From the NCBI GenBank assembly GCA_023313575.1, contig JAJTTP010000013.1:806001-870000 (forward strand): a stretch of DNA of 64,000 bases. The letters run 5' to 3'. Shown piece after piece: positions 1-64,000 of the stretch. Numbering within the stretch: position 1 is the first letter of the stretch; each line of letters begins with the position of its first letter. Under the pieces are notes generated by a model that worked only from the letters and a program-made list of their open reading frames with translations, did no database searches and had not been told where the DNA came from. Source of the stretch: Eutypella sp. D-1. Taxonomy: Eukaryota > Ascomycota > Sordariomycetes > Xylariales > Diatrypaceae. Position numbers and translations under genes: made by a program.

Positions 1-3000
1 AAGGTTAGCTAATATATGGCTAATAAAAATAGTAACGGTAATAATAATAATAATAATAACGTTTTTTATATTAACTGTAAATATTATCGGAATAATAAAA
101 ATAAAAAATATTATTAAAAAGACCTAACCGATAATAAAAACGTAAATGTTAAGTATATAAAAAAAGAATGCTAATTTATTAAGTATTTAAAACGGGAATA
201 TAAAAAGGTAAAAATTTAATAAAAAATTAAAAAAATATCCCGACGTGATAATTATACCGTTTTTTTTACGGAATATAAAGGAAATAAATTTACCCCGGAT
301 TACGATAAAAAAGAAAAAGATACCGCGGAATATTTTAATTACTTGGATAATAGCTAATATTTTACGGCTATTTACTTATTTAATTAAGTTTTTTAATATC
401 GAATCGACCCTTTTTTACCGATTATAAAAAATAATATTCCCGATATTATATTCGTTTTAAATAAATATATTAAAAATATGTTTTAAACAATTATGCTAAA
501 TATAAATGCTGTTAAAATATTTATTATAAAAAAGGAATAATATCTTATTATAATAATGGAATATTTTAATTAAAAATTAATATCCGTTTCGGAGATAGAC
601 CCCGTATTAAATTACTCGGTATAATTTTTATTAACATTTTTTTCGGATAAATTAATTTTTACGTAATAAAAGTAAACATTTTATTTTTAATATTAATTAA
701 AGATATAAATCGATTTAAAATATATTTTAATAATATTATTTATTTTACGGAAATAAAATTACGTAAAACTTATATACGTTTTAAACATTTATTTATTAAT
801 AAATTATATAACTTTTTAAATAAAGTAAAATATAATATTAAAATCGATATTTTTAAAAAAATTAAAAAATATTATTATTATTATTAAATTAAAAATAAAA
901 CATTTTAAAGGTTTAAATTTAACTTAAAAAATCTAAAAATAAGTTTTAATTTTAAAATAATTATTAATATAATATATTTAAATAAAAAACCTGTTTTTTA
1001 CGTTATTAACGTAATTACGGGATTTTAAATAATACGTTTTATAAAAAATATATTAATTAAAAAAATATAAGATATATTTAAAAAATACTGGATCGATACG
1101 TATTTAAAACCCCCGGATATTATTATTTATAATATTAAAATAAATCTTAATAATATTAAATTCCGTAATAAAATATATTTTATTAAAATCATTTATTATT
1201 AAATACCGGTAAAAGTATATTAATTTATTAATAAAATAAAAAGATATTATGCTTTTATTTATAAAATTTACTAAAATATTAAATTAAGATTATTACGTTT
1301 ATAAATAATAATAAAAATAATTAATAATATAGCTAATTTTAATAGCTTTATATTTATTTTATTACTTTTCGGGGCTTATTTTTATATTAATATAAATTTA
1401 AAAAGATTAAAATATAAAGAGCGGTTTAAAACGTATTAAATATTAAAAACAGTTTAAATATATAAAAAACATTTTTAAAATCTTTTTTTTAAATAACGAA
1501 ATGTTTATATATAAAGGAAAAAAAAGGTGGAAAAATTTATTTAAAGTTATTACGGTTATTGATAAAAACGTAACGGTAAATTTAAAAGTAATAAAAGATA
1601 CGGTAATTTTCTGAAGCTTATATATTAAACTTTATACTTAATTAAAAGAAAAACTAATAATTATCCCCGATAAAGAAATTAAAAAAATACGTATAAATTT
1701 TATATACGTTAATATTAAAAGAAATAATAAAATGCTAGCTTTTAAACTAAAAACAGATAAAAAGATTATAACCCCCGGGAAATTATTTAACGCTTCTGAT
1801 TTTAAGGAATTAAACGTTTTATTTAAAAAAACATTTTATAACCTGAAATATATAACTTTACCGTATATTAAAACGTAACAACTTTTAAATTAAAAATAGT
1901 TTATAAAATAAAAAGTAAAAATATTTTATCGTTATATAAAAAGTTATAATTAATTATTTAATATTATAAAAATCCCGATAAAATATTTATTATAATTTAT
2001 ATATTTATTATTTAATAAGTTAATTAACGTTTTATTTTAATAATAGCCTTTATTTTACGGCTTAAAAGAATAAAAATTATAATATAAAATATTATCATAG
2101 CTTATATTTAATTTAAAATACCGATATAACGGATTATTTTCATATAACTATTTATTAAATTAAAAAATAAATATTTTAAAAAGATATTATTATATATTAA
2201 ATTATTATACGGATTTATAAAATTAAGCATTTATTAATTTAAAACTTATTCGTAATATTATTAACTTTTAACCTTTATTTATTAATATCGGATTTAAAAT
2301 TATTCGGGATTACGGGATTTTAAACAGATAATACGTTTAATATTAATATTACGGATTTTTTAACTTTAAAAAATAAAGTATTTATTAAAATAAGGATTAA
2401 AACACGGTTTTAAAAGATATTAAAAAATAAATCGATAAAAGATTTTAACGGCTTATAAATTATTATCCGTAAATATAAAATATTTATTATATAAAAAGGA
2501 TAAATTAAAAAATTAAAACTTTTAAACTTAAAAATACTTTTCCCGGAATTAATAAAAAAATATATTAAATAATAAATACGCGGAGTTTATATTTTTTCCA
2601 TTTATTAATTAATGGCCATATTGGATTATTTTACGGCGGCGTAATATATTAAGCCCGGTTTTAAAAAAGTTAAAATATTAAACGTTAAAATTAAGTAATA
2701 AATAAATAATAAGGACCGCGGATTTAATTATATCGAATTAAACCTTATTAAATTAAAACTATATATATTTATTAACGGTTTATTTATTAATAATAAGGAT
2801 ATAAGTTTTTAAATTAAATATATTATCGTATTAAATAACGAAAAACCAGGATATAATAATAAACTTAATATTAAAAATAATATTATTTATTAATTATTTA
2901 TTAAATATAAACGCGTTATACGTAATATTTTAATTAATAAAATATATGGTATAATTTAAAGGTTTAATATAAGTTATATTATTTATTATACGTTAAGTAT

Positions 3001-3359
3001 TATTTTAACCCGATTATTATTTTTTTACATTTTATTAATTTTATGCATTAACTTTTTTTTTATATTAATAAAAAAAGATTAATAATCGATTTAATAACGT
3101 TAAGATAATTTTATAAAAATAAGGAAATTAATAATATTTAATAAATTTATAACATTTATAACTTTGCTAATATAATAATAAAGGTTACCTTTAATAAGGT
3201 TATAAGGATATTTATTAAAAATAAACAGATTATTTTAAAATTAAAAGGTTAAATAAAACGGGAATAAAATATTATTAATATTTATTATTTAATTATTTAT
3301 TTTACCTTTATTTTAATAGCATTTTATAATTAATTAATTACGAAAGAAAATAAAGTAAA

Positions 3360-3553
3360 TATTAGTTATTAATGGTTATTAGCATGGACCCATATACTAG
3401 TAGGAAGTACCTATCTCCTGTTTATATAAGGATACGGGCAAAGCCCGTATCCCTTTTAGATAGATAGATAGACCTTAGACCTGAATATAACACCAGTCTC
3501 GCCACCTTTCATTCTGTTATTATCTCTTTCTTTTACGTACGTACCTACTAACA
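3360..3553 (+). repeat. 3' LTR of copia copy A
   Basis: The 194-bp LTR begins TATTAG (mutated from TGTTGG, as seen unmutated at the outer end of the right LTR of copy B) and ends CTACTAACA. Its ends are inverted TGTTGG...CCAACA in the unmutated form. It carries TATATAA (3423-3429), a 10-3-10 hairpin (3430-3452) and TAGA/GATA repeats after it. The inner edge (3360-3385) is RIP-mutated but the outer part is nearly intact. The next bases, GCTAG, would be the right target duplication; its partner is outside the window. Confidence 0.85.
3423..3452 (+). promoter_or_regulatory. LTR TATA box followed by perfect hairpin
   Basis: TATATAA is followed at once by GGATACGGGC AAA GCCCGTATCC, a perfect inverted repeat with 10-bp arms and a 3-nt loop. 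The same pair occurs in the two LTRs of copy B (10206-10235 and 17103-17132, minus orientation). From LTR architecture I infer that the TATA box drives the element and the hairpin lies at or just past the transcript start. Confidence 0.6.
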
Positions 3554-4219
3554 GCTAGGGTAATATCATTCGTTTTATTTTCATTCACTTGTAACCTTTA
3601 AGGACATTACTTTTCATTTTAGCCGTATCTATTTATACATGGTACGTCGATTTTATAATAACTTTCATCTATCCAGTCAACCATACAGTTGGCGTTGTGT
3701 AATATTGCGGCCTTCTCATTTAGTATAACTCGTCCAAGGTGAAGTAGATCGCACTAGGTTTCAGATATATGCTCTTAGCGTCACACAACTTATGACATGT
3801 GTACAAGAAATGACATAAGCACATGAAGCTGACGCTAACAACATTTGACAAGTGGTTCAGCTTGAGGAAGTCAGGCAATAAAAGCCATGTTTACGAAGAT
3901 ATTCTAATACGGGATCATTCCGTGGTCTCAAATCTAGTGCCACTCAGGGGAAATGCCCATTGATTGGATGGATGCCACAGCGGAATAGAATAAGCGTATC
4001 TCGGTCAACTAAAGCGATTTCGGAACTTCCCCAAGTCTGTGTGTCACCTTGGGGGCAGCATCGGATATTTATATCTTCAGCTAATAGTAGTTACCATTTC
4101 AGTGAAATTGTTGTCAACTTTCCCGCACTCTACCTTACAGAATGTAAACAGTTCGAGAGAGCCTTGCCCTTGCTTGTCTAGCAGACGACCTTGCTACAGT
4201 CGCAATTATCGCCATCATC
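3554..4219. other. Intergenic, promoter side of the membrane-protein gene
   Basis: Base composition is normal and not RIP-mutated, in abrupt contrast with the LTR to its left. The short open frames here have no family resemblance. I see nothing else in it. Confidence 0.6.
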
Positions 4220-5509
4220 ATGGCAGCTCCCTATATCCTCCCTGCTACCTACCAGAGTCATACCATAACTTTTCCGGACTGGGTATCGATCTTTACGTTG
4301 GCTCTAGCACCGCTCATCGCACACATCGCGGCTGGAGTGCCTCAGCCATCATATCTCAGCACTCAGCGTCCAAGATGGCATGACCGCATCTGCTTGTACA
4401 ACCCGACGTCAATCATATGGAGATATGGAATGATCGCCGACCGTCGCATACGTGCGAGGTCCTGGGACCGCGTGAGCATCGCGGCGAGCAATGCCCTGTT
4501 CTGGACGCCTCGGGGGTGGGACGGCTCCGAGGCCATGGTCGACGCCTGCTCACCATACTTCACACATCTTCCCGAGCATGCCCATATTTCCCTCATCTCA
4601 CGCGAGATGGTGAAGACGGTTATTGTCACGCTGCAAGGATTGCAGGCACTAATACCGCTCGTCCGAGGCCTCAGCACCACCCGTGCGTCCGATAGCTTCG
4701 TGCACTGGGTAGGCGCCGACAATATCTTCTTTTCTTTGTCTATCCTGGGGTTATTACGACTCAACTGCGCGCTCTGGATAACAGACGACTTCTCGTTCCA
4801 GGCACCGCAGGTGCCCAAGCTCGATCATGTTCCTGCCGAAGACGCGGAGGCCGTTAGGGGATATTCTCTTGATAGCCTGCAACTCGAGGGCGCGCAGTCC
4901 TCCGTACAGTGCCAGGACAGGTTCAAGCCGACCAACTTCTGGGCTAGCCGAGCGTTCCGTGCGATGTACATCCTCCCTGTGCTGGGAATGTCAATGACAG
5001 TGGTATTGTACATGACACCGTGGACGAAGAACCGGACCGACACTTACGCTAACACGTTCACAACTTCTACCTTCTTGTTGAGTATATTCAGTCTAGTCTT
5101 GACTTCTGTCACGATCTCCATCTGCGCTTTCTACTTCGCGCGCGGTCACACCACAACCGTTGTTCCGTGTATATCTTCTCCCTGGTACAAGACTTATACC
5201 GTTATGCTATGGGGCCTTGGTCTTTTACTCTTTATTTTGGCCTGTATAGAGACGAAGAAGACCCCTTGTGGGAAGTATACCAGCGGGCCTGGCGAGGCTG
5301 CCGACATAGATGCGTGTTCAGCCAAGCATTCAAATATGGTTTTTGTTGCCCCAGATGGGCCCGAGTTCGGACTTGCTTCTAGAATTCCTAGTAACTCACA
5401 AAGCAATCAGAGGAGTGAATATTGGGTGTACAGCTTCCAAGGTACTTGTCTTGGCACTAAAACTAAGGACTTTGCTCAAAAGGTACAGCTGCTTGGCAAT
5501 GGAGAGTGA
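4220..5509 (+). CDS. Polytopic membrane protein, unknown function
   Basis: This is an intronless frame of 429 residues. At least five hydrophobic segments fit membrane helices: about residues 21-39 (ending LIAHIAAG), 168-187 (around FFSLSILGLL), 250-268 (YILPVLGMSM onward), 283-305 (FLLSIFSLVL onward) and 328-346 (VMLWGLGLLL onward). The stretch between the first two is polar and Trp/Arg-rich, and the tail of about 80 residues is polar. I do not recognise a family. Similar-looking multi-span proteins without assigned function are common in accessory regions of filamentous fungi. The start chosen is the first ATG of the frame that keeps the first helix. The gene converges with the PLAC8 gene, with 177 bp between the stops. 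It shows no RIP damage despite lying between two RIP-mutated elements. Confidence 0.7.
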   Translation: MAAPYILPATYQSHTITFPDWVSIFTLALAPLIAHIAAGVPQPSYLSTQRPRWHDRICLYNPTSIIWRYGMIADRRIRARSWDRVSIAASNALFWTPRGWDGSEAMVDACSPYFTHLPEHAHISLISREMVKTVIVTLQGLQALIPLVRGLSTTRASDSFVHWVGADNIFFSLSILGLLRLNCALWITDDFSFQAPQVPKLDHVPAEDAEAVRGYSLDSLQLEGAQSSVQCQDRFKPTNFWASRAFRAMYILPVLGMSMTVVLYMTPWTKNRTDTYANTFTTSTFLLSIFSLVLTSVTISICAFYFARGHTTTVVPCISSPWYKTYTVMLWGLGLLLFILACIETKKTPCGKYTSGPGEAADIDACSAKHSNMVFVAPDGPEFGLASRIPSNSQSNQRSEYWVYSFQGTCLGTKTKDFAQKVQLLGNGE

Positions 5510-5686
5510 TAGGGAAATAGGCGACTGCAAAATGTTTATGAGCTTTCTGGTATAATGCTACGGCGCTTATACGGAGATAGGGTCACAAGCCTCCACAACC
5601 CCTTTGAAATAAAACGACATTAACATTAATTATGAGATTAGATATTATGAAACCTCAGCAAGACCGTGTGTCTCTGACGTGACTTC

Positions 5687-6329
5687 TCAACGGGGGACAG
5701 TCATGCCTTCACTTGGCGACTGATAGGGCTGATAGATAGGCGTAGAAGTCAAGCGGCTGTTCACTTCCTTGTCCGCCTGTATGACCTGACAGCACTGACA
5801 CCAAAATGCGGCACAGCAGTCACCCACACCGCTGCCCGGTATGTCGAATCGTCTGCGTATGTCCCCCCTCTTGATCATGCTGAAGATCCAGCCACTCCCA
5901 AATAACGAGAGGAAGCCGTAGATAACGCAGTCGCTATTGAAATATTCGGGTGAAGGGTTGCTCGGGTCTTGAAGTCTAGAGGATGCTCGGCCAACAACTA
6001 TAACGGGGATGTAATCGTATCAGCACTCCATTCAATAGAATTTCGACGCCGGTGACGATGGATATATGATAGAATTCCAACTTACGTAGACACGGCACAC
6101 AGGTGCCCAATATACAACTCCCGCAGGGTGAGCAGTTGAAGAGACTATTCTGCCAGTCACCACCTCTAATCTCTCCCGCCGATGCTCCTCGATCATGTGT
6201 CGGTTGGTGGAGAGGGTAGGTCTCGTGGTTCCCCGTGACATTATGAGGGGAGTGTTCTTGTGACTCTGGAGCTGTATAGGCTGGAGGCCCAGAGGAATCG
6301 GCGTGCTTGAAATCAGCGGCGGCGGACAT
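5687..6329 (-). CDS. PLAC8 family Cys-rich protein
   Basis: Two exons, complement(6329..6086, 5997..5687), with an 88-bp intron (GTAAGT...ATAG), give 184 residues. The N terminus is polar and Pro/His-rich. The PLAC8 domain follows: WQNSLFNC, then CGSCILGTCVPCL before the splice, and LVGRASSRLQDP immediately after it. FNSDC, WIFSMIKRGDIRRRF, and the terminal GSGVGDCCAAFWCQCCQVIQ with KEV close the domain. The splice restores the C-x-P-C-L-(L)-x-G-R pattern typical of PLAC8, which supports the junction. Fungal PLAC8 proteins are small membrane-associated proteins. Plant and animal members act in cell size control and heavy-metal or calcium handling, but no function can be assigned to this one. 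A downstream acceptor would drop four residues. Confidence 0.85.
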
Positions 6330-7147
6330 TGTGGGCAGTGTTTTAAGGTCAACTGGTCTGGGCCTAACGAGTTGTTCTTGGGATGAAAGTGGCCGAATGA
6401 ATATTGGTGGTCACTGGTAAAAAGGGAAGAAAAAAGTCCCAGGATAACAAGTATCGGCGGAAGAAGTTTATATAAACATATATGAAATTAAAATCAGTAT
6501 ACATCTTTTCATACCCTTGTTAGTTTGCTTCTCATACCTATGTCGGTCTATCAATCCCTATGATGCTGTAGTCCATTCAAAGTGGCTTTCTTCCTTTAGA
6601 TCCCTTGCGCTAAACCAATTAGGGATAAGGGAGATCTTCACCCTTTTTTAGCGTCAGGGGGCGGGGCCTATGCTCCACTATGTTTACGAAAAATGCGTAT
6701 TCGCTCTACCATGTACCCAAATACCTAGGCCGATATTGACAGCTTTACGCACAAATCTGCAAAAAATGCCAGAGGCCGAGAGTCGCTGTTAGGCATGATC
6801 CCAGATACAAGCATATGATATTATTTAATTAAATAGACGCAAAGAAGTGTAGTGTATATTTGAGCTCATCTTGATGGCCCGTCACTATAGCCACTACATA
6901 CGTAAAGTGTAGCCCAAGAGCTGTAGATTCTTAGTGTAGTTACAAGGGCAATCTCAAACGAATATTATTACTTCCTGTAGCTAGGAACTTCTTGAAATGA
7001 ATACATATCGCATCATAAGCTTGAAATATACGCACATAGAAGGCCTTTTAGTTGACATATGGTAAATTTGCGTCTCTTATTATGGTGTGAACAACACAGC
7101 GGGTATCGATAGATATACACTTAATGTTTGACCTTGGACTGTCGGCT
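6330..7147. other. Intergenic between PLAC8 gene and Zn2Cys6 gene
   Basis: About 0.8 kb, containing the promoter of the PLAC8 gene and the 3' flank of the regulator gene. There is an AT-rich patch around 6470-6490. No coding sequence or RNA gene was recognised. Confidence 0.6.
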
Positions 7148-8646
7148 TCAATTATTCGAACATCCTGACCCGCTTTGCACTTGCCGAACCGGCCACTGTA
7201 TCCACTGGGAACATGGTGAAGATGCCAGGATCTCAGACACTGCCTCCACAATATGAGATGCCCATCCCCTTAGAAACCAGACTACTTCAAGTGTCTGAAG
7301 TAGAACCGCGAAGTGAGCGAGTATCGCAAGCGCGATGGGTTCCCTCCCTTTTAGACTATCCACAAAAGCATCCTCTAACCGATAAAGCCACACAAAAATG
7401 GTCTGAAACTTGACGTCTGCGACGGGTTTTGTCTCTGCTGAGCTCCCATATGTTTCCTGGAAACACCAGACAAGTGTCCCCGCTGTGCTCTGGTATATCT
7501 CCCTCATCCCATCAGGAGCTGCTGTAATGAGGCTGAAGAGGTCATTCAGAGCACCCTCCCACTCTATAGCCTTCGGCAAGATGTGGTTAACTTCACCTTG
7601 TTCGGTTCCTTCGTCTGGCTTCGCGGTTGGTCGAGAAGCGGTGTCGTTCGTAAGTTTGGCAACTACGTTACCAATCCCGAACGTCTCCACCACGATCCGA
7701 ACACCTCGGAAGAGCTCCCACCAAGCCACCTCCTGGTCTTCAGATACCACAAGCAGATGGCGAGGCCCAGGCTTCTTGGCCAGCGTACATACGCAGATGA
7801 GAATGGTGGATATGTATAACTCAGTGCAGTTCTCTTCGTTCAAGTTGGGCAAGGTTTGGTTTACTTGATGCAGCCCGACAGTCAAGTGCGCCTCTGCCCG
7901 TTCCACAAGCTCATCTGCCCGATTGGCTTCCTGTCTTGCTAGATGCAGCGCCGAAATAGCCAGAATCAAGTGAAGAACACTGTAATGGCAGAAAGCGAAA
8001 CGGGGAAGTTGATCCCGCCAAAATGGCGTGTCCTTTCCACTGAGTGCGACTGAGCTCATGTAGTGATGGAGTAGCTCCAGGTCTTCGACTCCCCATGGTA
8101 GATGTAATGGTCTTTCCAGGGAAGTAGCGGGAGAAGGAGTAAGAGAGAAACTTGACTCCTTAATCGTGGATGAGCTGGCGTCTGGTTCATCAATAGGGAG
8201 GTTGCTCTCTGCCGACAAAGCCGACCAGTCCTTGCGAGGCCGCTCCCTTTTTCTTGGCATGAAATTATGGGGTTCTGGGTTATCAGATGACCCACCGAAG
8301 GAGTAATTGCAGGTCAGCGAAAAACGCATGCAGTTTCCACAAGCAGGTTTACCCTCGTCGCACTATGGATAGTTAGCAAAGATCGAGCCCCAAGAGAGCA
8401 TCTTCACCGCCAACCACACAGGAAGAAGGGGGTAGCAAATATATAACAATTACATGTCAGTCTTACTTTTATTCTTCGTCGCTTACAATAGAGACATCCA
8501 TTTCGCGACTTGTTATGTGCCCTCCTAGTCCGTGTCTTTGTGTTGGATATTTGATTAGTTGTATCGGACACAGAGGGTATCGGCAACGTTCCTGAATCTT
8601 GTGTAGATTGATGGTTGATATTTTCACCATCAGCACAATTCGCCAT
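7148..8646 (-). CDS. Zn(II)2Cys6 transcription factor, sterol-uptake-control (UPC2)-like
   Basis: Two exons, complement(8646..8467, 8362..7148), with a 104-bp intron (GTAAGA...ATAG, phase 0), give 464 residues. The splice falls inside the zinc cluster, and only the joined product has all six cysteines: C51-x2-C54-x6-C61-x6-C68-x2-C71-x6-C78, preceded by the basic HNKSRNG. A middle region at about residues 140-200 (DLELLHHYMSSVAL, then WRDQLPRFAFCHYSVLHLIL and ALHLA) and a C-terminal QWIQWPV resemble the UPC2/C6 regulators found beside secondary-metabolite and sterol genes. It is nuclear and DNA-binding by family. Its target is unknown; nearby candidates are the rhodopsin-like gene and, before the copia insertion, the P450/SDR genes. 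Confidence 0.88.
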
Positions 8647-9824
8647 ATTTACAAATGAAACCAGAAAACTGACTCAGTCTCCGGTTTGTTAGCTGGTGAT
8701 TATGTGATTGTGTTTGGTTTAGAGAATAAGAGGTTGTATTGTGATTGTAGATGAAAGAAGTTAAAAAGGTACAAGTCTCCAGCCGCATTGTGGCGCAACA
8801 TACGCCCCCGTATGATTCCCCTTACGGACAGACAGAGTAATGAGTTGAGGCTACTCACTATGTACTGTGGGGTAGTTGTATGGATATATCGCACAGTAGG
8901 AGACTGTAGCGCTAATTTTAACAAATACACTATCTTTTGCCCTACCATCTCTATCCCTACAGCCTACCTATTTCTAGGCCTACAGTACATAACACTTTAG
9001 CGTCGAAGACCTATCGCCACTAAGTACTTAGGTATGGGTATGTAGGTACTAAGAACCACTAGTTATTTCCGCTTTGCTTTCTCTTAACATTAATTCAACA
9101 ACGCCTGCATATTAGTATCATTGGATACTGGGTTTCTCGGCAATCAAGTATCAAGTGTCGATGAAGGCAGAGGCGCAGCCTAGGCCCAGCGATACTTTCT
9201 GCGGCATACCAGCCAACCAGTATACGAACGGGTCCTATCCTGTTTCTGTTGTCTCCATCTTCTGCACGCGACAATTGATCACGCCCCTGCGTATATTATG
9301 ACTATAGCTCTGTTTCTTTGTTGAATAAGCAGATTGATTCTGATGCTGAAGATGATGAAACAAAACCTGTGAGTCTGTGACATTTCCTAGTAGTTACTCA
9401 GGCTAGACCGGCAAATGATAGAAGGAAATATTAAATCCCAATCCTAGACACCAGCGATTATTCATTAAGTTCTGTACCACTATCTCAAGCCTAACACCTT
9501 TTCTGAAGCCCAATAATCCCGGTCTTTGACTGGATCCAATTCTGGATTTGAGGTTCACTCGTGAGAAGTCTCGATTAGTCTTTGAGTGTTAACATCCTTC
9601 CGGAGTTGCGTATGATAATCCATATCCATGGATTCAAGGTCATAGTAATTAGACTGTGTATCGACTGTGTGACTTGCTGATCTTTTTAAGAAGCCACTCA
9701 AGTGGACTCTCTGAATGAATGACCTGACACCGGTCAGATAACCTTTGGGGATCCTAGGTAGCTGGTCGTTGGGAGTATTTGAAACTGGAGGAGGTATGTG
9801 TGCTTCACTGTCATGCCTCTTGCT
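8647..9824. other. Intergenic upstream of the regulator gene
   Basis: About 1.2 kb of unmutated sequence between the start of the Zn2Cys6 gene and the 3' end of the split rhodopsin-like gene. Short frames at 8700-9000 have no recognisable similarity. No RNA gene or repeat was seen. Confidence 0.55.
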
Positions 9825-10099
9825 CTAGGACGATCGTAGGTATCCCATAAGAGTGGAAACTAGCTTCATTTTATTTATAAAAGCAATCAATGGTGGCAAT
9901 ATGGGTAAGGAGCAACATATGTGACCGACAGTAAGCTCTATCGTGCTATTATATTTCAAGTCAGTTTCACTGGACTAAAACTGCATTCTTATGTAAGAGG
10001 TGTAGTTGGTAAATTAAGACAAGGCATTTGGGGAACTCACGCAAACGTGTTTGACATGGTCATTCCCCATGTATAGTCTAGGTCATGCAGTAACCTGAT

Positions 10100-10306
10100 T
10101 GTTGGTAGGTACGTACGTAAAGGAAAGAGATAACAAATAATAATAATGAAAGGTGGTAAGACTGGTGTTGTATTCTGGTCTAAGATCTATCTATCTATCT
10201 AAAAGGGATACGGGCAAAGCCCGTATCCTTATATAAACGGGAGATAAATATATAGGTATTACTTACTGGTATATAGGTCCATATTAATAATTATTAATAA
10301 TTAATA
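10100..10306 (-). repeat. 3' LTR of copia copy B
   Basis: The + strand reads TGTTGGTAGGTACGTACG at 10100 and ends ATTAATA at 10306 (mutated from ACCAACA). The outer 150 bp is unmutated and the inner 50 bp is RIP-mutated. It contains the hairpin at 10206-10228 and the TATA box at 10229-10235. The 5 bp before it, CTGAT, match those after the 5' LTR. Confidence 0.9.
10206..10235 (-). promoter_or_regulatory. LTR TATA box plus hairpin, copy B 3' LTR
   Basis: Same module as at 3423-3452 in reverse orientation: TATATAA on the minus strand at 10235-10229, then the 10-3-10 inverted repeat at 10228-10206, unmutated. Confidence 0.6.
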
Positions 10307-11101
10307 TTTATTTTATTTCTTTTTCGTAATTAACTAATTACGAAATATTATTAAGATAAAAAGTAAATAAATAAATGGATAAATAAATAATTAAGTAATA
10401 AACGTTAATAATATTATTTTTATTTTATTTATCTTTTTAATTTTAAATAAACGTTTTTATAACTTTATTAAAAATGGCTTTCGTTATAATATTAATAAGA
10501 TTATAAATGTTATAAATTTATTAAATATCGTTAATTTTTTTATTTTTATAAAATTACCGTAACGTTATCAGATTAATTATTAACCTTTTTTTATGAATAT
10601 TATTTATTTATATTAAATATTAATATTAAAAAAAAATCGGTGCATAAAATTAATAAAACGTAAAAAAGTAATAACCGGGTTAAAATAATATTTAACGTAT
10701 AATAAATAATATAACTTATATTAAATCCTTAAACCATATTATATATTTTATTAGCTAAAATATTACATATAATACGTTTATATTTAATAAATAATTAATA
10801 AATAATATTATTTTTAATATTAAGTTTATTATTATATCCTGGTTTTTTATTATTTAAAACGATAATATAACCGATTTACGAATTTATATTTTTATTATTA
10901 ACGAATAAATTATCGATAAAAATATATAATTTTAACTTAATAAGGTTTAATTCGATATAATTAAATCCGCGATCTTTATTATTTATTTATTATTTAATTT
11001 TAACGTTTAATGTTTTAATTCTTTTAAAACCGGGCTCGATATATTATGTTATTATGGAATAATCGAATACGGCCTTTAGTTAATAAATAAAAAAGATATA
11101 A

Positions 11102-11538
11102 TATAACGGCTGGTTTATTCCTAACTATTAATCCAGTCGAAGGGTTTATATTAGCAAAAGTGTTAAGGTTTTAAGTAATAAATAATCACGTTTAATAATA
11201 ATAAAAAAAAATACTTTAAGTAATTAAGTTATATTATAAATTAATAAGTTTAAAAACTATTTAAAAAAAAGGTAATAAACGTAATTATATATTATTTTAT
11301 ATCCTTTATTCCTAATACTGGAATATATGGTTATTATTAGATCGTTAAGATAATTAGCTATCCTAATTATCCTAGATTATTAGGATAATTAGCTATCCTG
11401 GCTATCCTTTTTATTACGTAACTCGAATATAACTAACCCACTGTGGTTAGGTTTTCTTAAAAGCCTCGTTTTTTCGAATAAGATCGTGATTTATTATTGG
11501 CCCCACTTGGCCTTTCGTAACCTGACCAGGTCATAACA
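11102..11538 (+). repeat. Solo LTR of a second retroelement family, nested in copy B
   Basis: The 437-bp insert begins TATAACGGCTGG (mutated TGTGACGG) and ends GGTCATAACA. It is flanked by a perfect 5-bp duplication TATAA (11097-11101 and 11539-11543). It is homologous, in opposite orientation, to 14553-14967, sharing the CGGCTGGTTTATTCCTAACT start. An internal GATAATTAGCTATCCT motif is repeated in 11346-11405 and is absent from the other copy. The TG...CA ends and 5-bp duplication identify an LTR, and no internal region accompanies it. It is less AT-converted than the surrounding element. Confidence 0.82.
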
Positions 11539-11585
11539 TATAAACTTTACGTATTTATTATTTAACGTATTTTTTTATTAACTCC

Positions 11586-11596
11586 GGGGGGGGGGG
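11586..11596. repeat. G11 homopolymer inside RIP-mutated DNA
   Basis: A run of 11 G stands in otherwise A/T-only sequence. The matching place in copy A (about 2580) reads GCGGAG, so the run is specific to copy B. Confidence 0.7.
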
Positions 11597-14264
11597 TATT
11601 TTTAAATTTAAAAGTTTTAATTTTTTAATTTACCCTTTTTATATAATAAATATTTTATATTTATAAACAATAATTTATAAATTATTAAAATTTTTAATCG
11701 ATCCGTTTTTTAATATTTTTTATAACCGTATTTTAATTTTTATTTTATTAAATACTTTGTTTTTTAAAATTAAAAAATTTATAATATTAATATTAAAAAT
11801 ATTATTTATTTAAAATCCCATAATCCCGAATAATTTTAAATCCGATATTAATAAATAAAGGCTAAATATTATAAATAAGTTTTAAATTAATAAATGCTAA
11901 ATTCCGTAAAGTTATATAATAATTTAACGATATATAATAACGTTTTTTTAAGGTATTTATTTTTTAATTTAATAAATACTTATATAAAAATAATCGGTTA
12001 TATCGGCGTTTTAAACTGGGTATAAGCTATAATAATGTTTTATATTATAATTTTTATTCTTTTAAACCGTAAAGTAAAAGTTATTATTAAAATAAAACGT
12101 TAATTGGTTTATTAAATAATAAGTACATAAATTATAATAAAATTTTATCGGGGTTTCCGTATTTTTAAATAATTAATTATAATTTTTTATATAATAATAA
12201 AATATTTTTACTTTTTATTTTATAAACTATTTTTAATTTAAAAATTATTATATTTTAATAATTAATAACGTCGTATATTTCGGGTTATAATATGCTTTTT
12301 TTTAAATAAAGCGTTTAATTTTTTAAAGTTAAAAGCTTTAAATAACTTTTTAAACGTTACGATCTTTTTATTTACTTTAAGCTTAAAAGTTAATGTTTTA
12401 TTATTTTTTTTTAAAATATTAACGTATTAAAAGTTTATACGTATTTTTTCGATTTTTTTATTAAAAATATTTATTAGTTTTTTTTTAATTAAATATAAGG
12501 ATTAACGTATAAGCTCCGAAAAATTATTATATTTTCCGTTACTTTTAAATCCACCGTTATATTTTTATTAATAACCGCGATAACTTTAAAAAGGTTTTTT
12601 TATCTTTTTTTTTCTTTATATATAAATATTTTATTATTTAAAAAAAAAGATCTTAAAAGTATTTTTTATATATTCGGGTTATTCCTAATATTTAACGCGT
12701 TTTAAATCGATTTTTATACCTTAATTTTTTTAACCTTTATTATAGCCTTTTATATTACTTAAGCTTTTTAAATTTATATAAAAATAAAAAGCAAATTTAT
12801 ATTAATTTAAAAATAAGCTTTAAAAATTAATAAAGTAAAAATAAAACCGTTAAAATTAATTATATCGTTAATTATTTTTATTATTATTTATAAACGTAAT
12901 AATTTTAATTTAATATTTTTAAAATTTTCCGAAATAAATTTATATGCTTTTCGGATAAAACCATAATACCTTTTTATTTTACCGATAAATTAATATACTT
13001 TTATTAATATTTAATAATAAATAATTCTGATAAAACGTGTTTTATTACGGAATTTAATATTATCGAAATTTATATTAACGTTATAAATAATAATATCCGG
13101 GGGTTTTAAATACGTATCGATTTAGCAGTTTTTAAATATATTTTATATTTGTTTAATTAATATATTCCTTATAAAACGTACTACTTAAAATCTTATAATT
13201 ATATCGATAATATAAAAAATATGTTTTTTATTTCAATATATTATATTAATAATTACCTTAAAATTAAAATTTATTTTTAAATTGTTTAAGTTAAATTTAA
13301 ACTTTTAAAATGCTTTATTTTTAATCTGGTAATAATAGTAAAATTTATTAATTTTTTTAAAAATGTCGATTTTAATATCGTATTTTACCTTATTTAAAAA
13401 GTTATATAATTTGCTAATAAATAAGTATCCGAAAAGTATATAAATTTTACGTAATTTTATTTCCGTAAAATAAATAATATTATTAAATTTAAACCATAAG
13501 TGCATTTATTTTTAAATAACGTTAACCGTTACGCCGTTTTTATTAATTAGTTAATTCGTAATATTATTAAAATATATACCGAATCGATTTATGTTTTTAA
13601 TTAATATTAAAAATAAGGTATTTATTTTTATTATATAAAAATTAATTTAGCTTAAAAAAGTATTAATAAAAATTATATTAAATAATTTAATACGGGGTTT
13701 ATTTTTAAAACGGATATTAGTTTTTTTTATATAATTTTTATCCATTTTGATTCGTTAATTAAGGTATTTTTTTATTAAAATAAAATATTATTCTTTTTTT
13801 ATAATGGATATTTTAATAATATTTATATTTAGCATAATTCTTTAAAACACGTTTTTAATATATTTATTTAAAATAAATATAATATCGGGTATATTTTGTA
13901 TCGTAAATAAAAAAAAGTTAATTCGGTGTTAAAAAGATTAATTAAATAAATAAGCAGTTATAAGATATTAATTATTATTTAAGTGGTTAAAATATTTCAC
14001 GGTAATCTTTTTTTTAAATTCCGAAACGGGCTTATTTTTTTTATATTTAATAAAGAAAACGGTATAACTATTATATCGGGATATTTCTTTAGCTTTTTAT
14101 TATGTCTTTACTTTTTTACGTTCCCGTTTTAAATATTTAATAAATTAATATCCTTTTTTTTTATATATTTAACATTTACGTTTTTATTACTTATCGGGCT
14201 TTTATTTTTAATAATATTTTTTATTTTTATCGTTTCGGTAATATTTATAATTAATATAAAAAAC

Positions 14265-14303
<39 letters not shown>

Positions 14304-14552
14304 ATATTAATTAGCTTTTTTTATAACTTTATAAATATTAATTAAGGCGCGGAGTTTATTTATTAAGTTTTTAAAGTAAGTAACAGGTTCGAAAAAAATA
14401 TATTAAAATTAAAAAATATATAGTAAATTCGGTATATAACGGCGATTAATTATTATTTTTTTCGGAAATCGGGCTTTAATGCTTTTTAATATAATAAAAA
14501 CTTATTAACTAAAATTTAAAGCATTTTTAAATTACTTTTACCGGCGTTTTTA

Positions 14553-14967
14553 TGTTATGGCCTGATTAGGCCAAGTGGGGGCTGGTAACCCTATTCGTTG
14601 GCGGTATTACCGGAAGAATAAAGACGTAAGCCAGCCACACTTAATAAGCCATAAAAAAAGCTATACATGGATCCGTTATAATTTATGGATCTAAAGGTAT
14701 TAATTAAATCCGTTACAATCTAAGGATTTAATATAATTACATATTTTAATATTAGGAATAAAGGATATAAATAATATATAGTTACGTTTATTACCTTTTT
14801 TTTAAATAGTTTTTAAGCTTATTAGTTTATAATATAATTTGGTTACTTAAAGCACCCTTTTTTTTGCTATTACTAAACGTGATTACTTATTGCTTAAAAC
14901 CCCCAGCACTCCTGTTAACATAAACCCTTTGACTGGACTAATAGTTAGGAATAAACCAGCCGTCACA
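14553..14967 (-). repeat. Solo LTR of the second family, opposite orientation, nested in copy B
   Basis: This 415-bp insert reads TGTTATGGCCTGATTAGG at its left end and ends GCCGTCACA. It is flanked by a perfect 5-bp duplication TTTTA (14548-14552 and 14968-14972). Its complement begins TGTGACGGCTGG and matches the insert at 11102. It keeps many G/C bases (for example around 14560-14640 and 14900-14960), so it has suffered far less RIP than the copia DNA around it and may be younger. Confidence 0.83.
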
Positions 14968-16996
14968 TTTTAGCTTTAATATTAAAAACAGTTATAAATA
15001 TTTAATTATAATAATATTATATTTTATTTTATTCGGTATTAAAATAACGTTTTATAATAAAGTATATATCGGTAAATATTAAATAATAAAAAACGTTATA
15101 AAAAAAGTATAATATTATACGTTTTAATAAAATAATTAAAAATACGGCGTAAAATTACGTTTATTAAATACTGTTAATATAATATATATTAAAAAAAAAA
15201 GCGGAATTTATTTTTTAAAATATCGTAAATATTTTTTATATAATTATATTCTTTATTTTAAACCTTTTTAAATTATTTTATAATAATCGATAAATATAAT
15301 TTATTTAAAATATTAATTAATAAAATAACATAATAAATTTATTTTTATTAATTATTAATAAATATAAAGGTCCGGTTTAATAATAAATTAAATCCCGGGG
15401 TAAGTTTAAATACCGTTTAAAAAATGGAATTATAACTTTTTAAAATTTTTACGGGCCCCGGTCTTTTATTTAAAGTAATTAACAGGGGAAAAAAAGGTAA
15501 TATTAAAAATTAATATTTTTTAAACTGTTTAAATTTTATAATATACAGGTTAATTTAAATCTTTTAAAAAGAAACGGTCCGGTTATCCTTTTTTATTATT
15601 AAATATAATTATTTAAAAAGTTATTAATTATTTCCCGTAAGTTAAAATAAATAACCCGGTATACCCGGGTAAAACGGATAAATTAAATAGCCGTAAAAAT
15701 ATCCCGAAAAGTAAAAATATTAATACGGATATTTTAAGTTAATATTCCCGGGAAAAGGTTATATAAATTAAATAAAAAAAGGAAAAAACAAATTACGTTA
15801 TTTACGCGGGAAAAAGTTATTATATAAACGGAATAAGTTAAAATTAGGTTTATTTTAAAAAAAAAGGGTTATTAAATATTATTAAAATATTTAATATTTT
15901 ATAAAATTTTAAACGTTCCGGGTTAAAACTTAAATCGGTACGCGGTTAATCCGGGGTAAAAATATATTAAAAAAAAGGTTAATTAAAAATATATTTTAAA
16001 AGTTAACGTAAAAAATTAAGTAATAAAATAAATAGGGTTATTATTTTATATAATATAATTTATACCGTTAAAGTTTTTAATTAATTATTTTAAAACGGTT
16101 TATATTAAAATTTACCGGACGGTTTTATAAATATCCCGAACGGAATAATAAAATATATAAATAATTTATAAAACTATAAATAAATTAGTCCGTATTTTAT
16201 ATTATAAACCGATATTTTTTATATTAATATATAAAACTATTTATTTATAATTATTTCGAATTTAATAAATTCTTATTCCGGGAGTTATTATTAAATAATA
16301 AAATTAATTAATTTAGTTATAAAATTTATATTATTTTTTTTAACGTATACGTTTTATTATATTAATGCCGTTTTTAAAATAAACCGGAGTTATTTAAATA
16401 TAATTTCGAAATTTATTTTTATAAATCCCCGAAAATGGTTTTAATATTTATTAAACGTTTTTTTTATTATTTAATTAATATCGGGGCGGTTATCGGTTAT
16501 TTTAAAATTATTAAAAGCAAATAATACCTATATAACCTTTTATTTAAAAATAGCTTATTAAAGGTTAATTTTTATTTATTTTATAACCGTAAGGTTAAAC
16601 GTTTAAATTAATAATATTATACGTTTTAAAATAAAGTTAAAAAATTAAGTAAAAACATTTATATTTTCCCGTTAAACGGTTTTTTTAATTTATAACCTTA
16701 TTTATTAATTCTTTCCTCCGTAAGGTCGCTTTTTAATAACTTTAAACGATAATCCGGCGTATTATTAATTATCCGATATAATAAATGGTTTTAAGGATAA
16801 TAACGATAATAATATTTATAATAATAATAAAAAAAGGTTATTATTTATTATAAGAATAAACGGGGGAAAATAATATTAATGTTAATGTTATAAATTTATT
16901 AATAATATTAACGCGAAAAGATTTTTAAATTATTATAATAATAATTTTTTTAACGTTATTAATTTATATTATTAACTATTTAATAATATTAATTAA

Positions 16997-17203
16997 TATT
17001 AATAAATACGTACGTAAAGGAAAAAAATAATAAATAATAATAATAAAAAATGGTAAAATTAATGTTATATTCTGGTTTAAAATTTATTTATTTATTTAAA
17101 AGGGATACGGGCAAAGCCCGTATCTTTATATAAACGGGAGATAGGTACATATGTACTGCCTACTGGTATGTGGGTCCATACCAGTGACCACTAACAACCA
17201 ACA
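16997..17203 (-). repeat. 5' LTR of copia copy B
   Basis: It starts TATTAATAAATACG (mutated TGTTGGTAGGTACG) and ends CTAACAACCAACA. The inner 100 bp is RIP-mutated and the outer 100 bp intact, the mirror image of the other LTR of this element. The hairpin is at 17103-17125 and the TATA box at 17126-17132. It is followed by CTGAT. Confidence 0.9.
17103..17132 (-). promoter_or_regulatory. LTR TATA box plus hairpin, copy B 5' LTR
   Basis: TATATAA on the minus strand at 17132-17126, then the inverted repeat 17125-17103. Nine bp of each arm are preserved, with one C-to-T change at the outermost pair. This would be the promoter copy that drove the element. Confidence 0.6.
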
Positions 17204-17868
17204 CTGATTCTGAAGACGCAAGTGAGAACGGAACACACACAGGCGCTGTTGTAGTTAGTATGCATTTTCAACGTGAAGTATGTTTCTACTGGTTTCAATT
17301 TCGAAGTGGTCGGGGTTAGACGAGTATTGTATTAGACATACAGTATGCCTGTCAGAAAGATGGCTGTTAAAATAATCTTCTTTCTCAGTGGGAGACAGAG
17401 TGAGATTATTTGTGTCAGTGGAATGAAGAGGATGACAAAGTCCGATATAATGCCAAATATGCCACGGGCAACAGAGACACTGAGTCCAAATGGTCCATAT
17501 TTTACCTGGGCTTGTTGCCATCCTCCGCCGCCAGGCCTTGGGATACCAACCACAAGTTCGGCAACTATGGTTGCTAAATAAAAGGATACAACAACACCGA
17601 TACAGGTGTAAATTGAGAAGGACACTTTTCGAACTGGGTTAAATATGCGGAGATAGAGCACTAAGAGGGATACTCTAACTAGCATTGTACTGACTGCACC
17701 GATGATTACGCAGGTGAAATTAATCTGAACATGTATTAGCGACGACCTGAATAGCAATAGCGTATCGTACCTTCAAGTAGGAGTCTGTTAGGAGGCTTAG
17801 TGGGATATCCCAAAGGTGCCTCCCATTTGGCCGATCAAGCACTGAATATATAAGCCAAGGTCCAAAGT

Positions 17869-18840
17869 CTGCATTTATATATCATTCTAAGCTGGGAGAT
17901 GGGAGTCATACATGATATACAAATACCGCAATTGGCAGTGATGCTTCCCTAATAAGAAAGTTAGACAACTGAATAGGCGGCAGATGACCAGGTGAACCAA
18001 CTGCGGCTGCAATATAGAGCACTGGAAAGTGAAGTTTAGTATATCGGTGCCAACTGTGTTACATAAATTTACCCATCTATATATCCGGAAGCACATAATT
18101 AGTGGAACTCTTAGATTTATGCCTACTTATGTAGCATAGTTAAGGTTTAGCCGGTATTTGTTTCTTATATCCAGAAAGAAGACGTCAAGTATGCAAACTG
18201 CATAGCATCAGTAGAGCAGGCCGGCCATGTTTGACCGTGCTGAATAGCCAACCTGCATGCCAACCTGCATGCCAGGCTGCATATCGTGTTGGTCCGTAAT
18301 TGATTGCTGACCGGGATGTTACACTACCTCTGCATACGCTCCCTGTCTCAGCGTTACAATAAGGGGCTGTTGCTACCCCATAATTAATTATAGACCAGTC
18401 AGAGCATGCAAATAGGGTATCCGGACGAACCAGACCTACAAAAATGCTAAGAAATTCATATGATGTCTCATTTCATTGCGCAGCTTGTCCCCTGTCGCTT
18501 TATTTTATACATGGGGTCCGCCGTGCAACTTCAACTAGTCCACTGCATCTTTGCCGGTTATCAATAAGGCTGGGTGATTTTGCACTACCCCGAAGCCTAG
18601 AATGACGAATGATACCCTTCCTTAGTGCGTTTAACACAAACCCTGCTCCTGCTTCCTCTCAATACTGAATTCCCTATCTATTATTCAGACGTCTTGTCTT
18701 TTCCGCTTCAATATCAATTACTTATCGATACTGTCCACGAGAACAGTTTCATCCTCTTATCTAGTATTCTTGATAAGATATATTTTCTATTTACCTAGGA
18801 GGCAGAGACTATATAGGCCTCTACGGCACGATATAGAAAA
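17869..18840. other. Gap between split rhodopsin-like gene and P450
   Basis: About 1 kb. The right part is the P450 promoter, with a TATA-like CTATATAGG at about 18809-18817. The left part may hold unresolved first exons of the rhodopsin-like gene; the minus frame 17887-18096 is not convincing. A 12-bp tandem repeat lies at 18247. Confidence 0.5.
18247..18282. repeat. 12-bp tandem repeat, three units
   Basis: GCCAACCTGCAT occurs twice, followed by GCCAGGCTGCAT, about 560 bp upstream of the P450 start. Confidence 0.8.
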
Positions 18841-20682
18841 ATGTTCAAGATTCTCTTCTCCGCTGCCGCCGCGCTACTGGCATCGTACCTTTACACAAGA
18901 CTGAGATATATTCGGATCTCTCAATATGCCCATATCCCGCAGTTCGAAAACCACCTCCTTTGGGGGCATCTCAAGCTCTTTGGCCAATTCATGCATCGTG
19001 GCACACACGATCGGCACCCAGGTATGGCATGCGATAATTATACTTCCATCGCGACACGAAGGGCATCATGTTCACTACAGTTCTAACAACTAAAAAGACA
19101 GAATTTTTGAGGAAATGTGGTTAGCAATGGGTCGTCCATCGATCATGCTTGTAGACCTTCGGCCTATCAACCCTCCCATGGTTCTTATTCCCAGTCATGA
19201 AATTGCCGAGCAGATATCCAAGACCTCAAAGCTTTTCCCCCTAAGCACCCCTAAATCCCCAACCTGGACGCATATGATCCCTATCATAGGGCAAACATCG
19301 ATTTTAGGCAAAGAGGTCAGTGCACGGACCCTACTGCCAATATCTACATACCACTAACTCCCACTCACAGGGTGCCGACTGGAAGGACCTCCGCAGGAGG
19401 TATAATCCAGGCTTCGCGACTCAACATCTGTGGAGCTTATTACCCTTGATTGTTGAGAAGATGAATCCGTTCTTGGACCACCTGGATCGATTTTCTGCAT
19501 CGGGAGAAGATTTCTCCCTCGAGACCCTAATCTCTAACTTGACTTTTGATGTTATCGGAGCCGCAGTTATGGAGGTCGATCTTAATGCCCAACAAATGGA
19601 CCGCTCAAAGCAAGGCGAAGTGATTAGACTGTTTGGGGAGCTTGTTCAGACATACAATGATGACAAGAATAATCTCCCGTGGTGGATTGTCCCATTTACC
19701 ACACTGAAGCGCAACCAATTAGCTCGACGTATCGACGTGCTGATAAAAGCTATTATAAAAAAGAAGTATACCGAGCTGAAAGAAGAGGCGGAGGGAAATA
19801 GGTCCCGCAGTATTGTCGCGCTCAGCTTCCGGGATACCGAGGCTCTGACACCACAGCTACTGTCAGAGACATCTGACCAAGTGCGCAGTTTCCTATTTGC
19901 AGGCCACGACACAAACACCAGCGCCCTGCAGTGGGTGTTCTACGAGTTGAGTCGCACTCCTCACGCACTCAAAGCGGTGCGCGATGAGCTCCATGAAATA
20001 TTGGGACCCGAGACAGATCCCAAGATGATATGTACTGTTCTCGCACAAAATGGAGAGCATCTTCTCCCACGCATGCATTACATCAATGCCGTGATGAAAG
20101 AGACGCTCCGTCTGCACCCGCCTGCCAGCACCGTCCGCATGACGGAGCCAGGAACAGGTTTCAAAATCCGCGAATCCAACGGCCAAGAATATTGTCTTGA
20201 CGGGCTCATAATGTACTCATGTCAGAGTATAATCCATCGGGACCCAGCCGTGTATGGGGAGACGGCGGACGACTGGATTCCCGAGCGATGGTTGGGTGAG
20301 GCCGCTAAGAACATACCGTCAAGTGCGTGGCGACCTTTTGAGAGGGGGCCAAGGAACTGTATCGGACTGGAACTTGCGAACTTGGAATCGCGCGTTATCG
20401 TCGCTATCGTGGCACGAAAGTACGACTTCTTCAAAACAGGATTAGGTGAATGCGCCACAGATGGTCAAGGTCTTCCTATCCTGAATGGGAAGGGACAGTA
20501 TAGCGTGAAGTCAGAATTATACAATGTGAGTCCAGTTTGCACTCCTCGCCTGCGTTACGGAGCTTTTGTAAAGAACCTTTTACTGACACTTTGTGACTTC
20601 CGGTTATGGCTAGACTCGGAGAATGACATCGAAGCCGGTGGATGGAACAAGAATGAAGGTTAAATTAGCGGTTAAGGCCTAG
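18841..20682 (+). CDS. Cytochrome P450 monooxygenase
   Basis: Four exons, join(18841..19021, 19098..19315, 19371..20525, 20614..20682), give 540 residues. The introns are 76, 55 and 88 bp, all GT-AG. The N terminus is a membrane anchor (LFSAAAALLASYLYTRL). The I-helix motif AGHDT is at 310-314, the K-helix E377-T-L-R380, and the haem-binding FERGPRNCIG has Cys at 463. The final intron is needed: reading through it loses the usual P450 end, while splicing gives TRRMTSKPVDGTRMKVKLA. The first junction gives DRHPDRIFEEM, a normal P450 sequence. It resembles the StcB/AflV-type P450s of fungal secondary metabolism. It is an ER-bound haem oxygenase needing a P450 reductase; the substrate is unknown. 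It is intact. The divergent dehydrogenase gene ends about 0.8 kb downstream. Confidence 0.9.
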
Positions 20683-21513
20683 ACGTTGGTATCCATAGAA
20701 TCATACAGTGGAGGCCGGAATGCCATGGTGTATGTAATAATGATGATACGGATATAGGTTGAAGGAAGTCGAAAACAACTAGCCGGAGATATTTGTGCGT
20801 AGCCTACCAATGAAATGATTCACGTAGTATGTTTTGAATAACATGCAATCTCGTCGCAGTATACGCGATACAGAGGTATCTCATGACACGAAAAGAATCA
20901 GTATTCTTAAGTCCTGTGTTAAGTACTAGTCCATTAGGATTGGGTCGCCGAAACCCCTATTTACCCCTATTAACTCGGGAAAATGACCCCACTCTGGATC
21001 CACAACCGAAAGGAATGCACAACTACCCTTCCCCTTGTCCAAATGACCTAGAAACGGTTATTTATATATGAAGCATAGCAGCCCGAAACAATCTCGTATG
21101 CGATGAAAGGGCTGTGATTGGATACATCGCTCAGACGATAGTCGATACAGGATGAACATCATAGTCTGACCAAGTTGTGATCTCGGAAAAGGTATGCTTT
21201 GGATGAGGCGCTTCTATTCATGTATTATCCGGTCCTGTTAAGGAATGCGGTTGCAGATATCCATAATAGCTTATTGTGGTGCGTCCCACGACCGGTACAG
21301 ATACAAGGAGACTACATACGAGCTTAAGCCTTCAGGGGTGATTGTTGGGAAGCCCCATAGAGGGCGGAGGGTAATGAAATAATGCTATCCGGACAGTCCG
21401 ATAAGGGCCTAATTATGTAAAGAAGAGCCGCCTCATGTGATTAGGTAGAGAACTATATAATTCGGAAAGAGGACGATATAGGCCATTTTAATCCACTCAC
21501 CCACCGCGATGCT
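20683..21513. other. Intergenic between convergent P450 and SDR genes
   Basis: About 0.8 kb holding the two 3' flanks. A 62-codon frame at 20883 has no resemblance to anything. Nothing else was seen. Confidence 0.6.
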
Positions 21514-22492
21514 CTATTCTTTCTCTACACGTAATGGCCCATTGATCGAATGTTCCAGGCCGCTTGGAGCACCATGCATCCTTATGAACCATGGTTCATA
21601 GGGTGTGACAGTCCTTCTAACCACGCCCCCGCTCTTATAGTCGGGTTCGTCATGAAAGTAATGCTGGTCATGGGCAGCTTCTACCGCTTGCCCCGTTCTC
21701 TCATTATACCTATCGTTCAAGAAGAGGTCATAAGCGTTCAACAAGCATTCCTTCGTCGTGAGATGCTCGTCAATATATGCTGCGCGGGAGTCTGACATGG
21801 CACCAGACACGTACCCATTCGGTAACACGGTATTGATGGTAATGTTCTCGTGCAGCATGGGCGCCATCGACCAGACCCAGTGCAGGGATGCTGCTTTCGC
21901 TGACGCGCCCTCGGGAAAGACTGGAAATGAGTACAATCCTATCACACTACCAGTGACAATAATATTCCCACCTTTTAGGATGGATGGAGGGTTATGTCTC
22001 ATGTAATGAACTGCCAGCTCAGTGCCATATATCACGCCTTTGAAGAGGACGTCTGTGCAACTGAGGTCTGGCTTGGGAGGGACATCATGGATATGTTTGG
22101 CCGCCGTCTTGTGTGCGAGGTTATATCGAGATCCCACGTCCACGATGCCAGCATTTGCAATGAAAACGTCTAGATGCTGCCACCTGTCCCATGATTCGCG
22201 GAAGAGTTTGACCTGGTCTTCATACGACGCCACGTCGCCTTGGACGAAAAGAACTGTCTTGCCCGTGGGGTCCAGATTGGAGGCAACGGCTTGCCCCTTG
22301 TCTGCATGACGACCTGAGATTGTTATACGATAGCCTCGACTATGCAAATGCTCTGCCAGATCAAGGCCGATACCGTTCTAGTATAGGTCAGAAAATAAAT
22401 CGCATGAATTTAAAATGGGGCTAGCAAAAACGAACCGTTCCTCCAGTAATGATCACTACTTTCCCGTGTTCTTGTGCAGCTGATAAATTCAT
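21514..22492 (-). CDS. Short-chain dehydrogenase/reductase, catalytic Tyr apparently missing
   Basis: Two exons, complement(22492..22436, 22377..21514), with a 58-bp intron (GTTCGT...CTAG, phase 0), give 306 residues. The junction rebuilds the cofactor motif TGGTNGIG (residues 16-23), which neither exon has alone. IANAG follows, and IIVTGSVIG carries the Ser of the SDR active site. Where the family has Y-x-x-x-K this protein reads FPEGASAKAAS: Lys is present, but the residue four before it is Gly, not Tyr. Overall it is nearest to NAD(P)-dependent 15-hydroxyprostaglandin-dehydrogenase-like SDRs of fungi. The donor GTTCGT is weak but no better one restores the motif. It converges with the P450 gene. 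It could be an inactive or neofunctionalised member. Confidence 0.8.
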
Positions 22493-24593
22493 GATGGCGA
22501 ATCATTTCAAGGCGTTATGTTTAAAACTGCTGCTCTCAAATGTGACCAAGAGTGAGCTGTCATATTTGGTTATGATAAATATAGGGTGGAAAGCAAACCC
22601 TATTTGACCTACTCAGATGAGGAACGGATGCTATCCAAACGCTATATATACAGAAACAAGTGCAGTATAAGGTAGCTTCGTTTCTCCATCATACGGGACA
22701 GAGCTCCGTTGGGTATAGCAGCAGTGTAAGATGAAGAAACATGGCCATTACGACATGGAGGCCGGCATTCTCTTAAGTCCGCTCTTAATATTTCCATTCT
22801 AGATATCTATGTCCGTAAACTCCGGTTTGATGACCTGATTACGCTGGATACCAGTAGGTCCTGGCCCACTTCCCTGACATGGAAGTTGAGGCGCATTGAA
22901 CGCTCATCATTCGGTCTGGGCCCGTATATGAGTGGAGATATACTGGGTTTCTGGTTGTTGAAGGAGGTCCCGAGATCTCGATACCTATTAGATAGCCTCT
23001 TAACGACCCAATTTCTTACATCAGGCGAATATTGTAGACGAAATGATGTTTAGTAGTTAGTTTTCAATAGCAAGGTGTGACAGAGCTCGTATCGCTGTTC
23101 TCCAGTATGCATCAAGGAGCGGTTTGCTACCGTTGACTATATAGTTATCATAATAGCCGAAGTGAAGTGTGATACAGAGTAGGTACAGGATTGGTCCATT
23201 ATGCAATAAGTAATTTAGTTAAAGAAGTATACCCCGGTAAGTAGGGGCGTAGGGCAGTTCATCGCCAGTGAAGTCGTTGCTAGCCCGAAGGATGGGATTT
23301 GTCATGACATGTTGCAGCAGCTTTCCATGATAGATGTGAAGACTGATCAGGTATCTCCGGCAAGTAGGCTGATGCAGATAATAAGGATCGCCTTTGGGAC
23401 ACGGCCAGTAATTTGAGACCACTTGAGGCTCATGAGAGTGGGACTCCGGAAGGGCGTTGGAAATCCTCAATGTCGTCTAGTAAAGAGACGGAAATTCTTT
23501 TTGCCCCTGGATCCTGTCGCAAACGTAGGGCATAGGCTGGCGCAAAATAGCTAAGAAACATCGAAGAGCCTATTGAAACTAAGACAAGTTGCTCGCTTTC
23601 GGCATGAATAGCGGAGCTAATGGATGTGGTTGCGGACATTTATTGACGTGAAGTGTGACACGGGATGTCGGGGGCGCCAAGAACCCCTATTCTGTGGGAT
23701 CGTCGGACCAATGACAGCGGCCGTGAGCTGGCCCAACACACGGAACCTACAAAAAGACGGACGGCAGGGAGAATCATCGAACACGGGACAGCAATTCATT
23801 TAACGCGTAGTAAATCAAATTGCATTTGCTTTCAGCTAGACGCGTTCTGTACAAACGGCGTTTGTCGAGTCCGACCCGTTTTTCTCCCGTGATATTGACG
23901 ATATCCACATCAATAAAAGCTAATACATACATAATTATTGGCGTTCCAAAACCCGCATATCGGCCGCAACGTGGCTGTTCTGTGCTTACGGCTGCGGCCT
24001 GAATCTATTGCAGTAGATAACCTACCATCAGGTAGTAGTGACAGGCTGGTGGCTGTAGTAGACGTGGTCGCGTTACTTACCACAGTAAGGTACTAGAGTA
24101 GTCGTCGCATTAACATCCCGTATGTCACGGCTCGGGTTGAGTCTACCCTGGTAACTTTCCGGTTTTAAACGTAGCAAAAAGAATATATCCAAGAAGTAGC
24201 AATGGACTCGCAAATCTGCCCCGGGCGTAGAAGTATCATGCATAGTTCATCACGACTTCCTTAAGCCAGTGGTCGCACCTCCGCTATGGACGTAAGCTTG
24301 CGGTAACCCACCCCTTTCACTCAATACCGTACGGATGACGACAGCACGACAGCACCTCTGGGAAAGACAAGATAGCATCCGGTTGCTCTAAAGAAGGCGT
24401 CGGGGAATGGGATCGCGACAGAAAGGAATGAGAAGTCTTTCGGGAATGTGAAAGACGGCTGGACGGACCCCTTAATTATTTCAACGTCAATAAAGCCCTG
24501 TGTTGGCGACCCCATTAATTATTTCCTATTCGATATAATTATTGATAGCATCACAGTACACGATAGAAAGGCATCATTAATACACCGATCGAC
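22493..24593. other. Long gap with decayed coding fragments
   Basis: About 2.1 kb. On the minus strand, frames 23639-23430 (starting MSATTSISSAI, with LVLVSIGSSMFLSYFAPAYA) and 23470-23219 overlap in different phases and look like one broken gene. I could not name the family or find splice sites that join them. The rest appears to be promoter and spacer. Confidence 0.35.
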
Positions 24594-25996
24594 ATGTTTC
24601 GCGTTAACCTCCTCGCCCTCGCCGCGTGGTCGGCGGCCACGGCTGCAGCACGCAGGTGTCAGAACCTCACGATACCGATCTCGATAAAGGCAGAGAACCA
24701 GCAGTTCGACCTTATGCCACCGCAGTCTGACATTGAGGTGACGAACTTCATCCTGGACCTCGCGCGACCGATGAACAACTTGGCAGACGACCTGTTCACG
24801 GGCGTAAGTTCATCACCCCACCCGCAAACCATCTCCTCCCTTGGCTTTTGGAGAGAGAGAAAGAAAGGTTGACTCATCTCCGTAAAGCTCGTGAACGTGT
24901 CGGGCAGCTACTGCATCGCGGCGACGTACTGCACGCCGGACTCGGGACCCGGCAAGGCACTGCAAATCCTAACGCATGGGATCGGGTTCGACCGGTCGTA
25001 CTGGGACTTCCCGGCGGTGCACGGGCGCAACTACAGCTACGTGAACGCGGCGCTGGAGCGGGGGTACAGCACGTTCGCGTACGACCGGCTAGGGATCGGG
25101 GCATCGTCGCACGGGGACCCGATCAACGAGGTGCAGGCGGCGCTGCAGATCGAGGCGCTCGCGTACCTGACGGCGGGCCTGCGGACCAACGGGCTCGACG
25201 GCGCCCTCGACACAGCGTACGAGAAGACGTTCCACGTCGGCCACAGCTTCGGGTCCGCGCAGACCTACGCCTTCACGGCCCGCGCCGCGCGCCACGGCGT
25301 GCACAACGTGTCGGACGGCATCGCGCTCACCGGGTTCAGCGGGAACACGGCCTTCGTGCCATACTTCCTATTCGGCGGCAACTTCGTCTCGGCGACGTCG
25401 AGTCCTACCCTCGCGTCCGCGTACACCGAAGGCTACCTCGCGGCCGGCGACGCCTCGGCCGTCCAGGCCAACTTCTTCGCTCCCGGCCAGTTCGATCCCG
25501 CCGTGCTGGCGGCAGCAACGAAGGCCGGGCAGCCCGCGGCGATCGGGGAGCTCCTGACCCTGGCGGGCACTTTTAACAGAACAAATGCTTACTCGGGGCC
25601 CGTTCTCGTGGTAACGGGAGGTAAGAAGTCTTCATGCTTTCACCTGCTTCCCCCTCCTTCCTTCATGGCTTTTCACATAAGGCACACTAGACTGACACGC
25701 ACGGGCGCTCGCGCTATATGTAGACAAGGACATCCCGTTCTGCGGCGGCAACTGCACGAGCGGCGACTCGATGATCCCGGCAGTTGTGGAGCAGCGTTTT
25801 GGGAACTCCAGCGACTTTAAGACCGTCGTGATCCCCCATGCCGGCCACGGCTTGAATCTGGTGGGTTATCGTCACGGCACACAGTTCGCTGCTGAACAGA
25901 GCTGAATCCCCGGCTAACCCCTCCCGACAGGAGTACTCGCACCCTCTTACATATGCGGCGATCCTCGACTTCTTCGATGAGAAGGTCTTGAATTAA
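24594..25996 (+). CDS. Secreted alpha/beta-hydrolase
   Basis: Four exons, join(24594..24803, 24888..25620, 25724..25860, 25931..25996), give 381 residues. All introns are GT-AG (84, 103 and 70 bp). Residues 1-20 (FRVNLLALAAWSAATAAA) form a signal peptide. The fold markers are in order: LTHGIGFDRSYWDF (oxyanion-hole region), AYDRLGIGAS, the nucleophile elbow GHSFGS with Ser at about 190, an acidic DKD at 315-317 and GHGLNL with His at about 356. CGGNC is near the acid and could form a disulfide. The substrate cannot be told; related fungal proteins are generic esterases or lipases. GC content is clearly higher than in the genes to the left. The gene marks the transition from accessory to core sequence. 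Confidence 0.85.
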
Positions 25997-26637
25997 ATGT
26001 GTTGGATGGGTTGTTTTTCTTTTTTTGGTTGGCGTAGTAGGCTTGGGTCCATCATTGGAGGAAGCTTTTACCTGTATAGAAGTAGACGGTCACGTTTGTC
26101 TGCGCTACCCTAATAAATCCATAAATTTCAAATTATTGAAATCATTGATAAAAATGAAATCGCAAGGCACCCGCCCTCGCCAATCCTTTTCGGCATCATA
26201 TCGTATCGTCTCAATGCGATAATCGCATTTAACCTGGTGTAAGCCGACAGCTGTAAAATTGTAAGAGCACACTACCTGGGTAGAGTCGGGCTTCTCTAAG
26301 ACAGCACTATCGTGAGACTGAACATGGGGTAGGTACTTGAATTGCTACGGGGGGCTGCGCGCATTGAAGTCGCAAAGGCAAAAGGGGGAGCCGATAAGAT
26401 TATCGCGCCGCCGGCTAAGAAACTATTACTTACGGAGCCGATGTGGGGTAGATTTTCAAAACCTCAATTGCCCCACCATTCCAGAACCTCCCGGCTTAGT
26501 GGTTGCATATCCCCCCCCCCCCCCATTTTGCCTTGCCTTATCTGCTAAGAGGAGAAACGCGCAGCTATAACCCCGCGGGAGGGGACAAGGAAGTCACATT
26601 CCAATTCTATTTTAAAAAGGAAAAAAAAAAAACCAGT
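25997..26637. other. Intergenic, hydrolase 3' flank and LTO1 promoter
   Basis: About 0.6 kb, including a C14 run at 26511-26524 about 115 bp before the LTO1 start. An in-frame ATG at 26503 exists but lies before the run and is not favoured. Confidence 0.6.
26511..26524. repeat. C14 homopolymer upstream of LTO1
   Basis: Fourteen consecutive C in the likely promoter or leader. Confidence 0.85.
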
Positions 26638-27270
26638 ATGGCATCCGACGACGAGCTGTTCGACGACGTGCTGAACCTCGAGGAGCGGTACTACCGCGAG
26701 GGCTACGACCTCGGGTACCGGGACGGGGCGGAGGCCGGGCGGGTCGAGGGCCGCTCCGTCGGCCTCAAACAGGGGTACGAGAAGTTCCTCGAGGCCGGCC
26801 GGCTGCAGGGTCGCGCCATCGTCTGGGCGAACCGGATCCCGACCTTACGGGGGCCGCCTTCATCATTATCGTCTGCTGGTGGGGAATTATCATCATCATC
26901 AACATCTCCGTCGACAACACCATCATTATCACATACCCAGCCGCCCCGAGATACAGGCGCGGAGGCGCGGAGACTCCCGGACCTAGGCCAGGGCCAGGCA
27001 GCCGCCAGCAGCAGCAGCAGCGCGACGACGAGGCTCGAGAAGAACGTGGCGATCCTGTATGGTATGCTGGAGCCCGGCACGCTATCGACGCGTAACGACG
27101 ACGACGCCGTCAATGACTTCGACAGCCGCGTCAAGGGCGCGCGGGGCAAGTTCAAGGTCGTCGAGAGGGTCGTTGGAGAGACCGTTGACGCTGATGGGGT
27201 TGCGGTTGGGGCGGGGCCGGGAGCTAAGAATGAGAATATTGAAGATGTTGGGAGGATGCCGCGCAGGTAG
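26638..27270 (+). CDS. LTO1: LTO1/ORAOV1 homologue (Yae1 N-domain, deca-GX3 protein)
   Basis: A single exon of 210 residues. It starts MASDDELFDDVLNLEERYY and runs into the GX3 motif: Gly at 22, 26, 30, 34, 38, 42 and 46, then 54 and 58. This repeat defines the Yae1/Lto1 family. In yeast, Lto1 and Yae1 form an adaptor that recruits the ABC protein Rli1 to the cytosolic iron-sulfur targeting complex. About 100 Ser/Thr/Pro-rich residues separate the motif from a C-terminal helix-like part (RLEKNVAILYGMLEPG). I chose 26638 over the in-frame ATG at 26503 because family members begin just before DELFDDVL. The gene converges with nuo-21.3. Confidence 0.85.
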   Translation: MASDDELFDDVLNLEERYYREGYDLGYRDGAEAGRVEGRSVGLKQGYEKFLEAGRLQGRAIVWANRIPTLRGPPSSLSSAGGELSSSSTSPSTTPSLSHTQPPRDTGAEARRLPDLGQGQAAASSSSSATTRLEKNVAILYGMLEPGTLSTRNDDDAVNDFDSRVKGARGKFKVVERVVGETVDADGVAVGAGPGAKNENIEDVGRMPRR

Positions 27271-28122
27271 TGTTGTATGTGCATTTTGCTGGTGAGAGGG
27301 GGGACGGGGGAGGGGGATGGGCGGAATTATCAGGCGCTTGATACGGATGGATTAATACCGACATGAGACGGCCATCATTGAAGGGTTCATAGAAAGCATC
27401 TGGATGCACGTACACGAGTTCACAGCCATCCGCGCTGTCGTAATTGCGCAGCCCAGTCTTGTTACGAGAATATACTGCAGTCCTAATCGTAGCGCATCCC
27501 CCTTCACTTCTATTAAGGTATTATGCGATAGTATGTTCCTAACCTCATACACCTTTCCTACAATTATATTTACCGCAGAACTGCTTCTCTTGCGGGCGGG
27601 AGGCATGCAATCATTTTCCATCTTGCCTTTTTTTTCCCGCTGTGCAACTGGATAAGTATCTCTAGTATGCTCGCAATCCCTTGCATTGCCATCCCGTAAT
27701 TCCAGCACAGTACGAAGCAGCAGTCATTCATGATACGGTCTATGATAGAGGATAATAGAGCAGCTCGGAGAGAACCCAGGACCATCATGCTCACACCCCG
27801 ATCATTCGCCAAATAGACATATACTTGAATGGAACCAGTAAAATTTTTTTTAACATGACAGAACTTTAGGTATAAGGTCTTGTGTTTTATTCCTGTCTAC
27901 TCCCTTCCCCTCTCCGCTTTATTCGATATATACAGCGCACACGTCTTTACTCCGTCCCTTCGTCTCGCCATCGTTGTACGTTTCCTCTATTTGAAGGAGC
28001 GGCACGGGTACCTATACAACGTAGAAAAAGGGAAAAGGTCAGCTTCTAACGACTCGTCTCATCCAACAACAGTACCTCCAAGCTATCTAGGTAGGGCCAG
28101 TTGAAAGGGGTTCACTTAATAC
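27271..28122. other. Intergenic between convergent LTO1 and nuo-21.3
   Basis: About 0.85 kb of 3' flanks. Overlapping short frames on both strands look like noise. A GTGAGT just after the nuo-21.3 stop could be a 3' intron donor. Confidence 0.55.
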
Positions 28123-28881
28123 TCACTTTGAGGGATACGAGCCCGCCTCTTCCTGGCCGACGAGGGAGTAATCGTGGACCTTCCAGTTCCCCTGGGTCTG
28201 CAAGCGCTGGCCGCTAGGGAGAGGCGGCAGGCCGTCGACGAGGAGATCTTTAGCGACAGCAGCGGCGCCCTTAGCCTCGACGAAGGCAGCAAGACCACCG
28301 GGGGCGTCGCCCTCCTGGCGGGCGGCGACGAGGGCGTTCTGGCCGGCCTCGCCGACGAGCTCTTGCTTCGGGGCGGCGGCGCTGCCGACGGACAGCAGAC
28401 CGACGGCGTCGCCCTGGTTCACGTAGCTCAGGCGCGGGTATCCCCGCCGCACGTCCCGCTTCCAGTACGGGTTGTCGGCGATATCGCCGGCGGGCGTCGT
28501 CACGGGGTCGGTGTACTCCAGCGGGTCGTTGGACCCCGGCGGCGGACGCCGGAAGTGCGGGTTCAGCGGCACGCCGGTGGAGCGTTCGGGCTCGAGGACC
28601 ACGGCGCGCCGGAATCGCTCCCAGATGCCTGTGGATTGTAGGGTTTGTTTCTATCGTGGGCGAGGAGAGTTCGAGGCAAGTTGTTAGTTCGGCGATGCGT
28701 GATGATGCGTGGTCGGAGTCTCGTGATGGCGAGCAGAGAACCGCGTCGGTGGCTTAGGAAGGGGCCCGAATGGGGGCAATAAGGCATAAGGGGATTATCA
28801 GGGTTGGGGGTGACGTACTGATGTAAGAGGCATCTTCCCTCCCACCGTAGAGGCAGCTTTCGCTACCGCCTTGGAAGCCAT
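28123..28881 (-). CDS. nuo-21.3: NADH:ubiquinone oxidoreductase 21.3 kDa subunit
   Basis: Two exons, complement(28881..28819, 28650..28123), with a 168-bp intron (GTACGT...ATAG, phase 0), give 196 residues, about 21 kDa. The join gives MASKAVAKAASTVGGK, PLTS, then KQTLQSTGIWERFRRA. It is followed by LEPERSTGVPLNPHFRRPPP, GSNDPL, PAGDIADNPYWKRDVRR and WKVHDYSLVGQ. This matches my recollection of the fungal 21.3 kDa accessory subunit of mitochondrial complex I (NADH oxidation, inner membrane). A nearer acceptor (ACAG at about 28629) would break the frame. The frame stops at AAG-TGA directly over a GTGAGT, so a different C terminus through one more intron is possible. Confidence 0.82.
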
Positions 28882-29519
28882 GGTCGCTGTATGTGTGTCT
28901 GCAAGACAATCGCGGATTGCAATGGTATCGCTGGAGAATCGGAGGTGGTGAAGTGGTAGGTAGGTTGTGTTTCGAGGTTCGGAGGAGGAACCTGAGAATG
29001 GCGGCGATGGATGATGGAAATGGACGGGAGAGGGAAAACCGGGGAGGACGGGACTTGGACCGAATTATTACCGGTGGAAGAGCTTTAGTGAAAGCTTAAG
29101 TGACGTGCCGGTTTAATTGGAATGGACAGCGGGTCAACAGTCCTGGAGTCCACTACAAAAGTGCGCTAAATACCTGAGTGGCCAATCAGCGTTCGAATAA
29201 TACCAATTAAATACAGTGTCTCACAGAATACGCACTGGTAGTAATGACGGGCAAGAAGGACTTAACCTGAATTTATTTCAGGATGTACTTGGGAAATTCT
29301 GACTTAAACACTTCACTTCCAATTATCACGGCAACGGCCGGCCACTTTGACACAATAGCGCGATAGTTTCCAGAGGCGATAGCTTTAAAGCCTTGATTCA
29401 CGACTGGCCCGGCACGTATTTACTCAGCTCAGGCATTGGCCTACCACTAGTTATGCTCGCCGTGTGACTCGCACGATGTGTTGAAGCCCAGACATCATGC
29501 CCTGAATATACCCGCTCAA
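28882..29519. other. Intergenic, nuo-21.3 promoter and LYS9 3' flank
   Basis: About 0.64 kb. No frame or RNA gene recognised. Confidence 0.6.
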
Positions 29520-31279
29520 CTAAGACATCCGCTCCACGAGAGCGATGTTCTCAGCAAGCAGCTTCTCCCGAAGGGGCTTGCAGACGTCCTCCGTATAAGG
29601 ACCGAATACCCCCGGCTTGACGAAGGCAGGATGCCCATCCAACACCAGTTGGGTCGCGACGCCACAGGTGACCCCGACCAGCTTGGACATGGCGGAGTAG
29701 CCGTCTCGTTCGCCATACTCTTCCAAGGTCGAAGTAAGGACGTTCTAGGTGAAGCCTCATGTCAGTGCTCCTCGAGTTGTCACTATGCGGTAATGCTTGT
29801 AGATATTCCCCCAACTTACGGTAGATCCATCCTCCCACTCGATCACGAATTTATGCTGTAGCATGACTAAGTCCCTCTCGCCGGGCTGGAACTTGCAGAG
29901 CTCGTAGAGGCGCGTCGATATGGTGTCCAGCAGCGTATCGCGGACAGGAGCCTCGTCGTCAGAGAAGAGCCCTATCCACCGGAGACCAGCGAGGACCTGC
30001 TCCCTCTCAGCGGGCGAGCGAAAAGTGCATAGCTCGTCGACCTTGGAGACAAGCTCCGCCTCGGTCCCGGAAGACGCGGCCGTCACCCTCTGCTGGATCC
30101 GGGCCCAGGTCATCCCGGGGCCTAGCCAGGCCTTCTCGGTCGGATCTAGCCAGCCGAGGTCGGCGAGTGCCCTGACCAGGGCTGGATTACCCTCGTAACG
30201 GAGCGAGCCGCGCACGAAGGTCTGCGCCTCCGGGATCCCGTACAGCTCCCGGAAGGGACGCGAGTCCCGGTTCGGGTACGCCACGAAGGAGTAGCCGTCC
30301 TTAACGTGGTAGGGCGCCGCTGCCGCCATGAGGTCCCGGTTCGCGATATGCACCTCCTCCCCGTCGCGCAGGAAGGTCGCTGAGTTCTGCTGGGATAGCA
30401 GGACGCCCCGAGGAGACCACGAGAACTGCGCGCACCATGAGTTTCCCTTTGCTACCAATAGTTGACGTAGCGGGTCCCTTTTTTCTTTTCTTTATTTCAT
30501 TCAACGATTAGGGGATGGACTTGCCTTAAATCGAAGCGGATTATCCGCACACTCCGGAGCAGGCAAACCACCGCAGAAAGAATGGAACTCCTTGATCTAA
30601 AAAGGAGATCGAGAGCGCGCCCATATGTGTTAACCAACAACTTAGATATATTTCCAATAATGAGGTAAAGTAAATGCTAGGCCATAAAAAAAATCCAAAT
30701 TTACCTTTCCGCCTTTCTCGTGGATCTCATGGATGGCCTTCACAGCATACAGATGATCGATACCAGGGTCGACGCCGACCTCGTTCAGCACCGTGATGCC
30801 GGCCTCGGCGGCGGCGTCGTGCAAGGCCCCGATGGCAGCCGAGATGTAGCTCGTGGTGACCACGTGCGTGCCGCCCTGCACCGCCAGCCGGATGATCTGC
30901 GCGTGGTGCACGTACGGCACGAGCGACACCACGAGGTCGTGTGCCGCGATCACGGCGCCCAGCTCCGGCGAGGCGACGTCGAGCTGTATCGCGCGGGCGC
31001 GCGGGCGTTCCGCGCTCTTCCTGGCTACGTCTTGTGCGGAAGATAGGGTTCGCGACGCTGTTGGGGGGCGCGGCGATCAGCCAGACTCATACCTCGCTCC
31101 CGGCCTCGCATCAACCACCTTTCCTCAAGGACGGCGATTCTTTTTTTAAGAGCTTGCTGTAGATCTTGCACACACACGCACTTACCGATCGTAACCACGT
31201 TTTTCGGGTTCCTGAGCAGGTAGTCCACGCAGGGTCTAGAGACCATGCCGCTCCCGAGCACGAGGATCTTGTTCGTCAT
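29520..31279 (-). CDS. LYS9: Saccharopine reductase (NADP+, L-glutamate-forming)
   Basis: Five exons, complement(31279..31186, 31030..30705, 30596..30525, 30425..29820, 29744..29520), give 440 residues, the usual length. The Rossmann start is ILVLGSGMVSRPCVDYLL. Family signatures follow in order: DLVVSLVPYVHHAQII, HVVTTSYISAA, NEVGVDPGIDHLYAVK, then the 24-residue exon 3 (IKEFHSFCGGLPAPECADNP), FSWSPRGVLLSQQNSATF, VAYPNRDSRPFRELY, ERDLVMLQHKF and YSAMSKLVG. The enzyme makes saccharopine from aminoadipate semialdehyde and glutamate, the penultimate step of fungal lysine synthesis. Intron 3 (30524-30426) begins GCAAGT, a GC-AG intron; the other three are GT-AG. Skipping exon 3 would remove conserved CGGLPAPE. 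The exon 1/2 acceptor is the least certain. Confidence 0.92.
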
Positions 31280-33644
31280 TTTTGGGGGGGAGAGACTCCG
31301 TTAGGACGGACTGGAGTCTCGGAAGATGCACTCGTTAGTTATAATGAGAGGATGCGGACAGCGCTTTCCGGTTGCAATTGAGTACTCGTACTGTTAGGTT
31401 CTAAATTGATATAGCGGGGGTATAAGTAGAGCGCGTTTTGAAGTTAGGCGTAAGGGGGGTTGGGTTGGTGCGAGTCGACCTGGATACTGTAGATGGCAAA
31501 GCTATAGTGCATATATGTAGGAGTTCAGGAGCAGGGATGGACAGGGCCAATATTCAACGTCCGGTAATGGAGGCTCATTGAGTCACTCGCCGAGTTTCTG
31601 GTTCACCCCGAACTACGGGTTATTTCCTTCGTACTCCCTCGCGGTGGATGCGTCCGTTCCCGGCTACATAATACACAATTTCGGCTGAATATAGATGCTC
31701 TTGCCAGTTCATTTATGTCGGGTGTCAGTCCCTCAATGTTAGCAGAATTGTGGGTGGTTGTCGCTGAACCAGAGGGATAGCTATCTATGTATAGGTGGTA
31801 TCCGTGGAATTGCGTGACAACATGGGTTCAAGTTATGAGCTCCCTCCCTCTCTCAAACACCTCCCTAACACAAGTTTACGTGCATATATATGCAGCATCA
31901 TGAAAGTGAAAGTCTTCTCAGAGTGTGAAAGCAGGAACGCGGTGTGTTTTAAAAATGCAGTTTGATCCCCTCGAGGGAGGACGTCTTAGTCTGTATCTAT
32001 AACGGCTCTAGGTTAGAGCGGGGACGAGGCCGATGAGATATCTTGCCGCTTCACAAAGCCTCGAGAGAAAGGTGTGCGATTCCGTTGGCGCGCGTTGGCA
32101 AGAAAAAGGCATTTATTCATTCGGCCGACGGTGCAAATGCAGAACCAGAGAAAGGGGGCTAGTTAGTTGATGAAGGACGTAAGGAAAACTCAATCTCGCA
32201 TGCCCTATCTACTACAAGATTGCAGGAAAACTATACATGATTGACGGCGGATTACGGCAGGTAAGTGCTGTATCAGAGTGTATGGACTAGCTGCTGGTTT
32301 CACAGACTCGGGGTTTTATAGGGTTTTGTTTTTTTGTTTTATTCCGGCTCCGACTCTGGTCCCGGCCATCAGCTCCCACGACGCGCGTGTGCCCCCTTTT
32401 TCGGGGTAAGTGAGGGAGGGAGCCTGAAGACGTCGGATATCCGACCCCTGTTTGCGCACTGCCTAACCCTAGCTAAACTTGAAAGCGGGCTGGATATATA
32501 ACGGCGCGGGCCTGAATGCGAGTTTCAGAGCGTCTTGACTGGGAAGCATCACGATGTCCGTGGCGTAGCCCGAAATTTTCACATATTCGAGCAGCGTTTT
32601 GAAACGACCCCTCCCCTTTCTTCCTTTTAGTGTATGATTGGCACCTGCTGCAACAGCAGCAAACTTTGAGATACCCGGGAGACTGGGCCGGACGGGTGGA
32701 TCCGGCGGGACGTCAACAGCATTACGTAGAACCATGTCTAGATGGATCCATTCACGCGTTAAGTAGTGTTAGTGATGTTCAGGCATTCTCATGGTAATTA
32801 TACTAGAAGAGCCACAGTACGACAGCCGCTAACTTCTACTCTCCTCTCTACCTGTGTATAGCTAGTATTGTGATGTTTGGCCGATCTATTGAATTATTGG
32901 TCTCATTATTTGTTAAGTTTTGGCCCTGTTGAAACGCGGCATTTCTAGTTTGATTAATGTCCAAGATCCCCAACTACTTTGTTGCCGCCGTCTAGCTGAT
33001 CACCGTAGCGGGCGCCTAGCAGCAGTAATAGATCTCATAGATGGGACCACAGGAAGGCCAAGGGTGCGTACTTGACAGGTCTTCTAGGCTCTACTTGGAC
33101 AAGTAAATTACGAATGCGATTCTCAAACGAACACCAATAGAGCCATACCGATCCGATCAGCGGCAATCCAACCAACTAAAAAGGATATCTAGCCGCCGTG
33201 AATGCCTGCCTCCTGGCCATTGGCCAAAGCGTCCAGCAGTTAAATATACCGAGGTGTACCGCTGCTGCTTCGGCCGAAAAGCAATCTACATCTTACATTC
33301 ATTTCCTCGTCTTTAAAAGATTAATACAACTTGCCCGACTCCGAGGTGCTGTCGCCACGCCACGTTTTACCATTATAATATATCGTCAAGTTCGTTCTTA
33401 TCGCTACCGTAGTAAGACTACTTCGGGAACTAAAAGAGGCCGTCGATCTCTGCCAAGAGACTAATTCTGGGGATTCTGGGCGGGGCTTTCAGCTTTCCTT
33501 CCCTGATCAGCTCGCTCGCCGCCCATAAATTCCCGGCGGCAGCCTGGTGTCTGCGATTGCGATTCTGCTTCCATTGAATGTTCTGGCACTGTTTACAAGA
33601 ACGTATACACCGGTGGATAGAATCAGACGTTCCAAGAATTCATC
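31280..33644. other. Intergenic between divergent LYS9 and AIM24
   Basis: About 2.4 kb. An 88-codon minus frame (32735-32469) and an 88-codon plus frame (33198-33464) have no recognisable similarity and I do not call them genes. T-rich runs occur near 32325. Confidence 0.5.
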
Positions 33645-35304
33645 ATGTCTAACCAGTATTATCCACGTGAGTAGGAGTAGTGTACTGTGGCATCGGTTTG
33701 ATGTCGAGTCCAATTATATAAGAACTTCGACGGTGTCGATACTAACAATTGGATAGCACCCCCCAACCCAAGCGGGTCAGCAGGTATGCACGCGATTGAC
33801 TGAATCCTTTCGAGTCATATTGGAATCAGTAAGCTAATTCGACACGCAGGCCCGCAGCAGCAGAACTATCCTCCTCCGCCCACCTCACCACCCGCGAACC
33901 AGACTAAGTTCTACCCGCCGCCGCCCGGCACGCCGAGCTTCGCGCCTCCTCAGGCTCAACAGTATCCGACTCCTCCGCAGCAGAATCACTATGCCCCCCC
34001 ACCATCACAACAGAGCCCGCCGGTTCGACAACAATCCTATCCGGCGCCCCCACAGCAGCAGAGCATATCACCACCACCCCAGGTCGGGACGCCGACGTCA
34101 TACCCGCCCCCGCCTCAGGCAGCCCAACAGCCACAACAGCAGCAGCACCAGCAGCAGCAATCGCCTCCGCCACAACATCAGCAGCATCAACAGGTGAACT
34201 TCCCGTTCCGTAATAGCGGCGGTCCGGTCACATCGCCGGGTTTCTCACCAGCGCCGAGCGATGCGGCACCCTCGTATTCCGAGGCCGTCCCTCATGCCCC
34301 GGAGGGATACCCACAGGAGAAAGCCCAGGCTGTAGCGGGGCAGCAGGCACACTCACGGGCCGGCTCCACCAGCACCTCGGCAGCCGTCAGCATGCACGCC
34401 GGGACACCGGCGGCGGGGGTCTTCCAAGGAGCGGCCGCAACGCTCGACGACGTGGGCACCTTCAACGGGGGCTCGTACCGCATCAGCCACCGGGACTGCA
34501 ACACCATCGTGACGCTGCAGCTGGCACACGGGTGTCCGCTGAACGCGAAGCCCGGTGTGCTGATCGCCATGAGCCCGTCCGTCACACTCAAGGGCGAGTA
34601 CAAGTTCAGCATGAAGAAGATGATGTCGGGCGGGGAGTTCGGCCACTCGACCTTCATCGGCCCTGGGGAGCTGCTGCTGGCCCCCGGCATGCTCGGCGAC
34701 ATGACTACCATCCGGCTGACCGGCGGCGAGTCCTGGAGCGTCGGCAAAGACGCCTACGTCGCAAGCACCCAGGGCGTCATTCGTGACTACAAGCGCCAGG
34801 GCCTCGGCAAGGCCATGTTCAGCGGCGAGGGACTCTGGGTTCACAAGATCAGCGGCGTCGGCCTCATGTGGATCACCAGCTTCGGCGCCATCATTCGTAA
34901 GGACCTCGCCGAGGGCGAGAAGTATATCGTTGACAACGGCCACCTCGTCGCCTGGAACACCAAGTACGTCATGGAACGCGTTGCGAGCGGCGGCATCATC
35001 GCCGGCTTCGCCAGCGGCGAGGGCCTCGTCTGCAAGTTCACTGGCCCCGGCACCGTCTTCTTACAGACACGAAATCCCGTAAGCTCTCTTTCCATTCTAC
35101 TTATTCCCTTTCCTACCTTTCTCTCTGTTTCGTTTTCTCTTTTTCTTTTTTTGGTTGCCTCCTGTAAACCCCTTAGTACTGTTTCTCCTCCTAGACCCCG
35201 TTGGTCTCAGAGGCTTAGAGAAGAACAAGCCGAACGGCGTGCTAACACGTGGAATACAGAGGGCCTTCAGCGCCTACATGACCGGCAACGCTGCGCCGCC
35301 GTAG
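33645..35304 (+). CDS. AIM24: AIM24 family mitochondrial-biogenesis protein with Pro/Gln-rich N terminus
   Basis: Four exons, join(33645..33666, 33757..33783, 33850..35078, 35260..35304), give 440 residues. The first two exons are only 22 and 27 nt. The N-terminal 200 residues are Pro/Gln/Tyr-rich ([18 protein letters not shown]). The C-terminal half is the AIM24 domain: [87 protein letters not shown] and [10 protein letters not shown]. The last intron (181 bp, CTAAC branch site) joins this to [14 protein letters not shown] and stop; the stop at 35216 in an alternative exon gives a less family-like end. Yeast Aim24 is a mitochondrial inner-membrane protein supporting MICOS. The long disordered leader here is not obviously a targeting peptide, so location is uncertain. 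Confidence 0.85.
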
Positions 35305-38300
35305 GATGCTGGCAGGAGGCACTGGTGAGAAACCGAATGACGACTACAAAAATACCATGTCAAAATTGAAGGAAGTTGGCGGTGTGCATTTCTTCATCTT
35401 GTGATCGGGATAGCCGACAGCCGAATGTTATAATATTTCAATGCAGTTGGTCGGTGCAACTCGGAGTCGAGGCGGTCACGCACACACCCCGTGGTAAGCG
35501 CTCGGGGAAGGAACTCCATTTTCGGCAATGCAGATGCAAGTAATTCCGACGTTGGATCGCGACGGCTTGGCGGCAAATATTCGCCATACATTTCTCTTGC
35601 TATATGCCTGTTGGGCGGCTGCGAATCTCGGCATTCCTACTTACCGTTTTCAGACCTCTTTCGACGCCCCGCTGACCGACTTACTGACCCGATGATTCTT
35701 TCAAGAATGCTTCAAGAAGGAATAGAAGGAATAAGGCTGGTTGGTTAGCCGGTTGTGGCGGTCACGAACGTGAGATGGGGATTCTGTTTTCCGTTTCTGT
35801 TTATTCTACTTGGTAATATCTGAGATGAGCTTATGCATAAATGATGACCCCCCACGTCTCCCCCAAAGTACCAACAAGCATTTCTAGTAGAACTCCTTCC
35901 CGGGTACGTGTGTGATTGCCAGTTGCTTATATGCCTGCGTCTGCATACCTGCACGTAATCTCGTTGACAGGTTGGTCGCCACGTGCTTGTGCATGGCATT
36001 GCTACATAATATTAACCACCAAAAACGCCGTTTCCATTTATGCGCCGCTGTGCCGTAGCCGCGCATGTCACATCCGTCGAGCGGAGGCTCAAGGCCAACG
36101 GCGGTAACTAACGCCTTGAGTTGTTTATGCGGTGCCCCGCCGCATCGCGGTACATGCTAGATGAGCAGTTAGGACACTGACGTGAGGCCAGTTTGCTGTG
36201 CTCATCAGGGGCTTGAGGTTGTAAGAGAGGCGTGGGACTAGGCTAGCTTCCCATAGTCCAGCGGTGGTCTCACAGGATCACCAGCGCGCTTAATTTTTCG
36301 TTCTTCTTCAGCCCCCAATCCTTTTCTCGCTTCCCCCTGCCCATAGCTCTATCTCTGTAACGTCTTCACTTGCTTCTTTCGTGGCACAGAGTCAGCCGTG
36401 ATGACGGGCATGAAAGGTATAACATGACAGAGTGTCACTGCGTCACCCCGCGTGGCGCCCTCGCATGTACTAATAAAGAAAGAAAATTTTTGGTTGTGGT
36501 ACGCGGATACGTTAACCATAGGCTTAGGAATTTATGCGTAAGATGTAAAGAGTGGAAAAAAGACAAAGGAATCTTGAAACTGAATGTAATGTTTCATCGA
36601 TCTCTACGCCCCCTCACCACAGCGTCTTCGATATTGCCTTCGCTTTTCCCCGGAGGTCGCATTGAGACAGCATGAATGCAACGCATGACAAGTTTGAAAT
36701 TAATGAGACGAGACAATTCCACCCACTCAGGTGAGCGATTCGTGAGAATATGTACGCGAGAGAGATGCCCAACCTTCAGCTGCGCCTACGTGCCACCGTG
36801 ATCGTCATCGTAGCCGTCGCGGGGTTCAAACCCTCGCCTCGTCTCTCTCCACCTTGCCTTGGCCCTACCCTATCTCGTCTCGGTCTCGCTCGCTAAAGTT
36901 AATATATATTTTTACATCGGTTTCGTCACCGGTAGGCCGGTCCGGGATATCCTTCGCGCGGGCTTAAGCGGCGTTAACGCCGAGGGCTGCTGCAATGTGT
37001 CCATATCCTTCGGGGCTGAAGAGCTTGCGCGAGCCCTTCATTCCTTTGGAAATCACGTCGAGGTGATGTGATGCTCAGGAATAACGATAGACGGATGCGG
37101 CGAAGTTGCGCGGCACGTACGTGTATCAATCAATGCAAGTCTTCTTTGGGCCGTTCGTGTCTATTTACGGACATTCGAGAAGCCGCAATCAATCCGCCAC
37201 CTCATGAGGCGGGAAGGGGTAGTTGTACGTTCTCCCGCGGTGAGAACCTAACCCTCGTTTAACTACCTATAGGAATCCATGTACGACAATTAAGCCGCAT
37301 GCTGGGGATTAGAAATGTTGCCCGATTCCGTCACCCCCGGGAATCCAGAGATACATGGTACATGATTCTTCCCGTATCACATCAAGGACAGGCATCAGGG
37401 TATCCGAATATCCCACAGCGGCACGTACCGTCGTCCTGCTGGACGCGTGTATACTGCCGGGGGGGAAGGGTGTGGTGTGGGCGAAGGGTGTACAAACGAG
37501 GCGGTGTTGCTCCCCATGTGCGGTGGCATAACTGTGGCACCGACTTTATTTGATGCGAGACACAGCGTCGCACTAAAAGTAAGGCGGGTTTGGCTTCTCA
37601 GCTGGCTAACGTCAAGCGAGCGAGCTGTCACGCAGCCGCAGATAGCCTGCGCAGCCCTACGACTACAGGAGCAGCAGCTGGACAGCGCACCTACCTAACT
37701 CGTTAGCGAACTAGGGTCGGGCAGGGCTAGGCGAGCAAAAAGACTTCAGAATTGGGCTTTGTTCTTGTGCCCAACCGCTTTACCCCCTCGGACACCCTAC
37801 TACATCGTCCGAGACAGCTGACGTGAGCCACCCGAACAACGCCGAGACCACCCCATCACTAGATAATGTTCATGATGTCGGCACCAGCGCCGAGTACGAT
37901 TGGCTATTTAGGTATGTAGATGCTGTTTTCCGGCTAGAACGTGTAGGCATGAAGGTCTCGACCGTAAGAAGGAACAATCTTCCCCATCCTTGCCCACCGT
38001 CGAGGTTGAGGTCGGCGATGGGTACGTAGGCCGGCAGCCGGTGGGATGGACGTTCGGCATAGTCCGACGGGCATCGGCATGAGTGTGTCTTAGAGGACCG
38101 GTGAGCTCATGTGGTCAGCAGTTCCACCCCTTCCCAACTTAAATCCGTGGTTTTCTCGACAGAAGGTGGGATGAGAAAGATGGGCGCTTGGCTCATTGGC
38201 CGGACGATCCTGTGGCTGGGTAGCTGAGAAGAGACAAGATATCGGGGGACATCTATTGTGCATCACGCCCGTTGAAGATCTCCTTGGCGCGAGGATGGTC

Positions 38301-40699
38301 CCGTCACCCTCTTCTTTGATACAAGCGCAAGTTGTAGTTGGCGTCGTCCGATCGCGGTCGGATATTATCACTTCAGAGATTACACAATCGCTCACCTGCC
38401 GTCTTCTAGGTGTGTGTCATGTTATTATCCACCCATGGATGATGGGCCCGCTCAGCCGCCTCCACTCCGTACATGATCGTTACTGATATAGGTATGATGG
38501 GATGCTACTAAGTAAACTACCTAGGGTAGATCTCACCAGTGGGCACCCGCCGAGCCAGCCCTATGGGGCAGCTAACACTCATCTGAACCCCATCTGGCGG
38601 ACAGTACAGTAAAATTAACTAGCTTGGGACTTTGAAACATTACCATATGACCTTTCATAATCTTCGTCCTACTATGGCATTGTAGTCAGCTCATAGCGTT
38701 TCTATCTTTCTCTCTATCTTTGTCTCAGATCTCCATCCAATTCGTGTCTACTCACCGGTCAAGCAGAAATGCCAAGACAAATTGACACGAAAAGGGGAAG
38801 GGGGAGCGCAACAGGCTTGGCAGCTGCAGGAAGAAGGACCTGAATGCAGCCCTACCTACTTAATTCTCTATCCCATCCCAGCCTAGTGCCCAACTAACTA
38901 TAGATAACTATTTAGTCAATAAAGGCCCATGGCTAGACACCACCCGCAAGTGTTAATAAAGTCTTGGAACCATCTCGGCATGATTGTGGCTCGCCTACTC
39001 TTCTCAGCTCGGTGAAATACGGCGCGCGTCGGCGTTAACCTCGCCCAAGCAAGACCAAAGCTCCGAAAGCCGGATTATCAGATCATAGTTTTCGTGGGAT
39101 GTGGCGGACGGGCAATGCCACTCTTATTGATTCGATATCAAACACGCGTAACTACTACCTGCCTATGCATGGAACTTTTCTTGTGTGCTATAAAGTTCTT
39201 GGCAGTGAGTCCTACAGGGGGTGAGCCTGGTTAAGGACGGAGAAGACAAGGAAGGCTCCGACTACAGTTCCCGCTTGTTCTTAGCGGACCTTTGATCTAT
39301 TATAAGTGATGTGTTATATAGGTGTTATAGATGAACCCTGTCGTCCAGTCGCGTGTCTGCTCTCCCCGTAGCACCGTTTTCAGCCAGAGACACTTGGGAT
39401 TACCAGCTTTCTCGCCGCACCCACCACTTACTGCCCCTTCCGGAGTACGCGCCTTTTATAGTATACACCTAGGTATGATGTCAGGACAATTTACTATTTT
39501 AACTGCTATTCCAGCTCCCTAGGATGAGATTAAATGGGAGACCTTTTACCTAAATGGGAAGGCCGATCGATATCCACACAGACACTAGTCGCGCGCATCT
39601 CTCGGACGAGCCCCTCTACTGACAAGAGGCGCAGAAAAGGGAAATCTTATTCGAGCGGACGCTTGACAGTGGGGGTTTTCGGCGGGCAGTGAACCTACAG
39701 TATGTAGATGGTGGGTATGTCGTGGAGAAAGAGCTGGATTTCCGTAAGCACTTGACTGCATTGAAAAAGAGACAAAACTTAGCGGGCCTGCCAGGCCTGC
39801 AAGAAACTAAATATGTAGTAGACATGGGGTTTCGACGGGGGAAGGGCAGGAACTTGCCCACTCAACACTGAAACAATGCCCCTTACGAGCACACCAACTG
39901 ATTATAACGTAAAGGCCAATCACCTCCAAGACTAGATAGTTACACACTTACTGAGGATTACTAAAAGAAATACATAGTACAGAGTAGTTATGTTTTCGTT
40001 TTACTGCCGTTCAGCTGGTGGGCATAATCCTTGCCCGATATGACCCATCCTTGAACTCGACACGTGGGTATATCCAGTGTACTACACACGTCTGTCAGGT
40101 AGAGTGTCGGCTGCAAAGTCCCAAGCAGAAGGTTGATGGGACCGGGGACCCGCCAGGCAACCATGGAACCGGGGCCGAAGAAATACAATACGTGCCCGCG
40201 GGTACTGTGGTGGGTTCGGTAGGGCTGTGCTTACACAATCCCTTTTGTTATGCCTTTCTCAACTTATGTACCCTGGGATAGGTAAAAGAGAGGCGCCCGC
40301 ACCCCCCTCCTGTCCGAAGAGAATGGGAAAGCCAACATCGATTTCAAACCCATTAATTACCCAGCTAGTTGTGTGACATTGCATTGCGGCACGGACGGTG
40401 GGAGTGGGAGTCAGATTAGACACAACATGACAGCGAGGCTGATATGTGCCTGCTCTGTCCTGGAGCCGATCAGTTAATAATGCGCCTGGAACCCAGCTCC
40501 AAGCTACGCGGTTTTGACTCATTGTCACATCACTTCGTACTGTATGCAGTAGCACCAAAAACCGGCTCCTTATTAGTCGCCTCGCCAGCTCTCAGCCTAC
40601 ACTAGAAGTCAGTCAGTCCGCCTTCGCATCCATCGTCTCCTGCGAAGCCTTCTAGAAGGGGGACAAGAAGAATAGAAGAGAAGGAAAAGAAGAAAAAAG
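35305..40699. other. 5.4-kb stretch without a supported gene
   Basis: Scattered short frames occur on both strands. The most protein-like is + 39623-39871 (LQYVDGGYVVEKELDFRKHL), 82 codons from the previous stop, with no start or splice context and no family I recognise. A T-arm-like hairpin at 36820-36836 lacks the rest of a tRNA. Otherwise I see nothing. Confidence 0.45.
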
Positions 40700-41509
40700 A
40701 TGTCGCCACCAAAGCCCGAGGAGCGTCGCAGACGCTACCATAAGAGATCCCGCAACGGTTGCATAGACTGCAAGAGAAAGCACATACGCTGCGACGAGAA
40801 AAAGCCACTCTGGTATGCCGTCCTCGTCTGTATCCCTGTCCGGGCTGGAGTCTGTCCTCCTAGCTCGTCCCCGGCCCGAAGGGAATCTGTTGCCCCTAAC
40901 CTCCCATTCCCCCACCTCCGCACCGCTACCTACCTTATCTCGTTACCGAATGCAGTGCTGACCACGCCTGTCTTCCCATATGAATAGCACAAATTGTCTC
41001 GTCAAGGGCGACTCCTGCGGATATGCGGACACGCAAGAAGGATCACCCCAGCCGACATCGATAAAAATCGAGGACGACGAGTATTGGGATTCGGAGACGG
41101 CGCCCATTCAGGGCATGTCGCAGGGCCATCTCATGATGCCTAACCACCAGATGCAAATCCAGGGCAGCGACGCGTCTGCCTTCCAATTTGACCACTGTAA
41201 GTAGCTAGCCGCCGTCCTCTCCCCCCTTTTTCTCTTCGGACGAGCTCGGCGAGCCGTCTTCTTCGTACGAGCGCGTATAGAACGCCGTCGCGCCGTCTTG
41301 TCGACCGTGAGAAACTGACACCAGAGAATAGACGGGCAGGGTGGAGATGCGGGGGGTCGCTTGCAGCACCCATACTACTGGTCACAAGGCATGGCGTCCG
41401 AAGCACAAGCCAACAACGCCATGGGATACACGATGGGGTCACAGCAGGAAATGTACAACTGGCGGGACATGCAACAGATGGACCCGACGGGGGGACATCA
41501 GCAACAGCA

Positions 41510-41547
<38 letters not shown>

Positions 41548-41663
41548 CCTCGTACTGGGGCCAGGACCCGAACCAAGCAGATCCCGGGCCGATCCATCAG
41601 GATAGGCACGGGGAACATAAGAGCTCAAGTCGCAGGGACGGCGGGGGTCGTCGTCGTCATTAG
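40700..41663 (+). CDS. Short Zn(II)2Cys6 protein with polyglutamine tract
   Basis: Three exons, join(40700..40812, 40988..41196, 41332..41663), give 217 residues. Introns are 175 and 135 bp, GT-AG. The first splice, as in many zinc-cluster genes, falls inside the domain: C21-x2-C24-x6-C31-x6-C38-x2-C41-x6-C48 is complete only after joining, preceded by HKRSRNG. Then come an acidic patch (KIEDDEYWDSE), a Met/Gln-rich part, and Q16 followed by ASYWGQDP and a basic end (RRDGGGRRRH). There is no fungal-specific transcription factor middle-homology region, so it is much shorter than usual. It is probably a nuclear DNA-binding protein; the target is unknown. The extreme C terminus could differ if another intron exists. 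Confidence 0.8.
41499..41546 (+). repeat. CAG/CAA repeat encoding Q16
   Basis: Sixteen glutamine codons, mostly pure CAG with two CAA near the start. Length polymorphism between strains is expected. Confidence 0.9.
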
Positions 41664-44600
41664 AGGGGGCATGGGCTTCTTCTTGCCAGCCATGCTTGAG
41701 CCCAGGGCACACTCCATATTCTAGGCCTTCTTGGCCGCTTTCTTGTCCTCCCTTTTTCTTTTCATGTACAAAATTTCCATCAGTGTATTATCTTCCTTTT
41801 GTATCGATTGGTCAGCCATTTAGAAAGGCGCATGTATGTATGATCTTGGTGGCCCGCTAGGGCCTGGGGCCGTGGTTGCTTTCGGAGCTAGAGGGCTCTT
41901 TATAGACACATTGGGGGGTAGAGGTTCCGGTTAATTAAGAAATTCAACATTGTGCAGTGCACGACCACCTACCTGTCTATCCAATTAGGTGATACCAAGT
42001 ACTCTTGGACCTCGTTGGTGCCGGCCAGTCCCAGAGATCCTTTGATTGCAGTTGGGCGAAAATGGCAGTATGCAGATTCTCAGGAAAGACCTGGAAGGCT
42101 TGTAGTGTCGAGGCCCCACGAAAATAAAACCGACCAACTTCAAGATTAGTCAAGTGCATAGTTGGGGCCACTCATGTTATCGCCCGCCCGGGTGTTTGTT
42201 CAGACTTTTTAGTGCCAGCTGCGCTGGTGCCTGAAAGACTCGGGTATCGAATCCGGTCTCCTGGCCCAATGAGTAAACAGTCTTTACAGGGATGCTTGTT
42301 AATCATCATGGATTTATGTACCCAGGTAGGTATGGTACATCTGCAATCTTGAAATTATAACCAGCCGGATCCGGGTGGGTACATCCAGGTCCCAAGCCGG
42401 CCGGGAAGGAGTGCTCATTTATCCACTTAGGAAAGATCGGCCCGGTACACTCCTTGCAGGTTTGGAGATGCCCCCGTCACCAAACCGGACCGAACCGAAC
42501 TGAATTATATCCAAAGCTCGGTAATAAACCAGAGAACTGGCCACTTCTCACCTGCAGAAAATAAACATGGAGCAGATAGTGGCAGCCACCACAGTGCGCA
42601 AGCAAACATCATACATGCGGTGCCCACATAGCATATACCTCTATCACATGTTTGCTGTACACTTAGTTAGGTATCCAATTTGGGGCCCCTCCCTAAAGGT
42701 ACTGATATTGGCTCTATCTGCCTACCTCATATGTACCTGCAGGTCGTCATGCCCCCCACCCCCTCCTTCCCCTGGAAATGGGAGGGTTGTATGTTACACA
42801 CGTACATTTCAGGCAGATAAGGTAGCTACATCTACCATGTACCTATAGGCACACATGTATATACCATATATACACATAGGTACATTTCTGATTACTAGAA
42901 ATCACCTTCTTAGAGGTACCTGACTACCTGATCAGGTACTTCAGCCTACCTTACCTGCATGCAAAGAGGAGATTACTTGTAGCAGCTGCCTGGGTTAAAT
43001 GGACCGGGACCTAGTGTACATATGTAGGTAGATAGTAGATTACTACCTGGATCTCCTCAAACCTTATATCCAACCTCGGTGTAACGTTTATGTTTTCCAA
43101 GGTAGGAGCAGAGGCATAGATTATCACAGAGTCTCTTGAAACCCCTTAACAGCTACTGTATGTGTGCCACCAGTAAAGCCAAGTGGTTATCACCAGCTGC
43201 AGAATTCACAAACATTAGGAACTGGTATAAGTAAGAATATCATCTAGACTCTTCACACCTCTTTGCACTTGTGCCAGCTTTTACCTCTAGTTATCTAAGC
43301 CCTGCATGGGAATTATCCTTCCAATATGCCAGAAATCACTACAGATGTGATAGGATTATAGCAAGGAAGAGAACTGCATTACTCCAGAGAATTGCAGTCC
43401 TTTAGTGCCCCTGATACAGTCATTTAGATCCAATTGCTTAACTGGATGGATGTAGTAGGATACTCAACTGTGAGCTCAGTCAGTATCTTTTAGACAAGGG
43501 AGCAAGTTACCCTTTTAGTCAACTATGTGGGGAAGTTCGATTGCATGATGACATAAAGGTCTAGGTTGCTGTTTGGTACCTACTGTCTTCACTCAGATAG
43601 GCAGAGGTTCCTATTGATGTAGAATCAAGTGCCTTTCTACTTCAGAGTGTCCCCCAGTGGATAGAACCAGGAGGCCAACATTGGCTGGGACAATAGGTAA
43701 GTTTCATATAACTGGCCTATATAGAAGAGAGAGCAACCCAGGATCGTGGTATGTCATATACCCTGTTATATACTCTGGATGGTTATATATGACAAAGGAG
43801 TATGGTGGTTCATTATTGATGAATGTAGGCCAATGCCAGGCTTATACATAGATCACTACAATATACCCAGGTAGACAAGGTGTATATAAGATTTTGTGAC
43901 CACTTCCAAGGAAATTCTGAACATGATAGTCAAGCACATTGCTATATTTGCACCATCGAGAAACCTATTCCAGGATAGACAGCTAGTAAGACTATAGGTA
44001 CCAATATGGTACTATGTTATCTGCAACCTTAGGCAGCACAAGAAAAGGAGGGGGTGGAGAGGTGCTATGGGACAATATGTAAAACATGACCATTACAGCA
44101 ATGCCTCAGTTAGTCAACATCTCTCCTCAATGGTCCTGTTAACTATATCAATAGGTCGTTTCTGCATATGTACACACACAGTATATGTTTCACATTGGCC
44201 TCTTCATGACATAAAGCAGTACGTAGTACACCATTTGCACAATAGGTTACCTTCATATACCTATGTATGTAGGTAGGTAAGTATTCTGGAATAACTGAGA
44301 TAAAGATTGGGAAACCACCGAGGTACTTAAGGGAAGAACATGTACTTCTAGTACCTAGGTAGAATAGTTCCGGAAGGGAACCGGAACCCGTTCTTTCCAA
44401 ATGATTGCAGTGGCCCGGACCACCCTATGCTAGTAGTCGCACCTTCCGTTATATCACGTACTTGCCTGTCGCTTTACAATACAACATACAAGTACCTTCC
44501 TCCGGAACGCACACTCGGCAAAAGAAATTAAAAAAACTTACTTTTTGTCTTTCCCACAACCTGCACGCATCACTTACATCCTACTTCCACAACTTTACAT

Positions 44601-45339
44601 CTCTTCACTCTCCTGCTGTACATCAGCATTCCTTCACTCCATCGTGATACGCAAGGCTTCTTTTGGATCATAATTCTTGGACCCAAGTTCATATTGACCG
44701 ATCGACCTTCCGCACCACTCATATTTTGACATTGAAAAGACTCCAATAGATTTATTTCCCCATTGTTGTTGTACTTTGGGGAACCCAGCGCAGTACTGTC
44801 ACCCCTTCCACAGCGTTTTCTAGTCCTCTAACTGACAAGACTTCTTTGAACTTGAATAGCATCAAGCCTCAATCCAACTGTACCTGCCCCTTGGAATTTC
44901 TGGCAGCTATCCAAATAGCAACAAGAACATTGCCAAGAAAACTCTTTGGACGAGTCAACTATCCAGAGCGTGTGATAAAATATCACCTACTGGTGGCTGC
45001 CTACTACTACCTACTACCCCTTGTCACCCAACACAGCACGCACCTGAAGTTTTTGTTGTCTAGTTCATTTCCCTCTCAATCCCATTACTCTACTCTTTCC
45101 ACTACGTGTATTCTGGACAATTGAAGTTGTCGTCAGATTGTCAATTCCCCGTTTGGTATCAAGTGTTTCGAAACCGGATTGTCAGCAGCAGTATATCCAC
45201 CAGACCTACCGCCCTCCAAAAAGGCACACTCTTCTATAGCCAGCTTAATCACCAAGCTGCCAGACCCCAGACAAGACGCTGTCTCTTTCACATTTTTCGA
45301 TGACATTCTAGACCCGGAGAAAGCAGCCTGAACTACAGC
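41664..45339. other. 3.7-kb stretch without a supported gene
   Basis: Moderately AT-rich, with scattered TACCTA/TAGGTA words (42.3-43.1 and 44.2-44.4 kb). From about 44.5 kb it becomes CT-rich, typical of promoter and leader of a fungal housekeeping gene, probably belonging to the gene at 45340. No coding region recognised. Confidence 0.5.
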
Positions 45340-47364
45340 ATGATGTCGAATTCGAATACGTCAAAGTCCAACTTCCGAGCAAAGGCCAAGGGCCTGAGGA
45401 TCAACACCAACATCCCACTTGATTTACCTCTGAGCGAATCTCAGGCTAATCTGGTTCCAACTCCTGCAAATGTTGCCTCTAAATCTGAGACATTCTCTCA
45501 GCTGGCAACTGCTCCAGCCAGAAAGCTGGCCTTCAACGTCGAGGATGATAAGCCTAAGGCTAGCAAGGCGATGATGAGCACCGATTGGCGCAAGAACTAT
45601 CGCCCCCAAGATCCACTGCCAACTGCACCCCCCAAGAAGGTGCAGTTCTCTGACGACGAGATAAAGCCGAAGAAGCCTCAGGTCGACACAGCTTCCACCA
45701 ACTGCTATGGTGTCCGTCGATACCGGGACTCTCCCGTGGACCCGGATTTCATCCGATCTGCCCCTGCAACCAAGCTTGAGTTTGGGGTCATTTGCGAGGA
45801 TGATGATGGCTTGGATTATCACACCAATCGGGGCCAAGACCAGAGTCTTGAAGACTCCCGTAACAACAACCTAGTCCAGCTCGAGTCCTTCGATCTAATG
45901 AGCAATGTTCATGACATCTCGAAGAGCCTGGCCAATGCAGCCTCTAACAAGCGGGACGGTAGCTCGTCGCTCATGCTAGTCAGCCCCGTGACTCCGTCTC
46001 AAAATCAGTCGCATATCCGCTTCCCCCTTGCTGAGATTCAAGCGGTAAAGAATGGCAAGAGGTTCCATACTCGTGACTGGAATGATGTAGACGATACGCT
46101 CAAACACGATCTCACGGATCTTCGACGACCGCCTCTCACGGCAGGCCTACCACCCGATCAGCTCAGACAGGAGTTCGAGCGGCTATGCAAGAAGGCCGAG
46201 GCAGAGAAAGAGCGCCAAAAGGAGACTGAGCGTTTCAATGCCTTAGTCAAGAAGCTTCAGCAGTTGAAAGTCGGCGGTGACGATTCTGCCCGCCGCCCAT
46301 CCATCATCGACATCAAGCCTCCATACTGGACCAAGGACCAAGACAAGGAAAACGAAGGCAATTCCGCCGTGAATCAAGACGAAACCAAGCAACTTCGATC
46401 GCCAAGGGACTCGGCTACGAGTGATCCCTCTACTGATCGAGGCTCGTGCGACTCGGGAATCAGTGGCATTTCTATCGACGAAAACAAGAAGGCCAATTCA
46501 TTGAACCCTCTGGCAGCCAACTTCGCAACACCGGTTGGTTCAACGGATAAAACTAAGCGAATGGTCACTGAGGATGAGCTTCAGATGCTGTGGAATCGGG
46601 TAGCCAAATTAGAGGCTGAGGCGGTGGCAAGAGACAAATTAATTCCGGCTGGAGAGAGAGCATTGATCCACCAACCCTTTCCGCGAGTAGAAGAGCATTT
46701 CCCAGCCCGAGATATGGCACCCGAGACCGAAGGCTTTTACCCTGAACAATTTCACAGCAACGGCAACATGCCGAATATACAGCCATCGTTCATTCAGCAG
46801 CCGTCTGTCCCGCAGTTTGCGCCCCAGCAGCAGTCATACACTAGTGCCCTCCAGCAAACCCCCTATACCCAGACGAGCCAATTCCAGGGTGGCCAAATCG
46901 AAGCCATGGCCATGCCTCAGATGAGCACCCCTCCTGTATTTCAGGCCCAGCAAGATGTGCCGATGATGCAAGATCCCATGGTAGCTCAGGGCATGCTAGC
47001 ACCCATCTGCCCGCAACCCGTACCGCAAGCTTCTCCGGTATACATCCACAGCCAATTAGCCGGTAACTTGCCTTCTCAAGGACCTACACAGATGTGGCCT
47101 AACCAAGCGCCCCTTGGTGGCTTCACGGGGCCCCAGCGAAGCAACCCTGCGCAGACCGTCCCACCGGGTCATCCCTTCGCATTCGCACCCATCGGACCTA
47201 AGCCTGTAGCGAAGCCGAAGGGCCCCCCTAGAGCAGGCAACATGCAGCAGTTGCAGTATGAGGCGTACCTCGAGTGGAAGCGTTCTACTGATCCGAAATA
47301 CGCGCAGGAATGCCGGGCGAGACAAGCCAAGCGGGCGGCTCGGCAGCGAGCTTCGAAGGCCTGA
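45340..47364 (+). CDS. Large disordered protein, unknown function
   Basis: An intronless frame of 674 residues. I recognise no domain. It is polar and low in hydrophobic runs: basic/Ser-rich N terminus; short repeated-looking elements APARKLAFNVEDD, PKKVQFSDDE and APATKLEFGVICEDD, each a small hydrophobic core followed by acidic residues. A charged helix (about residues 275-310, FERLCKKAEAEKERQKETER), a possible coiled coil at about 408-432 (EDELQMLWNRVAKLEAEAV), a 200-residue Pro/Gln/Met-rich part and a basic C-terminal helix (YEAYLEWKRSTDPKYAQECR) follow. The long CT-rich 5' flank suggests a long leader. It could be a scaffold or RNA-related protein, but nothing in the sequence decides this. 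Confidence 0.75.
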   Translation: MMSNSNTSKSNFRAKAKGLRINTNIPLDLPLSESQANLVPTPANVASKSETFSQLATAPARKLAFNVEDDKPKASKAMMSTDWRKNYRPQDPLPTAPPKKVQFSDDEIKPKKPQVDTASTNCYGVRRYRDSPVDPDFIRSAPATKLEFGVICEDDDGLDYHTNRGQDQSLEDSRNNNLVQLESFDLMSNVHDISKSLANAASNKRDGSSSLMLVSPVTPSQNQSHIRFPLAEIQAVKNGKRFHTRDWNDVDDTLKHDLTDLRRPPLTAGLPPDQLRQEFERLCKKAEAEKERQKETERFNALVKKLQQLKVGGDDSARRPSIIDIKPPYWTKDQDKENEGNSAVNQDETKQLRSPRDSATSDPSTDRGSCDSGISGISIDENKKANSLNPLAANFATPVGSTDKTKRMVTEDELQMLWNRVAKLEAEAVARDKLIPAGERALIHQPFPRVEEHFPARDMAPETEGFYPEQFHSNGNMPNIQPSFIQQPSVPQFAPQQQSYTSALQQTPYTQTSQFQGGQIEAMAMPQMSTPPVFQAQQDVPMMQDPMVAQGMLAPICPQPVPQASPVYIHSQLAGNLPSQGPTQMWPNQAPLGGFTGPQRSNPAQTVPPGHPFAFAPIGPKPVAKPKGPPRAGNMQQLQYEAYLEWKRSTDPKYAQECRARQAKRAARQRASKA

Positions 47365-48978
47365 ACTTCGTCAGAGTCGGGGATCATTTCAAACTTCACA
47401 CAAGGGCCACGACGGCATCTAAACGATCACTTCTAACGGTCTACCATGGCGCGATACAACCTCAAGGAGGGCCTAGCGATTACCATACGGAGAGAAATGA
47501 CTCGACTTCCGACGACTCCAGCACAATTCTCTACGACTAGAGATTGGCATACCACAACATTTCTTCCCTTTCTTTCTTCTTTTTCTGTTTCATTCTTTTT
47601 CGCCTGTATATTTTCCCGCTCACCTCGACGAGGCGATGGAACTATGAGATATTTTCCATCAATCTTGTCGGGGCTTCGAGTATCTTAAAACTACGAAATG
47701 ATTATTCGTACACAGAAGTAGGCGATGCCGGGCCTGCGGAGATATATGTTATCTGATGCAATCCAGGCGGCTTGGATCTGCCAGCTCTTGGTTACTGTTC
47801 CAGCAACTATATCCACGAGACCCCATTCACCACCAAATATTAGTTGGACGATAAAGGCCCGATTTCGACATTCGATTCAGGACATGACATAAAATTTTGA
47901 GAAGGAACTGTGGAGGAGCACCGAACAAACATCTCCGGCCGAGGATTGCTTGTATGGCTAGGAGGGCCGAAAACAAAGTGACCCTCGACCCGGTCTGGGT
48001 TGGCTAGGATACATGTTCCATCGGTTTTGACATTTTCTCATCCCTTTTCCCCTTTCATTTTCAGCATCCACCATCGTGTTTTCAGCGCCATCCCAGCCAC
48101 CGGAAAAGAATGTTCCGCGCCGGTAGCAGCGACAATGATCATGGCCCAACGCCATTTGCGCACATCACGTCATATTAATTTGCATCGCATTGCATAGAAT
48201 CGCATAGAGTTTCTCGGTTTAGAGCATGGACGGGGATTTTTCGGATTGTTTCTTACGCAGCGGCTGCTGCTATGCCTCGTCATAGCCGGCATGTATTATA
48301 GAGCTTCATAGCCCCAAAACAATAAAAAGATCAGAAAACTTGCAGAATTACTCTAGTAACTTGGAAGAACATATTGTGAATACCGTATTCAATGAGCTAG
48401 GCAATCCGGGTAGGTAACCTAGAAACGGAAGATGGGAGGTAAGATCGAGAGATTACATAACATTCCCCACTAAGATGAGCACAACCCCAGAGTGCATGCC
48501 CTAAAACCACCCTAAAACCACCCAAAACCCACCACTGTTAGGCACCTAGAGCTCTAGCTAGAGCGTTGATTATAACGCGCTGATTGGCTGTAACTACTTA
48601 AACATGCAGTTGCTAAGGTTCCTACTGTACCTAAGTACGCATATGAAGCAGCCCTAGAGACTTCAACTTTCTTCTTACCCACTACAACAACCTTGGAAAC
48701 CTTGAACCTCGGAACATACCTATGTACCACAGATATAAACGCACCTACAGCGCGCTCCGTCATAAACTTTGACTCAGGACGGAGCCCGGGCTCAGAAATT
48801 CCAGATCGATTTGAAATCGCATATGAAGTAACCGCAGTAGAGAAAGGGGAGAAAAAGAAATTAAAAAAAATTGGCGAATGGCAAGCTGATCCCTCTCTGA
48901 GGAGATCATTGACGGACTCGAATTCCGGGTCTCTCTTTCCTTCCCCTCCACCCTCTCCTCCTTCCCTCTCTTGTAATC
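47365..48978. other. Intergenic, MED1 promoter
   Basis: About 1.6 kb. Contains the CCCTAAAACCA repeats at 48499 and a self-complementary GAGCTCTAGCTAGAGC shortly after them. No coding region recognised. Confidence 0.55.
48499..48534. repeat. Short CCCTAAAACCA direct repeat
   Basis: Two exact 11-bp units and a third degenerate one (CCCAAAACCCA), about 450 bp upstream of the MED1 start. They recall telomeric CCCTAA but are not telomere repeats. Confidence 0.6.
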
Positions 48979-51240
48979 ATGTCAACTCCGATGCGTCATG
49001 GCCCTTCCCAGCAGGGTAGGACGCCGTCTCAGTACCCCGGGGGTGCTGCTCCTACTCCACAGGCTTCGACGCCCTTCTCGAATCCCCAGACACACGCTGC
49101 CTTCTCACCACACGGTCCACGATCCTCTCCCCAGCAATTCAAAAAGTCGCCTGCCGCCACCAAGGCCTCACCCGCTACCACCGTTCCTGGTCTCATAGGC
49201 GGCCACCACCCTCACCACCCTCACCACAGCGCGGCAGCGGCGCAACAGCCTGTCAACTTCGATAGCCCCACGGCCGCGGCTGCCCTGGGCGCGCTGGGGA
49301 TAAACGATCTGGGTCTGGATGCGCTGGGCATGAGTGGGCTCGTAGGTCCTGGAGCCGGCCGCGCCGACGAGGATGAACGCAAGAGGAGGATGGATGAGGT
49401 TGTGAAGCTACTGTGGGACGCCAATACCGCTCGCGTTAGTAACGACTCGCTTGAGCGTCTGGCCGGCCAGCTTAACCTCGACTCCATCTGGGAGGACGCC
49501 ATTGGTGTTAGGAATGCGAAGACTCTCATAATAGCGGGCTCCAATATGTCTGTCGAGGTTGAAATCACCGATCACATCGTGACTCACGCTGCCCTGGCCT
49601 TCAATGAATCCATACCCATTGTTGACAGGCATGTCGACCGGGCATCCGAGATTCTCCGGAAGGATCTCTCCCTCGCGCCCCATCAGAGCCCCCTCACCAA
49701 GTACCTCACCGAGTTCAAAGCGAACCTCGAGCGCCTCGCCACGCTGGACAAGCTAGGCGTTAGTCCGGGTCTCAACTGCCACGAGGCCGTCGCCGGTATC
49801 TACGAAAGCCTCGAACGCCTGCACGCGTGGGATGTGCAGAAGCTACGGGAGGACCCGGTGCTAGGCGGCCTACCCGAGGAGAGGCTGCGCGTCTACGCCC
49901 TGTGCACGCGCCACGGCTACCCGCAGATGCACGTGCGGCGCCGGATCGGCCTGAGTCTCGACTACTGGAAGGAGTTGCGCAAGCTGCCCTCGACAGCTGT
50001 CGACACCGACGACGACCGGGGCACCACGACGTGGGCCATCAAGATCAGCTGCGCCCCCGGCGCTAGCGTCAACTACGCGCCCATGAGTGGTATGGCGTAC
50101 ACGCCGGTGCGGGTGTCGGACCGGTGGATCAGCCCCGCTATCGAGAAAACTGCCGGCCTTACCGACGAGGAGATTATGTCTGCTACGGGCGGACCGGTGC
50201 CAGATTGGCTGGAGCCCGATGCCGTCATGCTGCCACCCTCGGAAGAGACCAAGGCCGCGGACCCCATGGCCGGTCCCCGCCCCCCCGACGTCGTCTTCCT
50301 AGCAACGTTCGATCCGCCGCTCATCGTGACGCAAGCCGCCGCTACCGAGGTCTACAAGCTCTGCGCGACGGAACCCCAGATGTCGGGCGCTACGTTCGAC
50401 GTGCTCTCCTTCCCCGTGCCCGAGGGAAGCGCCTACGATCCTAGTGAGCCTCGTATGGTCGAGCATGTGCGGACGCTGGCGACCTTCCCACGGAGGACCG
50501 CGACAACAACACCCACTACTACTGCTACCAATGCCACTACCACCGCCGACAACACCCCGGCGAAGCCCGAGCTCAAGACCCACCGCAACACCCTACATGT
50601 CTACAAGCCCGTGTACGGCCAGCTCCTGCGCGAGTTGCCCTTCTCCCACCCCCGCGAGCTTGTCCAGATGCTCCCCGTGCTCCGCCAGTACGCCTTTCTA
50701 TCCACCCTGCTATCCAATAGCTTCAAGCGCGGGACTGCTGTCCCACCCACCGGCGCCGTCGGAACCGGGCCCGTCCACAACTCGCACGGCCCACTATCCC
50801 AATCTGCCGCGAACACGATCGGCGACGACTTCGCGCGGTTCATGGCGCGCGCGGCGACTTCGACCAGCGACGGGAACGGCGGGGACGGCGGCAGCGGCGG
50901 AAATATCGGTGGTGGGGGCTCTGCGTCGGATACGGGGGCCGGGATCATCCCAGAGACGGCAGTCGACGTGACACTAACGATGCACCCGGTAACGCGGCTG
51001 CAGATCGTGTTTCCGTTCCGCGATAAGGCCGCGAACGTGCACGTCGAGGTCCAGCCCGGCGGCCGCGTCCATATCGTCTCGCACAACGTCTTCGACGGCG
51101 CCATCGAGGGCATGGCGGGAGGTGCCCAGGGCCAGGGCCAAGGCCAACAACAGTACACCGTCGCGCAGTGGGCTAGCCTCCTCGAGACCACCGAGGATAT
51201 CGGCCACTGGATCGAGTTCATCAAGTCGAGGCTTGAGTGA
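48979..51240 (+). CDS. MED1: Mediator complex subunit 1
   Basis: A single exon of 753 residues. The first 110 are disordered, Pro/Ser/His-rich (HHPHHPHH). The Med1 domain runs from about 130 to 690: DEVVKLLWDANTARVSNDSL, LERLAGQLNLDSIWED, LIIAGSNMSVEVEITDHIV, YLTEFKANLERLATLDKLG, RRIGLSLDYWKELRKL, HVYKPVYGQLLRELPFSHPR and, at the end, WASLLETTEDIGHWIEFIKS. The subunit belongs to the Mediator middle module, bridging activators and RNA polymerase II in the nucleus. A Gly/Ser-rich spacer at about 635-655 (GNGGDGGSGGNIGGGG) precedes the last conserved part. The ATG in CATGTCAACTCCG is the first of the frame. No intron is needed. Confidence 0.85.
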   Translation: MSTPMRHGPSQQGRTPSQYPGGAAPTPQASTPFSNPQTHAAFSPHGPRSSPQQFKKSPAATKASPATTVPGLIGGHHPHHPHHSAAAAQQPVNFDSPTAAAALGALGINDLGLDALGMSGLVGPGAGRADEDERKRRMDEVVKLLWDANTARVSNDSLERLAGQLNLDSIWEDAIGVRNAKTLIIAGSNMSVEVEITDHIVTHAALAFNESIPIVDRHVDRASEILRKDLSLAPHQSPLTKYLTEFKANLERLATLDKLGVSPGLNCHEAVAGIYESLERLHAWDVQKLREDPVLGGLPEERLRVYALCTRHGYPQMHVRRRIGLSLDYWKELRKLPSTAVDTDDDRGTTTWAIKISCAPGASVNYAPMSGMAYTPVRVSDRWISPAIEKTAGLTDEEIMSATGGPVPDWLEPDAVMLPPSEETKAADPMAGPRPPDVVFLATFDPPLIVTQAAATEVYKLCATEPQMSGATFDVLSFPVPEGSAYDPSEPRMVEHVRTLATFPRRTATTTPTTTATNATTTADNTPAKPELKTHRNTLHVYKPVYGQLLRELPFSHPRELVQMLPVLRQYAFLSTLLSNSFKRGTAVPPTGAVGTGPVHNSHGPLSQSAANTIGDDFARFMARAATSTSDGNGGDGGSGGNIGGGGSASDTGAGIIPETAVDVTLTMHPVTRLQIVFPFRDKAANVHVEVQPGGRVHIVSHNVFDGAIEGMAGGAQGQGQGQQQYTVAQWASLLETTEDIGHWIEFIKSRLE

Positions 51241-51830
51241 GCACGATCGCAGGTCCTAGGAGGGTATCTGGGGTGTGGATAGGGACATCGTAGAGATGGC
51301 GGTACCGTCCGTGGGATGAGTGATAGCCTGAGGAACGAAGAGGGAGACAAATAGTCACCTAGAAGAAGATTTTTCCTCGCTAGGGTGTTTCGGGTAGTTG
51401 CCTAGAAACCGATATACATCCCATGTGCAGGAATAACCATAGGAGACCGAGAATTTGCAGAAGCTTGTCTCCTTCCAGGTTGGAATTTTCCTGACAAGCG
51501 AGAACCTGTTCATAATACCATCTGGGGCCAAAGCCATTAGCAGACTCAAAACGTATTGTGCACGGCTGGTCACCACTGGTAAGTGACATGTGAGGAGCTG
51601 ATCCAATACTTCTCCAGACCTCCCGTGAAAGGTTCTTCACTTGCCCGCCACCTTCCTCGTTCTCCTGGTAGTATACATATAGATAAGGAAAACAGAGAAG
51701 AAAAAAGGCACATACGCATATACACATCTGCACACCCCCTCATCCTACCCTTCTCTCACCATCATCATCTCCCCTTCACACTTCCACTTCCATCCCCTAC
51801 CACCAGATCACATCCTTCACTCCATCCAAG
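51241..51830. other. Intergenic between MED1 and the next gene
   Basis: About 0.6 kb. The right end is CT/CA-rich leader (51720-51830). Nothing else recognised. Confidence 0.6.
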
Positions 51831-52976
51831 ATGGCCACTCCAACCTCGCCGTATGGCTTCACGGTCGGCAAAACACCCGTCATCGAGGAGCGCGTGCGGT
51901 ACTTCACGCTCACGACACTCAAGCCCGCTAAGGCGCCTCTGACGGACGGCGCAGCGGACTACGTGCGCGGGATCTCGACGGCGCGTTATTTCCTGAATCT
52001 GTACGGCCACGCCGACCGCGCCTGGCATATGAAGATCCTCTCGTTCGACATGCTGTACACCACGGTTCTCCAGGCGTGCGATATGGCGGTCTCCTCCTTG
52101 CGTGCGGCCGCGAGTGGGGATGCGGGCGCCGATATAGACGTCCATAAGTTCGTTTCGGCGATTAAGGCAAAGCCGGTCCAGGACGCTATGGCGCGCATCG
52201 TGCGGCTCCTAGACACCTGCGTCCAACCGGCCGTAAGCCTCGAGTTCGGCAACATCCTCACCAAGAGCGACGTCGGCACCGCGGTGCATCACCTGATGCG
52301 TAAGTATCTGTCCTATAACCCCCCCCCCCCCTTCTAATCTTTAAGGTGGAGAAACTTTGTTCTAATACGATGATGGTGGGATGTAGTACGCGTGGACGCT
52401 ATAGCCTCGCATAAGATTAACCACGAGACGCGCCTGTCCAGCCACCAGGTTTATTACGTCGCCAACGAGCTGGCGGCCGAGCTCTGCACCAGGAACGTCA
52501 TCTACGGCGCCCCGTTCCTGGTCTCGGCGATGCGCAGCGCGCTGGAGAACCACGAGGCCAGGAGTCCGCTCGAGAGCCAGCTTGTGCGCCGCTTCCTGAA
52601 GAACCCGGGCCTCGGCGAGATCGATAACAAGGACATGAACGCGGGCTCCGAGGCCGAAAGCCCAGACGCCCTGCAGCCTCCCACCGACGAATCTAAGACC
52701 AATTCCCGCCAGTACGTGCTCGCGGCCGCCGATGCCTGGGTCCGCAAGGATTGTCGCGACCGCGCGGTCGCGCACCTCGTCTTCGCCGGCTATGACCGCG
52801 ACGTGTATTACCACCGGGGTCCAGCGTACGGCGGTCCGCCTCGCCTCGATTCTACGCGCTGGGCGTTTTGGCACGATCGGCTTGCGATGTTGAAGGCGCG
52901 GGTCCCCGCCATTTACGCTGCCTCGGAAGAGGAGGCGGTGGCGGCGGTAGAGGAGGACGATAATGATGAGGATTAG
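51831..52976 (+). CDS. Uncharacterised two-exon protein
   Basis: Two exons, join(51831..52299, 52387..52976), give 352 residues. The 87-bp intron (GTAAGT...GTAG) contains a C13 run at 52319-52331. The protein reads as helical and soluble: RYFTLTTLKPAKAPLTDGAA, YFLNLYGHADRAWHMKILSF, VYYVANELAAELCTRNVIYG and RAVAHLVFAGYDRDVYYHRG. It ends in an acidic tail (EEDDNDED). The exon join gives HHLMLRVDAIASHKINHET, continuous helix. There is no signal peptide or membrane segment. I do not recognise the family. The strong codon bias toward G/C-ending codons and the uninterrupted frames argue that it is a real gene. Confidence 0.7.
52319..52331. repeat. C13 homopolymer within an intron
   Basis: Thirteen C lie between donor and branch region of the 87-bp intron; likely length-variable. 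Confidence 0.8.
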
Positions 52977-54496
52977 GAGGGGCTGGGCATAAGAGACCTT
53001 GCGACGGTGAAAGCCTGGAATGATGAAAGAGTTCGATAGTAAGAGCTGCGGGTTTTGCGTTCGTGGCGCTACGGTATAGATGGGTCTGGCGGGTATGTAA
53101 CTACCCCACGGCATAGACCTGCGTGCTACGGAGAAGATACAGATGGGCGGAGACCGATTCCTAGCAGAGCATTGATCGTTATGGAGAACCTAAGTCACAG
53201 GATACTGGATACTGCTTATCGACAGCTGGGGCCTGAAACCATTTGGTCGCCTGCCAGTCTACGTTTTCGACGGGGTGGGTTTTCGGGGGCGGTTTTCGGG
53301 GCGTGGTAGATAGTAATCTGCAGCTTTTGCTATTCATCCCTTGCAGGTGAAACCAGTCCAGAGGTATTTCGCGCTGCCAAATAGCAATCCTGGTTGACCG
53401 TGCTGTATGAGTGCGAACGGAACCGATCGGGTAAGGAACGTAATGATGCTGTGACTGGGCCCGCTACTAACCAGAACCATTACCGGTGTTAACTATGAAC
53501 TTCAGTGAACTGTCTGGCTCCTAACGGGAAGATGATAGACACATAGCAGTATTGGCCAAGGACGTCTATCTAGCTGTGTATATCCTTCCAGCCCACTGCA
53601 TGGCTCGTACTGGTTATCACAGTAGTTACAGTTTTACAGGTACAGATCTATGATAGCTTTTAATGGATTAGTGCTCCTTGCTCTTTTCATCACATGTACA
53701 CAATAGAAACTGAATGAGCGGTCCCGGCGACGCCCGGGGGGCACTTGATGGTGGCTTTGAAGACTATCGGGAATTGTTGTTCCCGATATGCTTAACCTAC
53801 GAGCAACCTACGGCTCTCTTAAGAAGTGAAGGGTTGGGTAGGTAGTGGGCTGTTATTAAACTGTCTCCAGGTATGCTCCAGTTGTTTGGCATAATAACCG
53901 TTTTGATCCAACTTACTACTTAAATATATGCTTATGCTTACCACATCTATTACCTTACCATTCTATCACGTTTAGAAGATCGCAGATGGATTTAAGGTAG
54001 GAATTGTAGATTGCTATGAAGAAGAAAGGAGCACTAGGTAATTAGATACTAGATAGGGGGATCGCCTGGCCTTTATACCCGGGCGATCCCCGGACTTAAG
54101 GTTATCCGATCTGATATCACCGATCCTCCCTACTATATAAAATAGCCCCACAAAGTGAGGCTCAACCGACCGTAACATATTCGGTATAGTATCGTTAGTA
54201 AGTTGTGAATATACGAAATTATCAAAACGGAGTTTTAAAGATTAAATGAGTGCATTAAGGTAAGTATGATATCTGGCCTACATCCTTTGTTATGAGACGT
54301 AGTTAGCCATCCATGATTAATATAATTAAGCAGCATTGTTATTTCCGAGACTTGTCCATTCTAGCACTCAGTCGCTCATAATCTTCGGCATTTGCGAGAT
54401 ATTCATGTCATCCATCATACTTTCTCACCCTCCGTTTCGCCTATCTCTATCTCCGGTGGCATACATAGTTGATATGTTTGAACGTCCACAATAGAA
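52977..54496. other. Intergenic between convergent genes
   Basis: About 1.5 kb. A short near-palindrome (GGGGATCGCC...GGGCGATCCCC) spans about 54058-54092. No coding region recognised. Confidence 0.55.
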
Positions 54497-55036
54497 TTAA
54501 CAATTAGTAGCCCGGTTAGACAGGCACTGGTCGGTACAAGTTTGTCCGATTAGGACGTCACTGGCCTTGGCAGAGATAGGGTTGGTCCCGCACGTATTAA
54601 GTGACTTGCTGGCAGCGTCGACGAGATGGGCTCGGACGGCGCCGGAGACGGGGTTGTGCCAGCTCACGCAGCACTTTGCTCCCGAGTACGTGGCGCATAT
54701 GGATCGCGGACTTCCGGGCAACTGGGCCTGGTCACCACGGAAGGCATTGACCAGGTTGACGCACGCGTCGCGGTTCGCCCCGTGGCTGTTGTCGCAGGTG
54801 ACCTGGTTCGAACCACATCGGCGATCGAGATCAGGACCAGCCCTATTGGCGACCTCCTCTGAACGTTGTGAGGGGCGGCTAGCATCCCCGTAGACGGTGA
54901 TGCTCACGGGCCCAGCACCTGCGTCTTTGGTAAACTGCTCGAGGATGACTAGGTCGGAAGGCTCGAGGGTCGGAATGCCCCATACAAGGCATGGTAGAGA
55001 GCATGTAGCCACGACTACTAGCTTGAAGAAGTACAT
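54497..55036 (-). CDS. Small secreted Cys-rich protein (fungal WD-like family)
   Basis: A single exon of 179 residues from ATG 55036. Residues 1-20 (YFFKLVVVATCSLPCLVWG) are a signal peptide; the upstream in-frame ATG at 55099 would bury it and is rejected. After a polar propeptide-like stretch, the mature part has ten cysteines: RRCGSNQVTCDNSHGANRDAC, SICATYSGAKCCVSW, LNTCGTN and GQTCTDQCLSNRATNC. This would allow five disulfides. The pattern resembles the fungal secreted family labelled WD-like, whose function is unknown. The 5' end overlaps the tail of the upstream frame on the same strand in another phase. It may be a surface or host-interaction protein, but nothing here proves it. Confidence 0.7.
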   Translation of the reverse strand: MYFFKLVVVATCSLPCLVWGIPTLEPSDLVILEQFTKDAGAGPVSITVYGDASRPSQRSEEVANRAGPDLDRRCGSNQVTCDNSHGANRDACVNLVNAFRGDQAQLPGSPRSICATYSGAKCCVSWHNPVSGAVRAHLVDAASKSLNTCGTNPISAKASDVLIGQTCTDQCLSNRATNC

Positions 55037-56654
55037 GGTGTAGGATAGATATGTCGTAATGGAAGTAAATTGTACCATACCACTGGCGTTCCTCATCAAC
55101 CTGATGAGCTAATTCATCAAGACGATCTCGGATTGTAAATTCCCAGATCCCTTTCAATCGCGCATCCATTTCTTTCCTTGTTGACTCCACTTTCACCATC
55201 TCCTCCTTCAGCCCAAGCACTGTTTCCTGTGCCTCCCGCTTCGACTGCTCGACCTCCTCTTTTAACGCATCTAGCTGATGTAGTTCCGTACTCAACGACT
55301 GACACTTTGCCGATAATTCCGTCTTTTCAAGGTCCCACGTCTCTTGCTCCTGCGTCATCGCCCCCTGCAGCGCCGACGCTTCCTCTCGCACCTCCCGGAG
55401 CTCGCGACTTGGGACCACCATGTTTTCGTTCTTGCCAATTCTATCCCCATTATTGGCTGTGGGCAGACTTTGGGGAGTTAAGATGTCGTGTTCGGGAAGC
55501 CGTGCTCTCTTGTTCGGTTTTGGATGCTTCTTATGGAGCCGGAACCTTGCATTATACAGCTTGTTGGTCCAATTCCTAGCCAACCACGACTCCACGATTT
55601 TGTGGTCGCGGGCGACCTCGGGAGGGGTGGTTGGCCTTTCGGCCACCAACGGCGCGTTCTTGAAGGCGTTGAGGTCCGCGTCGGCAAGCTGGAGGACTTC
55701 GTCGACGTCCTCGTCCGTCACCGCGACGCTCCACCCCTCCTTCTCGTACGCCATCTGCAGGAGGCGGGTGAGTCCACTGTTCTCCCACCCAGGCTGATCC
55801 TTCTTGAAGAATGCGGTGGCCCTGGTGGCCTCGAAACTGAGCCTGTTGAGCGGCTTGCCGCTGTAAGTCAACGCGGAGACGTCCTTGCCGCGTTTACGTG
55901 TGTCCCGGATGTCCCTGCGGAGGTATCTGACCTTGGTCTGGATATTGGTGCTATAATCCTGCAAATAGGGTTTTTTGGTTTTGCAAAAGTGTTGTCGGAT
56001 GTACCGCGCCACATACCAGCGCATCTTGAAACATAGCGTGTCGTCAGCCTCAACCCACCGAATGATTTGTCGCAGGATCGGTCCGTCCAGGCTCATGACC
56101 AGCGTTTGGTTAAGATACCGCACATCCGGCTGAGCACGTACCTCCTCGTCGGTGGATCCTAAGCCATATATCGACTGCATCGACTGCCAGCGATCTGTCA
56201 AAACCTTTTGCTTATGTTTTTTCCTGCCGCTCTTGGCCACGGACATATTGGTGGCTCCCCCACTGGAGATCTTGTGTGAAGTGGGTGGTGGTAGTTTCTG
56301 GCTTTTGGTTGCCGCTTGCTTGTGGCCATCAACGTCTCCGGCTATATTACTATCACCGTGTTTCCGATGCAGATCATACTGCGGGTTGGCGGTATATGTT
56401 GGTGAATTTTCCTTCTCCAGTTCGCCGCCTCCCATAAGGTGGTCCTGGACGTCGCCGGAAGTAAATTGCGCATGAGCTTGACATTGCTGCTCTGTGGTGC
56501 CGTCACGGATCGGTTCTGCAGTAAAAAAGCTTGCTTCCGATGACGTATAGTCCGAAGAGGAGTCATAGTCATATACCACCCGCTCCCCCTTGCCTATGCT
56601 TCTCAGATTGTACTGCCCAATCTCGTCCGAGCCGATCTCCACGTGCTGATCCAT
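54879..56654 (-). CDS. Coiled-coil protein, unknown; 3' end uncertain
   Basis: The frame has 591 codons. The N-terminal 150 residues are acidic then basic and low-complexity (KKHKQKVLTD). The middle, about 170-390, looks folded and well conserved in style: SLDGPILRQIIRWVEADDTL, CFKMRWYVARYIRQHFCKTK, LNRLSFEATRATAFFKKDQP and LTRLLQMAYEKEGWSVAVTD. Residues about 430-530 form a coiled coil (LREVREEASALQGAMTQEQE and EEVEQSKREAQETVLGLKEE). The family was not recognised. The last 50 codons run through the start of the secreted-protein gene and read as noise, so the real end is probably near 55060, through an intron at GTATGG (about 55060) or a lost stop. Confidence 0.6.
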   Translation of the reverse strand: MDQHVEIGSDEIGQYNLRSIGKGERVVYDYDSSSDYTSSEASFFTAEPIRDGTTEQQCQAHAQFTSGDVQDHLMGGGELEKENSPTYTANPQYDLHRKHGDSNIAGDVDGHKQAATKSQKLPPPTSHKISSGGATNMSVAKSGRKKHKQKVLTDRWQSMQSIYGLGSTDEEVRAQPDVRYLNQTLVMSLDGPILRQIIRWVEADDTLCFKMRWYVARYIRQHFCKTKKPYLQDYSTNIQTKVRYLRRDIRDTRKRGKDVSALTYSGKPLNRLSFEATRATAFFKKDQPGWENSGLTRLLQMAYEKEGWSVAVTDEDVDEVLQLADADLNAFKNAPLVAERPTTPPEVARDHKIVESWLARNWTNKLYNARFRLHKKHPKPNKRARLPEHDILTPQSLPTANNGDRIGKNENMVVPSRELREVREEASALQGAMTQEQETWDLEKTELSAKCQSLSTELHQLDALKEEVEQSKREAQETVLGLKEEMVKVESTRKEMDARLKGIWEFTIRDRLDELAHQVDEERQWYGTIYFHYDISILHHVLLQASSRGYMLSTMPCMGHSDPRAFRPSHPRAVYQRRRCWAREHHRLRGC

Positions 56655-57384
56655 AGAGGCAAGTGGGTAGATCGTGAAAATATATGCTTATATCCTGTTG
56701 AGCCAAGAGTATTGCGGAACAAGCTTGGGAATGATCTCAGGATAGGGGCATTGAAGATCAAGAGTGTGATATTGGGAGGCCAAAGAGACCTGATCTATCC
56801 AATACTTATAGTTGTGTTATGAATATTTATACATATTCTTTTCAGATTCTCAGGTTCGCCAAAAGGCATCAAGACGAGCAAATGCATGTTTCCTCAAGTT
56901 GAAGAGACTCGGTCGGGGTTAAGAGAATCAAGTGTACCCATGTGCTCGGGTACTTCGTATACTCACATTTACCTAGGTCGTGTAAGATGGTTACATGTAT
57001 CTTTGCACGGTCTCAGACCATATCATTAAGAAATGTTAGCCGTAAAGAGGGGAAAAAAAGAAACAAGCATCTGTGGCCCCGCCACTTTCTGTGGCTTACA
57101 GGCATAATATCTGTGCACCGTCATGCAAATGCTTTTTAGCAGTCTCAGGTAGGTGATCATATCAGCTTCCTCTGCTATATTATTCGTGAAAATATACATA
57201 TATAAGGCCATCACACTGCATGCGAGTCCCTTTAACTTAAAATGCAGGAGCATATCACTTTTAAGCAACGCTTAGTCGATACGAAAGAAAAAAAAGAAAA
57301 TCTGTTATCTTTCAAAAATAGGCATATTCTGGATGTATTTTAACTTACGATATCGGGAAGCCGCAGAGGTCGCCTACCTCACCT
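56655..57384. other. Intergenic upstream of the coiled-coil gene
   Basis: About 0.73 kb. Holds the promoter of the coiled-coil gene and the 3' flank of the minisatellite gene. Nothing else recognised. Confidence 0.6.
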
Positions 57385-58185
57385 TCACTCTCGCTTCGAG
57401 TCGTCGAAGTACTGGCCCTTCTGCCTTCTCAAGCCCGGGGCGCCCTCATCCGCGAACCTGATGCTTCGCCTGGTAACAGTGGGGGCGGCGGATGCGCCCG
57501 AACTACTCCCAGCCTGCGCGTTCTCCTCGTCCCCAAGTTCAAGATCGAAGAGCGCTCCCGCCAGATCGAGCTCCTCCTCCTGAGTCTGTCTCTGTTTTCT
57601 CTCCTTCTGCTCCTGCTTCTTCCTCTCCTTCTGCTCCTGCTTCTTCCTCTCCTTCTGCTCCTGCTTCTTCCTCTCCTTCTGCTCCTGCTTCTTCCTCTCC
57701 TTCTGCTCCTGCTTCTTCCTCTCCTTCTCCTTCTTGGCGTCCTCGCTCTCGTTGTCCTCACCAACCAGCCCGTGGATCCCGCGGCTAGAACTGCCATGGC
57801 TGCTCTGGCGGTAGGCGGCGTGCTCGAAGCCCTCAACGTTCGGGCTGTAGGATTCGGCGAGAAGGTCAAAACAGTGAGCCTGCATCCTGCCGCACTTTTC
57901 GACGAGCGCAGCGGCGGCCACCTCGTTCCACCCCTCGATCTCGAACACGTGATCGGCCTCCGCGAGGGCCAGCTCTAGCTGAATGTCCCGCTCCATCTCC
58001 GCCATCTCCATCGCCTTGTCAGCGAGAACTAAGGCTCTGGCTAGATCCCGACGCGCGCGAGAGCGTCGCATGATCAACTGAGTCGCCTCAAGATGGAGCG
58101 ACTCGATGTGGTCCATAGTAGTGTTGAAGGTGTTTTCAGCCATGGACGCAGCCGTGGATTCGACTGGGGAAGTGGGCTGCGACAT
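57385..58185 (-). CDS. Charged-repeat protein with coding minisatellite, unknown function
   Basis: 266 residues from ATG 58185 (MSQPTSPVES). The frame stays open to an ATG at 58281, but a GTAAGT inside that stretch suggests a leader intron, so the inner start is preferred. Residues about 20-125 are helical (TTMDHIESLHLEATQLIMRR, RARRDLARALVLADKAMEMA, DIQLELALAEADHVFEIEGW). A Ser/His-rich linker follows, then five identical copies of the octapeptide RKKQEQKE (in register ERKKQEQK), a long single-helix or coiled-coil candidate, an acidic stretch (ELDLAGALFDLELGDEE) and a basic tail (RRSIRFADEG). No family recognised. Confidence 0.65.
   Translation of the reverse strand: MSQPTSPVESTAASMAENTFNTTMDHIESLHLEATQLIMRRSRARRDLARALVLADKAMEMAEMERDIQLELALAEADHVFEIEGWNEVAAAALVEKCGRMQAHCFDLLAESYSPNVEGFEHAAYRQSSHGSSSRGIHGLVGEDNESEDAKKEKERKKQEQKERKKQEQKERKKQEQKERKKQEQKERKKQEQKERKQRQTQEEELDLAGALFDLELGDEENAQAGSSSGASAAPTVTRRSIRFADEGAPGLRRQKGQYFDDSKRE
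57601..57720. repeat. Perfect coding minisatellite, 5 x 24 bp
   Basis: CTCCTTCTGCTCCTGCTTCT+TCCT is repeated five times with no mismatch, followed by a partial unit. On the minus strand each unit encodes eight charged residues in frame, so copy-number change keeps the frame. Confidence 0.93.
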
Positions 58186-58686
58186 CTTTGCTTTCGGGCT
58201 GTTGCTTTGCTGACTTACCTGAAGTTTAGCGAAGAGAAAAGCGCTGTCAATGATCCCCGTGGATGGAAAAGAGAGTTGCAAACGTACTCGGTAGGATGTA
58301 AAGGAGCCTGTTAAAACCAGTCAACGATTCGCCGCGGACGCCTTCAACCTACTAGAGTTTGTTGCTGTAAAAGATGCTATTGCTGTGTTTTGTGGATGAG
58401 TAACATTTGTGCTTCCTCGGGGTTCGGATAGGCGGTCATTTATATTATTTCCGACACCTACAAGGGCATTGTTTCGTTACACGACGGCCATTCTTAAACG
58501 AGGCGGTGCCTGGTCAGTTGTTTTGTGCCCTTTTTCCAGGAACATAGAGGTGCTCAATAGTATTGTTCGGCATCTGAAAGAGATCTGCTGGACATTTACG
58601 AGATGTACATAGCACATTGTTCGAAGTTTCTTTCTTTCGTGGGGAGCGATCTTTGTTCAGCCAGAAGATGGAAACGAGCGTAAGCT
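58186..58686. other. Intergenic between two minus-strand genes
   Basis: 0.5 kb. Promoter and possible leader intron of the minisatellite gene. Nothing else recognised. Confidence 0.6.
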
Positions 58687-60087
58687 CTAGGTTTTATCTC
58701 TCACCCCTAAAACAACCCAATCGCAAGCCACGGTCCAGAGGCCCAGGTTCACGAGCTCAACCTCCCAAGTTGGCCTCGCGATTCCTACCACGGTACCGGG
58801 AACGACCTTATTCCTCCGTGCAAGGCCCAGCAGCCTACCTGGGCCTGCGAGAAGAGCCTTGAAGTCGTCAGCGCCAGGTCGAGCGTCCGCGCCCATCCTC
58901 TCTGGTGTCGTGTTATCTGCCTCCACATGGTCGCGGCGGCCACGAATAAGCGCCATTCCCGGCGCCTCGCGCACTTCCTCAATCACAATCCTGGCAACCA
59001 AGTCTTGACCAACGCCACCACCATCAGTCCGATCCACCACAACGCTCCTGTTACCACCTCCAATGCTGCCGCCGGCTTCGATCTCGACGAGCCAGTCGCG
59101 CAACTCGGCCGCAAGGCCGCCGGGCACATACTTTGCGGCGTTCCCCTTCCTGCCTTTGCGGCCCTGTGGCGAGAACACATCGGGTAAGGGGTCGCGGCGG
59201 ATGACTGTCTCAGAGTCGCGCTCGGACTGCTTGAAGCGCGGGGCGCGGTGAAAGGTCGGCTGAGCCGATGCTGTTGTCGCATCCGGATCCTTGGAGTGCT
59301 GGTGGTTCGGTGTTGGGAGGCCATCTTCGCTTTCGGTGTGGGGCGGTAGCCCTAGTGGCGAGGATTCATCTAAGTCGCCTATTTCTTCCATAACTGTGTC
59401 GACCGCATCTCGTTCCACGGGTGGTGTGGAGGCCGACACGCCCTCCTCTTTGTCTTCACCGTCGGTGTCCGCGGGCTCGGAAGAGACAATGGATCCTAGA
59501 CGCCGTCGCTTGAGTGAGCGGGCCCTCGACTCGAAATCGACATCCCTATCGTCATCTCCATCATCGTTCATCCCGTATTCAACCTCAGCATCCGCGAAGT
59601 CCCAGAAAGACGGTGGCGAAGTCCAGTTCTCAATTAGGTCACGCGCCCCCTGGCGCGCTATCACCTCTTCATCATCGTCATCATCATCAACAACATCACC
59701 ACGCGCTGCCTCTGCCGCCGCGCCGACATGCTCCCCAGACGAAGACGGGGGCGACGAGCTGACAATAACATCATCGTCGAACCTATCCGCGTTGCGGCGG
59801 GGCTTGCGGAGAAACGTCCGCGGCTGCGCCGCGATCGCGGTCGCCGGAGTGGCGGCAGCCACTGACGACGACGGTGCGAAAGGGGCGGGCGAGCCCGACG
59901 CCCTGGGGGTGGAACGGAGACTGAACCTCGGTGTTGCCTGGAACTGCTGCTGTTGTTGCTGTTGCTGATTCTGCTGTTGCAATGGCGGCAAGGACCTCGG
60001 GGTCTCGACCCTGGTCTGTTGGGACCTCCTCGGCACCAAGAACCGATGTGGTGTCGGGGTCTGCGGCGGCGGAGGAGGCGCCATCAC
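58687..60087 (-). CDS. Uncharacterised protein with conserved-looking C-terminal domain
   Basis: A single exon of 466 residues. The first 320 are disordered: Pro-rich start, a Gln tract (QQQNQQQQQQQQ, about 38-49), acidic runs (DDDDDDEE) and a possible nuclear signal (SLKRRRLG). The last about 150 residues look folded: AKYVPGGLAAELRDWLVEIE, DLVARIVIEEVREAPGMALI, DFKALLAGPGRLLGLARRNK and VVPGTVVGIARPTWEVELVN, ending LWTVACDWVVL. The alternation of beta-like strands around a ligand-facing Gly/Pro loop would fit an OB-type fold, which would suggest nucleic-acid binding. This is a weak inference. It is probably nuclear. The next gene upstream on the same strand, MRC1, acts in replication, but there is no sign of a functional link. 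Confidence 0.7.
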   Translation of the reverse strand: MMAPPPPPQTPTPHRFLVPRRSQQTRVETPRSLPPLQQQNQQQQQQQQFQATPRFSLRSTPRASGSPAPFAPSSSVAAATPATAIAAQPRTFLRKPRRNADRFDDDVIVSSSPPSSSGEHVGAAAEAARGDVVDDDDDDEEVIARQGARDLIENWTSPPSFWDFADAEVEYGMNDDGDDDRDVDFESRARSLKRRRLGSIVSSEPADTDGEDKEEGVSASTPPVERDAVDTVMEEIGDLDESSPLGLPPHTESEDGLPTPNHQHSKDPDATTASAQPTFHRAPRFKQSERDSETVIRRDPLPDVFSPQGRKGRKGNAAKYVPGGLAAELRDWLVEIEAGGSIGGGNRSVVVDRTDGGGVGQDLVARIVIEEVREAPGMALIRGRRDHVEADNTTPERMGADARPGADDFKALLAGPGRLLGLARRNKVVPGTVVGIARPTWEVELVNLGLWTVACDWVVLGVRDKT

Positions 60088-60816
60088 GTCCAGGCCAAAC
60101 AGCGGCTCATTTGATTTAAGTTCAGTCTCTCAACCACCAGTATATCTAACTATGACAACAACATGCGGCAAAGCGGGTTCCAGGACGCTGTCAGAACGCG
60201 GTTACGCTGATACTGAAGTCTATTCATAATTAGATTGTCTGTGTAAGTTCGTGCTGGGCAACCGGAAAGGGGTCGCGAGAAGACCGCCGTCAATTAAGTG
60301 GTACGGGGAGCATCGTTTGGGGAAGTCAAGAGCTAGGTTACCTTGTCATTATTCATGGATGTGAATGAAGGGAGTTTTGATTGGTTGCTGTTAACGAATA
60401 AGGGAAGTTAGAGAACAGCTATGCATTTATCAAGGCTACTAGCCTAATAAGGTACTATGTTTACAGCGATATTTACGTACAAAGGGCCATCGGAGACATC
60501 ATCCATATATATTTGCGACCGTCGGGACAAGGCACGAAGAGATAGATGAGTGAGCAAGTTGAGTTCCAAAGCCAGAATTCCATTTCATTCCTGCGCTACC
60601 GGCAGCTTACGAAAAAAAAAAGGTGACCAGAATAGCTACAACGCAACCGAAGGGCAACCCCATGGCCTATACGCAATGCAACGCCTCGTACTCGATTAAG
60701 AACGCCAACCAAAACCTCCAGTCGCCCATACGTATTTATATATCATACAATCCACAGCAACAGCCCAATAGAGACTAATGAATGAATCAGAAAAACGAAA
60801 AACCAACGGCATCGCT
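60088..60816. other. Intergenic between MRC1 and the uncharacterised gene
   Basis: 0.73 kb. MRC1 3' flank and the promoter of the 58687-60087 gene. Nothing else recognised. Confidence 0.6.
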
Positions 60817-63800
60817 TTACTCGAACCTGCCGGCACCAAAGAGGCCGGAGACGGCCTTCTTCTGGCCCTCGACGCCTCTCCACTTCTTCTTCTCGCGCCG
60901 CCGCTCGGCATCCGCGACCGCCGCGCGGCGCTCGTTCTCGCGCGCGAAGTAGTTGATGCCGGAGCCGCGGCCCGCCGTCCTCTTGAGCTTCACTGCGTCC
61001 TCGCCGCCGGTCGTCTTTCCCGCTCCCATTCCCATTCCCATTCCTCCTCCGGACTTGCTGATCTGGGACGCGGACGCCCCACCGTTGCCGCTGCCGCTGC
61101 TAGAGGCAGAAGAGTTCGAGATCAGCGAGTTCGTCGTCGCTTTCCGCAACAGCGCGGGGACCTTGAAGCCCCCGTTCCCGCCGCCGGCGCCTGTCGCTGC
61201 GAACGCGAGGTGGTTGCTATTGCTGCTGCTGCTGCTGTTCGACGAGGCGCTGCGCTTGAGCGCGATGCGGTCGACGACCTCGACTGTCCTGGCAGTAGTA
61301 GTGTTTTCTTTGTTGGTGGATGACGACCGGCGCTCGCCGCCCTCCCCTTCTTCTCCCTCGCTGTCGGACCCGATTTCTGTGGCCGGGATGATGGATGCGA
61401 TAGAGGCGTTTGGCTCGTCCAGCAGTGTCGAAAGCGAACGCCGGACCTCGGTCAGCGTGGACGGGCGCGCGGCGTCCTCCATACGCCGGGCGTGGGGCGC
61501 GGGCCGCGAGGGATGATGGTCGACCATGCGGGAGCGCTTGCGGCCCATGTTCGTGTTCGCCGCCGTGGTCGGTTGGCTGTTAGGGATGGACTCCTCGCCG
61601 TGGTGGCCGGCGCCCTGGTCCTGACTCTGGCTCTCGCTGTCGCCGCCACTATCAGCGGCGAAGTTCTCGCCGAAGTCCCACTCGTCGTCGCTGTTCCTGT
61701 CCTCGATGCTCTTGAGGAACGCGGCGTTGCGCGGGTTCTCGGCGATCTTGCCGATGCGCTCGTCCGCGAGCAGCGCCCTCTGCATCTTGGCGAATTGCCG
61801 CCGCTTCATGCGCCGCCGGGCCTCCCCGCCGTCGTCCGAGTCCGACAGGTCGAAGTCGTTGCCGTCTCCGCCCCCGCCGCCCCGCCGCCGCTTGCGGAGG
61901 TTGCCCGTCGTGAGGTCGCGGAACAGCTTGTCCACCTGCGCCGCATCGGCTGCGCGTTCGCGGTCACTAAATTTTTATATACGTCAGTTTATCGATCGTT
62001 AATTTTCTCTTGGGATTAGGGTGATGCGGCGGTCGGTTTACTCACGCGTAGAATCCCGCCATCTTCGCCGCGTCTGCGTCATTGCCGGCCGCGTCATCGA
62101 TCATCTCCTTGGCCAGCTCCTCGTCGTCCTCGCTGGAATCCTCGCCGTCCGCCCCGCCGAGCCCGGCGTATTCGTCCTCGGACTCCTCGGCCTCCTGCTC
62201 AAGCCACTCCTTCGCCTCGCCCATTCTCTTCCTGAGCTTCTCCTGCACGCGCTTCTTCCTCTTCGCGGCCTTCTCCATCATTCTGAACGCGCTCTTCGCG
62301 CTCGACTCTTCCTGGTTGCTTGGCGCGACGTCTCTACCTGCGGTGGCGGCGGACGGGCCAGCGCTGGGGCTTTCTGGGGCTGCTGTCGGCGGCAGCGAGG
62401 AGATGGACAGCGACGCTTCGCCTCTGCGCCGCAGCTTGCCTTTCCTCTTCACCAGCGGCGAGTCTTGAATCGTCTCCTCGGGTGGCTCACTAGGCAGCAT
62501 GACCGTCGACATCGTGGAATGCGGGGGTTCGACAAACCGCTGTTTTATGGGCGTGAAGTCCTGGTAACCGGCATCCTGCGTGGGGTCGATGAGCTCCGAC
62601 ATCTGCGTATTGTCCATCTCCATCAGGCTGTCAAAACCGTGGCCCTGGGACTGCGTGTAGTGTAGCTGGACGCCCTGTGTCTGCGTCTCGCGCCCATCCG
62701 ACGTAGTGCCTTGGGTTGGCTGGCTGTCGGGCACTTTGTCGTCCGCTTGAGACTGCCCTGCGGTGGCGGAGAATTGCGAGTCGGGGAAATTGTCCAGACT
62801 GGGCATGAATTCCTGCGGGGACCCATTGGACGGCCTGGCCTGGCTATCGTCCATAGTTCCCGCGAATATCTGAGTGAGACCCAAACCCGCAGGAGCCGCG
62901 GCTGCCACCGGCAGTCCAGGAATGAACGACTTGGTAGCGGAGCGAAGGACGGAAGTGGGAATCTTGGGTGAAGAATGAGGCCCGGATGGTGATTTTGGCT
63001 GGGTCGATTTTGGTTTCGGCGTAACTTGGATACGCTCATCAACATCATCTTCGTCATCCGACACAATTTGGGTGTGCTTCTTCGACCGGCGAGGCCTGGC
63101 AGCAGTTGGGAGTTCATCTTCCTCATCCGAGGCGGCCTGTGCGCCTTCCTCTTCGGAGTCGCCGTCGTCCTCTGCCTCATTGTCAAACATCGGGTTAGCG
63201 GCCGGCGCTTCCGAGTCGCCGTCCGCGTCCTCAGCCATCTCGTCATCTTCCGCCCCATCCTCATTTTCCTCTTCAGAACCGGAGAGTTCGATCTCCGCCG
63301 GTTCCTCTTCGCCGCTGTCCCGGAAACTGTCATCATCGCTGTCGTCCCAGCCCAGGGGGTCGTCCTCGCCGTTCTTCCTCTTCTCCTTACGGGCCTGCTT
63401 CGCCTCTTCGCGCTCGCGCTCCATGATCTCCTCGACCTCCTTGCGGGCCCGGGCGACCATATCCTCGACTTCCTCCCTCTCGCGCTCGCGCTCCTCTTCG
63501 GTCTGCACGTTGATGCCCTTCGAGCGGAGGTGCTCGAGACGACGCTCGCGCTCGAGCTTCGCCTGGGCCCTGGCGCGCTGTTGCAGGGACATGTGGAGCT
63601 CGGCGCCGGTCATGGAGGGCTTGCCTCTGCGTCCCCTACTCGCTTCCCGTGGAGGCGAGGAGAGATTGGCGAGGCGCCGGAGAGCCTCTATGGACCTAGC
63701 CGTTTGTTCCTTATTGGTGGGCAGACGGTCGAAGACGGCGTCGAGCTTGCTCTTTTTAGTGTTGGTGATCTCGAGCTCCTCATCGGACTCTATCGTAACT

Positions 63801-64000
63801 AAATTCGTTTGAGGCGGAGGTAACTTGACTCGGACTTGGCGCTTCGGTTTAGCTATTGCTGGTTTTTGGGGAGAGGCTTCGGCAATAGTGGCGACAGCCT
63901 TTCCTTTGCCTTTGTCCTGCGTCTTCTTCGACTGGGCCAGCGCGGCCGCGATGTCGAGAAGTTCGTCTTCCTCCTCCTCTTCAACCACATCAGCCGGCAC
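60817..64000 (-). CDS. MRC1: Mediator of replication checkpoint 1 (claspin homologue), 5' end outside window
   Basis: Two exons are seen, complement(64000..62046, 61966..60817), with a 79-bp GT-AG intron (GTGAGT...TTAG) of phase 2. About 1,034 codons lie in the window, and the frame is open at the right edge. Order: acidic start, SLQQRARAQAKLERERRLEH and a long charged helix, acidic patches, many SQ/TQ sites (DSQFSATAGQSQ, DSQPTQG, TQTQGVQ, YTQSQG) expected for Mec1/ATR phosphorylation, then the MRC1 domain (SAFRMMEKAAKRKKRVQEKL, MGEAKEWLEQEAEESEDEYA, EMIDDAAGN). The junction joins KMAGFYA to DRERAADAAQVDKLFRDL. The C terminus is Ser/Gly-rich. It is the fork-protection and checkpoint adaptor that travels with the replisome and activates Rad53/Cds1. 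Confidence 0.88.

What the first reader, a model, noticed from the sequence alone, without database searches (positions are those of the whole stretch)
9825..17868. A copia element split a rhodopsin-family gene, and the cut can be closed to the base
Minus-strand coding sequence reading ACVCSVLTCVFRI stops at the right LTR (17204). Beyond the left LTR (10094) it resumes as RLLHDLDYTWGM, followed by a proper GTGAGT donor and a further family-like exon (9945-9825). Removing the element and one CTGAT copy restores a continuous exon of 96 nt with correct phase at both splice sites. Two gene halves 7.1 kb apart would be annotated as unrelated scraps. The flanking exons carry no other clear lesion, so the insertion may be the inactivating event.
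Basis: partly seen in the sequence, partly recalled or inferred. Interest (0 to 1): 0.75.

Follow-up and report, generated by a model that had tools for sequence, protein, structure and literature searches.

The report
Fungal receptor gene split by retrotransposon
A fungal membrane-receptor gene was cut in two by a jumping element that the fungus later mutated beyond use; the cut can be read to the base, but the gene carries other damage too, so the insertion may not be what killed it.

Summary
The core observation is right. A 7.1-kb Ty1/copia element (10100-17203; 207-bp LTRs, 5-bp duplication CTGAT) lies in one exon of a minus-strand PF20684 'fungal rhodopsin' (Pth11-like) gene. Of 13 homologues found, the eight long enough to test (Daldinia, Astrocystis, Xylaria) match both halves in order. 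The split exon measures 42 + 54 = 96 nt; of three related genes examined in the same genome, two have an uncut 96-nt exon with the same phases. A 93%-identical public fragment (P0011) reads across the site, so an insertion-free allele very probably exists in a close relative.

Two corrections. The gene does not end at 9825: TAG 9827-9825 is an in-frame stop, and the frame continues to TGA 9557-9555, matching the homologues' tail. The first exon was not found. So 'no other clear lesion' is wrong. P0011 also implies a frameshift in the insertion-free relative, so the receptor may have been decaying anyway.

The element runs in the gene's own sense and is heavily RIP-mutated except at the outer LTR edges, which keeps the junctions readable. 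A clear new case of a known kind of event.

The parts
17771..17868 (-). exon A (GRHLWD motif; aligns to about residues 83-110 of homologue P0001)
   Evidence: tblastn E 1.9e-9 to 1.9e-14 in 7 of 13 homologues; start at 17868 rests on a splice site only
17725..17770 (-). 46-nt intron, GTACGA...TTCAG
   Evidence: sequence
17342..17724 (-). exon B, core of the Fung_rhodopsin domain
   Evidence: PF20684 67.8 bits, profile 58-183; 69% to P0001 residues 108-240
17246..17341 (-). intron GTATGT...TACTAAC...CAG
   Evidence: sequence
17204..17245 (-). exon C, first 42 nt of the split exon, including the right CTGAT copy (17204-17208)
10100..17203 (-). Ty1/copia LTR retrotransposon, heavily RIP-mutated, coding strand minus (same sense as the gene)
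   Evidence: LTR pair and duplication; tblastn with the open frame of family copy L063
16997..17203 (-). right LTR, at the element's transcriptional 5' end, 207 bp
10100..10306 (-). left LTR, at the element's transcriptional 3' end, 207 bp
10095..10099 (.). left copy of the target duplication CTGAT (right copy 17204-17208)
10041..10094 (-). exon D, last 54 nt of the split exon
9946..10040 (-). intron GTGAGT...AATAG
   Evidence: sequence
9555..9945 (-). exon E with the C-terminal tail; in-frame TAG at 9827-9825; frame ends at TGA 9557-9555
11101..11534 (.). small repeat nested in the element
   Evidence: absent from the family copy at 7-3553; inverted match to 14721-14983
14546..14983 (.). second copy of that small repeat, opposite orientation

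Best explanation
A Ty1/copia retrotransposon integrated in the sense orientation into the 96-nt exon that encodes the end of TM6 and the TM6-TM7 loop of a Pth11-like 7TM receptor gene (PF20684). Integrase made the 5-bp CTGAT duplication. RIP then mutated the body of the element but spared the outer LTR edges and, as far as could be tested, the gene. The insertion separates TM7 and the C-terminal tail from TM3-TM6. The locus is now a multiply damaged pseudogene. Shown here: one gene in two halves, the duplication, the element's class (through a family copy) and sense, the RIP pattern, the nonsense codon, and protein evidence for an insertion-free allele in a relative. Inferred: the role of integrase, the order of events, the helix numbering and the loss of function.
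For: Homologues match both halves in order. Uncut 96-nt exons with the same phases occur in L060 and L041 of the same genome; L059 has 102 nt (splice ends picked by eye). P0011 ends in SES+GHCMT: SES is the last reading of the right piece, and GYCMT+stop starts at 10095 on the left piece, the only match of at least 4 of 5 residues plus stop among 127,966 six-frame positions of the window. Copia class: family copy L063 has RVT_2 and, upstream of it, a weaker gag_pre-integrs match; its frame matches the window element on the minus strand in order from 13673 to 10446, best E 2.5e-102, with no match in window 20001-64000. RIP: 42 of 43 LTR differences are RIP-type transitions, and the element's RIP index is high (composite 0.58-1.08) while exons A, B and E lie between -0.45 and -0.05.
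Against: No Pfam domain is recognisable in the three minus frames of the two window stretches scanned, and the own-genome RVT_2 search (2 matches) does not list the window copy, so its class rests on L063, whose gag_pre-integrs match is under Pfam's cut-off. No DNA of P0011 could be read; the empty site is inferred from its protein. The stretch just right of the element (17209-17341) has a RIP index of 0.67, which is not rare in this window but does not exclude slight leakage.
Confidence: 0.93

Rival explanations
1. The insertion is a passenger: the receptor was already decaying in this lineage, and the element landed in a gene that no longer mattered.
For: In-frame TAG at 9827; exon 1 not found; P0011, without the insertion, changes frame near the end of exon B: two residues stand where the window has 14 nt, net 8 nt shorter.
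Against: Exons A, B, C and D have open frames and usable splice sites. The TAG lies after the 7TM domain and might be tolerated. P0011 is a fragment from assembled reads and could contain an error. Whether the relative shares the TAG is unknown (one search found nothing).
Confidence: 0.45
2. The insertion was the inactivating event and the other damage followed.
For: The element removes TM7 and the tail; exon B keeps an open frame and 69% identity to Daldinia grandis; the LTRs differ by only one change in 207 bp that is not of RIP type, so by that clock the insertion is not very old.
Against: The other lesions cannot be ordered, and the insertion-free relative appears broken too.
Confidence: 0.4
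3. A shortened receptor is still made from one half of the locus.
For: Exons A to C are open in frame.
Against: Exon 1, with the start codon and TM1-TM2 of the homologues, was not found; without the left half there is no TM7.
Confidence: 0.05
4. The two halves are unrelated genes that happen to flank the element.
For: None found.
Against: In-order match of the 8 homologues that can test it, 96-nt exon, P0011.
Confidence: 0.01

Closest known systems
Pth11-related GPCRs / PF20684 Fung_rhodopsin
   Same: Profile match of exon B, GxH motif in exon A, helix pattern in the homologue (low confidence); large family in this genome (158 exon-level matches, 150 of 201 candidates scored)
   Different: Broken gene: the LxxxR and DD motifs lie in the exon that was not found; no function shown
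Ty1/copia LTR retrotransposons of filamentous fungi
   Same: TG..CA LTRs, 5-bp duplication, RVT_2 downstream of a gag_pre-integrs-like stretch in a family copy
   Different: No recognisable domain left in this copy; it carries two nested small repeats
Gene loss around transposable elements in RIP-competent fungi, e.g. Cladosporium fulvum (PMC10823647, passages seen)
   Same: Ty1/Copia copies, RIP, nine genes disrupted by an insertion in coding sequence (at least one of these is a tandem duplication, not a transposon)
   Different: There Avr9 was lost by a translocation possibly using copia copies; here it is a simple insertion in a receptor exon

Membership tests
PF20684 Fung_rhodopsin | profile match above the curated cut-off | tested here: met
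   67.8 bits against cut-off 27 on exon B
PF20684 Fung_rhodopsin | complete domain in one reading unit | tested here: not met
   N-terminal part not found; C-terminal part separated by the element
Pth11-related GPCR | seven transmembrane helices | tested here: inconclusive
   model of homologue P0001 has seven helices of 17 or more residues but mean pLDDT 43; hydropathy gives seven hydrophobic groups; the window gene lacks exon 1
Pth11-related GPCR | motifs LxxxR, DD, GxH/D (PMC5526305, passages seen) | tested here: inconclusive
   GRH is in exon A; in the homologues the other two lie in the part not found here
Ty1/copia | LTRs TG..CA with 5-bp target duplication | tested here: met
   (shared with other LTR elements, so not sufficient)
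Ty1/copia | RVT_2-type reverse transcriptase after the gag/integrase part | tested here: inconclusive
   seen in family copy L063 (RVT_2 35.5 bits; gag_pre-integrs 22.5 bits, under its cut-off of 28.4); the window copy is collinear with it but shows no domain itself

The most novel reading that the evidence does not exclude
This receptor is being lost in parallel across one clade of Xylariales by independent lesions (element, nonsense codon and missing first exon here; a frameshift in an insertion-free relative), so the copia insertion marks relaxed selection rather than causing the loss.
Probability: 0.4. Interest if true: 0.4.

Novelty: new member of a known kind. Interest (0 to 1): 0.33.

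Why it matters
Exon-by-exon annotation could list two scraps 7 kb apart. The case shows how such a pair can be shown to be one gene without rebuilding it: homologues that match both pieces in order, exon length in paralogues, and an insertion-free relative. Because RIP left the outer LTR edges alone, the insertion site is readable to the base, which would help in dating and counting such losses in RIP-competent fungi.

Tried and rejected
- Search for sister fragments across the TAG with the left piece: 1 candidate, none at E <= 0.001. So it is unknown whether the relative shares the TAG.

- N-terminal exon: profile of residues 1-82 of six homologues against 17856-18841: best -1.8 bits, reached by 132 of 500 shuffles (455 of the 500 gave a score). 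A weak match at 18011-17907 is therefore treated as chance. An own-genome search with P0001 listed four places on the window's contig, none of them N-terminal to residue 83.

- Intron over the TAG: rejected, because the homologues keep nearly the same length around it (one or two residues' difference).

- RIP leaking into the gene: 17209-17341 has an index of 0.67; 167 of 1584 windows of that length in 24001-64000 reach it, 18 of 215 in 4001-9500 and 5 of 246 in 17725-24000. The left 149 bp (index 0.04) are reached by 481 of 1587, 51 of 215 and 44 of 246. Not claimed.

- Structure of homologue P0001 (8-row alignment): mean pLDDT 43, used only for the helix pattern; no fold search made.

- First run of the LTR edge comparison did not turn eight minus-strand loci round; repeated.

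- Papers: none of the library holds all of Pth11, retrotransposon insertion and repeat-induced point mutation, or all of Pth11-related, transposon, insertion and disrupted. Searches gave background. Two papers were opened, for passages only (PMC10823647; PMC5526305); the others were seen in listings with the start of the abstract.

Full report
Where it lies. The window is part of a 48.5-Mb genome in 72 contigs. The MED1 protein of the window (48979-51240) has two unnamed closest hits (99% and 77%); the closest hit with a name is Monosporascus sp. CRB-8-3 (66%), followed by many names that I know as Xylariales (best 120 of 334 hits listed, 7991 candidates scored).

The element. Self-comparison and direct reading give a pair of 207-bp LTRs at 10100-10306 and 16997-17203, TG at the outer left end and CA at the outer right end, flanked by CTGAT on both sides. 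The LTRs differ at 43 of 207 sites. Of these, 42 are RIP-type transitions, and they are fully polarised: 23 in positions 1-138, all with A/T in the right copy, and 19 in positions 139-207, all with A/T in the left copy; one difference is a transversion. So RIP spared the outer edge of each LTR. In 11 further copies matching the right LTR, 13 to 19 of the 19 outer G/C sites are kept, against 1 to 10 of the 23 inner ones. These 11 are the best matches of 40 scored (200 candidates), so the sample leans towards this pattern. The element is 7,104 bp long. Its own domains are unrecognisable in the stretches scanned. A less mutated family copy, L063, carries RVT_2 and, more weakly and upstream of it, gag_pre-integrs; its frame matches the window element in order on the minus strand. 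The element therefore runs in the same sense as the gene.

One gene in two halves. Exon B matches PF20684 at 67.8 bits. A search with the right piece alone gave 13 homologues among 166 candidates. Eight (P0001-P0008) extend past the insertion point, and all eight match the left piece: exon E and tail at E 2.6e-19 or better in 8 of 8, exon D at E below 0.05 in 5 of 8. Exon C is reached by 3 of 13 right-piece alignments in the gene's frame. The other five hits are short. Three related genes of the same genome, read at the equivalent exon with splice ends picked by eye, have 96, 96 and 102 nt and the same phases; the window's two pieces measure 42 and 54 nt, CTGAT counted once. The best other match of exon B in the genome is 33% identical, so no close second copy confuses the picture.

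An insertion-free relative. P0011 (143 aa; 7 member sequences, 2 contigs) is 93% identical to exon B over 86 residues. It then continues in other frames through the intron (with a further one-base shift there) and exon C, and ends in SES-GHCMT. SES is the last reading of the right piece before the element, and GYCMT followed by a stop begins at 10095 on the left piece; it is the only place among 127,966 six-frame positions with at least 4 of 5 residues and the stop. The own genome holds no second such locus at E <= 0.001. So a close relative very probably has the site without the element. Between its first two matched stretches P0011 has two residues where the window has 14 nt, a net 8 nt less, which shifts the frame of exon B. 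If this is not an assembly error, that copy is broken as well.

The TAG at 9827-9825 is not the gene's end. The frame continues for 89 codons to TGA 9557-9555, and 8 of 8 homologues align on past the TAG (P0006 ends sooner, but beyond it). The homologue P0001 has 82 residues beyond that point. The first exon is not found upstream. The locus therefore has at least two lesions, the insertion and the nonsense codon, and probably a lost or decayed first exon.

How it works. Integration into an exon, between TM6 and TM7 by the helix pattern of the homologue (low confidence; hydropathy roughly agrees), splits the receptor; that an integrase did it is inferred from the LTRs and the duplication. RIP, which acts on repeats (established knowledge), then mutated the element.

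Novelty. Gene disruption by insertions in RIP-competent fungi is known; [quoted passage not shown] Two searches for a Pth11-type receptor split in this way found no paper; the library lacks most subscription journals.

Noticed in passing
window 7-3553: A second copy of the same copia family in opposite orientation, 76-80% identical over two stretches, RIP-mutated, running to the window's left end; the 6.5 kb between the two copies has ordinary GC.
   Followed up: partly
11101-11534 and 14546-14983: Two copies of a roughly 410-440-bp repeat nested in the element in opposite orientations; very common in this genome (701 candidates at first look, 40 of them scored, 51 matches listed, the best 88-92% identical).
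   Followed up: partly
L045-L055: RIP left most G/C sites in the outer 70 bp of the LTR next to higher-GC flanking DNA in 11 of 11 further copies examined (best matches to the right LTR, so a leaning sample).
   Followed up: partly
7148-8329, 19320-20663, 21514-22347, 24891-25820: Fungal_trans_2 regulator, cytochrome P450, short-chain dehydrogenase and alpha/beta hydrolase around the receptor; could be a small metabolic cluster.
   Followed up: no
G000 genome: 158 exon-level PF20684 matches (150 of 201 candidates scored), a large receptor-like family; many matched stretches hold stops, some of which may be introns.
   Followed up: no
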